A stretch of 44,856 nucleotides of DNA, from positions 1 through 44,856 of the forward strand of contig JANQQU010000055.1 in NCBI GenBank assembly GCA_028284905.1. Direction: 5' to 3'. The notes beneath the pieces were generated by a model. The model was not told the DNA's origin. It worked only from the letters and a program-made list of their open reading frames with translations, and searched no databases. Shown piece by piece: positions 1 to 44,856 of this stretch. Origin of the DNA: Calditrichia bacterium. GTDB taxonomy: Bacteria; Calditrichota; Calditrichia; RBG-13-44-9; J075. The first letter of the stretch is position 1; the number at the start of each line of letters is the position of its first letter. A program made the position numbers and the translations under genes.

Positions 1-603
1 GGACAGCCCTTTTCAACATTATTCAAAATTATGACAAGGAATTCCGTATTCAATTTTCAAAGATCTCTTATGTATAACCTAATTTTGTCTTGGCACTTAG
101 TGAAACAAAATTAAGCATTATATAGCGAATTATCAGTTAGACGAATTTGTAAGGAATTACCCAGATTTTTCAAGATGTTGATAATCGCATTTTTCAGAGT
201 TAAGGCCGATTGATAATCCGCTGGTTTTAACCACTCATTTTTCATTTTTCGCCACAGTGTATGTCGTCAAAAAAGATTGGACAGATTCGCCTTAAATCTA
301 AGAGACAGTTAGTGAATTAGTCAACTGTTTTCTTGACGTCATAATAACAGACTTATTAAGATTACTCTCCTTCCTGATATTCATAGTTCTTCTTTTGATT
401 TTCTCCCGTTTATCGAGTATTGCTTTTGCGTTTCCAAAGTAAACAGAAATACCAAAATATCCTTGAGTTTAATACTTCTGGGTTTAGGGAGGGAATATAT
501 CTGTTAAAGGTCGTTAATGGGGATATAAAAAGTACCGAAAAATTGATGATGTACCCGTAAGATGTTCTATTATAATTTTGAAATTAGGCAAGAAAATAAC
601 AAG

Positions 604-634
604 AAAGGCTGATCGAAATTCCGAGCAGCCTTTT
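604..634 (+). terminator. intrinsic terminator-like hairpin
   Basis: AAAGGCTG pairs with CAGCCTTT across a 14-nt loop and is followed by a short T run on the plus strand. It could also end minus-strand transcription from the integrase, because the minus-strand side is fairly T-rich as well. Confidence 0.5.
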
Positions 635-648
635 CAAGTTCTTATTGA

Positions 649-677
649 ATATCGATTTATTATTAAGAAATCGATAT
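649..677. repeat. 10-bp inverted repeat beside integrase (possible att or terminator element)
   Basis: ATATCGATTT and AAATCGATAT form a perfect 10-bp inverted repeat around a 9-nt centre, 25 bp past the integrase stop codon. Tyrosine recombinase core sites often look like this, but no second copy was found, so an att role is inference. It lacks a T tract, which argues against a simple terminator. Confidence 0.4.
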
Positions 678-702
678 AGTATTGTCAAGGCGATTTATTT
701 GT

Positions 703-1728
703 TTAACCTTTATTTTTATCATTAAACCCAAACAACGTATTCAGCACCTTAACCGCCTGATATTTATTATCCGGAGCAAGATGGGCATAGATCAAGGTTG
801 TCTGAATCGATTCATGTCCCAGCAGCTCCTGAATGATTTTCAGATTGACGCCATTTTGCACCAGCCATGAAGCATAAGTATGCCGCAGATTATGAAAGGT
901 ATATTCGTTTAATCCAATTTCATCGGCATATACTCTGAATTGATGGGTGATTTCAGTGCGGCTCCGGGAGCCGGTGACAACATATTCCTGGGAATTTTCC
1001 CGTTCCTTTAAAAATTCAAGTAGCTGCTGGGGGATTGGCACGACTCGTTCTTTCGAGCCTTTTCCTTCGATAGTAATTAAGCGGTGATTGAGGTCGACAT
1101 TTTTCCATTTCAGATGACATACCTCGCTGATACGGGCACCGGTATTTAAGGCAATCAGGATATACTGATAAACAGAGCGGTTGGCAGTGTGTGCCAAAAG
1201 CTTTTCCGCTTGTTCAAAAGTAAGAAATAGTGGTTTCTTTTTAGGTGTTTTTACTTTTCTAACCTGCCGAAAGGGATTTTTAGGCAGGTAATTATATTTA
1301 ACCGCCAGCGAAAATGCTGCGGATAGATGGCGTAGTTCAATGTTGATGCTGTTTGGAGAAAACTCTCTCTCATCCTGCAGATAAACTTTATAGGCCTCGA
1401 TAAGTTTTACTGTAACCGCAGAGAGCGGAATGTTTTTACAGTAGCCTAAAAAGTTCTTATATACCACAATTTCGCGTTCTACCGTTCTTGTTGACTTGTT
1501 CGTCTTAGCGAAACGCGTCGCTTCTGCCAAAAACTCTTTTAACAGTTTTTGGTCCCGGGGAGAATAATTCTCAATTTTAAAGATGCCGGTGGCAATCTCA
1601 TTTTCAATCTTTTTCCTGATATCTTCCGCTATTTTCCTTGAAGTCGTCCGCGTGGAGCGTTTATATTTCTTGTTGCCGATCTGAAAATAGACCTTGTAAT
1701 ATTTTCCCTCCTTTCTGATAAAGGCCAT
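703..1728 (-). CDS. tyrosine recombinase / phage-type integrase
   Basis: Site-specific tyrosine recombinase expected to integrate and excise the mobile element. The 341-residue length is typical. An N-terminal Arm/SAM-like DNA-binding region (about 1-160) precedes the catalytic domain. The catalytic set is visible: Arg199 in NTGARISEV, His279 and Arg282 in HNLRHTYAS, His305 in ELLGHESIQTT and the nucleophile Tyr314 in LIYAHL. The start is supported by AGGAGG about 8 nt upstream of the ATG on the minus strand. The excisionase-like gene lies just upstream in the same orientation and the relaxase follows further up, as at the end of an ICE or IME. It appears intact, unlike the transfer genes beside it. 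Confidence 0.93.
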   Translation of the reverse strand: MAFIRKEGKYYKVYFQIGNKKYKRSTRTTSRKIAEDIRKKIENEIATGIFKIENYSPRDQKLLKEFLAEATRFAKTNKSTRTVEREIVVYKNFLGYCKNIPLSAVTVKLIEAYKVYLQDEREFSPNSINIELRHLSAAFSLAVKYNYLPKNPFRQVRKVKTPKKKPLFLTFEQAEKLLAHTANRSVYQYILIALNTGARISEVCHLKWKNVDLNHRLITIEGKGSKERVVPIPQQLLEFLKERENSQEYVVTGSRSRTEITHQFRVYADEIGLNEYTFHNLRHTYASWLVQNGVNLKIIQELLGHESIQTTLIYAHLAPDNKYQAVKVLNTLFGFNDKNKG

Positions 1729-1754
1729 TTTTTAATCCTCCTGTTTCACATTTT

Positions 1755-2036
1755 TTAAAGAGCTTGGTTTGTTTCTTCTGGGTTATGAATGTTATCGATG
1801 GAAACCTTTGAGGCCTGTGAAAAAGATTTGTACTGCTCAATAATTCTATCAATATCAAGGATGTCATATTTCGGTTTCGAACCGGGAAATATTACCTGCG
1901 GTATGATCCCGCGGTTGACCCACTCCCAAAGCGTTTTCGGGGTGATGCCGAGCCGGATGGCGGCTTCTTTGGCCGTCAGGAGCCTGCGCAGCGTTTTGCT
2001 GTTATGTCCCGTGTTTACCTTCACTGTAATACGCAT
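1755..2036 (-). CDS. excisionase-family helix-turn-helix DNA-binding protein
   Basis: A 93-residue protein with a MerR/excisionase-type winged HTH at about residues 17-70: TAKEAAIRLGITPKTLWEWV followed by an aromatic/basic wing and IDRIIEQY. Family knowledge: such proteins bend DNA at att sites and direct the neighbouring integrase towards excision, or act as small regulators. It sits 26 bp upstream of the integrase in the same orientation, which supports the excisionase role. The ribosome-binding site is weak, so the exact start is less certain than the identity. Confidence 0.8.
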   Translation of the reverse strand: MRITVKVNTGHNSKTLRRLLTAKEAAIRLGITPKTLWEWVNRGIIPQVIFPGSKPKYDILDIDRIIEQYKSFSQASKVSIDNIHNPEETNQAL

Positions 2037-2079
2037 ACTTTCTGTTTGATAGCAGGCCTAATTTGCCGGAAACGGCAAA

Positions 2080-4776
2080 TCATACCTCGCTGTTTTCATC
2101 TGAGATTGATAGATCCAGTCCCATCCCTTGCTGCAGCGCAGAATCCTCAACGGTATAATCAAGCGTCGAGGTTTTCATCTCCTGTTCCTGGACTTGCGCC
2201 TGCAGCCGGTCTTTATTGTCCGTTAAAATTTCGATATCCTCACGGGCGCGACTGGTGGCCACGTAAAAATTCTGAAAGCGATTGTAGTGCCGGGTATCGG
2301 CGTGGTAGATCACCCGGGCATGCTCGCTGCCCTGCACCTTAAAACTGGTGGTGCTGTATCCGTAGTCGAGGAATCCATATTCAGAGGTGTTTATGGTTAA
2401 CAGGCGATCATCAGAGGTATTGACCCGCATGGTGCCATCCTCTTTTACCTCTTCAACGGTGCCGGCAAGGCCATTTTGCAGGCCCTGGGCTTCATCATTC
2501 TTTAAGAATACGACCTTATCGCCTTTCGCAAAGGTGAGTGCTTTTTGGGTATAGGTGCTCAGAAGATGGCCGTGTTCTGCCAAATTGATGGTAGCTTTCT
2601 TCGCACGCCCATCACCCGCTGTGCGAATGGTTAGGGTATTGTTGATATGATCTACCGCGGTTATTTGCCCACGAGTGCCTTTGGCGAGTTTGCCAGCCGT
2701 TTGGTTCAGAAAGAACGTGTCTCCTTTCTGATATTCATGGCTGAGATTTCTCTCCCCAAGCTTCAGATACTTTGGTTGATTGACCGTGACGGTTTTGCCG
2801 TCTGCAGAAATTTTGCCGTCTGCAACCAGCCGCTCGCGAATCATTTCATTGAGCAACTGCCGTTCAGCGTTGGTGCCGGTAATGACCATCGGCGCTTTAT
2901 CCGGTGTAGCGGCGGCATAACTTTCCACGATGATATTGAGCCGTTCTTCATTGTCGGAGATCTCACGAATCCGTTGATGTTTATCCAGCAGCGTGAAAGC
3001 CTCCTCAACCTGGTGCTCGGCAAGATGAGAAACCGCATGACGCAGAAATGCCGGTCCCACTTTTTGCCGGACGTTTTCCTGCAGTCGGTTGGTTGAGATG
3101 AGTGAATGCTGTTGGGCCTTGTGAAAGATCGCCCCGGCATCAATAGATTGATGCTGGTTGCGATCACCGATCATCAGCACCCGGTCACTGGTGTGGGTGC
3201 GATCCAGAATCTCTTTTAGTTTTCGGGAGCCCAGCTGACTGGATTCCTCCACGATAAACAAACGAGAACGGCCATAATGTCCGGAACGACCGTTGAGAAA
3301 ACGATCGATAGTGGTCGCCGTAGTGAGCCCTTTCTCCTGCAGGCCGCGAGCGGCCAGCGCAGTGGGAGACAGTGGCCGGATATCATACCCCCTGCGCCGG
3401 TAGTTGCGGGCAATGACCGTGGCCAACTGTGATTTCCCGGTGCCGGCGTCACCCTGTAGTGCCGTCACTTTATCGCGACTGGAGAGTGTATGTTGTAGCG
3501 CATGTTCCTGATCAGCTGTTAAAACTTTATCTTTGGGGAGCAGCATGAAACGTTGCTTCGCCAGCAGGGGTGTCTGACTATCGGCAGTTGTTTTCAGATA
3601 TTTGGCCAGCTGATCTTCCAGGGTGACCATATCCCGGGTGCTATAGAGATCTTCATCCATCTTCACCGATGTTTTTGCGGTAGTGAGATCAGCTTCAGCA
3701 TCTTCAATCGTTTTTTCCCCGATAGAGTATTTCAGGGCAGACGCGAGAATATCCTCCCGCTTCACCACCGCTTCATCCTGAGTGAGCACTTTCAGAGCCA
3801 TATCCGCATGATTGACCTGCTTTAATTGAGGTCGCTGTTGATTGAACAGGTCACGGCTCAGTTGCTCTTTATCGATGCCTAGTTCGGAGAGTTTCTGTTG
3901 CCAGTGTTCCTGGAGCTTCTCTTCGCTGAGTTTCACCTTTGGCGCCCGGGAGTTCTGAGCAGCAATGGCCTTCAGCTCCGCATCCGATAATGTGGGATAC
4001 TTCTCCTGCAACTCCGGTAACATTTTTTTGATCTCCTGAGAACGGGCCGAGAAGGCATCGAGGAGTTCCTGGGGCATGCCTTTCAGCTCGAAAAGCCCTT
4101 TCGGGCGTGATTCTACCGCTAACCCGAGCGCGGTAAGTTCCTGTGCCAGGTAGTTGCGATAGATTTGCCCGATGAAGATTTTTTGATGATGCAGCTCTTC
4201 ATTGGTAAGGGCACGCCACTGTCCGTCGGGCCGTTGGGTCATATTCGCGATAACGCAGTGGGTGTGCAGCTGAGGATCGAGTGCCCGGCTGGTGCGCTCA
4301 AAGAAGGTGGCAACGGTGAGATTACCGGTTTTGACTTTCTCTGTGACGTAATTGCTGGTCTGTCGGGCCTCGGCATAGTTTGCTTCAAAGTAACGAAGCG
4401 CCTGGGCAACGGCACTATGATGTGCCTGATAGACTTTGTTTTTTAATTCGGGGGCAATGATTTCCGCCAGCAGTGAAGCACTCTACGGCGCTGAAAAGGT
4501 CCAGTCGATACCGGCGCGATGGAAGTTGTTCTCGCCCGCTTGGATTAGTCGCTCTCTACCATTGGGAGACCATCCGGAGAGTACATGCTTGAATTCCTCG
4601 CGGGTTACCGATTGCCCATGAAGGTTCAGCAAATGGGCACCTTTACCAATCCATATGCCGGCTTTTTCGGAATAGTAACGCTCCTGCGGGGAGTTTTCTT
4701 TCCCCAATCTTTCGCGGGTGACCACGTCAAAATAAGCGGCTGCCCCTTCCAAAGAGATGTGGTTCAGACTTAACAT
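2080..4776 (-). pseudogene. MobF relaxase-helicase (TrwC/TraI type) interrupted by an in-frame TAG
   Basis: Conjugative relaxase that would nick and unwind DNA at oriT. The N-terminal part (4483-4776) has the TrwC start, an N-terminal tyrosine region (AAAYFDVV), WIGKGA and HRAGIDWTFSAP. Reading continues in the same frame below 4483 as SASLLAEI, then TSRALDPQLHTHCVIAN (His-triad motif), then a RecD-like helicase with Walker A GDAGTGKS, Walker B-like LFIVEESSQ and a final helicase motif VATSRAREDIEIL. The only break is TAG at 4483-4485, exactly where the family has Lys in SAPKSVS (AAG to TAG is one change). The C-terminal piece has an internal ATG at 4240-4242 that would yield 720 residues of helicase without relaxase chemistry. 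Total length of about 898 codons fits the family. Either a nonsense pseudogene or amber read-through. Confidence 0.88.
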
Positions 4777-4785
4777 ATCCTTTTC

Positions 4786-6488
4786 CTAAAAATCAAAATC
4801 ATCCATGCTGAATTGCGGTTTCGGACCTGCTGCAGGGGCACCATTCTGATTACCACTATCAGGCCCTTTATTCGACCGCGTTTCATGCGACCGGTTGTTA
4901 TTCCCGGTTTTACCCAGTTGATAGTCCAGGTTCGCCAGAAAAACCGGTGCCATCTCCGGGTAAGCGCGGTACGTCGATAGTGATCGGGTGACCGGGTGAC
5001 TGTGGATTTTCAGATAGTAATGCAGATTGGCAAGCTCATGAATTTCTGCCGGCAGGACCAGGCGGGCAGTTTTAGTGGCGCTGCGGTATGTTTCCGTTTC
5101 CCGGCGATCCCGGGCAGCGGAGCTGTAGGAGCTTTCCATGGACTCGCTTTCACTCTCCCCGAAGAGTAAGGAAAAATAGTCGGCGGAGCGGGGATCATTC
5201 ATCCGGAAGATCGCGTAGGTATTGCACTGATTAACAATGGTATTGGCGACATTATCCCCGTAAACTTCATTCAACTGGGCCTTTTCCTGGATCCCGATCC
5301 AGAAGGAACAGCCTTTCGAGCGCCCGAGTGTCAGCAACTCCTTGACCGCATGCATTGGCGGCAGTACCCCGAATTCATCGATGAAGAGAAAAATACGGCG
5401 CTCCGGATTATCGTGCAGACTCAAAATCTCGTTACTGAGGGAGTTGATAAACAAGGCCATCAATCCCTTCAGACTTTCCCGCTGCTTGGTGCGGGTGGTG
5501 AGGAAAATCAGTCCCCGACGACTTTCATCATTCACCCAGTCATGCAAGGAAAAATGAGCCGCGTTGCTATCATTTTGCAGGTAGCGAAAAATCCGGGCAT
5601 GCTGCATCAGGGTTGAGATGCAGGATTGCGTCTGTGGAGTGGCTGACTCAATGTAAGCGGCGGCCTCATGATTGATGGATAAGAGCATTTTATAGAGGTC
5701 ATTGGTTGGGCGCTGTAAGCATTTCCAGATAGCGGCATTCGTCCGCTGATTGTGCGCCGCGCAGTAGCGCAAGATTCCGGAGAGAAGATCCCGGGCGGCA
5801 TTGGCGAAGAACTGCTCACGGGTGGCATTTTTAGGAACGATGCTGGCTGCCCATCAAAATCGGAATCATCACGGATACAGTCAAAGACATTCCAGGAGAT
5901 ACTACGCTTATCAAAAGGATTGAAGATCAGATCGGTTTGTGGATTAAAGAATCTTGCCGCCAGTTCACCATCCTTACCACCGTGAATAATGCCCTTCACC
6001 GGCAGCGATCTCACGGCTGCAATTGCCTGACTCAAGAATACCGTTTTACCCGTGCCGCTGGCCCCGGCGCAGAAGACATGCTGTGTTTCGTAGCGAACCG
6101 GCAGATGCAGCTGCTCTGAAAGCGGGATGCGCCATGGTGTCGGGAGCACTTTTTTAAGTTCCGCTTCGCTCACCTGGGATGTGCCCCGGCGGGTGCGCTC
6201 AGTGAACTCGCGGCGACTGCGCCGCCGAAAATTCATCACTATAAACGGATGGAGCAGGTATACCAGAAAAGTGACAGGTAAGAGGCTGCCGAAAGTCGTT
6301 AATTCCAGATGCCAGGGACTCACCGGTGAAGTCATGGTAATGAGAAAAAGTATACAGACGATCGCCAGTTGAGTCGCAAACAGGGTTCGTAAAATACCCA
6401 GGTGCATTCTCAGCGTCATGCGAACATAGTTTTGCAGACTATGATATGAGCGATACGCATAAGCGGTATCATTCTTGATATCGTTCAT
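4786..6488 (-). pseudogene. type IV coupling protein (TrwB/TraD/VirD4 family), frameshifted
   Basis: Hexameric membrane ATPase that links the relaxosome to the secretion channel. The 5' part (from 6488) has two N-terminal membrane segments (about residues 32-52 and 66-86), then HVFCAGASGTGKT (Walker A) and FNPFDKRSISWNVFD. At about 5845 the frame changes: the upstream frame runs into an unrelated tail ending at 5607, while the next frame resumes with ASIVPKNATREQFFANAARDLL and carries on to 4786. That part contains RIFLFIDEFGVLPP (Walker B) and a typical C-terminal region. A single-base indel explains the break. The gene overlaps the end of the small upstream gene by 4 nt and is followed directly by the relaxase, the normal TrwB-TrwC order. 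A sequencing error is possible, but the neighbours are damaged too. Confidence 0.88.
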
Positions 6489-6870
6489 TGTGAAGATTCC
6501 TTCTTTGTATGATTTTCTTTGCGCAGCTTCTGATAATATTCCTTGATTTCATCGACCAGATGGTTCAGATAGCCATGCTCATCTTCACTCAGCGATTTTC
6601 TGCCTTCATTGGTCTTAATCACTTCAATCAGCAGGTAACGGAGCAGAACATGGTTCTTCGTCACCATAGCGAGTAGTGGTTCATCGGTCGCTGCCGGCAG
6701 CGGTTGCTGCAGCTGTTTGAAGGTGAAAGCGACGCAGAACCGGAAGGCTTCTGAGGATTGGAGAAGCCCTGGGTATGCTGAATCTGGGTGAGCGCCTGGT
6801 CGATCTCCGGCGGCACCACAAATGACCGCCGGAGCACCTTTCTCATCTTTATTAATTCTTCATTGATCAT
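6485..6870 (-). pseudogene. small TrwA/TraM-like relaxosome accessory or DNA-binding protein, frameshifted
   Basis: The 5' part (from 6870) encodes a short basic protein beginning MINEELIKMRKVLRRSFVVP. After QHTQGFSN at about 6765 the sensible reading moves to another frame as SEAFRFCVAFTFKQLQQ, through LLAMVTKNHVLLRYLLIEVI, and ends at 6485 with a charged helical tail (EYYQKLRKENHTKKESSQ). Joined, this is about 128 residues, suiting a ribbon-helix-helix plus oligomerisation protein such as TrwA. The assignment rests mainly on position: it lies just upstream of the coupling protein and overlaps its start. No strong motif was recognised, so the function is inference. One frame change is needed, the same kind of damage seen in the next gene. 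Confidence 0.55.
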
Positions 6871-6878
6871 GCCGCCTC

Positions 6879-7217
6879 CTAAAAGAGTCGCTGGGATTTA
6901 CTCTGCCAGAGCCGCTGGCCGAGATATGCGCCAATTAGAATCACCACTAACAAGAGCACTGCCGGGGCATGACCTTCCAGTGACCGGAACTGACCGACTG
7001 TGAAGTTCAGAATGGCGACCAACGCCATCGGGCCGATAAATATCAGCAGCAGGTGGCGGATAAAATGAGCCGGCAGTTGCTGGGTAAACAGCCAGACGAC
7101 TGCTCCCAGCGCGGCATAAACAGCCGTCGCAATGGTCATATAATTTATCGCCTGGGGAAATCCCAACAGGTAGACCGCACAGAGCGCAACCACGAGGATA
7201 ATGATGGTTTTATTCAT
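6879..7217 (-). CDS. small polytopic membrane protein of the transfer module
   Basis: About 112 residues with four hydrophobic segments: IIILVVALCAVYLLGF near the start, a second around YAALGAVVWLF, a third at LLLIFIGPMALVAIL and a fourth at APAVLLLVVILIGAYLG. I chose the ATG at 7217 (MNKTIIIL) over an upstream GTG at 7232 because a GAGG ribosome-binding site sits about 9 nt before it. No family was recognised. It lies 8 bp upstream of the accessory gene in the same orientation, so it may be part of the conjugation module. Its start faces the first STAND gene, so the two transcripts diverge. Confidence 0.6.
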   Translation of the reverse strand: MNKTIIILVVALCAVYLLGFPQAINYMTIATAVYAALGAVVWLFTQQLPAHFIRHLLLIFIGPMALVAILNFTVGQFRSLEGHAPAVLLLVVILIGAYLGQRLWQSKSQRLF

Positions 7218-7221
7218 TTGA

Positions 7222-9747
7222 TTGAACCTCACTGTTGATGTGTTGAGGGGAAAAGATCATTTTACGATAGCGAAACTGCCGCCAGCTCTCCGGGAGGTCA
7301 TGATCATCCGCCATGGCCGCCGGGAGCAAACCCTCTTTTTGACAGGGTTTTTATGCCTGGGGCTGGCCAATCTGGTGCCGCAAGTCATCCTGGACAGCCT
7401 GGGGAAACTCCTCCCGGCATTTTTCCAGGATATTCTGCCCTGGCTGAATGTCATCGCAATCGTGCCCTTTGTCTGGGGAATAGTGCTGGTATGGAAGAAG
7501 GCGATTCCCCGCACGGTAGATGTTGCCGGCACGGTTAAGCCCAGTGCAATCAAAGGACCGTTTGCTTTTGGGGAAATGGATGGGGAAATATTTGCGAAAC
7601 TGGGGCGGGAGGCGGACCTGGCCAGGATACTGGGCTGGGTGCTGGATTCACAAATTTGCTTCACGGCGCTGAAGGGGGAATCCGGGGCTGGAAAAACGTC
7701 CTTGCTTCGTGCCGGTCTCGTCTATGGATTGAAGCGGGCGCATGAGAAATATGGGGTAATCCCGGTATATTGGGAGGCCACGCCGGAAAATCCCCGGGAA
7801 GAGCTGCTCCGGGCTATCCACTTGGCCTGCCCGGAGGAAAAAGAAGCGTTACCAACCCTTGATGATGTTCTCGCAGACACTGCCGGCAAAAAAAAGGTTC
7901 TTATTATCGACCAGGCGGAACAACTGTCTCCGGAAAAGCATGCCGCCATGTTTGATTTCTACCGGAAAATTATCACCCGGAAACCGCCCTATCATACCAC
8001 CTGGATCATTGCCTTCCGGGAGGAATATGCCTCTGCCTGGTTCGATTTTGAGGCTACCATAGCGGATTTTCATCCCCCGAAACATTCCCTGACCATCTTC
8101 AGTGAACAGCAAGCCCGGGAAAATATGACCGTGCTGGCCCGGGAAAGCGGTCTGTCCCCGGATAATGCTGTGCTGGACGAGATGACTGCCGTTATGGCGG
8201 AAAACGGCCGGGTCTCCCCGGTGGAAATTGGCATCGGCATGATGGTGCTCAGCGAGCTCTACCGCGGTCCGGGCAGTGAAATCAGCCTGGAAAAATTTCA
8301 CGATGCCGGCGGGGTGACCGGGCTGCTCCGTACCTATATCCAGGGGAAGCTGGAGGAAGGGATGCCGGCGCACGAACATTCGCCGATGCAGAATGTGTTG
8401 CTGAACCTGATCGATCCGGATACCCCGCACCAGCGCCTGGCAGCGGGGAGAAGCACTGTGGCGCTGGCTAAAACCACCCACTTACCTTTAAACCGGGTTC
8501 TCGCCAATCTGGATTTTCTCGCATCCCAGACGGTACGGATTCTGGAACCGCTACCGGAAACACCAGCGGCGCCGACAGCGCGCTATCGCCTGGCGCACGA
8601 ACGGCTGATCCCGGCCCTTGAGTCCCTCGCCGGGGAAATGCTTGCCGCAGCGGAAGAGGCCCAACGATTGCTTAATGAACGTTACCGTACCTGGGCGAAG
8701 GCGAAGCGCGGAAAATTTCTGCTTTCCGGGAAAGAATTACGGGACGTGCTGAAATACCGCGGTCATTTTAAAGAGACGATGACGACGGAAATAGCTGCGT
8801 ATGTGCGCAGCAGCAAGCGCAGGCGTGTGCAGAAAACTGCCGCTGTAGTGTTTTTCCTGCTGGCCTTGGTGTTGTGGCAGCCAATAAATAGAAGGGTTGT
8901 CGAACCCTGGCAAAGATTCCAGCGTTTGCAAACCTATCAGAAACAATTTGTTAAGGTGGCCGGTGGTCGTTTTGAAATGGGGGGAAGTTCAGATCTCCCT
9001 AGGGCCAATGCATCACCAGTGCATACCGTGGAATTAGGGGATTTCCATATTAGCCCTTACGAGACTACCAATCAGCAGTATTGTGATTTTCTCAATGATG
9101 ATGATTCCGCAGGGGTATATTCCAGTGAGTGGCTTGATTTTTCTAATAGTTACTGTTTCATCCGTCAGGTAGATGGCCAGTTTATCGTTTTAGATGAAAC
9201 CAAATATGATCATCCCATAGTAGCCATAAGCTGGTATGGGGCGGCGGCCTTTGCCAATTATTTAAACCGCCGTGAAGGTTATCCGCAGTTTTATAATATG
9301 AAGCAGAAAACCTGGGATGTAGGCGCAAAGGGGTATCACCTGCCCACTGAAGCGGAATGGGAATATGCCGCCCGTGGCGGGCCTCAGAGTAAGGGATATA
9401 GTTATAGCGGTAGTGATAATGTTGATACGGTGGCCTGGTATTATGGGAATTCCGATTCACAACTTTATGCAGTTGGGAAAAAAATGCCAAATGAGCTGGG
9501 GGTCTACGATATGAGTGGAAATATCTGGGAATGGTGTACGGACTGGTTTGATCCATATTATTATAAGGATTGTTTGGCTGTTGGCATCGTCAATAATCCT
9601 CCTGGTCCGGAAAATGGTTCGCTTCGAGTGATACGCGGTGGTAGCTGGTTCAATATTTCGAGGTATAGTCGTTCGGTGACTCGTAGTTTCAATAACCCCG
9701 GTTACAGCAACAACCACCTCGGCTTCCGGTTGGTTTTCGTCCCGTAG
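7222..9747 (+). CDS. STAND NTPase with C-terminal FGE-sulfatase/C-type-lectin-like domain (cluster gene 1)
   Basis: Predicted membrane-anchored signalling NTPase. In order: two hydrophobic segments (about 37-58 and 72-91), a P-loop NTPase with Walker A GESGAGKTS (152-160) and Walker B VLIIDQAE (226-233), helical/winged-helix regions, a further membrane segment (about 538-556), and an FGE-sulfatase-type domain (about 575-841) with GGRFEMGG, LPTEAEWEYAARGG, YDMSGNIWEWC and RVIRGGSW. The domain ends in GFRLVFVP, the form used by DGR-diversified C-type-lectin folds. The NTPase most resembles novel-STAND types rather than classic NACHT. The start is uncertain: TTG 7222 has no clear ribosome-binding site, and an ATG at 7300 is an alternative. 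The FGE domain is likely the ligand-binding part and not a sulfatase-maturing enzyme; this is inference from the DGR pattern. Confidence 0.85.
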   Translation: MNLTVDVLRGKDHFTIAKLPPALREVMIIRHGRREQTLFLTGFLCLGLANLVPQVILDSLGKLLPAFFQDILPWLNVIAIVPFVWGIVLVWKKAIPRTVDVAGTVKPSAIKGPFAFGEMDGEIFAKLGREADLARILGWVLDSQICFTALKGESGAGKTSLLRAGLVYGLKRAHEKYGVIPVYWEATPENPREELLRAIHLACPEEKEALPTLDDVLADTAGKKKVLIIDQAEQLSPEKHAAMFDFYRKIITRKPPYHTTWIIAFREEYASAWFDFEATIADFHPPKHSLTIFSEQQARENMTVLARESGLSPDNAVLDEMTAVMAENGRVSPVEIGIGMMVLSELYRGPGSEISLEKFHDAGGVTGLLRTYIQGKLEEGMPAHEHSPMQNVLLNLIDPDTPHQRLAAGRSTVALAKTTHLPLNRVLANLDFLASQTVRILEPLPETPAAPTARYRLAHERLIPALESLAGEMLAAAEEAQRLLNERYRTWAKAKRGKFLLSGKELRDVLKYRGHFKETMTTEIAAYVRSSKRRRVQKTAAVVFFLLALVLWQPINRRVVEPWQRFQRLQTYQKQFVKVAGGRFEMGGSSDLPRANASPVHTVELGDFHISPYETTNQQYCDFLNDDDSAGVYSSEWLDFSNSYCFIRQVDGQFIVLDETKYDHPIVAISWYGAAAFANYLNRREGYPQFYNMKQKTWDVGAKGYHLPTEAEWEYAARGGPQSKGYSYSGSDNVDTVAWYYGNSDSQLYAVGKKMPNELGVYDMSGNIWEWCTDWFDPYYYKDCLAVGIVNNPPGPENGSLRVIRGGSWFNISRYSRSVTRSFNNPGYSNNHLGFRLVFVP
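9649..9747 (+). repeat. DGR-type variable region 1 (3' end of cluster gene 1)
   Basis: The 99 nt after the conserved GGTAGCTGG align without gaps to the ends of the next three genes. The last 24 nt (TTCCGG...CCGTAG) are identical in all four. Within the first 75 nt the differences concentrate in first and second codon positions of NNC/NNT codons. This copy is the most diverged and contains several AAC and AAT codons. Unlike the other three, the sequence after its stop codon is not shared. Confidence 0.7.
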
Positions 9748-9966
9748 CTCAAGCGTACATTCCTACGGAGCAGGTAAATTCGAATGACTGTCTCTGAACA
9801 GATAGATGTTCCATTCGCCTTAAGGCGATGAATAGCAGCAAGCGATGCCCATTGTCGGTAGGACAAATGGAGGTTTGTTTCGAAGGCTCCGGGCATTATT
9901 TTATTTAAAAATATAGCGCAGCAAATACTGCCGTTCCCAATCAACTTCAACCGGAAAGATTGATTT
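9748..9966 (+). other. intergenic region with hairpins between STAND genes 1 and 2
   Basis: Contains the 12-bp palindrome CGCCTTAAGGCG (9816-9827) and a longer imperfect hairpin whose arms are GATGCCC (9844-9850) and GGGCAT (9891-9896), followed by TTATTTTATTT. The second could act as a terminator. The final 20 bp before the next ATG (ACCGGAAAGATTGA) are shared with the region before the fourth STAND gene. No coding sequence was seen. Confidence 0.4.
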
Positions 9967-12102
9967 ATGGATGACGTCCTCAAACCGATCCTGGCACTGT
10001 TGAACAACCCCCTGGCGGATTTGCTGATTAGTCTCGGTATCGGGAAAGATCTTGCAACAGCGATTTCCGCCGCTTTCGTCGCCCTGATTCTCTGGCAGAT
10101 TGCGGTATGGAGTAAGAAATTTCAGGCGCGCTTAAAAAACAATAAAGCCGCGAAGGATTTAAAGCCGGAGTTTGATTATTTAACCATTAAAGGCTACCGC
10201 GATATTTTTATTCCCACCCGTTATTCCCGGATTTCTCCCAATCGCTATGACAATCCCCATGAGGTGCACAAGCACAATAAGCCGGATGAATTGATCCCCT
10301 TTATGATCAAACACTCCTTCAATGAACGGGTGGAAAATGAGAAATTTTACCTGATATTAGGCGATTCCGGTATGGGCAAGACTGCTTTTATGCTGAATCT
10401 CTATATGGCCTATTATGCACCGTTTAATTTTCAGCGGAAGCCGCAGCAGCAAATGAAGCTGTTCCGCTTTCAACCGCCGGACATTGAGAACCCGGTTGAT
10501 ATCCTCGATCGCATCAAAAAAATAACTGACGAGGAAGCGCAGAATACCATCCTCTTGCTGGACGGCCTGGATGAAGATCCTTATATTTTATCAAAAGCCC
10601 CCAATATTTCTGATGATGAAGTGTTTGTAAACCGTTTGAACCGCATTGCCAGCGAGACCCGGCGGTTTTCCGATGTGGTGATTACCTGCCGTACTCAATA
10701 CTTCCCCCAAGAAGAACTGCAGGATTACGAACTCAATATCCGCAAACCGGATCGGGGCTTCTATAAACTAAACAAATATTACCTCTTCCCATTTTCGGAT
10801 GGGGAGGTGCGTAAATATTTGAACAAAAAATATGGGCGCTTTAAGTTCTGGCACTGGTCGAAAAAAACGGCGGCTGACAAGCTGGTAAAAAATTCTCATA
10901 AATTGATGTCCCGACCGATGCTCTTGTCTTATCTGGACGATTTACTGCTGGAAGAAAAAGAGTATCAGTTCAGCTACCAAATTTATGAAACCCTGATAAA
11001 AAAGTGGTTCCGGCGGGAAAGTGAAAAATGGAAGAAGACTGATGAACGGCCGCAGTTTATCGACAGCTTGCAACGCTTTACCCGGAAAACCGCCCTGCAG
11101 ATTTATCGGAACTGGGAAAGTGAGGGGGTGCTGTATCTTAGCAAAGCAGATGCCTTGCAGATTGCTCAAACCCATCAAATTGAACTAAAACCGGAAGAGG
11201 TAAAAGGAAAATCCCTGCTCACCTGCGATCCGTTGCTAAATTGGAAATTTGCCCACAAATCCATTCTTGAATATTTTTTAGCGAAAGAATGTGAAAAAAA
11301 TTGGACCTTTGCGGCCAATTTTAATTTCAAAGGCATGGACATGGCCAAGCATTTCTATCAGGAAATGGCCCCGGTCTTAAACGCGACGCGTTTTGTCGCA
11401 GTGAAAGGGGGTAGATTCCTGATGGGATCGCCTGCTAACGAAAAAGATGCTTATGAGTCAGAAAAACCGCAACATGAAGTGATGCTTTCCGATTTTTACA
11501 TCGCGAAAACCCTGGTGACGCAACAGCAATGGCGGGAAATTATGGGAGATAACCCTTCCGGTTTTAAGCATTGCGATAGTTGCCCGGTTGAACAGGTCAG
11601 CTGGGAGGATGCCCAGACATTTATTGCCAGATTGAATGAAAAAACTGGGTTGACATTCCGCTTGCCCTGCGAAGCGGAGTGGGAATATGCCGCGCGGGGA
11701 GGACACAAAGCGCCCCTGGGAGAAGGACGAGAAATGTTGCATGCCGGGCAATACAAATATGCCGGCAGCGACGATTTAGATGCGGTGGGCTGGTATGGTG
11801 ATAACGCCGGTGATAAAACCCACCCTGTCGCCACAAAACAGTCGAATGAGTTGGGATTATATGACATGAACGGCAATGTATTGGAGTGGTGTCAGGATTG
11901 GTTTAGTGAAAATTATTATGCGGACTGCAAGAAAGCGGGCGTAGTCAACGATCCCCGTGGGCCAGAAAATGGTTCGTATCGGGTGTTGCGCGGCGGTAGC
12001 TGGCTCAGCAGCGCGCAGCGTTGCCGTTCGGCGGCTCGCGGCAGCAACGAACCCGGTTACTGTATCAGCCGCATCGGCTTCCGGTTGGTTTTCGTCCCGT
12101 AG
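9967..12102 (+). CDS. NACHT-type STAND NTPase with C-terminal FGE/C-type-lectin-like domain (cluster gene 2)
   Basis: A 711-residue paralogue of the fourth cluster gene. It has one N-terminal hydrophobic segment (about 28-50), a NACHT-like NTPase with Walker A GDSGMGKT (132-139) and Walker B LLLLDGLDED (about 195-204), a sensor-like TCRTQYFP, a helical region with FAHKSILEYFLAKE typical of NACHT C-terminal segments, then an FGE-type domain (about 475-711) with GGRFLMGSP, LPCEAEWEYAARGG and MNGNVLEWCQDW. It ends in a DGR-like variable region. Family knowledge: NACHT proteins act as nucleotide-switch sensors in bacterial immunity. The lectin-like end is the likely sensor. No separate effector domain is visible apart from the membrane segment, so action at the membrane is one possibility. 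Confidence 0.88.
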   Translation: MDDVLKPILALLNNPLADLLISLGIGKDLATAISAAFVALILWQIAVWSKKFQARLKNNKAAKDLKPEFDYLTIKGYRDIFIPTRYSRISPNRYDNPHEVHKHNKPDELIPFMIKHSFNERVENEKFYLILGDSGMGKTAFMLNLYMAYYAPFNFQRKPQQQMKLFRFQPPDIENPVDILDRIKKITDEEAQNTILLLDGLDEDPYILSKAPNISDDEVFVNRLNRIASETRRFSDVVITCRTQYFPQEELQDYELNIRKPDRGFYKLNKYYLFPFSDGEVRKYLNKKYGRFKFWHWSKKTAADKLVKNSHKLMSRPMLLSYLDDLLLEEKEYQFSYQIYETLIKKWFRRESEKWKKTDERPQFIDSLQRFTRKTALQIYRNWESEGVLYLSKADALQIAQTHQIELKPEEVKGKSLLTCDPLLNWKFAHKSILEYFLAKECEKNWTFAANFNFKGMDMAKHFYQEMAPVLNATRFVAVKGGRFLMGSPANEKDAYESEKPQHEVMLSDFYIAKTLVTQQQWREIMGDNPSGFKHCDSCPVEQVSWEDAQTFIARLNEKTGLTFRLPCEAEWEYAARGGHKAPLGEGREMLHAGQYKYAGSDDLDAVGWYGDNAGDKTHPVATKQSNELGLYDMNGNVLEWCQDWFSENYYADCKKAGVVNDPRGPENGSYRVLRGGSWLSSAQRCRSAARGSNEPGYCISRIGFRLVFVP
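12004..12102 (+). repeat. DGR-type variable region 2
   Basis: 75 variable nt followed by the 24-nt invariant end. Compared with variable regions 3 and 4, codons 1, 2, 6, 11, 19, 21, 22 and 23 after the Trp codon differ at the first one or two bases but keep C or T at the third, as expected if all descend from AAC/AAT template codons. The flanking GGTAGCTGG and the codons for Ala-Gln, Cys-Arg-Ser and Pro-Gly stay nearly constant. Confidence 0.8.
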
Positions 12103-12275
12103 TCAGTCGGCAGTTATCCGGCTTTACCGGTTTTACAGGAATGCTTCGCTTGAGCAAGCGAGTTCGCGGCACGGAGAGAGCAGGCAAGGAGTGGGAGGAA
12201 AACACGAAATGTTGTTGATATGAAAAACCATCGCCGAACCCGTAGGATAATTCACGAATGATCCTACGGCGCGAA
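12103..12275 (+). repeat. conserved post-variable-region repeat, copy 1
   Basis: Non-coding sequence following the stop codon is shared with the regions after STAND genes 3 and 4. Near its start is a perfect short hairpin, TCGCTT-GAGC-AAGCGA, the kind of structure that follows the mutagenic-homing site in some DGRs. Near its end (12241-12268) an inverted repeat has arms CGTAGGAT and ATCCTACG. This copy lacks an insertion of about 36 nt present in copies 2 and 3. Confidence 0.7.
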
Positions 12276-12322
12276 CTAATGAAAACTAAATTAATTTTTT
12301 ATACCAAAGGAAAAGCAGCGCC

Positions 12323-15286
12323 ATGCGCCAAACGATCAAAATATTCCTTGCCTCATCCAAGGAACTGAAAGCCGACCGGGAAAAATTTGAACTGTTCATC
12401 GGCCGCAAAAATAAAACCCTTCGCAAAAACGGCCATGCGATCGAGCTGGTGATCTGGGAGGATTTTCTGGATAGTATCTCCCAAACCCGGCTGCAGAATG
12501 AATACAACAAAGCGGTGCGGGAAGCCGATATTTTTGTGATGCTCTGTGCAACTAAAGTCGGCCGTTTTACCCGGGAAGAATTCGAGGCTGCCTTTGGTCA
12601 ATTTAAAGAAACCGGGAAACCGCGGACTTATACCTTTTTTAAAACGGCCCTGGTCGATTTAAACAAAATTCCCTTTGAGGATATTCAGAGCCTCCATGAG
12701 TTTAAGGAACACCTGAAGCGACTGGGGCATTTTCGGAAAGAATACGAAAACGCCGATGATTTAATCAATCAGTTCAATCGGCAGTTGGAGCTGCTCGACC
12801 CGTTTTCCACAGCGGCGCTCACTGGCACGGAAATAATGGCGGTGCCAACGGAAGAAATTCTCAACAAATACCACCAGCAATTGATTCAGGATTCCGATTT
12901 TAACAGCATGCCGGTGATCGGCAAGTCTGAACGGCAGCGCCTGGAGAATCTCTATGTCCGGCTGAAGGTGACCGCGCAGGGCGATAAAACCCTGCTGGCC
13001 GAACGGTTCCGTCAGCCGCAGGGTGAGAAAGATGCCGGCCGGGAGTTGCAGTATCATGACCTCGCACCCGCGGCTGCTATGAATGCCTTCCAACGCTTTG
13101 CGGTGCTAGGGGGACCGGGAATGGGAAAAACCACCCTCTTTCGTTTTATCGCCTATAGCGTGGCCCGGCGGGCGCTGGGGCTGGCTCGGCCGGAGGAGTT
13201 TGCCCTGAAAGGGAAAACAAACCCGCTGCCGCTCTATCTGCCTTTAACGGAATTGGGCGATCATGACGGTGACTTGCTCAGCTGCCTGAAAGGCTACCTG
13301 GCGCGTCGCTTCCCTGGTTGCCAACCGCTGGTTCCCTTACTCGATGTGCTCCTGAACGAAGGGCGCTGCCTGCTTTTGCTGGACAGTCTCGATGAAGTGC
13401 CCTCGGCCCAGCTGGGACGGGTAAAAGACAGCATCAAGGGCTTTTTAAACAATGCCGACTGGCAGGAGAATATTGTGCTGCTCAGCTGCCGGGAAGCCAG
13501 CTGGCAGCCGGCTGAAGCGAGCCTGATTTTCCCGGCGGTGCTGCAGATTGCCGAACTGGATGAAGCGGCCATTGGGGAATACCTGCACCGTTGGTATAAA
13601 GCGGAGGAAAGCGCTGCGGCCTTAACCCTGAAAGAGAAGATCTGCCACACCGCGCGCCTGCAGGCATTGGCGACCAATTCCTTTCTGCTCTCCCTGATCG
13701 CCTGGCTGGCGCAGCGGGACAGATTGCCGGAGCGACGGGTAGAGCTCTATCTGAAATGCACCGACGCCCTGCTCCGGGAAGAACATAAAGAGGCCCAGGA
13801 GCGCCAAACCAGTGCGTTTGGCAGCGATCATGCTGATTTGAAAGAACGCATATTGACCGATATCGCCTTTGCGATGCTGGAAAGAAATCTGCTGGAAATC
13901 TCCCGGAACGATCTGCGGGCGCTGATTTTGAAATTCCTTGGCTCCGAAGACATCACCGACGAGCGTCCCGGAACATTGATCGATGAGATACACAAAGGCA
14001 GCGATATTCTGCGTGAGACCAATGCCGCCCGAATTTACGAGTTTCAGCACAACACTTTCCGGGAATTTTTTGCCGCCCGCAAGCTGTCCGGCGAGCTGTC
14101 CCGGATAATTAAACTGTGGAAAGCACAGGGCGGGGCAAAACCTCCCCTCGAGGATTTTATTAATAGCGAAAAAAACCAACATAATCCTTTGCAGTGGATC
14201 AGCGATTCCCTCTGGACGGAAGTGAACCGCCTTGCCGTGGGCCTCCTTGATCATCCCACCCCATTTTTGGCAATGCTCTTCGCTAAGGAACCCACTCTGG
14301 CCGCCCGCTGTTATCTGGATGCCGATCCGGAAAAAGTTGACCATGCGGTGATCCGAAAGTTATGGACTGGGGGCATCGAGCGGCAGGAACGGGTAAATAT
14401 GGTGCGAAGCATCCGCGAGAATCTCTCGGAAGAGCGGGAGACTCTGGATTTTATTGCCGGCATTTTCCTTACCGGGGAGACCGATAGCGAGGTGCTCTAC
14501 CATTGTGATGCCCTGCTGCGGACCATCGGCACCGTAGAAGCGGGAGAGCTTCGTGGAAAAATGTTCGAATACTGGCCGGAAGAACAGCAATTTTCAGCAC
14601 ATCAGCAAGATTTTGCCAGGGATAAATACTGGCGGTTTGCGGAGATTAAAGCGGGCGAATTTAAGATGGGCGGCAATGGTCATGATTGGGAAAAACCGAT
14701 TCATCCGGTTAAGCTTTCCGCTTTCCGGATCGGCTGCTATCCGGTGACCGTCGGGCAATACCAGCGCTTTGATCCTGGGTATCGCCAGCGGTGGGAGCAG
14801 GGTTATGGAAAATTTATCGAAAATGAGAAACAACCGGTGATACGGGTGAGTTGGTTCGACGCCTATATTTTTTCCAGGTGGGTTGGCGGGAGGCTGCCCA
14901 CAGAAGCGCAGTGGGAATACGCCTGCCGGGCCGGTAGTGATGGTGATTATGCCGGTAAACTGGATGATATGGCCTGGTATAATAAAAATTCAGAAGATAA
15001 AAGTCACCCGGTCGGCGAAAAGCAGGCGAATGCTTGGGGGCTCTACGATATGCATGGTAATGTCTATGATTGGTGCCAGGATTGGTATGGGGCAGACTAC
15101 TATACGGAATGTGAAAAGGAAGGCACTGTGCAGGATCCTCCCGGGCCGGAAAATGGTTCGGATCGGGTGTTGCGCGGCGGTAGCTGGGACTTCAGCGCGC
15201 AGTATTGCCGTTCGGCGTATCGCGGCAGCGCCGGCCCCGGCGGCCGTGGCTACGGCCTCGGCTTCCGGTTGGTTTTCGTCCCGTAG
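12323..15286 (+). CDS. TIR-like/DUF4062-like N-terminus, NACHT NTPase and FGE/C-type-lectin-like end (cluster gene 3)
   Basis: The largest cluster protein, 987 residues. The N-terminus (about 1-115) begins TIKIFLASSKELKADREKF and has WEDFLDS and EADIFVMLCATKVGRFTREEF, which resembles the DUF4062/TIR-like Rossmann group and is a plausible effector. A NACHT module follows, with Walker A GGPGMGKTT (about 263-271), Walker B LLLLDSLDEVP (about 349-359), LLSCREASW, then FQHNTFREFFAARKL. The end (about 772-987) is an FGE-type domain with GEFKMGGNG, LPTEAQWEYACRAG and MHGNVYDWCQDW, closing in a variable region. No membrane segment was seen, in contrast to its neighbours. The start ATG follows AAAGGAAAAGCAGCGCC. 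The TIR-like assignment is from sequence pattern only. Confidence 0.87.
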   Translation: MRQTIKIFLASSKELKADREKFELFIGRKNKTLRKNGHAIELVIWEDFLDSISQTRLQNEYNKAVREADIFVMLCATKVGRFTREEFEAAFGQFKETGKPRTYTFFKTALVDLNKIPFEDIQSLHEFKEHLKRLGHFRKEYENADDLINQFNRQLELLDPFSTAALTGTEIMAVPTEEILNKYHQQLIQDSDFNSMPVIGKSERQRLENLYVRLKVTAQGDKTLLAERFRQPQGEKDAGRELQYHDLAPAAAMNAFQRFAVLGGPGMGKTTLFRFIAYSVARRALGLARPEEFALKGKTNPLPLYLPLTELGDHDGDLLSCLKGYLARRFPGCQPLVPLLDVLLNEGRCLLLLDSLDEVPSAQLGRVKDSIKGFLNNADWQENIVLLSCREASWQPAEASLIFPAVLQIAELDEAAIGEYLHRWYKAEESAAALTLKEKICHTARLQALATNSFLLSLIAWLAQRDRLPERRVELYLKCTDALLREEHKEAQERQTSAFGSDHADLKERILTDIAFAMLERNLLEISRNDLRALILKFLGSEDITDERPGTLIDEIHKGSDILRETNAARIYEFQHNTFREFFAARKLSGELSRIIKLWKAQGGAKPPLEDFINSEKNQHNPLQWISDSLWTEVNRLAVGLLDHPTPFLAMLFAKEPTLAARCYLDADPEKVDHAVIRKLWTGGIERQERVNMVRSIRENLSEERETLDFIAGIFLTGETDSEVLYHCDALLRTIGTVEAGELRGKMFEYWPEEQQFSAHQQDFARDKYWRFAEIKAGEFKMGGNGHDWEKPIHPVKLSAFRIGCYPVTVGQYQRFDPGYRQRWEQGYGKFIENEKQPVIRVSWFDAYIFSRWVGGRLPTEAQWEYACRAGSDGDYAGKLDDMAWYNKNSEDKSHPVGEKQANAWGLYDMHGNVYDWCQDWYGADYYTECEKEGTVQDPPGPENGSDRVLRGGSWDFSAQYCRSAYRGSAGPGGRGYGLGFRLVFVP
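15188..15286 (+). repeat. DGR-type variable region 3
   Basis: Same 99-nt frame and identical 24-nt end as variable regions 2 and 4. Example codons against those two: GAC versus CTC and CGC at codon 1, TAT versus CGT and TTT at codon 6, TAC versus AGC and CGC at codon 22. Third bases are kept, which points to adenine-targeted diversification and not ordinary drift. Confidence 0.8.
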
Positions 15287-15495
15287 TCAGTTGACAGTTC
15301 TCCGGCTTTACCGGTTTTGCAGGAATGCTTCGCTTGAGCAAACGAGTTGGCGGCACGGAGAGAACAGGCACGAGGGACGCAGCGCCCAGTGAACGGAGCG
15401 CAGGCAAGGAGTGGGAGGAAAAGACGAAATGTTATTGATATGAAAAACCATCGCCGAACCCGTAGGATAATTCACGAATGATCCTACGGCGCGGA
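15287..15495 (+). repeat. conserved post-variable-region repeat, copy 2
   Basis: Homologous to copies 1 and 3. The TCGCTTGAGC hairpin has one mismatch here. It carries an additional GC-rich stretch of about 36 nt (GAGGGACGCAGCGCCCAGTG) also found in copy 3. The palindrome with arms CGTAGGAT and ATCCTACG is at 15461-15488. Confidence 0.7.
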
Positions 15496-15568
15496 CATTG
15501 TTTAATTAAAAACCTACAAAGAAAATATTGTAGTTCGCACTCATTTGTAAACCGGAAAGATTGACATT

Positions 15569-17680
15569 ATGGATGCAATTCTGGAACCGATCCTGGCGCT
15601 GTTGGATAATCCCCTGACGAATTTCCTGAAAAACGCCGGACTGGGGGAAGATTGGGCAAAAGCGCTTTCCGCCGCACTGACGGCCTTAATGCTGTGGGGG
15701 GGCGTCGAAGGGGTAAAATGGCTGCAGCAGCGACGAAAAGACAACCGGGCCGCCCGCGAGCTGGTTCATTTCCGCTACAGCTACAAAGACGTGCAGCAAA
15801 AACGGGAATTGTATATCCCCACCCAGGGGCAGAACAACTCCCCGGTGTACGAGGAAGAGCCGGGGGAAGCAACCAAGTTTATTGTGAAAAAACCGCTGAT
15901 TCCCTTCTTTCTCAAAACTGCCTTTAACGAGAAAAAGGAAAGTGATAAATTTTACCTGCTCCTCGGCGATTCCGGGATGGGGAAAACCACTTTTATGATC
16001 AATCTCTACTTGCAGTATCATTCCTGGCGCAACTTTCGCCGCAAATACCAAATGAAGCTCTTCCCGTTTGGCGACAAGGACATTCTCAAATGGATCCGGG
16101 AGATTAAGCCGGAAGAAGCCCGCAATACCATCTTGCTGCTCGATGCTTTTGATGAATACAAGGCGATCCTCCCTCCGAAAGAACCGGACGGCCTTAGCGA
16201 TGATGAACGCTTCCGGAAGGTGCTGGAAGAAATCATCGAGAGCGTAAAGGACTTTCGCGAAGTGGTGATCTCCAGCCGCACCCAATATTTCCCGGGGCAG
16301 GAAGACCGCCCGTACGAATTAAAAATACCGCGCTTCGGCCGGGAAGGTTTTCACACCCTCGGGAAACTCTATCTCGCGCCGTTTGAGAAAAAAGAAATTA
16401 AACGCTATTTAAACAAAAAATATGGCTGGCTGAAATTCTGGAATTATCAGAAAAAGAAGATTGCCAGTGAAGTCGTTGAAAGTTCACCGAAATTGATGGT
16501 ACGCCCGATGCTCCTTAGTTATATCGATTATTTGGTGGATAGTCAGCAAACATTCGAAAAGACCCACCAGATCTACCAGGTGCTCATTGAAAAATGGATT
16601 GAGCGGGAGGCCGATAAGCGGAAGCATAAGTCCGTCGAGCGGGATAAATTTAAGCAGGATCTTCATGCATTTTCCCGGATGGCGGCACTGACAATCTTCC
16701 GGCAGCAGGGAGAAAACAATTTGCTCTCGAAAGCGGAGGCACTGGCAATTTGTACTGAGCATGGCATCGATTTACGCGACTATGAAGTGACCGGTCAATC
16801 CTTGCTCACTCGCGACGTCTCACAAAATTGGAAGTTTGCCCACAAATCGATTTATGAATATTTTATCGCAAAAGAGGCGATCGACCAATTTGGTTTTTGG
16901 GTAAAACTGGCTGCTGCCAACTTTACCGGGATGGATATGGCCAAACAGTTTTATGAGGAAGGAGGGCAGTGGGCATTCGTTAAAGGCGGCACCTTCCTGA
17001 TGGGTTCTCCTGATAGCGAAAAAGATGCATATGATCGAGAAAAACCGCAGCATAAAGTCACCCTTTCCGATTATTGCATCGCGAAAACCCCGGTCACCCA
17101 GAAACAATGGCGGGCAATTATGGGAACTAATCCCTCCTATTTTCAGAATTGTGATAATTGTCCAGTTGAAACTGTCAGTTGGGAGGATGTCCAGAAATTT
17201 ATTGCCAAACTGAATGAGAAGACTGGGATGACATTTCGTTTGCCCAGCGAAGCGGAGTGGGAATATGCTGCCCGCGGAGGCCATAAAATGTTCCTGGCAG
17301 GCAGTGAGGGAAGTGTGCATGTCAGCCAATTCAAATATGCCGGCAGCAATCATTTGGATACAGTGGGCTGGTATCATAAAAATTCCAGGGGAAAAACCCA
17401 TCCAGTCGCTACAAAAAAGCCGAATGAACTGGGCATTTACGACATGAGCGGTAATGTATATGAATGGTGCCAGGATTGGTATGACGAGAATTATTATGCG
17501 GAATGCCAGAAAAAGGGCGTTGAAAAAAAACCCTCCGGGCCGGAAAGTGGTTGGTATCGGGTGTTGCGCGGCGGTAGCTGGCGCTACGGCGCGCAGTTTT
17601 GCCGTTCAGCGAATCGCGACGGCGGCGACCCCGGCAGCCGTGACCGCAGCATCAGCTTCCGGTTGGTTTTCGTCCCGTAG
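15569..17680 (+). CDS. NACHT-type STAND NTPase with FGE/C-type-lectin-like end (cluster gene 4)
   Basis: A 703-residue close paralogue of cluster gene 2; the first 25 residues match well (MDAILEPILALLDNPL) and even the DNA just before the start is shared. It has one hydrophobic segment (about 33-50), Walker A GDSGMGKTT (133-141), Walker B LLLLDAFDEY (about 188-197), SSRTQYFPG, FAHKSIYEYFIAKE, then an FGE domain from about residue 467 with GGTFLMGSP, LPSEAEWEYAARGG and MSGNVYEWCQDW. It ends in a variable region. Duplication of a whole gene-plus-tail unit, followed by diversification of the end, is the simplest explanation. It is convergent with the CHAT gene downstream. Confidence 0.88.
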   Translation: MDAILEPILALLDNPLTNFLKNAGLGEDWAKALSAALTALMLWGGVEGVKWLQQRRKDNRAARELVHFRYSYKDVQQKRELYIPTQGQNNSPVYEEEPGEATKFIVKKPLIPFFLKTAFNEKKESDKFYLLLGDSGMGKTTFMINLYLQYHSWRNFRRKYQMKLFPFGDKDILKWIREIKPEEARNTILLLDAFDEYKAILPPKEPDGLSDDERFRKVLEEIIESVKDFREVVISSRTQYFPGQEDRPYELKIPRFGREGFHTLGKLYLAPFEKKEIKRYLNKKYGWLKFWNYQKKKIASEVVESSPKLMVRPMLLSYIDYLVDSQQTFEKTHQIYQVLIEKWIEREADKRKHKSVERDKFKQDLHAFSRMAALTIFRQQGENNLLSKAEALAICTEHGIDLRDYEVTGQSLLTRDVSQNWKFAHKSIYEYFIAKEAIDQFGFWVKLAAANFTGMDMAKQFYEEGGQWAFVKGGTFLMGSPDSEKDAYDREKPQHKVTLSDYCIAKTPVTQKQWRAIMGTNPSYFQNCDNCPVETVSWEDVQKFIAKLNEKTGMTFRLPSEAEWEYAARGGHKMFLAGSEGSVHVSQFKYAGSNHLDTVGWYHKNSRGKTHPVATKKPNELGIYDMSGNVYEWCQDWYDENYYAECQKKGVEKKPSGPESGWYRVLRGGSWRYGAQFCRSANRDGGDPGSRDRSISFRLVFVP
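17582..17680 (+). repeat. DGR-type variable region 4
   Basis: Aligned without gaps to regions 1-3 and ending in the identical 24 nt. It keeps AAT at codon 11, where the others have GCT, TAT and ACT, consistent with an AAT template codon. The TCA at codon 9 (others TCG) is outside the expected pattern and may be ordinary drift. Confidence 0.8.
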
Positions 17681-17882
17681 TCAGTCGGCAGTTATCCGGC
17701 TTTACCGGTTTTGCAGGAATGCTTCGCTTGAGCGAACGAGTTGACGGCACGGAGAGAGCAGGCGCCAGGGACGCAGCGCCCGGTGAACGGAGAGCGGGCA
17801 AGGAGTGGGAAGGCACGGAAGGGTTTAACCAAACAATGCCGCGGAACCCGCAGGATAATTCACGAATTATCCTACGGCGCGA
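17681..17882 (+). repeat. conserved post-variable-region repeat, copy 3
   Basis: Homologous to copies 1 and 2. The palindrome here (17849-17876) has a base pair where copies 1 and 2 have a mismatch: AGGATAATTC and GAATTATCCT pair perfectly around AC. The hairpin is therefore the best formed of the three, which suggests the structure may be selected. Confidence 0.65.
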
Positions 17883-18149
17883 ACCAACGAACATAAGATC
17901 GAAATTTTATATTTAAACGAAGTGCAGGCAAAGAGTAGGGGAGGGGGTGCAAATATTAGATGGTTGCCTAAGCTCATTAATCTTTTCAGAAGCAGTCAAC
18001 AATCACCCTAACGGGATGTTCAGGGGCAGTAAAAGAGGACTGCTTACTGCGACTGCCAACTGCTACTTATTTTTAGAATTTTAACCAATTAAAGTAATAC
18101 TTTAAAATTACCTGCTCAAAAATATATGCCTAGTAATTGCTGTCTCGAA
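17883..18149. other. intergenic region between convergent genes
   Basis: AT-rich, with no convincing reading frame. Short related words around GAAGCAGTCAAC, GGACTGCTTACTGCG and GACTGCCAACTGCT recur within 18000-18065 and may be remnants of a repeat. No clear terminator was recognised. Confidence 0.3.
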
Positions 18150-20552
18150 TCATGCCCCGGACAGCACATAAGCGGCCCAAAAGAAGGGGTGCCGGAACTT
18201 CGGATTAGTAATCATCGCTTGTTGCGCACGCTGTAAGGCAGTTGCCGCTGTTGCCCCCTGCCGTAATTCTCGATAGAAGTGCTGCATAAATACCGCGGAA
18301 GCTTCATCATCGACCTTCCATAAAGTCGACACCACCGATCCGGCCCCGGCATAGAGGAATGCCCGAATCAGTCCGACAAGCTCACCGCCAGCAGAGACAC
18401 CCCGCTCATAGTGTTTTTCCACCCCGGTCTCACATCCGCTCAGCACCACCAGCGAGCGCTTTAATTTCAGGCCAAATACTTCATGGACGTAAAGTCGCCC
18501 TGCATCAGCGCTATCTGGTGCCAGTTGTATCGCGAATAAAAGGGGATCTACCGCTGCAGGAATACTGTGGGCCGCAATATGAATGACATCAAAGCGGCTG
18601 GCACTTTCTTGAAGACGCTTTTTAGTTGCAGTCTTCCCGGTTGCCAATATTACCCCATCCCCAAAAATCTGCTTGATGGCTTTTACTTCCGCATCGATAA
18701 AATGAAGTGATCCGGACGAATATCCCATCGCCAACACCGTTTCGTACGCCGGAATGGCGGGTGGAAAATGCAGCAGATTCATAACGCTGGCTGAAGGGTA
18801 GTTGTTGATGATAAACCGGCTGGTGATAAATTCGTCGCCCTGCACCAGGACTTGAAAAGGCAGATAATGCAAATAATCATCCGGCAGTATAATGAGCGAG
18901 TCGATTTCATTTAGCAGGCCATTGACATTCAGTGAATCAAATAATACCTGTCCTAAATATTGGGCCCGGGTGCGCCAGAAATGGTCGTCCAGCCGGTCTT
19001 TTTGCATCTGATCGATAAAGCCGTTGATTTCCCGGCGCAGCTCTATTCGTGAAAGCGCCACTTTGAAGACGTTTAACTGATGATTCGTAACGGCGCAAAT
19101 TAAGAGGTAGTCTTCCAGCGCCGCATATTGCAACAGAAGTGTTTTGGCAGGGATTCGGTGCTGCACATCGCCTAAACCAATCGAAACACCCGCTAAAAGG
19201 GCGCCGGTATTCGCAACGTCCGATTTTAGCGCTTTCATGTAATTCGCATATTCTGCTTCGGCAGTATCGATCTGCGCCAGCAATGCTCGAAACCCCGGTT
19301 CCTGAGTCGGGTTGGTGGTGGTTGAATAATCGCTGATTATTTGCGAATGGAGATTGGCAATATCATTCCGTAAACGGCGTGCTGTTCCGCTGACTGTGCT
19401 GTCAGCGCTGGCGGCAAGGGCTGATTCTCGGCTGGCGAGCAGACCCAGGAATGTGCGGGACTTCGCTTTTTCGATATAATCAAAAACGGCTTCATCATCG
19501 CCTAACTGATAAGCAAGGTCGATTTGTTTTTCAAGCAGATATCTTATTCTCTCATAATAGCTGGCCCGGTTCTGCTCATTTTTTAATCGATTGACAATCC
19601 GTTCCCGTGCTGCGACTGCCCGCTCATAGGCTACCAATGCTTTCTTTTTCTCGCCCATTTCACGGTGTATATCCTCGAGGTTTTCATAGGCATTGCCGAC
19701 CAGGTCCAGATCCTGAATGGCAGCGGCATTCTCTATCACCGTATTCAGCAGGGCTATCGCACGGGAATGATCCTTCAACTTTGCGGCAACGTAAGCCAGG
19801 GTAAAACGAATTTTCCCCTTTGACAGATTCGCCAGTAGAATACTGTTATCATCGATTATTTTTCGAAACCGAATTTTACTTTTTCCCTGCCCGACAATAT
19901 TACGGATCAATGGATCCGCAGAGAACTGGCCGATTTTATTGAGAATTGGTGATACCGCTTCGGTGCGCTGACGTTTGTCGTAATTCTTGAATTCCCGTTC
20001 CCAGAACTCGGTGAGTGCTTTGCTGGTGAGTCTAGCGGTGATCTTTTCCCGAAAAGGCAGATCGGTTAATAAGCGGGCTGCAGTGAAGATCGTTGCACCG
20101 GGAATTTCCATTGCGGTTAGCAAGGTGTGCCGGAAGATATGCTCCATCTTGGTCCCCCAGGATTTTTCGTAGAGCATTTTAAATATTTCGATAATTCCGG
20201 CCACCAATACCGAACGATGCTCCGGTGCAACCGCTTCTAATAAATTCAGCGATATGGGATGCTTCCGATCTGCCGGATTGAAATAGATGACATCATTGAT
20301 GCGATGAGACGGGATGCGCTCCAATAGTCTTTCAATCAAGTCACCATGCGGTTCCAGGATTGCCAGACCCTCTCCCTGATGAATATCAGAAAGAATCAGG
20401 TTTTCCAGCAATGTGGTTTTTCCCATACCGGTTTTACCTAAAACATACATGTGATAGCGCCGGTCGGCTCTCTTGATGCCGAAGGGCTGCTGCCGGTGGC
20501 GGAAGTTGGTCTTTGCAAAAACAGTTACATTGTTCTCCGATGCCTGTGCCAT
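18150..20552 (-). CDS. chimeric protein: truncated conjugative-type ATPase fused to TPR and CHAT protease
   Basis: 800 residues. Residues 1-248 match the front half of a VirD4/DUF87-type ATPase: FGIKRADRRYHMYVLGKTGM with P-loop GKTGMGKT (39-46), ILEPHGDLIERLL, VIYFNPADRKHPISLNLLE and ending SILLANLSKGKI. The family then normally continues into its second half with Walker B; here the reading passes in frame (about 19811) into a TPR-like helical region (about 250-370) and then a CHAT caspase-like domain (about 470-800). CHAT dyad candidates are His662 in HIAAHS (Ser replaces the usual Gly) and Cys707 in LSGCETG. The end TLWKVDDEASAVFMQHFY fits CHAT. Family knowledge: CHAT proteases are effectors in bacterial immunity. 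The ATPase half lacks its Walker B, so hydrolysis is doubtful. The fusion could be a real gene or a recombination product; the frame is open throughout. Confidence 0.85.
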   Translation of the reverse strand: MAQASENNVTVFAKTNFRHRQQPFGIKRADRRYHMYVLGKTGMGKTTLLENLILSDIHQGEGLAILEPHGDLIERLLERIPSHRINDVIYFNPADRKHPISLNLLEAVAPEHRSVLVAGIIEIFKMLYEKSWGTKMEHIFRHTLLTAMEIPGATIFTAARLLTDLPFREKITARLTSKALTEFWEREFKNYDKRQRTEAVSPILNKIGQFSADPLIRNIVGQGKSKIRFRKIIDDNSILLANLSKGKIRFTLAYVAAKLKDHSRAIALLNTVIENAAAIQDLDLVGNAYENLEDIHREMGEKKKALVAYERAVAARERIVNRLKNEQNRASYYERIRYLLEKQIDLAYQLGDDEAVFDYIEKAKSRTFLGLLASRESALAASADSTVSGTARRLRNDIANLHSQIISDYSTTTNPTQEPGFRALLAQIDTAEAEYANYMKALKSDVANTGALLAGVSIGLGDVQHRIPAKTLLLQYAALEDYLLICAVTNHQLNVFKVALSRIELRREINGFIDQMQKDRLDDHFWRTRAQYLGQVLFDSLNVNGLLNEIDSLIILPDDYLHYLPFQVLVQGDEFITSRFIINNYPSASVMNLLHFPPAIPAYETVLAMGYSSGSLHFIDAEVKAIKQIFGDGVILATGKTATKKRLQESASRFDVIHIAAHSIPAAVDPLLFAIQLAPDSADAGRLYVHEVFGLKLKRSLVVLSGCETGVEKHYERGVSAGGELVGLIRAFLYAGAGSVVSTLWKVDDEASAVFMQHFYRELRQGATAATALQRAQQAMITNPKFRHPFFWAAYVLSGA

Positions 20553-20795
20553 AGCCTGTATTGATATTTATAACCCAATTTTAACACAGTATTTCTTCCT
20601 CCACTTTTCGCACCAGATACCCAATCCGGCATATTTCCCTCCCTTATGTCTCATTCCAACTGATTCTACACTGAAGGCATAGCGATTCGCACTATCCCAA
20701 ACCAATAAAAAAGGAGGAACCCACCTGAATTCCTGTTCCCACTAACAAACCATTGATGGTTTATCAATTCACTATGCTGGAAAGGAGAATATAGA

Positions 20796-21362
20796 ATGCC
20801 AGAAATTATTGAATACCTGGAGATCATCCAGGCTGGCGACAGCTTGAAAAGCCGCCGGCGAAGACTGGACAAAAAAGCATTTATCGAACTGATCCTCAAA
20901 GAAGGCCTACCTGGCGCAACTGCCATTGTCTCAATTAAAGGACTGCCACAGCTAAACGCATTCCTGATGCTGGGCACCAAAAATGGTGCAGAAGCTCCCA
21001 ATGAATTGACCGTTTATCCCTGGCAGCCATTACTGCAACATGCCCAGGTCTTGATCTATCCAATACTCCATTCTGGAGGCAGGGCAAAAAATGCTGCGGC
21101 AGGGAAGCCACAACATCTGCCGTTAACGTCTGGGCACGGGAAATCTCTACCGGTAAAGCAATCGTCCAAGACAGCTGAAAATGGAAAAATAACAGAATCC
21201 CAACGGCGTTACCTCTTTCGCCTCTTGGCCGAAAAACGAAATCTGCAGGGAAAACAAGCGGATAATTATCTCAAAGAGCAGTGCCGGGTAAAAGAGGTTG
21301 ATGAGATTCCTAAATCTACTGCCAGCGATCTGATTCAGACACTGTTGGGCGAGGGATCATAA
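20796..21362 (+). CDS. hypothetical protein with C-terminal helical region
   Basis: 188 residues. The start is supported by AAAGGAG about 8 nt before the ATG. The N-terminal half (to about residue 95) is mixed alpha/beta. A low-complexity linker (about 95-135) is followed by ITESQRRYLFRLLAEKRNLQ and a helix ending TASDLIQTLL, a pattern seen at the C-termini of phage and plasmid single-strand-annealing or replication-associated proteins. I do not recognise a specific family. It is the first gene of a co-directional run with the nuclease, ArdC-like and RadC genes, spaced by 1 nt from the next, so a role in element DNA processing is plausible. Confidence 0.7.
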   Translation: MPEIIEYLEIIQAGDSLKSRRRRLDKKAFIELILKEGLPGATAIVSIKGLPQLNAFLMLGTKNGAEAPNELTVYPWQPLLQHAQVLIYPILHSGGRAKNAAAGKPQHLPLTSGHGKSLPVKQSSKTAENGKITESQRRYLFRLLAEKRNLQGKQADNYLKEQCRVKEVDEIPKSTASDLIQTLLGEGS

Positions 21363-21363
21363 T

Positions 21364-22146
21364 ATGGCTGCTTCGCTGAGCATCAGTCAGATCACCACCT
21401 ATTTAGCATGTAGTCTGAAATACAAGTTCCGCTACATTGATCAGCTATCCACACCCGGTATTTCATCGGCTTACGCCCTGGATTTAGCGATACATGCCAC
21501 CACTGCCTGGCTCCATGAGAAATGGGCTGCAGGAGAAACCGTTACGACACAATCAGCCCTGCAAATATTTGCAGCGGACTGGTATGCCTTAAATCAGCAA
21601 ACCGTTCGTTATGCAGATGATGGCAGTGCCGAACGGGTGTTAAAACTCGGTCAAGATATATTGAGAGTGTATATCAATCAGGCATCCCGGCAGGGGATTC
21701 TCCATACCAAACATGCTTTCAAAGTCCCTTTGGTGAATGTTGTCACAGGTGAGTCACTATCTGTCTCGCTTACAGGAGTTGTCGATAAAATTGAAGCGGG
21801 CGATGTCCTGGTTGATATCAAGACCGGGAGTAAAACACTAAGCCCTGTCGATCTGGCGAGTAATGTAAAACTCAGTGCATATGGGTATGCATATCTGATG
21901 CTTAAACGAAAAAGCGCATTCCTGCGCGTCGATCTGCTCCTGAAGTCAGACCCACCTCATTTTGAACAACAAACCACCCGGCGCTTAATCAATGACTATG
22001 CCGCCTTTTTCAATCTTTGCCAGGCTGTTTATGAAAGTATTGAGAAGAAAATCTTCCTACCCAATCTGGGCTGGCGCTGCCGGGACTGCGAATATCGTCC
22101 CGTCTGCTGGTTCTGGTCTAAGACTGGTAAGCCAGCAGGACGTTAA
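21364..22146 (+). CDS. PD-(D/E)XK nuclease of the RecB/Cas4-like group
   Basis: 260 residues. LSISQITTYLACSLKYKFRY is the usual start of RecB-family exonucleases. The catalytic core is visible as DVLVDIKTGSK (the Asp...Asp-x-Lys arrangement), then LSAYGYAYLML as the following helix. The end has Cys residues in WRCRDCEYRPVCWFW, matching part of the iron-sulphur cysteine set of Cas4/AddB-like nucleases, with an N-terminal Cys in LACSLKY that may complete it. It begins 1 nt after the previous stop, so it is translationally linked. It is far from the CRISPR arrays and sits among ICE-type genes, so it is more likely an element recombination nuclease than a Cas4 adaptation protein. Confidence 0.83.
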   Translation: MAASLSISQITTYLACSLKYKFRYIDQLSTPGISSAYALDLAIHATTAWLHEKWAAGETVTTQSALQIFAADWYALNQQTVRYADDGSAERVLKLGQDILRVYINQASRQGILHTKHAFKVPLVNVVTGESLSVSLTGVVDKIEAGDVLVDIKTGSKTLSPVDLASNVKLSAYGYAYLMLKRKSAFLRVDLLLKSDPPHFEQQTTRRLINDYAAFFNLCQAVYESIEKKIFLPNLGWRCRDCEYRPVCWFWSKTGKPAGR

Positions 22147-22193
22147 CCCTGTGACTTTAACAATAACCATAAAATCAATGATCGAGGTCTGTA

Positions 22194-23066
22194 ATGAACG
22201 TATATGTAAGAATTATTAACCTGATACTGGAGAAACTGAAACAGGGCACGGTGCCCTGGCATCAACCCTGGTCAGTGGATACCTGGCCGCAGAATCTAAC
22301 TTCCGGCCATCAATATCGGGGCATTAATGTTTTTCTGCTTGCCTCAGCCGGATATGCTTCACCGTATTGGCTCACCTTTAAACAAGTGCAAAGCAAAGGG
22401 GGTAAGGTAAGGAAGGGCGAACGGGGAACGCCCATCGTTTACTGGTCCCTCTTAGAAAAAGCGGATGAGTCGGAAGAAATCCGGCTCATCCCACTCTTAC
22501 GTTATTACACAGTGTTTAATCTTGAGCAATGCCGAGGCATAAGCAAGCCAGCGGCTGCCAACAAAGAATCAGAATGGCAACCACTGGCGCAATGCGAAGC
22601 AGTGGTCACGCAAATGCCCCACAAACCGGAGATCGTATTTGGTAAATCAAAAGCCTATTACAATTACCAGCAGGACAGAATACATATCCCTGCCAGAGAA
22701 TCATTCACAAACGTAGGTGGATATTACAATACCCTGTTCCATGAACTGGTGCACAGCACCGGGCATCCCTCAAGATTAAATCGCCAAACAATGGCGGATG
22801 CTACCTATTTCGGCTCAACGAACTATTCTAAAGAAGAACTGATTGCTGAGATGGGAGCTGCTTTTCTCTGTGCACACACTGGCATTGAGAACTCCACCAT
22901 TGATAACTCTGCTGCCTATATTGCCGGCTGGTTGGAGCGATTACAATTTGATACCCGACTGGTAATCAATGCTGCCGCGCAGGCTCAAAAGGCCTTTAAC
23001 TATATTCTCAACCTGTCCGCTGAAAGTCCAAAAGCAGCCGAAGTCGCAACATCCACTGCGTCATAA
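22194..23066 (+). CDS. ardC: ArdC-like antirestriction protein (ssDNA-binding domain plus zincin metallopeptidase)
   Basis: 290 residues with the two-part ArdC layout. Residues 1-120 form the N-terminal single-strand DNA-binding domain (LEKLKQGTVPWHQPW, YRGINVFLL, KGGKVRKGERGTPIVYW). Residues 150-270 form the zincin-type domain with the metal motif HELVHSTGH and the downstream glutamate region ELIAEMGAAFL. Family knowledge: ArdC proteins protect incoming plasmid DNA from restriction during conjugation. Its presence on the same element as relaxase and coupling genes fits. GAGG precedes the ATG. It appears intact. Confidence 0.88.
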   Translation: MNVYVRIINLILEKLKQGTVPWHQPWSVDTWPQNLTSGHQYRGINVFLLASAGYASPYWLTFKQVQSKGGKVRKGERGTPIVYWSLLEKADESEEIRLIPLLRYYTVFNLEQCRGISKPAAANKESEWQPLAQCEAVVTQMPHKPEIVFGKSKAYYNYQQDRIHIPARESFTNVGGYYNTLFHELVHSTGHPSRLNRQTMADATYFGSTNYSKEELIAEMGAAFLCAHTGIENSTIDNSAAYIAGWLERLQFDTRLVINAAAQAQKAFNYILNLSAESPKAAEVATSTAS

Positions 23067-23124
23067 ATAAATCCCCTCCCTACTCATTAAAACTCAAAAC
23101 AAAAACCAAACAGGAGTATTCATC

Positions 23125-23496
23125 ATGAATGATGAAAATAATCTCATTTCCAGCTATACCGCTGATGATGCAGTCAATGATGGCAGATTAATTAAAATTG
23201 AGGAAACGCTTACCCGGAAGATCGGATTTCAGTATCCGGTCAAAATAACCGATGGGGTTTATCAACTGATAAATCCTTCGCCGTCAGCGATTATTCATGG
23301 CCAAACTTATGAGGCCCGCTTAAGTGACGTTCTAAACGTAGCCTTGGCCGCCATCCGGCTAAAACCGGAACGAATTGTGGAGTTCCAGGTTTTTTTCTGG
23401 AACAGTCCTGAAGAGCAATTACAGAAAATATTATGGTCAGCACCTGATGAAACCAGTGGCGCGGCGATTCATATTCTGTTGCCGGAAGAATACTAA
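23125..23496 (+). CDS. hypothetical protein
   Basis: 123 residues, ATG preceded by CAGGAG. Acidic and mixed alpha/beta, with KIGFQYPVKITDGVYQLI followed by a helical stretch DVLNVALAAIRLKPER. No hydrophobic segment and no catalytic motif recognised. It lies between the ArdC-like gene and another small unknown, all in the same orientation, so it is probably co-transcribed with the element maintenance genes. Confidence 0.65.
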   Translation: MNDENNLISSYTADDAVNDGRLIKIEETLTRKIGFQYPVKITDGVYQLINPSPSAIIHGQTYEARLSDVLNVALAAIRLKPERIVEFQVFFWNSPEEQLQKILWSAPDETSGAAIHILLPEEY

Positions 23497-23513
23497 ATCA
23501 GGAGAAGTCTCAG

Positions 23514-23783
23514 ATGAATAATAATAACGAACGATCTGCATCTGGTGAATGGGTGATCCACATCGACATAAAAATCTGGGGCACGGTGGTCTGGGAAACG
23601 GTGATCGGCGGCTTTCCTGACAAGGCGGACGCCGAAACCTGGCAGAAGCAGTTTATGAAGGTTGCTCCGCTGGAATGTGCTTCCGCATTAATCTTCACTG
23701 AAGATGCCATGCAGCCAGCATTAACAGCCAGTCCTCTACGACAAGAAATAAATCGGTATCTGAATGAAATGATGGAGGAATAG
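23514..23783 (+). CDS. small hypothetical protein
   Basis: 89 residues, with a good CAGGAG ribosome-binding site before the ATG. It starts NNNNERSASGEWVIHIDI and has WGTVVWETVIGGFPDKADAE, a beta-rich small protein with conserved tryptophans, followed by a helical end. It lies 17 nt after the previous gene and its stop overlaps the ribosome-binding region of radC. No family recognised. Confidence 0.6.
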   Translation: MNNNNERSASGEWVIHIDIKIWGTVVWETVIGGFPDKADAETWQKQFMKVAPLECASALIFTEDAMQPALTASPLRQEINRYLNEMMEE

Positions 23784-23785
23784 TT

Positions 23786-24268
23786 ATGGTAGATATGCTA
23801 GTGTTCGAAGGAGGAATTGATCAATATAGTGATGAAGAATTGCTTTCCCTAATTGTTGGTTGTAAAAAGTCTGCCAGAGAACTGATGAGCAGTTTTACCG
23901 ATATCCATGCACTGGCTGTCCGGGAAGAACAGGAATTCTCATTGGTGAAAGGCATTGGCAAGCAGAAAGCCAGGCGATTATATGCTGTTTTTGAGCTTAA
24001 CCGCCGGTTATCCAGTTACCCACCGACGCCGGGGTTAAAAATAAGTGATCCGGAAGTGGTGTTCAGTTATTTCGGGCCACTGATGTCCCACCTGAAGAAA
24101 GAAGTCTTTATCATACTCCCCCTGAACAGTGCAAACAAGTTGATCCGACCGATGAAGATATCAGAAGGTCTCTTAAATTCCGCGCTGGTCCACCCACGGG
24201 AAGTATTTCGCCCGGCTATTCTGGAGTGTGCTGCCAGTATTGTTCTGGTGCATAATCACCCCAGCGGA
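23786..24268 (+). CDS. radC: RadC-like JAB/MPN protein, 5' exon (gene split by group II intron)
   Basis: The first 161 codons of a RadC (UPF0758) protein. The N-terminal helix-hairpin-helix is visible as LVKGIGKQKARRLYAVFELN. The JAB metalloprotease-like domain follows and stops at LVHNHPSG. The group II intron enters directly after this Gly codon. Joining to 26807-26953 restores HNHPSG-EVAPSIED, so that HxH, seven residues, S, two residues and D make the complete JAMM motif. The spliced product would be 209 residues, close to a normal RadC. Unspliced translation runs on to a stop at 24316 and gives a protein without the motif. RadC-like proteins are common in ICEs near ArdC. Confidence 0.9.
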
Positions 24269-24840
24269 GTGCGCCTGTATGGCGTGATATATCAGCAACT
24301 TATGGAGAGAACATAAGTTATGAATTCCTTACAACATTCATTAGCCAGCGACTTACCTGGCGGAGAAATCCAAAGGGGACAAGAGCATGTCGCGAAAAGG
24401 GAGAAAGACGACAGAGCCAAACATGTCGAGTCAGTCTCTCAGGCTAAGTGGTGTATGGTGAAAGCTACACTGCCTGAACCCCAGACCAATGGGCGATGGG
24501 TGCGCGGGTACCTACTTTGGCTAACAGGTACTTTGAGTGAAATCGTTGGACTTCGCCTGAGTCCATGTGTTCTCCGCTTACGAACGATAGTAAGGTTCAC
24601 TCACCAATGCTATGTCATAGCAAACGGTCGAAAAGGGCGCCTAACCACCACGCAACTGATTTATTACGTAATGCAGGGATACCTAAGTGGGAACGTCACT
24701 TACTGTGGCTATTGGAACTTTAAGGTTTCTGAATATCTCATATGGTGTCAGAGCTTTCATATTACCCAACGTTTGCCTGTAATGGGTTTAGCATGGGGAA
24801 GGAAAGCAGGTTGATCTTAACGTCAATAACTAAAGGAGTC

Positions 24841-26727
24841 ATGAATATGGCAACAGATCCATTTAGGCAATTAGACGTTATTCGCAATGCTTCTGCCATT
24901 GGCAAACGGGTAACCGATTGCTATCGGCTAATGTTTAAACGGAGTCTCTGGATAAAGGCGTATGCAAAGCTTGCTCCCAATTCCGGGAATCTTACCAGAG
25001 GAACGGATGATCAAACCATCGATGGTTTCAGTTTTAAGATCATCGAGGAGTTGATCAGCAAGCTGCGCAATGGAACGTTTCGATTTTCCCCGGTCAGGAG
25101 GGTATATATACCCAAGAAAAACCGGAAACGAAGACCCCTGGGTGTGCCTAACTTCAAAGACAAGTTAGTCCAAGAAGTGATGAGAATGATCCTGGAAAGC
25201 ATCTATGAGCCGGTATTTTCTGAAAACTCTCACGGATTCAGACCCAGCAGAAGCTGTCATACGGCACTTACTCAGATCAAGCACACCTGGAAAGGGCTTA
25301 AGTGGTGTATTGAAGGCGACATCAAAGGATGTTTCGACAACATATGTCACAAAAATCTAATGGCTATTTTGGGTAAGAAAATCGACGACCGCAGGTTCTT
25401 ACTACTTATCCATAATCTGCTTAAATGCGGATACATGGAACAGTGGCAGTATCACAAAACCTACAGTGGCGCGCCGCAAGGCGGAATCGCTTCGCCAATC
25501 CTGGCTAATGTGTATCTGCATGAGTTGGATTCATTTATGGAAAATCTGATCCGAACCTTTGATAAAGGCAAGGTCAGACTCAGGAATCCCGAATACAAGA
25601 GTATACGCTACAAACTCTCTCAGGTAATGCAGAATGTCAGAGAGAACGACGAACGATATCACTCTCAGGAGTGGCAAGGCAGGGAAGCCCTGGTTCAAGA
25701 GATCAAACGTCTGAAAAAAGCACAACTGAAAGTCAGTTCCATTGATCCTCTTGATCCCACTTACCGAAGGATGAAATACGTAAGGTATGCGGATGATTTC
25801 GTCATCGGTATTGCCGGCACAAAGCAGGAAGCTGCCACTGTTAAGGATAGGATCAAAGCGTTCCTCGATCAAACATTGTCGCTGGAACTATCAAACGAGA
25901 AAACGCTCATCACCCATTTGGAGAATAGAGTTCCGTTCCTCGGATACCGGTTTTTCACATGGAATGATCAGAAAATCACCAGGGTTCAATACAGAAATCA
26001 TAATAAACCGGTGATCAAACGAACCCTGTCGGGCGCTATCAAATTAGAGATTCCCGGACAAAAAATGATCGACTACGTCAAGAAGAAGGGATACGGATGC
26101 CTGCAAAAGCTCACCAGTAAAGACAAGCCCGCGCTTCTGAATAACTCCGAAGTCGAAATACTCTACACTTACAATACGGAGCTCAGAGGCCTGGCTAATT
26201 TCTATCAGTTGGCTAACAATTACCATCACTTAGATCGCCTGTTCCACGTTGCCCAGTATAGTTTCATGAAGACACTGGCGGCAAAGCGACGCAGCACGGT
26301 TGGTAAGGTAGCCAAAGAAATGTCTAGTCACCTACAAGGAGAGCTATGTTTACTGGTTGGCAATAAAGCAGGGCAGAAGAAACCCCACAAACTGGTGCGT
26401 CTGAAACATCTGCCAAAGAAAAAGACAGGTCAGGCAGGCAAACCGGATGTGGATATCATACCCAATGTGGAAAGATACTCCAGTTCTACGGAACTTGAAA
26501 GACGACTCATGGCCAACACTTGCGAAGCTTGCGGCACTACCGTAGGCCAAATGGAAGTCCATCATGTGAGGAAACTCAAGGATATCCGTAGAAAAAAGAA
26601 CAAGACAAAATGGGATAAAGTGATGATCGAACGTCAGAGAAAAACATTAGTCCTCTGCTATAACTGTCACCACTTACACCATGAGAAGCAAATTCCGATC
26701 GATCAACTGGAGAGCCGGATGACTTGA
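24841..26727 (+). CDS. ltrA: group II intron reverse transcriptase-maturase with HNH endonuclease
   Basis: 628 residues from the ATG at 24841, chosen because TAAAGGAG lies just before it; an upstream in-frame ATG at 24742 is within intron RNA. Reverse transcriptase blocks are clear: RPLGVPNFKDKLVQEVMRMI, HGFRPSRSCHTAL, DIKGCFDNI, APQGGIASPILANVYLHELD and the YADD catalytic motif in VRYADDFVIG. The maturase (X) region follows, then an En domain with CEACG...VHHVRKLKD and CYNCHHLHH (zinc-binding HNH). The QGGIASP motif marks a group II intron RT, not a DGR RT. The stop codon lies inside domain V of the intron. Confidence 0.95.
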   Translation: MNMATDPFRQLDVIRNASAIGKRVTDCYRLMFKRSLWIKAYAKLAPNSGNLTRGTDDQTIDGFSFKIIEELISKLRNGTFRFSPVRRVYIPKKNRKRRPLGVPNFKDKLVQEVMRMILESIYEPVFSENSHGFRPSRSCHTALTQIKHTWKGLKWCIEGDIKGCFDNICHKNLMAILGKKIDDRRFLLLIHNLLKCGYMEQWQYHKTYSGAPQGGIASPILANVYLHELDSFMENLIRTFDKGKVRLRNPEYKSIRYKLSQVMQNVRENDERYHSQEWQGREALVQEIKRLKKAQLKVSSIDPLDPTYRRMKYVRYADDFVIGIAGTKQEAATVKDRIKAFLDQTLSLELSNEKTLITHLENRVPFLGYRFFTWNDQKITRVQYRNHNKPVIKRTLSGAIKLEIPGQKMIDYVKKKGYGCLQKLTSKDKPALLNNSEVEILYTYNTELRGLANFYQLANNYHHLDRLFHVAQYSFMKTLAAKRRSTVGKVAKEMSSHLQGELCLLVGNKAGQKKPHKLVRLKHLPKKKTGQAGKPDVDIIPNVERYSSSTELERRLMANTCEACGTTVGQMEVHHVRKLKDIRRKKNKTKWDKVMIERQRKTLVLCYNCHHLHHEKQIPIDQLESRMT

Positions 26728-26745
26728 AAGGGTCACGTCCGGTTC
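26712..26745 (+). ncRNA. group II intron domain V
   Basis: A 34-nt hairpin starting GAGCCGGATGACTTGAAAGG and closing in CGTCCGGTTC, the catalytic core of group II introns. The stem arms pair in the expected way. The maturase stop codon (26725-26727) falls within its 5' strand. Confidence 0.9.
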
Positions 26746-26806
26746 GGTGGGGGGGATCGTGAAACCTGCCGTAGCAATATGGTAAGGCGCATGGTCTCTA
26801 CCCAAT

Positions 26807-26953
26807 GAGGTGGCTCCATCGATTGAAGATAGAAAAATTACGCAACGCTTATCAGATGCCGGTAAACTGATGGATATTCCAGTCCTGGATCATATCATTG
26901 TTGGACAGAATAGATACTTTAGTTTTCGGGAGGAGGGATTCGTATTTGAGTGA
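26807..26953 (+). CDS. radC: RadC-like protein, 3' exon
   Basis: 48 codons in frame with the 5' exon after intron removal. It encodes EVAPSIEDRKITQRLSDAGK and then VLDHIIVGQNRYFSFREEG, the usual RadC C-terminus with the Ser and Asp of the JAMM motif. It has no start of its own. The stop is TGA at 26951-26953, followed by a terminator at 26992. Confidence 0.9.
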   Translation, partial: EVAPSIEDRKITQRLSDAGKLMDIPVLDHIIVGQNRYFSFREEGFVFE

Positions 26954-26991
26954 AAGAATTAAAATAATATTAAATCTAAAAATTAAATTTT

Positions 26992-27026
26992 AACAGGCTG
27001 ATGCTAATGCGGACGCCTGTTTTTTT
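26992..27026 (+). terminator. intrinsic terminator after radC
   Basis: AACAGGC pairs with GCCTGTT around a 16-nt loop, followed by a run of T residues. It is suitably placed 38 nt after the radC stop and probably ends the transcript of the element maintenance genes. Confidence 0.7.
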
Positions 27027-27415
27027 GAATATCCAATGTCTTCGTGATCTATTCTATCGGTACATGTCACCTGGAAAGCTGTAATCATTACAATTTTTTA
27101 TAGCATCTATGTAAAGCCCTAACCTGCCCGACAAGTTATATTGAGTTTGGTAAAATGGTTCTACCGTTAACTTGCCCGGGGGAATATAAGGAGGAGATTG
27201 GCAATTTTTCTGTGATGGATGTATATTGCGAAAGCAGCTTCCACATCAGAAATCCGCAATTCCCTGCCAAAGCGTCAGGGCAATGGTTTCGGGGAACCGG
27301 CTAAATTGAAACAAAGCCAAATTGCCCCGGAGGTTTGCGAAGTTTTCAAATTTCGACTTAAGCTGAATCTTATCAGAGAGATAACTTTATTTTTAGCCCG
27401 TTTTATTGATTTCGC

Positions 27416-27469
27416 AAAACTTCGCAAACCTCGATTTTTTCCCTTTTCCGCGGAGGTTTGCGAAGTTTT
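27416..27469. repeat. 17-bp perfect stem-loop in dispersed repeat cluster
   Basis: AAAACTTCGCAAACCTC and its exact reverse complement GAGGTTTGCGAAGTTTT flank a 20-nt centre. The same arm also occurs at about 27330 and 27680. It could be a mobile palindromic element or a protein-binding array. Function unknown. Confidence 0.7.
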
Positions 27470-27739
27470 TGAAAAATTGCAGAAAATGCAATCGTGGAAG
27501 TTAAACAAAAACAAGAAATTATCGAGCTGACATTCTGGTTGAAATCGTCAAAAATTCGCAAATGGGGGGGATGGATTTATTTTGCCGGTGGTTTGCGAAA
27601 GAGATTAAAATGAATGATTACAATAGTTTAAAATTCGAAAATGAAGCAAAAAGTGGGGCTTGGTACCCGAACCAGGGGGGAGGTTTGCGAAGTTTTCGTG
27701 GGAATCCCTGGAGGCCGCATCAAATGGGCTTTTTAAATC

Positions 27740-27768
27740 TTGACATTTTCAGCAGGGATTTGTATAAT
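27740..27768 (+). promoter_or_regulatory. CRISPR array 1 leader promoter
   Basis: TTGACA (27740-27745), a 17-nt spacer and TATAAT (27763-27768) make a perfect sigma70-type promoter. The same promoter with the same spacer is found in the array 2 leader. The predicted start is about 27775, some 19 nt before the first repeat. Confidence 0.85.
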
Positions 27769-27793
27769 CCTCTAAGTTATTGAAAATACTACT

Positions 27794-30700
27794 GTGGGAA
27801 ATGTCCTCGCTACTAATAGAGGATTGAGACCTCTTCGGGCGCCGTTAACGGTATACCTCATTTCTAGAGACAGGGTGGGAAATGTCCTCGCTACTAATAG
27901 AGGATTGAGACTCTCCGGAGAACACGTAATACAATTGTGCTCATTGTCCGTATTCTGTGGTAAATGTCCTCGCTATTAATAGAGGATTGAGACAACGGCA
28001 AACCCCAGAAACGGAGTTCCGTGAGACAGTCACTAAAGTCGCATGCTTCCTCGCTATTAATAGAGGATTGAGACGAAGCTTATGCGTAACGACCTGTTTT
28101 CCATATTAGCATCGGAAAAAACAGTCGCATGCTTCCTCGCTATTAATAGAGGATTGAGACTTTTCTTTCTAGCTTTTTAACTGCCATTTCATCAGTGAGT
28201 TGACTGTCGCATGCTTCCTCGCTATTAATAGAGGATTGAGACGTAGGCTCGCCGCTTTGCCATTCAGCGGCGTAGTTGACTGTGCAAGTCGCATGCTTCC
28301 TCGCTATTAATAGAGGATTGAGACGAAAAACCTTATAGAGTACCCCAAAACAAACTCCTTCCTTTTGAGTCGCATGCTTCCTCGCTATTAATAGAGGATT
28401 GAGACGCATACCTTCAATGTTGAGGCCGAGTGTTTGGAGGGCGGTGACGTGTCGCATGCTTCCTCGCTATTAATAGAGGATTGAGACGACTATTCCAGTT
28501 CGTAGGAGATCCCGTTTATGATCACTCGCTGTCGCATGCTTCCTCGCTATTAATAGAGGATTAAGACCTCTTCCGCTGTAACAATAGAAACAAAAAACAC
28601 GACGAAAGTGAGACCAAGTCGCATGCTTCCTCGCTATTAATAGAGGATTGAGACCCAACATCTAGTTGGCGGTACGTACGAAAAGAATTACCTGACACCT
28701 TCATCGCATGCGTCCTCGCTATTAATAGAGGATTGAGACGTGATATGGCGGAGCCATGGCTTTCTTCGATATCCGCAGAGTAGGAAATGTCCTCGCTATT
28801 AATAGAGGATTGAGACTACTAAGATTACTGCTTCTAGGATTCCCATAAGAAATCCTCCTTAAGTGGGAAATGTCCTCGCTACTAATAGAGGTTTGAGACG
28901 CACCAGCTACCGGAGCTGCGCTGCTTGTACTGCTGCTGCTGTGGGAAATGTCCTCGCTACTAATAGAGGATTGAGACATTCACTTCAACAGCACCTAAGC
29001 CATCCGTTTTACCATCAAATGTGGGAAATGTCCTCGCTACTAATAGAGGATTGAGACATTTGTATAGGAAAATTAGAAGATTCAAATACTGAGTCAGAAC
29101 ATTGTGTGGGAAATGTCCTCGCTACTAATAGAGGATTGAGACAGCGACTCATCCTGAGACAATGCGTTAATATAAAGCTTATAGGCAATTTTCATATTAA
29201 CGTCGTGGGAAATGTCCTCGCTACTAATAGAGGATTGAGACATTAAAGAATTCATGATTGTCCTCACTTTTTTATAATCCAAATTTGTGGGAAATGTCCT
29301 CGCTACTAATAGAGGATTGAGACGTGTTCTTCTTACAATGTAACTTCCGGGCTTCAGTGAAAAAACCCCGGCTGAGTGGGAAATGTCCTCGCTACTAATA
29401 GAGGATTGAGACGCCATTTTCCTTCTGGCTCTTTAACTCTGCACGATGCTTTTTGTGGGAAATGTCCTCGCTACTAATAGAGGATTGAGACTTACCTTTT
29501 TTGCCTTCCAGGTTAGCCCACATCGATAGGCGTGTGGGAAATGTCCTCGCTACTAATAGAGGATTGAGACGCGTCAGACATAGACATTATGTCCTCCAAG
29601 CTTACTTTGTTGTGTGGGAAATGTCCTCGCTACTAATAGAGGATTGAGACGCTTACGATGTTAATCGTCGTTTCTTTTCCGTTCACCTTCCCCCACTGGG
29701 TTCCGTGGTAAATGTCCTCGTTACTAATAGAGGATTGAGACTTCCACTCTTGGGAGGGAGGTTGTTTTTTACGCCTACTTGATCTTACGTGTGGTAAATG
29801 TCCTCGCTACTAATAGAGGATTGAGACCCAAATTTGACTCTTTTATTTTTGAGCAATAAGTACTGCCTGGGTGTGGTAAATGTCCTCGCTACTAATAGAG
29901 GATTGAGACAACCGATGGCTATGTTCTCTATAAACGATATTCTTTAGCCGTGTGGGAAATGTCCTCGCTACTAATAGAGGATTGAGACCTTGCTACCCAT
30001 TCCCAGTGGGATAATACTTCTCCTTCAAACTGTGGGAAATGTCCTCGCTACTAATAGAGGATTGAGACCTAACTTTTTGGCGGTATCGTACTTCTCACGC
30101 CAGCTGTCGGTGTGGGAAATGTCCTCGTTACTAATAGAGGATTGAGACTTACAGAAACCTAATCATATTGATTATTTACTTCTACACACAATGGTGGGAA
30201 ATGTCCTCGCTACTAATAGAGGATTGAGACGACGATGTCCATACAACACCTTCTACGCTACTTGAGTTAGTGGGAAATGTCCTCGCTACTAATAGAGGAT
30301 TGAGACCAACATACTTTTCTTGAGCCAGAGCAACGACGTTCGTAAACGCCAAGGTGTGGGAAATGTCCTCGCTACTAATAGAGGATTGAGACTTAACTGT
30401 TTTATTCGATTTAAAATAACTATAACAACTTGCTGAGTGTGGGAAATGTCCTCGCTACTAATAGAGGATTGAGACACATTCCAGTCCCCTTTCTGCTGTA
30501 TTATGCTGTTCCAGTCTGGGTAAAAAGTGGTAAATGTCCTCGCTACTAATAGAGGATTGAGACGATTTTTATCCGGTAGTATAGTTGCCAGCTTCTTCAG
30601 TGGGAAATGTCCTCGCTACTAATAGAGGATTGAGACAATGCCGTCAATTACAACGGGGTCTCGATTGTGTATATCGAGATATTGAGTGTGGGAAATGTCC

Positions 30701-30983
30701 TCGCTACTAATAGAGGATTGAGACATGATATTCCTCCAAGAATATATTTATTGTGGTCAGTGTGCTCGTAAATCAATGTCTGACCGTGGGAAATGTCATC
30801 GCTACTAATAGAGGATTGAGACACTCTGCTGCGAGTTTAATCCCCAATTTATATAATTTAATATTGAAAGTGGAAATGTCCTCCGCTACTAATAGAGGAT
30901 TGAGACGCCCTTTTATAGCGAACCGTCGGTTCACTAACTGCCATTTTTCGGATGCTTCCTCGCTAATAACAGAGAATTGTGAC
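27794..30983 (+). CRISPR. CRISPR array 1, 39 repeats of 37 nt (mosaic of two repeat families)
   Basis: I count 39 repeats (last one degenerate) and 38 spacers, mostly 36-51 nt with a few of about 60 nt. All repeats share the second half (TAATAGAGGATTGAGAC). Repeats 1-3 and 13-38 begin with a GTGGGAAATG-type half (family A); repeats 4-12 begin GTCGCATGCT (family B). Repeats 3 and 13 at the block edges have an A-type start with the B-type CTATT centre, and repeat 12 is also mixed. The leader is on the left and repeats decay towards the right end (repeats 37-39), so transcription is rightward. The crRNA 5' handle would be ATTGAGAC, matching type III systems. Confidence 0.97.
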
Positions 30984-31087
30984 ATCCGGAAAAAGAGCAG
31001 TGCCGGCGAATCACGAAGAGCTCTCCAGATTTCCGAACCCTCAAATTCCAAATTTTTGATCCGAAAAATTCCTCAAGAAAAAAACAC

Positions 31088-31116
31088 TTGCATTATTCCA
31101 CCCTCCCTTTTATAAT
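31088..31116 (+). promoter_or_regulatory. promoter of the type III-D cas operon
   Basis: TTGCAT (31088-31093), a 17-nt spacer and TATAAT (31111-31116). The predicted transcript starts at about 31123, leaving an untranslated leader of about 70 nt before cas6. It lies between the degenerate end of array 1 and cas6, so the cas genes need not depend on read-through from the array. Confidence 0.7.
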
Positions 31117-31191
31117 ATTTTTAGTCCTTACATTTTTACAGCCACGTATTAAAATAAATTAACAACATACATCTCTAAACCAGGCAGGCTT

Positions 31192-32121
31192 ATGAAGGTC
31201 GCAAAATTCCAATTTGCGCTTCAGACGGCCAATTCCTACGGTTTACCGGCATTTAAAGGCTCCACCTTCCGTGGGAAGTTCGGTCATGTCCTCAAGCGCA
31301 CTATCTGCGTCAAGCAGCAGCGCTATTGTCCCGATTGTGAACTGCGCGGGCAATGCGCCTATCCCTATCTTTTTGAATCATTTAACGAAAAAGGGCAGAA
31401 CGTTCCCCGCCCCTTTATCATCGAACCCCCCTTAACAAAAAAACGGCATTTCCTGAAGGATGAATGGATGTATCTCCAGCTGATCCTGGTCGGTAAAGCG
31501 ATCGATTACCTGCCCTTTTTTGTCTATTGCTTCGACCTTATGGGCCAGGAAGGGATCGGGATGGACCACGGACGTTACCGGGTGGTTTCCGGGCGGGCCC
31601 TGGATACTTCTGGCGAGCAAGTTCCCATCTACGACGGAGACAGCAAACAACTACTCAACCGCTTTCCAATAATCGATCTCGATGCCTTCCGGGGCACCCT
31701 GCAAAACCGGGTCACCCTGGATTTTTACACCCCGGCGCAGATCCGCATCAAGGGAAAGACCTGCTATCGGATCACCTTTCCGGTGTTACTGAAAAATATC
31801 ATCCGCCGTTACCAGAGTCTGCGTTACTACCATAGCAATGGGGAAAAGGAACGCTATGAGATCGACTGGGCGGCAGCGGAAAAAGTGCGGGTGGTTTCAG
31901 CGGATCTGAACGAGCAGCACTTCAAGCGTTACTCCAATCGCCAGAAGCGCCCGGTGCGCCTCGATGGCTTTACCGGAAAGATCACATTTGAGGGCGATCT
32001 TTCCCCGTTTCTGCCCTGGCTGAAAATTGGCGAGTTTCTTCATGTTGGTAAAGGCGCGGTGTTTGGGATGGGAGGATATTGGATGGAGGATAAAATGATA
32101 GAATATAAGCAAACATTTTAA
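31192..32121 (+). CDS. cas6: CRISPR precrRNA-processing endoribonuclease Cas6
   Basis: 309 residues of the larger Cas6 group. The N-terminal RAMP fold includes FKGSTFRGKFGHVLKRTICV, then a Cys cluster CPDCELRGQC that resembles a small zinc knuckle, then a second RAMP-like half. It ends with the glycine-rich loop GKGAVFGMGGYW, the hallmark of Cas6. It would cut the pre-crRNA within the repeat and leave ATTGAGAC as the 5' handle. The catalytic histidine cannot be assigned from sequence alone. It is the first gene of the operon and starts 75 nt after the -10 box. Confidence 0.9.
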   Translation: MKVAKFQFALQTANSYGLPAFKGSTFRGKFGHVLKRTICVKQQRYCPDCELRGQCAYPYLFESFNEKGQNVPRPFIIEPPLTKKRHFLKDEWMYLQLILVGKAIDYLPFFVYCFDLMGQEGIGMDHGRYRVVSGRALDTSGEQVPIYDGDSKQLLNRFPIIDLDAFRGTLQNRVTLDFYTPAQIRIKGKTCYRITFPVLLKNIIRRYQSLRYYHSNGEKERYEIDWAAAEKVRVVSADLNEQHFKRYSNRQKRPVRLDGFTGKITFEGDLSPFLPWLKIGEFLHVGKGAVFGMGGYWMEDKMIEYKQTF

Positions 32122-32138
32122 ATCTGAGGTAAAGACCT

Positions 32139-33791
32139 ATGACTTGCAGTGCTGTTTTGATGGATACCATGTCCATTCAGAAATACATTTTTCGCAGTAA
32201 CCGCCTGCGGGAAAATCTCGGCGCCTCCTTCTTGGTGAAGGATATTTATCATTCCCATTTGGAAGACTGTCTGAAAGATGTTTTTCCAAATATCTCTCTG
32301 AATCTAACCGCCTGGCAGGAATCAGGAAAATATCAGGAAAGCTTACTTGATCAGCAGCCGGTTGAAGTGGGATATATCGGTGGCGGAAATGCTTTGCTAT
32401 TATTTGCAGATGCAGAAAAAGCACGCGCTTTTGTCAAATCCTGGACAACGCGACTATTGGTTTATACACCTGGTATCGTTCCCGCAATTGCTATAATGGA
32501 TGACTTTGATCGGGATAATTTCCGGGAAGCTAAAAAAGCGTTGTTCACAAAACTCGGGGAAAATAAATCCTTTTATATCCCGGCAACCACCCTTCCCCGG
32601 CACGGTTTTACTGACGAGTGCCGCAGCAGTGGGCTATCAGCGGAAGTTTGGCATAGTTTTGATAAGGAGAATGAAACCGAACGTAATGCCTATTTCTCCG
32701 CTGCTACCAAGGCAAAAATTAGTGCTTCGCAAAATTCCAGGGATGAGATAAACGCGTATTTAAAACGTCTGCAAACGGAATCTAATAGCAATATTACTGA
32801 GGAGTTTTGCTTTACCAATAACCTGGAATTGCTGGGTCAGGAAGAAGATAAGGACAACGACATTGCAATCGTTCATATCGACGGTAACGGGATCGGGAAA
32901 AAATTCCAGGAAACCAAAACCCTGGCAGAAATCCGCCAGCTGTCCAGTGCGGTTAAAATCGCTACAGAGAATGCTTTTTGTGAACTACTGGATCAGATTA
33001 TTAAAGATTTCCCTAAAATTGAAAAAGAATTCAAAATTCAGTATCAGAACAGCAAAAAAGTGCTTCCCTTGCGGCCGATTATTATTGGTGGTGACGATAT
33101 CACCTTTGTCTGCCCGGCCAAGCTGGGAATTTACTTCGCACGGATTTTCCTGGAAAAATTTGAAGCAGAAGATATTCGGGTCGGTGATGAAAAAATCCCC
33201 CACGATGCCTGTGCCGGTATCGTAATGGTCAAAACCAAATACCCGTTTTTCCGGGCCTATGAACTGGCGGAAGAATTATGCGCCAACGCCAAGGTTTACC
33301 GGCGTTCCCCGGCAAGTAGCGATGGAGAAGGCAGCTTCCTGGATTTCCATATTACCTTTGGTGGATTCACCGGCAGCCTCTCCGAAATTCGCGAAAAACA
33401 ATACAGAGTGCCCCAGGGAGATTTATTAAACCGGCCTTACCGATTCAAGAGCAGCGGTATGAAAGATTTTGATACGCTGGTTGATAATGCCCGCAAACTG
33501 TGTTGGAAGGATCCGGAAAAAGAAGAAACCAATTTTGCCCATAATAAAATCAAGGAATTGCGCGCTGTGCTCTCCAAAGGGGAAAGCGCTGCTGTCAACT
33601 TTGTAAAATCGGTAGCGGCCAGGAAAGCGGAGAGCTTTCATAGCTTAGCGGTGGAAAGTGATTTTAAAAGGAGGCTGTTTAGTTTTCCAAAAGATCCTGA
33701 AAAATCCTACACGCCATATTTCGATATGATCGAATTGGCTGAATATTATCCCGAATATGTGCTGAAAAAATCCCGGGAGGAGGAAGAATGA
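32139..33791 (+). CDS. cas10: Cas10 large subunit without HD domain (type III-D)
   Basis: 550 residues, shorter than Cas10 proteins with HD nuclease. The protein opens directly with the first Palm-like part (MTCSAVLMDTMSIQKYIF, LRENLGASFLVKDI), so no HD domain is present. The second Palm has IAIVHIDGNGIGKKF and the cyclase motif Gly317-Gly318-Asp319-Asp320 in IIGGDDITF. Family knowledge: GGDD makes cyclic oligoadenylate on target RNA binding, and III-D Cas10 proteins typically lack HD. Prediction: this complex signals through cyclic oligoadenylate but does not itself cut DNA by an HD site. Its end overlaps the next gene by 4 nt. Confidence 0.92.
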   Translation: MTCSAVLMDTMSIQKYIFRSNRLRENLGASFLVKDIYHSHLEDCLKDVFPNISLNLTAWQESGKYQESLLDQQPVEVGYIGGGNALLLFADAEKARAFVKSWTTRLLVYTPGIVPAIAIMDDFDRDNFREAKKALFTKLGENKSFYIPATTLPRHGFTDECRSSGLSAEVWHSFDKENETERNAYFSAATKAKISASQNSRDEINAYLKRLQTESNSNITEEFCFTNNLELLGQEEDKDNDIAIVHIDGNGIGKKFQETKTLAEIRQLSSAVKIATENAFCELLDQIIKDFPKIEKEFKIQYQNSKKVLPLRPIIIGGDDITFVCPAKLGIYFARIFLEKFEAEDIRVGDEKIPHDACAGIVMVKTKYPFFRAYELAEELCANAKVYRRSPASSDGEGSFLDFHITFGGFTGSLSEIREKQYRVPQGDLLNRPYRFKSSGMKDFDTLVDNARKLCWKDPEKEETNFAHNKIKELRAVLSKGESAAVNFVKSVAARKAESFHSLAVESDFKRRLFSFPKDPEKSYTPYFDMIELAEYYPEYVLKKSREEEE

Positions 33792-34429
33792 GAACCTTAC
33801 GAATTGAACTTCAATTAGCCGCCGATGCGCTGGTTGGCTCCGGAGAAGGATTTGGCGCCCTTATCGACAGTGATGTCGTTTTTGATGATCTTGGTGTTCC
33901 TTATATCCCCGCCAAGCGGATTAAAGGATGCCTGTTACAATCTGCCCGGGAAGTAGAAGCGATGCTTAAGAGCGCGGGAATCGATAGAGAAATGAATATC
34001 AAGACAGCTTTCGGGGAGCAAGGCAGCAGCGTTTCTGCACCGCTCTTTTTCAATAATCTCTTTATTGACAATTATGAAAGTAATTATCAATGGTTAAAAT
34101 ATCTCGCAGATAGCTACGCCGGAGTCGTCTCTGCAGAAACCATTCTAAGCGCCTTTACAAACCAGCGCCAGCAAACGGCGATTGATCAGGAAAATGGTGT
34201 TGCTCTCGATCATTCCCTGCGAACGATCCGGGTGATTCAAAGCGGACACACCTTTTATGGTGATCTGGATTGCCCGGAAGAAAACGCATTCGATGAACTC
34301 CTGGCACTGGCCTGCGCAAATCTGAAAAGAATCGGCACCAAACGCACCCGTGGCTTTGGGGAAGTGCGCTGCCGTTTATGGGAAAACAATACCGATTTAA
34401 CTGATAAATATGTGAAGGGGTTGGCATGA
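33788..34429 (+). CDS. Csm3-like single-domain Cas7 RAMP protein
   Basis: 213 residues. The start overlaps the cas10 stop and has GGAGGAGG before it. It shows GSGEGFGALIDSDVVFDDLG and VPYIPAKRIKGCLLQSA, the usual N-terminal Cas7 arrangement with an aspartate in the position used for target RNA cleavage, and ends with a glycine-rich loop TKRTRGFGEVRC. It would form part of the backbone of the type III effector. It could also be called Csx7-like. Confidence 0.85.
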   Translation: MRTLRIELQLAADALVGSGEGFGALIDSDVVFDDLGVPYIPAKRIKGCLLQSAREVEAMLKSAGIDREMNIKTAFGEQGSSVSAPLFFNNLFIDNYESNYQWLKYLADSYAGVVSAETILSAFTNQRQQTAIDQENGVALDHSLRTIRVIQSGHTFYGDLDCPEENAFDELLALACANLKRIGTKRTRGFGEVRCRLWENNTDLTDKYVKGLA

Positions 34430-36012
34430 CAAAATACTGTTTGCGTTATCGAATCAAAACGCTGGCGCCGATCCTGATGACCCGGGTTGTGGCCAGCACC
34501 AATATGTTGTCGACGGAAAAATATCTAAGCGGCTCTGCGCTTTTGGGGATGTTTGCGAACCATTATCGCTCCACTGTAAAAGCAAAAAACGAACTTCACA
34601 AGGATGATTTGTTTTACCGCTGCTTCTTAAGTGGTGGCTTGCATTTTACCAATGCCTACATTACACAGGAAATTGAGAGAGATGAGGGTCCGCAAACTTT
34701 TTATCCCGTCCCGCTTTCCTTCCAAAAAGAAAAGAACGCCGAGGAATTACTGGACCGCCTCTGGGATGAAAGTGATAAGGCAACCGGTAACGCCGGCCTG
34801 GAATATGTCGCACTAGCGGATGACGATGAAGTAAAATTGGTTCATCATACCCACGTTGACACCGTTTTAAACTTTCACCACGAACGCAATTGGCAAAGTG
34901 GTACTGCGCTCGCCGGCAATTTTTTCAATTACGAAGCGATCGCTGCCGGCCAGCTTTTTAACGGATGCATTCTTGGGAGCCGGGAAACACTTGAAAGCTT
35001 CTTAAAAATCATGAAAGATTTCCAATCCGGCAGACTGGGACGCTCAAGAACCGCACAGTATGGAAAAATCGAGTTTGAATGGTTAAATAGCGAACCGGAA
35101 GAGTTTCATGGTGAAATTCCCAATACGGCTGAAAAGGCAAATGATTTACAGCATAACACCGTAACCATTACGCTGCTTTCCGATACGATCATTTATAATA
35201 AATTCGGCTTTTCATCTACAAATCCGGAGGATCTCGGTAGATATCTAAAGCATCTGAAAATCAGGAAAGCATTCGCTAAAGTCGGCGATACGGAAAATTT
35301 CCTGGCTGTCTGGCGTCTGAAGAAGCCTTCTGAACGCTGTTTCGCAAAGGGCTCAACATTTGAGGTTGAGGTGCCGGATGACAACGGAAAAGCTGCACTC
35401 CTGGATTTGCAAGTGAATGGCTTGGGAGAAAGACGTCAGGAAGGTTTTGGGCGCCTGGTGCTGGATTGGCAACGCGCAGGGAAAGTCAGTAAGGTAGATT
35501 CCGATCAAAATGATGAGGAAAGTCAGGAGAAAAACAGTGTCGAAAAACCCGATTTTCCATTACCGGAAACGGCAAAAGAGACGGTCAAAAAGATCTTCAG
35601 TGAAGCGATTAGCAAAAGCGTAGTAGCCCAGGCCCTCGATACCGCTCAAAACTTTAAAAAATTACCCAGTAAATCCCTGATCGGGCGCCTGGAGCAGTTA
35701 GCAAAAACGAAAAACGTTGCTGACTTTAGAAAAGATATCAAAGCGTTACGTAAAACTGCCAAAACCCAACTGGAAGAATGCCATCCCAAAAATAGTGCTG
35801 TTCATTCCAACTTATTTGATTTCCTAAAGAGCAGTTATTTTAACATTACCTCTCTTCTTGCAGAGCCGCACAATACTGATCTGCAAAAACTGCTCGAAGA
35901 CGGCATTATTGAATATGACCTGGAGGATGCCGAATTCATTGAACAACTACAAAAAACATACTTGAAATCGTTTTTCGCCCTGTTGCGAAAATTGAAAAAG
36001 AGCGAGGGTTAA
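34426..36012 (+). CDS. csx10: Csx10 (Cas5-group RAMP of type III-D) with C-terminal helical extension
   Basis: 528 residues. The front part (about 1-350) fits Csx10: LRYRIKTLAPILMTRVVAST, the segment VLNFHHERNWQSG and the closing loop GLGERRQEGFGRLVL. A charged linker (about 355-375) follows, then about 150 residues that are almost all helical (VKKIFSEAISKSVVAQAL to TYLKSFFALLRKLKKSEG). No separate small-subunit gene (Cas11/Csm2) is seen in the operon, so the extension may be a fused Cas11-like part; this is inference. The start overlaps the previous stop by 4 nt. Confidence 0.8.
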   Translation: MTKYCLRYRIKTLAPILMTRVVASTNMLSTEKYLSGSALLGMFANHYRSTVKAKNELHKDDLFYRCFLSGGLHFTNAYITQEIERDEGPQTFYPVPLSFQKEKNAEELLDRLWDESDKATGNAGLEYVALADDDEVKLVHHTHVDTVLNFHHERNWQSGTALAGNFFNYEAIAAGQLFNGCILGSRETLESFLKIMKDFQSGRLGRSRTAQYGKIEFEWLNSEPEEFHGEIPNTAEKANDLQHNTVTITLLSDTIIYNKFGFSSTNPEDLGRYLKHLKIRKAFAKVGDTENFLAVWRLKKPSERCFAKGSTFEVEVPDDNGKAALLDLQVNGLGERRQEGFGRLVLDWQRAGKVSKVDSDQNDEESQEKNSVEKPDFPLPETAKETVKKIFSEAISKSVVAQALDTAQNFKKLPSKSLIGRLEQLAKTKNVADFRKDIKALRKTAKTQLEECHPKNSAVHSNLFDFLKSSYFNITSLLAEPHNTDLQKLLEDGIIEYDLEDAEFIEQLQKTYLKSFFALLRKLKKSEG

Positions 36013-36015
36013 TAA

Positions 36016-37431
36016 ATGAGTAAAACAATCAGACCCTTAAAAGGGCGGCTGCTACTAACCGGTGAAGTGCAACTGCTTTCTCCGGCGATTATCGGCTGCG
36101 GAGAAAATGAACGCGCTGACATCGATCTGCTTTTAGATAATGAGGGTAAACCATTTATTCCCGCTACTTCGTTCGTTGGTGTGCTGCGCAGCTATCTCAC
36201 CGCGCAGGTATTGGACAGAGAAGGCGTTTCGAAAAAAGACACCGCAGATGATTTAAAACGCTTTTGGGGATTTCCCCCCAAAGAACAAATATCAGAAAGT
36301 GAGCCGGAAAGGCAAAGCAATCTCCGCTGTGCCAATCTTCATATGAAAGCAGCCGAGCAGCCGGTGACCGCCGTTCGCGATGGTATCGCTATTGAAAATA
36401 AAACCGGCATCGTCAAAACCGGCGCAAAATATGAATATGAAATCGTCGAAAGAGACACCGTCTTTCAGCTAACCATGGAAGCCGAATACGAAGATGATAA
36501 CGAAAAGTTTGTGAAGCAGATGATGAAGACGATCAGGGATGAATTGGAGAAGGGAAATGTGCAGGTTGGCGCGAAAACCAATAACGGGATGGGGCAGCTT
36601 AAATTGACAGCAGCAAAAATATATGATTACGATTTTTCTGCCAAGGATTCAGTCGTTGCCTGGCTGAGTAACGAAAAAAATGTGCCGGAATTGGCGGATA
36701 ATATTAAAGCTTTTCCATTAACCACCCAGGATGCTGTTCTCGAAGCTGATTTTGATCTGGCGAATGCGTTGATTATACGTGCCTATGAGGGTGAACATAG
36801 CGATGCCACCCACATTGAAAGCAATGGTAAAAAAATCATCCCGGGCAGTTCCCTGAAGGGCGCGCTGCGCTCCCGGGCGGAAAGAATTTTAAATACGATT
36901 TCCGGCGGTGAAGAAAAATATACCAGCGCTATTCTTAATAATCTCTTTGGGTTTGTCTCCGAGGAAAGTAAAGAGGCCCGGAAAGGCCGCCTGAAAGTCG
37001 CAGAAAAAAAACTCCCGGCATTTGTTGCGCAAGTGCAGCGGCGGATTAAAATCGATCGCTTTACCGGCGGCACCATCGAAGGAGGATTATTCGATTCAAT
37101 GCCTTTGTTCAATCATTTCAAAAATGAAGAGACTATTGATCTAAACAAAAAAGTAGTTCAACTGAAAGTCACCGTCAAAAACTGCCGGGAGCATGAGGGC
37201 GGCTTGCTGGTCTTGCTCTTAAAAGATCTCTGGACCGGGGATCTCGCTATTGGCGGTGAGAAAAACATTGGGCGTGGGGTTTTCCGGGGGCTTGCTGCAA
37301 AACTAACGATTGGGCCGGAGGTGATAAACCTGACGCAATCGCTGGAAATCAGCGATGCAGACCAGGAGAAGCTGCAAGGATATGTCGACGCTCTCAACAA
37401 TTATACGCCGGGAGGGAAAAAGGATGAGTAA
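36016..37431 (+). CDS. fused tandem Cas7-Cas7 RAMP protein
   Basis: 471 residues with two complete Csm3-like halves. First half (about 10-215): GCGENERADIDLLL (Asp35/Asp37 as cleavage candidates), PFIPATSFVGVLRSYL, VRDGIAIENKTGIVKTGAKY and glycine loop GAKTNNGMGQL. Second half (about 245-445): EGEHSDATHIE (Asp263), IIPGSSLKGALRSRAERIL, RRIKIDRFTGGTIEGGLF and loop GGEKNIGRGVFRG. Two Cas7 backbone units are thus covalently linked. Fused Cas7 units are known in III-D2 and, at full length, in the single-protein III-E effector, so this operon holds an intermediate-like state. Confidence 0.85.
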   Translation: MSKTIRPLKGRLLLTGEVQLLSPAIIGCGENERADIDLLLDNEGKPFIPATSFVGVLRSYLTAQVLDREGVSKKDTADDLKRFWGFPPKEQISESEPERQSNLRCANLHMKAAEQPVTAVRDGIAIENKTGIVKTGAKYEYEIVERDTVFQLTMEAEYEDDNEKFVKQMMKTIRDELEKGNVQVGAKTNNGMGQLKLTAAKIYDYDFSAKDSVVAWLSNEKNVPELADNIKAFPLTTQDAVLEADFDLANALIIRAYEGEHSDATHIESNGKKIIPGSSLKGALRSRAERILNTISGGEEKYTSAILNNLFGFVSEESKEARKGRLKVAEKKLPAFVAQVQRRIKIDRFTGGTIEGGLFDSMPLFNHFKNEETIDLNKKVVQLKVTVKNCREHEGGLLVLLLKDLWTGDLAIGGEKNIGRGVFRGLAAKLTIGPEVINLTQSLEISDADQEKLQGYVDALNNYTPGGKKDE

Positions 37432-38029
37432 TTTGAAAGCCAATGGCTTATCTCTGAAAAGGGCCGACTCTGCTGAAGAAATATTCGAGGGAATAAAAAG
37501 TCTTGAGGAAGGACTGGCGAAACTTTCCCCTGATGCCTCCTTTGATCTGCTTGCCTACCTGGATTACCGGGTTTTAACGGGTACCTACACTACCGGCCAG
37601 CCGCCCGGATTTCAATTCCCGAAAAAGGATGACACCCTGGAGGATAAATACATCCAGAAGATTCGCATATTTAATGAAAATGAAGAGTTGTTGCTTTGGC
37701 GTGCGGAAGGTGGTTTTAACGGCCGCCTGCGCAGAGATGACGATACCGGCAACAGCAATGCATTCGTAGAAGCCAACCAGATTGTTTTTGGCACTCAATC
37801 GGAAAAACTGGCAAAGTTCACTCGCCTGTGGGAAGAGCGCGGTACAGAATTCTTTGTGCCGGGGGATTTACCAGTCGATACCGAAAAGATCAGTCTGCAG
37901 CAGCGGGTAGCTATTCAAACCCGTAATTATATCGGTCATATTGGAGAATCCGGTGGTACTGGTTTAGAACCGGCCCAGGCTACCTATATCGATTGCCGCT
38001 TTGTTAAATTTGTTCTCCTGGAAGACTAA
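37424..38029 (+). CDS. csx19: Csx19-like type III-D protein
   Basis: About 201 residues from the ATG at 37424, chosen because GGAGGG precedes it and because it overlaps the previous stop by 8 nt. It contains LLAYLDYRVLTGTY, a beta-rich centre and a C-terminal region ERGTEFFVPGDLPV...QQRVAIQTRNYIGHI followed by YIDCRFVKFVLLED, which resembles the TIGR03984 family found in III-D loci. The function in the complex is unknown. Confidence 0.7.
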   Translation: MSNLKANGLSLKRADSAEEIFEGIKSLEEGLAKLSPDASFDLLAYLDYRVLTGTYTTGQPPGFQFPKKDDTLEDKYIQKIRIFNENEELLLWRAEGGFNGRLRRDDDTGNSNAFVEANQIVFGTQSEKLAKFTRLWEERGTEFFVPGDLPVDTEKISLQQRVAIQTRNYIGHIGESGGTGLEPAQATYIDCRFVKFVLLED

Positions 38030-38047
38030 AAAACTGGAGTTTATAAT

Positions 38048-40273
38048 ATGAAGGAAGCAACCTTAAAAATACGCATCTCCAATAAAGGGAATCCGGTCGC
38101 GGAAATCTTTTATGATGGGCAGAAAGAAATTTTGCAAAATTTCAAATCCGACCGTTTTAAAGCTGGTGAATCTTATAAAGTGGAATTTGAGAAAACAAAT
38201 ATTGACGGTCGCGCCAACAAGACCCGTTTGCGGGTGCGTTTTCAAAATGAATTTATCTATGATTCTCGTCCGGATAAACCGGCAGCAACCGGACAGCATG
38301 GTGCTGCCCCCCAAACTGGAAAACCCGCAGACAGCGGATTTTCCCGCCGTCCTAAAAAGCTGATGAAGCAGGCCAAAAATATAGATCCGAAATTTATAGC
38401 CAAAGCACCCTATAATTTTGTCCCCCTGAATGATGTTGTCATTGAGGCGCCCCTGGATAAAAAGGACCGGCCTTGTGATTTCGATACTTATCATGAAAAA
38501 AGGTTGACCGGAGTTGTTGACCTGGCCATCGAAACCCAAACGCCGATGTATATCCGGGATAGTATGACAGAAGCAGAAGTTGCGAAAGAAGACAAAGAAG
38601 TCAACTCCAACTTTTTCTCCCCATCCGGCAATTTGCAAATTCCCGGCAGCTCCCTGCGGGGCATGGTGCGTAGTATGGTAGAGATTACCAGCTTTGGAAA
38701 ATTTGGTGATTTCGATGAGCGAAAGTTGTATTACCGGTCGATACCAGATGCTAATTATCGGCAGAAAATGGCTGATTCAAATCCAGCATATCGACCTAAA
38801 GCAAAAGCAGGATATTTGAAAAAAGAAGGTGGGAAATTCTTTATTTCTCCGGCAAGTGAAGTTGAAGGGATTACCTTCTATCGAGTAGAAGATAATGATC
38901 TCAGGGGTAAAAATATTAAAATCAATATGGGCAAAACTACCTATGCTACTACAAAAATTATCTTCAAGAATGATACGCCAAAAGTACATAAAAATCACAG
39001 AACACCCCTGTTCTATGGAAAAGTAAGAGACATTAAAAATTATCCGGCTGATAATAACACCCCCGCGGGATGGCATTCTGGCTATTTAGTCAGAACCGGC
39101 TGGATACCCCGAAAACATATGCAGTGGGTGATTTGTGAAGATAGTGCGAATAAAAGTAATGGCGCTGCCAAATTATATATTGGTAAAAATTTGGAAAGAG
39201 ATTATAAAAATGATGTCAATCGGGATGACGGTGCTGATTTATTTGCACAATTAGCAAAACATCGTGAAGGTGTTCCTTGCTTTTATATCACCAATGAAAG
39301 TGGTGATATAGCTTCTTTCGGACAGACGGGCATGTTCCGTCTTGCTTATGAAAAATCAATCGGTGAACATATCCCCAATGAATTACTTAATGAAAAAATT
39401 ATTGATTTTGCTGAGGCTATCTTTGGTAATGAGAAAACATTTGCCGGGAGAGTCTTTTTTGAAGATGCTTTCCTGGATGAAGAGAAAGCTTCCGTGGAAA
39501 TGGGAGAAAAATTTCCACAAATTTTATCGGGCCCGAAACCAACAACTTATCAGCATTATTTGATTCAGACTAATGATAACGCTAAGGTTAATAAAAGAAC
39601 AAAAAGAAATGGCCAAATAATATATTCACTCAAAGACCTCGCCGATTACAACAAAGCAAATTATATCCGTGGTAATAAACTTTACTGGCATAAATCCGGT
39701 GAAGTATCCCGGTGGACTGGTGATCCACAAAAAGTAGCTGAGGATCAGAAAAAAGAAAAGTCAAAGCGCCAACATACCTGTATAAATCCGGTACATAAGG
39801 GAAAGACATTTGTCGGAAAAATTCGTTTCGAGAACCTGAGCCCGGAAGAACTGGGTGCATTATTATTTGCGTTGAAATTACCGGACAACTGTTACCATAA
39901 ACTAGGTATGGGCAAACCGCTCGGACTGGGATCGATAAAAATAACCCCGACGCTGAAAGTCTCTGACCGGGATAAGCGCTACAAAGATTTGTTCGCTGAA
40001 TGGCAGACTGATAGCCAGGCAACGGAAAATCCTGATGAATATATCAAAACGTTTGAAAACTACGTTTTGGAAAAATTGCAAACGGAAGGTTCGGATGAAA
40101 TCGCAGATGCGCTTTGGAAAACGCCGCGCCTTAAAGAATTAAAGGTTCTGCTCAATTTTGAAACCGGCAAAGCGTTGGAAAACAAAGGTCTCACCCGCTA
40201 CATGACAATTGAGGGCAAAAATGAATTTAGGGATCGCCCGATTTTACCGACGCCTTCCGGAATAAAATCCTGA
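38048..40273 (+). CDS. large RAMP-superfamily protein of type III-D (TIGR03986-like)
   Basis: 741 residues. An N-terminal beta-rich domain (about 1-78, KEATLKIRISNKGNPVAEIF) and a flexible linker lead to a RAMP core: TGVVDLAIETQTPMYIRDSM, QIPGSSLRGMVRSMVEI, AGRVFFEDAF, then FVGKIRFENLSPEELGALLF and a glycine loop LGMGKPLGLGSIKI. An unusually long insert lies between the first and last parts (about residues 225-560). Such proteins are thought to be Cas7-like backbone or capping subunits. It lies 18 nt after csx19. Confidence 0.8.
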   Translation: MKEATLKIRISNKGNPVAEIFYDGQKEILQNFKSDRFKAGESYKVEFEKTNIDGRANKTRLRVRFQNEFIYDSRPDKPAATGQHGAAPQTGKPADSGFSRRPKKLMKQAKNIDPKFIAKAPYNFVPLNDVVIEAPLDKKDRPCDFDTYHEKRLTGVVDLAIETQTPMYIRDSMTEAEVAKEDKEVNSNFFSPSGNLQIPGSSLRGMVRSMVEITSFGKFGDFDERKLYYRSIPDANYRQKMADSNPAYRPKAKAGYLKKEGGKFFISPASEVEGITFYRVEDNDLRGKNIKINMGKTTYATTKIIFKNDTPKVHKNHRTPLFYGKVRDIKNYPADNNTPAGWHSGYLVRTGWIPRKHMQWVICEDSANKSNGAAKLYIGKNLERDYKNDVNRDDGADLFAQLAKHREGVPCFYITNESGDIASFGQTGMFRLAYEKSIGEHIPNELLNEKIIDFAEAIFGNEKTFAGRVFFEDAFLDEEKASVEMGEKFPQILSGPKPTTYQHYLIQTNDNAKVNKRTKRNGQIIYSLKDLADYNKANYIRGNKLYWHKSGEVSRWTGDPQKVAEDQKKEKSKRQHTCINPVHKGKTFVGKIRFENLSPEELGALLFALKLPDNCYHKLGMGKPLGLGSIKITPTLKVSDRDKRYKDLFAEWQTDSQATENPDEYIKTFENYVLEKLQTEGSDEIADALWKTPRLKELKVLLNFETGKALENKGLTRYMTIEGKNEFRDRPILPTPSGIKS

Positions 40274-40312
40274 TTGGGCATTCAAAACCGGAAAACGGAA
40301 TAAACAGGCAAC

Positions 40313-41416
40313 GTGAAAACAATCCTAATCGCCCTGGTAGGGGCAACGCCGCAAATTGTCACGGAAACCCTCTATGCCCTGCTGGTCGCGCAGGAGACGC
40401 CCTACCGGCTGGAAGAGATCCATATCATCACCACCAGCCTCGGGCGGGATAAGTGCAAGGAAATGCTCGAGGATTACGGCAATGGCGCCTATTACCGCTT
40501 TTGCCGCGACTACCGCATCGAGCCTGCCTCAATGAAGCTGAACACCCATGTGGTGGCAGACCGCCATATTTCCGAATTGAGCGATATCCGTAGCATTCCG
40601 GAAAATGAGGATGCCGCCAATTTCATCACCCGCTTCATTCGCGACCAGGCCAGCGATCCCGAAACCCGCATTCTCGCCTCCCTCGCCGGGGGACGAAAAA
40701 CCATGAGTACTTACATGGGATTCGCCATGCAGCTCTTCGGACGGCGGCAGGACCGCCTATTTCACGTGCTGTTGCAGCCGCCGGTGCTGGAGAATAATCC
40801 CGGATTTTTCTATCCCCCGCCGCAGGGGAAAGACGTACTGTTGAAGAACCGTGCCGGGAAAGCTTTCCGTGTGCCGGGAGCGGATATTCGCATCGATCTG
40901 GCGGAGATTCCTTTCATCCACCTGCGCGAGCATGTGCCGCCATCTTTCCGGGACGAGCTGCTCGATTTCACCGACATCGTGAAAAACACCCAGCAGGTGA
41001 TCGATGAAGCGGAATATATTCCCCGTATGATTGTTGACATGAAAAGTAAGACCATTGAAGTCAGCGTGCGGGAAAAAAGCTATGAAATCGTCTTTGCCCC
41101 GCGGGAAATGGCCCTGTATTGTTACCTGGCGCAGAACGGGGAATTGATAAATGCCGTCCATCAGCAGGAAACACTGGCACCACAAATTTTTGACATCTAT
41201 AAAACCCATTATCCCTATCTCGGTAAATCAGCGAAGATGTTTTATGCTGAAAACCTTCAGCAAATCCGCGGTAAGCTGAACCGAAAAATTAGCAGTGTTA
41301 TCGACCGCCCGTTGGTGAACGGCTACCTGACCATCCAAAGCGATATGGATCGCTACGAGCCCCGTTATGCCATTAGCATTCCTTTAAAGAATATTACCAT
41401 TCTTACCGGTAAATAA
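40313..41416 (+). CDS. CARF-domain protein (NE0113/TIGR02584-type ring nuclease or effector) with winged-helix end
   Basis: 367 residues, GTG start. The N-terminal CARF domain shows LIALVGATPQIVTETLYALL and IHIITTSLGRDKCKEML, with the second ligand segment ILASLAGGRKTMSTYMGFAM. After a linker (about 205-235), the C-terminal part has APREMALYCYLAQNG and LGKSAKMFYAENLQQIRGKL, which looks like a winged helix. Family knowledge: these CARF proteins bind cyclic oligoadenylate and some degrade it; others regulate or cleave nucleic acid. With the GGDD of Cas10 intact, it is the expected receiver. Whether it is an off-switch or an effector cannot be told from sequence. Confidence 0.83.
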   Translation: MKTILIALVGATPQIVTETLYALLVAQETPYRLEEIHIITTSLGRDKCKEMLEDYGNGAYYRFCRDYRIEPASMKLNTHVVADRHISELSDIRSIPENEDAANFITRFIRDQASDPETRILASLAGGRKTMSTYMGFAMQLFGRRQDRLFHVLLQPPVLENNPGFFYPPPQGKDVLLKNRAGKAFRVPGADIRIDLAEIPFIHLREHVPPSFRDELLDFTDIVKNTQQVIDEAEYIPRMIVDMKSKTIEVSVREKSYEIVFAPREMALYCYLAQNGELINAVHQQETLAPQIFDIYKTHYPYLGKSAKMFYAENLQQIRGKLNRKISSVIDRPLVNGYLTIQSDMDRYEPRYAISIPLKNITILTGK

Positions 41417-41439
41417 TTCGCTGTAAGTGCAGCCCTTCG

Positions 41440-41465
41440 AAAACGGCTTGAATCGTTTTTCTTTT
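41440..41465 (+). terminator. weak terminator-like hairpin after CARF gene
   Basis: AAAACG pairs with CGTTTT around GCTTGAAT, followed by a T-rich run. AT-rich stem, so termination is probably partial. It lies between the CARF gene and the membrane-protein gene. Confidence 0.35.
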
Positions 41466-41570
41466 AAAGTGGAATGTGCTATATTCTTTTTCCCTGACAA
41501 ATGAGCGTAGTTCGGATAACCGGGCGATTATTTTCCGGTCGCTTTCAGCCTGACAAAATAAAGGTGATTT

Positions 41571-42314
41571 ATGTCCCGCTATCTTTTCGCAATGATATTG
41601 CTGCTTTTTTTAAGCTCTTCACTGGCTGCCCAGGAAAAAGACTCGCTGCAGGTATTGGAAGAGCGCATTGAAGTTTTGGAGCGCCAGAAAGAGCAGATGG
41701 AGAAAGATTTTGAACTGGAATCCCGGGAATTGACCCAGAAGGCTCAGCAAATAGAGCTGGACCTTAAAGGGAAATTCTTTTGGTTAGGGTTATTTGCCTC
41801 CACAACCATAATCTCACTGTTTGTTTTACTCTTCACGCTTTATCGTCATGCAAAGAAAATAGCTAGTAGTAAGATTGAGGATTTATTTGAAGATCTTTTC
41901 AATGAAGACCGCAGCAAGCTGGTACAGATGATCAATTCCCTTGATGAAGAGGTGCTTCTGAAAAAACAAAGCTCTATTGTAGTATTCAGCCCGCGCCGCG
42001 CCCCCCTGAATTTCCTGAAAGATTTTTTCCGGGAATTCGATTTCAAAAATGTGCGCTTTTATAGCATAGAGGAAAAGGCCGACCTGAAGAAAGTGGATGT
42101 AGTATTTCTGAATAATGAAAATGAGCAATTAAGTATAGCGGAGATACTGCAGCAGGCGGAAAATAGTCCTCAGGAAACAGTTTTCTTTTTGTTTGGAAAA
42201 AAATACCTAACAACAGAGGAACTGAGTGGTCGTATTGCTTTTGCTAACTCCCGTATGCAGCTTTACGGCAATCTGATCAACGCCTTGCGTTACCAGACAC
42301 TGCTGGATAAATAA
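41571..42314 (+). CDS. predicted signal-peptide, coiled-coil, single-TM protein with cytosolic Rossmann-like domain
   Basis: 247 residues. In order: an N-terminal signal peptide (about 1-20, YLFAMILLLFLSSSLAAQ), a coiled coil (about 24-65, VLEERIEVLERQKEQMEK), one membrane segment (about 69-92, FFWLGLFASTTIISLFVLLF), then about 150 cytosolic residues with SSIVVFSPRRAP, a helix, VRFYSIEEKADLKKVDVVFL and ETVFFLFGKKY, alternating beta and alpha as in a Rossmann-like fold. No family was recognised. It is 154 nt after the CARF gene on the same strand, between the cas operon and array 2, so a type III ancillary membrane effector or sensor is plausible but unproven. Confidence 0.75.
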   Translation: MSRYLFAMILLLFLSSSLAAQEKDSLQVLEERIEVLERQKEQMEKDFELESRELTQKAQQIELDLKGKFFWLGLFASTTIISLFVLLFTLYRHAKKIASSKIEDLFEDLFNEDRSKLVQMINSLDEEVLLKKQSSIVVFSPRRAPLNFLKDFFREFDFKNVRFYSIEEKADLKKVDVVFLNNENEQLSIAEILQQAENSPQETVFFLFGKKYLTTEELSGRIAFANSRMQLYGNLINALRYQTLLDK

Positions 42315-42530
42315 ATCCTCACTACTACCTCGCAGTCCCCATTCATTAACGGGCTTGCCAGACCCTTTTGGCAAGCTTGCCGCAATCCTGTTATTAACCC
42401 CGATTTTCCCATCCCTGTTTAGTTTACTCCCGAGACAAGTAAACAAGTATCGCATGACAAGGAGAGCACATATGCAGACCACCAGTAAGTTTATCCATCG
42501 TTCTCAGATACCACGACATTGAAAATAATA

Positions 42531-42590
42531 TTCCCCAACCTCCCCAAATTACGCGTGGCTGTGTAAGGACCGGGGAGGCGGGAATTTTTT
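42531..42590 (+). terminator. terminator-like hairpin 1
   Basis: TTCCC...CCTCCCC pairs with GGGGAGG.CGGGAA around an internal loop of about 25 nt, followed by a T run. A strong stem with a long loop, which may itself be structured. Confidence 0.6.
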
Positions 42591-42625
42591 AATTTAGATA
42601 GAATACGCTTAAGGAGCGGCAGGTT

Positions 42626-42692
42626 AAAATCCCGTTTCCCATTGCATTGGAGAGTTGAGTGGCCTTTTCAATGTTTGGGGACGGGATTTTTT
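42626..42692 (+). terminator. terminator-like hairpin 2
   Basis: AAATCCCGTTTCCC pairs with GGGGACGGGATTT across a long loop, followed by T residues. It shares the layout of hairpin 1 (C-rich left arm, long loop, G-rich right arm, T tract), so the two may be related elements or small RNAs. Confidence 0.55.
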
Positions 42693-42866
42693 ATACAATA
42701 AAACCGTGCAAAAAGGTTAGCCCCAGCGTCAGCAATTTGCACTGTTTTATAAAATCATCAAAGAGTTTCACGCGCTTTCCTGTTTAGGGTTTATTTTTAG
42801 TTTAGAATTTGCAGCGAAGCTATGCAGCAAATGCCCGGAAGCCGCATAAAACGGGCTTTTTAGCTC

Positions 42867-42895
42867 TTGACATTTTCAGCAGGGATTTGTATAAT
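42867..42895 (+). promoter_or_regulatory. CRISPR array 2 leader promoter
   Basis: TTGACA (42867-42872), a 17-nt spacer and TATAAT (42890-42895). The segment from TTGACA to the first repeat is nearly identical to the array 1 leader (GACATTTTCAGCAGGGATTT), while the flanking DNA is different. The first repeat starts 25 nt after the -10 box, as in array 1. Confidence 0.85.
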
Positions 42896-42920
42896 CCTGT
42901 AAGTTGTTGAAAATACTACT

Positions 42921-44856
42921 GTCTGCTGCTTCCTCGCTATTAAGAGAGGATTGAGACGTACCTAATATCCTGGGCTCAGGTACTTAAGCGGGTTGTTCCA
43001 TGTCTGCTGCTTCCTCGCTATTAAGAGAGGATTGAGACGTCCATACGTCCTCCGGAATATTAGTTTCGTCATAAAAAGCTACAGGTGTGTGTCTGCTGCT
43101 TCCTCGCTATTAATAGAGGATTGAGATAAAAAGCATTTAGAAGATTCAACATGAGATCTTCCTCCTGCATCGTCGCATGCTTCCTCGCTATTAATAGAGG
43201 ATTGAGACATGGGGTTTTAGGTACAATTGTGGATCAACTTACTGGGCATAGAGGCAGACGGACAAAACAGATGCCTGCTCATTATTAACAGAAGATTGAG
43301 AATAAGCGGCCTCGGCAGATACCGCTGTAAAAATTCCGGAGAGGCAATCGTCTACTGCTTCCTCGCTATTAATAGAGGATTGAGACTGCTCCCCCATCTT
43401 ATTAGTTATCTTGGGTTCCTTTGCTTGCGCTTGGGGTGTCGCATGCTTCCTCGCTATTAATAGAGGATTGAGACTTCATTATAACAAGGGCAATGCCACC
43501 GACCCAGAGCAGCAACGAGTCGCATGCTTCCTCGCTATTAATAGAGGATTAAGACCCAGAAACCATTACTAAAATGCCTAACGCTATGGATGCAATGAGG
43601 AGTCGCATGCTTCCTCGCTATTAATAGAGGATTGAGACAATAAGCGTGGTGCCCTTCTTCGACCATCTTTGTGGAGTTCATTAGTCTGCTGCTTCCTCGC
43701 TATTAATAGAGGATTGAGACCTGGCTACCAGCCATCCTTATGTCACTTATGCGATGAAAGCTGCATTGTCTGCTGCTTCCTCACTATTAATAGAGGATTG
43801 AGACCCCCAAGTGTTACTGTCACTGTAACACCTTTACTTTCTTAAGTCTGCTGCTTCCTCGCTATTAATAGAGGATTGAGACTAGAAACACCAGGCGGTA
43901 GTCCATGTCGTATACTCCCACCATGGAGTCGCATGCTTCCTCGCTATTAATAGAGGATTGAGACGAGGATTTGCTCCTTGTCCTCCACGACCTTACCGCC
44001 TAAAAAGTCGCATGCTTCCTCGCTATTAATAGAGGATTGAGACATAGATCTGCACATTTACTGTATCCACCCTCGTCTGGATCACACATAGATGTCGCAT
44101 GCTTCCTCGCTATTAATAGAGGATTGAGACGTCTTTGGAGTCAATCCTGGACAATCTTTATACATCACCTGCATTGAACCAAGTCGCATGCTTCCTCGCT
44201 ATTAATAGAGGATTGAGACGTTTCTTACTGCAATGGGCCCAGAAACCAAATGGTTAATGTCGCATGCTTCCTCGCTATTAATAGAGGATTGAGACGATCT
44301 AATGCAAAACAACAAAGAATTCCAAACGCCATATAAACGTCGCATGCTTCCTCGCTATTAATAGAGGATTGAGACACACCCTTCATTTTTAGTACTTCTG
44401 GTGCAAAAGCATACCCTAAACGTCGCATGCTTCCTCGCTATTAATAGAGGATTGAGACATGAATCCGGGCTGCTTCCATATCAACCAGGGCTTTGGCGGT
44501 ATGTCGCATGCTTCCTCGCTATTAATAGAGGATTGAGACGCTTTCTTCTTTCCTGAATATAAATTCTAATTCCAAGAGCGATAAAAAAGAGAATGTCGCA
44601 TGCTTCCTCGCTATTAATAGAGGATTGAGACATGGAAGCACCTCCTTTTTAGAGTGTATAAGTGTATTATTTAAGGTCGCATGCTTCCTCGCTATTAATA
44701 GAGGATTGAGACATTATTGCAGTACGAGGAACTGCTTCTTTTTTGTCAGCCATCAGAGTCGCATGCTTCCTCGCTATTAATAGAGGATTGAGACCCTGCG
44801 TTCAACTTCTTTGAGATAATTCGGATTTTGGCGCATTCTCTGTCGCATGCTTCCTC
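42921..44856 (+). CRISPR. CRISPR array 2, at least 24 repeats of 37 nt, runs off the window
   Basis: I count 23 complete repeats plus a partial one cut by the window end. Two families are interleaved: GTCTGCTGC-starting (family C; repeats 1-3, 6, 10-12) and GTCGCATGC-starting (family B; repeats 4, 7-9, 13-24). Repeats 1 and 2 have TAAGAGAG in place of TAATAGAG. One badly degenerate repeat lies at about 43266-43302, and repeat 3 ends in GAT. The B family is the same as the block inside array 1. Spacers are mostly 39-52 nt. Leader on the left, rightward transcription. Confidence 0.97.

Follow-up and report, generated by a model that had tools for sequence, protein, structure and literature searches.

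The radC gene in the 44,856-nt stretch of Calditrichia bacterium DNA analysed here (the window) is split by a group IIA (ML-class) intron, which is very probably a mobile retrointron that homes to a fixed point of radC genes, directly 3´ of the codons for the HNHPSG segment of the JAMM motif. At the sequence level, the intron has defined boundaries, its removal restores the reading frame, its EBS1 and EBS2 pair with the upstream exon and its protein is intact; the same insertion point is occupied in 35 genomes by introns of one clade. Comparison of these copies further suggests that the lineage carries two working EBS1 hairpins of differing specificity, so that one retroelement would probably recognise both UCN and AGY serine codons; the ribozyme itself would then contain a strategy for dealing with codon degeneracy. 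Mobile introns with conserved targets must cope with species-to-species differences in the codons of the same protein. A pair of alternative EBS1 loops, if true, would be a direct RNA solution and would alter the reading of the IIA target rules. Group II gene-targeting tools depend on EBS1 programming, so an intron that naturally has two targets would also be of practical interest.

The split radC gene and its intron

Exon 1 of radC (23786–24268, plus strand) encodes 161 amino acids ending in HNHPSG and covers approximately columns 1–76/77 of the Pfam RadC family (PF04002, E 6e-22). Exon 2 (26807–26953, plus strand) encodes 48 amino acids, beginning with EVAPSIED, followed by a stop codon, and covers columns 77–120 (E 1e-13). 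The intron between them (24269–26806, plus strand; 2538 nt) starts with GTGCGCC, and its RNA ends, GUGCGCC...CCAAU, agree with the group II 5´ GUGYG and 3´ AY boundaries and are accompanied by domains 5 and 6 (26710–26806, plus strand), a full-length match to RF00029 (61.1 bits, E 1e-9). Since this model fits 26710–26806 from its first to its last position, the 3´ boundary is independent of the reading frame. The first-pass annotation had placed the intron exactly between HNHPSG and EVAPSIED, and this position holds: removal of the intron leaves an uninterrupted 210-aa RadC frame that reads HNHPSG|EVAPSIED and includes HNHPSGEVAPSIED, and the RF00029 match ends exactly at 26806. The intron is present as a single copy in its 8.55 Mb genome. 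A further open reading frame inside domain I (24320–24814) matches no family and was considered a chance occurrence.

The upstream exon is contacted at two adjacent points. IBS2 (CACCC, 24257–24261, plus strand), which lies in the His-Pro codons, pairs at 5/5 positions with its complement EBS2 (GGGTG, 24498–24502, plus strand), a pairing accompanied by covariation in relatives. IBS1 (AGCGGA, 24263–24268, plus strand), which constitutes the Ser-Gly codons, pairs at 6/6 positions with TCCGCT (24573–24578) in the loop of hairpin B (24569–24585, plus strand). The perfect EBS1 match proposed earlier from the letters of the window is therefore confirmed, and TCCGCT occurs only once in the intron. 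EBS2 and the second EBS1-like loop described below are additions to that first reading. The intron RNA would splice with the aid of its own protein, and the resulting ribonucleoprotein would reverse-splice into other radC genes, with EBS2 placed on the His-Pro codons and EBS1 on the Ser-Gly codons; the intron would then be copied by its RT and HNH domains. Because the HNHPSG peptide is essential to the enzyme, the targets differ mainly at synonymous positions.

The intron-encoded RT/maturase/HNH protein (24835–26727, plus strand; 630 aa) contains RVT_1 (E 6e-33), maturase (E 3e-13) and HNH (E 3e-17) domains and is the product of the sole RVT_1 gene of the genome. It scores 290.9 bits against NCBIfam TIGR04416, under the cut-off of 300. 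Its nearest solved relative is LtrA of Lactococcus lactis (E 8e-134, residues 22–616), and this similarity over almost the full length places the window intron among the IIA/ML introns. C24572, located just before EBS1, faces G+1, as IIA delta pairing predicts, and is the candidate delta base; almost every copy has a C immediately before EBS1, and position +1 is G wherever exon 2 was read. The IIA/ML assignment is based on the closest solved protein and the delta base. The Ll.LtrB intron, which encodes LtrA, recognises its exon in the same IIA manner, through EBS1, EBS2 and the C that adjoins EBS1 opposite G+1, but its target gene is different (a relaxase gene); we know of no second EBS1 hairpin in Ll.LtrB. 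An intron in radC is itself already known: O.i.I2 of Oceanobacillus iheyensis, which encodes a degenerate ML protein (PMC4424553), likewise has exons that encode RadC and belongs to the same protein class, a likeness at the level of gene and class. O.i.I2 has lost YADD, whereas the window copy is intact with YADD present, belongs to another phylum and lies on a putative conjugative element. No second EBS1 is mentioned for O.i.I2 in that review.

The same radC point in other genomes

In the chromosomal radC of Virgibacillus alimentarius, the identical codon boundary is likewise interrupted, by an intron whose protein is 61% identical to that of the window. A search for the same intron in other radC genes, as the first-pass annotation had proposed, was productive. 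The junction pattern (the HNHPSG codons followed by GTGYGNC) matched 28 of the 159 genomes of V. alimentarius's family, with no match for the reversed pattern, and RadC exon 2 follows in 28/28 of these copies. A protein-only search of the order returned six further full-length proteins (74–87% identity), all at the same radC boundary, and in these copies too the intron 3´ end and RadC exon 2 follow. An initial reading, from a sparse sampling of the class, that the same-site lineage is confined to one family was discarded when the order-level search found these six copies. Together with the window, insertions between HNHPSG and (D/E)xxPS are present in 35 genomes, and the bacterial species other than that of the window with a related intron at this exact point number at least 34. 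Every encoded protein with about 58% identity or more comes from an intron at the HNHPSG site. Related introns at unrelated sites, which had been expected to speak against homing, were also looked for: in the 159-genome family, every protein match of at least 63% identity sits in radC, with no close relative off the site. Further out in the wider clade, other sites are indeed occupied, by introns whose proteins have no more than about 48% identity.

The protein tree groups all proteins of this radC site into a single clade (support 1.000), in which the window copy is sister to the rest. The window genome lies outside V. alimentarius's order, and the intron has therefore crossed phyla and kept its target. 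Among 40 genomes of the window's own phylum, the junction is absent from all others, and protein matches reach 44% at best. These distributions bear on the alternative that the intron is inherited vertically and is immobile at the site, so that the shared position reflects descent and not homing. Many Bacillota copies have decayed or lost proteins and reside in chromosomal radC genes, which is consistent with immobility. However, most genomes of V. alimentarius's family have no insertion at the site, intact proteins persist, and the window genome, an outsider to the order without another copy in its phylum, carries the intron in the radC of a putative conjugative element; we consider strictly vertical descent improbable.

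Homing to radC genes elsewhere is strongly supported, with homing itself read from the patchy distribution of the copies. The suggestion that the intron homes to the radC genes of other mobile elements stands in part: the identical radC site is used elsewhere, but the other hosts are nearly all chromosomal radC genes of Bacillota. Searches of plasmids and phages returned only relatives of less than 60% identity, and the Bacillota protein as query gave no match there at E 1e-150; a domain I DNA search on plasmids gave a 46-nt match only, and protein scans of viral contigs gave no relatives. Two matches to the junction pattern on viral contigs (L012, L013) lack domain 5 and were attributed to chance. 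The window genome contains a second radC, which is chromosomal, has no intron and lies next to a radA-like gene (the neighbour was recognised by reading the sequence); this copy is spelled TCCGGG at the site and is thus a poor match.

The copies at this point range from intact to ORF-less. Unbroken proteins are encoded by the window copy, L066, L069, L073 and L131–L134; intermediate copies have proteins with stops, frameshifts or missing RT parts, and other introns, such as L057 and L059, have no recognisable protein. The decayed and ORF-less copies retain their exons and domain 5/6, which suggests that protein-less introns still splice. Such a series at one site would be a record of a mobile intron turning into a splicing-only element of a chromosomal gene. 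The opposite reading, in which the insertion inactivates radC by failing to splice and the gene is a remnant, draws on Ll.LtrB-type introns, which can lower host-gene expression (PMC6003770). It is the least probable of the alternatives; against it speak exons that remain intact and in frame, both in the window and in relatives, the retention of domains 5 and 6 in ORF-less copies, and EBS1/IBS1 pairing that survives the loss of the protein. Upstream of one intron-bearing radC, a match to the RAGATH-18 RNA was observed (L060:97-190, 50.5 bits).

Two EBS1-like loops and the spelling of the target

The pairing of EBS1 with the resident exon was examined in 29 introns at the HNHPSG site by taking, within the EBS1 region of 62 nt, the 6-mer that pairs best. 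The score against the own exon is 5.47/6, compared with 4.80 (sd 0.09) for permuted exons, and 0/20,000 permutations reach it, a value that overstates independence because the copies share ancestry. Matched exon/EBS1 pairs include AGCGGT/ACCGCT, TCTGGT/ACCAGA, TCTGGC/GCCAGA and TCAGGT/ACCTGA. The exon changes that EBS1 tracks are synonymous and include three AGY-serine exons that lie in separate parts of the tree. EBS2 behaves similarly in relatives: GGATG is present only opposite CATCC exons, and all CACCC exons face GGGTG, although common ancestry weakens the covariation of both EBS1 and EBS2 as formal probabilities. Intact copies in CATCC exons retain GGGTG, which can pair with both CATCC and CACCC through G-U.

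Hairpin A (24547–24565, plus strand), located beside EBS1 hairpin B in the window, presents a second EBS1-like loop, TTCGCCTGA. Its GCCTGA (24555–24560) is the complement of TCAGGC, another Ser-Gly spelling. Loop A therefore reads TCAGGC, with a UCN serine, whereas loop B reads AGCGGA, with an AGY serine. Each hexamer was scored against all 24 codon pairs that can spell Ser-Gly, with G-U counted as 0.5; a random hexamer scores 6 in 0.6% of cases and at least 5.5 in 2.3%. At a threshold of 5.5, chosen by eye, the first eight full-length copies qualify in 7/8 for loop A and 8/8 for loop B, and 11/12 loops qualify at the same two positions in six copies fetched afterwards. Among 12 equally spaced copies, 11/12 reach at least 5.5 for A and 11/12 for B, with 8/12 perfect for each. 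The profile of the region in these copies contains zero perfect Ser-Gly matches outside both loops and one minor shoulder (4/12). The loop positions are nevertheless among the most variable of the region, with 8 and 9 distinct hexamers among 12 copies. In most copies, one loop reads a UCN serine and the other an AGY serine, and 14/14 copies have a loop that belongs to the class of the resident serine codon and reaches a score of 4.5 or more. The stems are maintained around the variable loops: the pairs of hairpin A are standard in 12/12 copies, with G-C/A-U exchanges, and those of hairpin B are standard except for the innermost.

Among copies with near-full proteins, 12/14 have two good loops; among two-hairpin copies whose proteins have decayed, 0/7 do (Fisher P 3e-4, again overstated by shared ancestry; the permissive loop assignment in decayed copies was also made by eye). 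Decayed-protein copies retain a single good loop, for example A in L059, L064 and L072 and B in L058, L065 and L067. The simplest reading is that two alternative EBS1 loops widen the usable spellings of one conserved motif. The neighbouring hairpins would serve as alternative EBS1s, typically for UCN and AGY serines, so that differently spelled targets could be used; once the protein is lost, the sole loop to be retained, for splicing, would be the one matching the resident exon. A less probable alternative is that the intron is a normal site-specific one that uses a single EBS1, the other loop being a copied or displaced relic of an earlier EBS1 without a present role. The decayed copies, which would splice, if at all, with a single loop, and the shared flanks of loops A and B (UAUC-hexamer-G), which are expected from duplication, are consistent with such a relic. 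However, a relic loop would be expected to drift away from the Ser-Gly-complementary set, yet the variable loops remain complementary in 8/8 copies with unbroken proteins, including UCN/AGY switches in either loop.

In four intact copies (L066, L069, L074 and L131), the better loop is still mismatched with the own exon at −4 or −1. In these copies and L002, the mismatch of the better EBS1 loop often falls at −4, where the serine codon has its third base. A −4 mismatch to the own exon is perhaps tolerated in homing.

A literature search for a second, alternative, additional or duplicated EBS1 returned unrelated cases only, and the dual EBS1 proposed here is new as far as that search went. In C.te.I1 of Clostridium tetani, an altered EBS1 region shifts exon recognition (PMC3919590), but this class B intron has an enlarged single EBS1 loop and a shifted splice site, not two loops of differing specificity.

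A second radC site offers a further comparison. Four genomes (G006:C1, G032:C27, G130:C8 and G141:C33; L091–L094) contain two radC introns each, one behind VHPREV and one behind HNHPSG, separated by an exon of 21 codons, and some genomes carry only the VHPREV-site intron. The VHPREV|FREA introns (L140, L125, L126, L091, L092, L094) are ML-type and occupy the same gene 21 codons upstream, but their proteins are about 40–48% identical where measured. They also have two EBS1-like loops, which are often identical or include one decayed loop: L140 and L125 have AACTTC in both, and two loops are also present in L126, L091 and L094. The double EBS1 hairpin may thus predate the HNHPSG lineage. The frequent occurrence of AACTTC in both loops brings no gain in specificity and counts against the dual-specificity reading.

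Genes around the intron-bearing radC

The radC of the window adjoins conjugation genes, and the integrase, TrwC, ArdC-like and coupling-protein genes suggest a conjugative element. They include a tyrosine integrase (703–1728, minus strand) and a TrwC relaxase-helicase without its N-terminal part (2080–4242, minus strand). The TrwB coupling-protein gene is apparently split (4786–5772, minus strand; 7222–17680, plus strand; 18150–20552, minus strand): the N-terminal part forms an in-frame fusion with TPR and CHAT domains, and the C-terminal part lies about 12 kb off. Between the two parts are four genes, each of which encodes a NACHT/STAND-like NTPase region and an FGE-sulfatase domain. Type III CRISPR-like genes for RAMP and Cmr3-like proteins and a Cas_NE0113 protein are located at 31192–42314 (plus strand) and 43438–44375, together with repeat arrays of the unit GTCGCATGCTTCCTCGCTATTAATAGAGGATTGAGAC.
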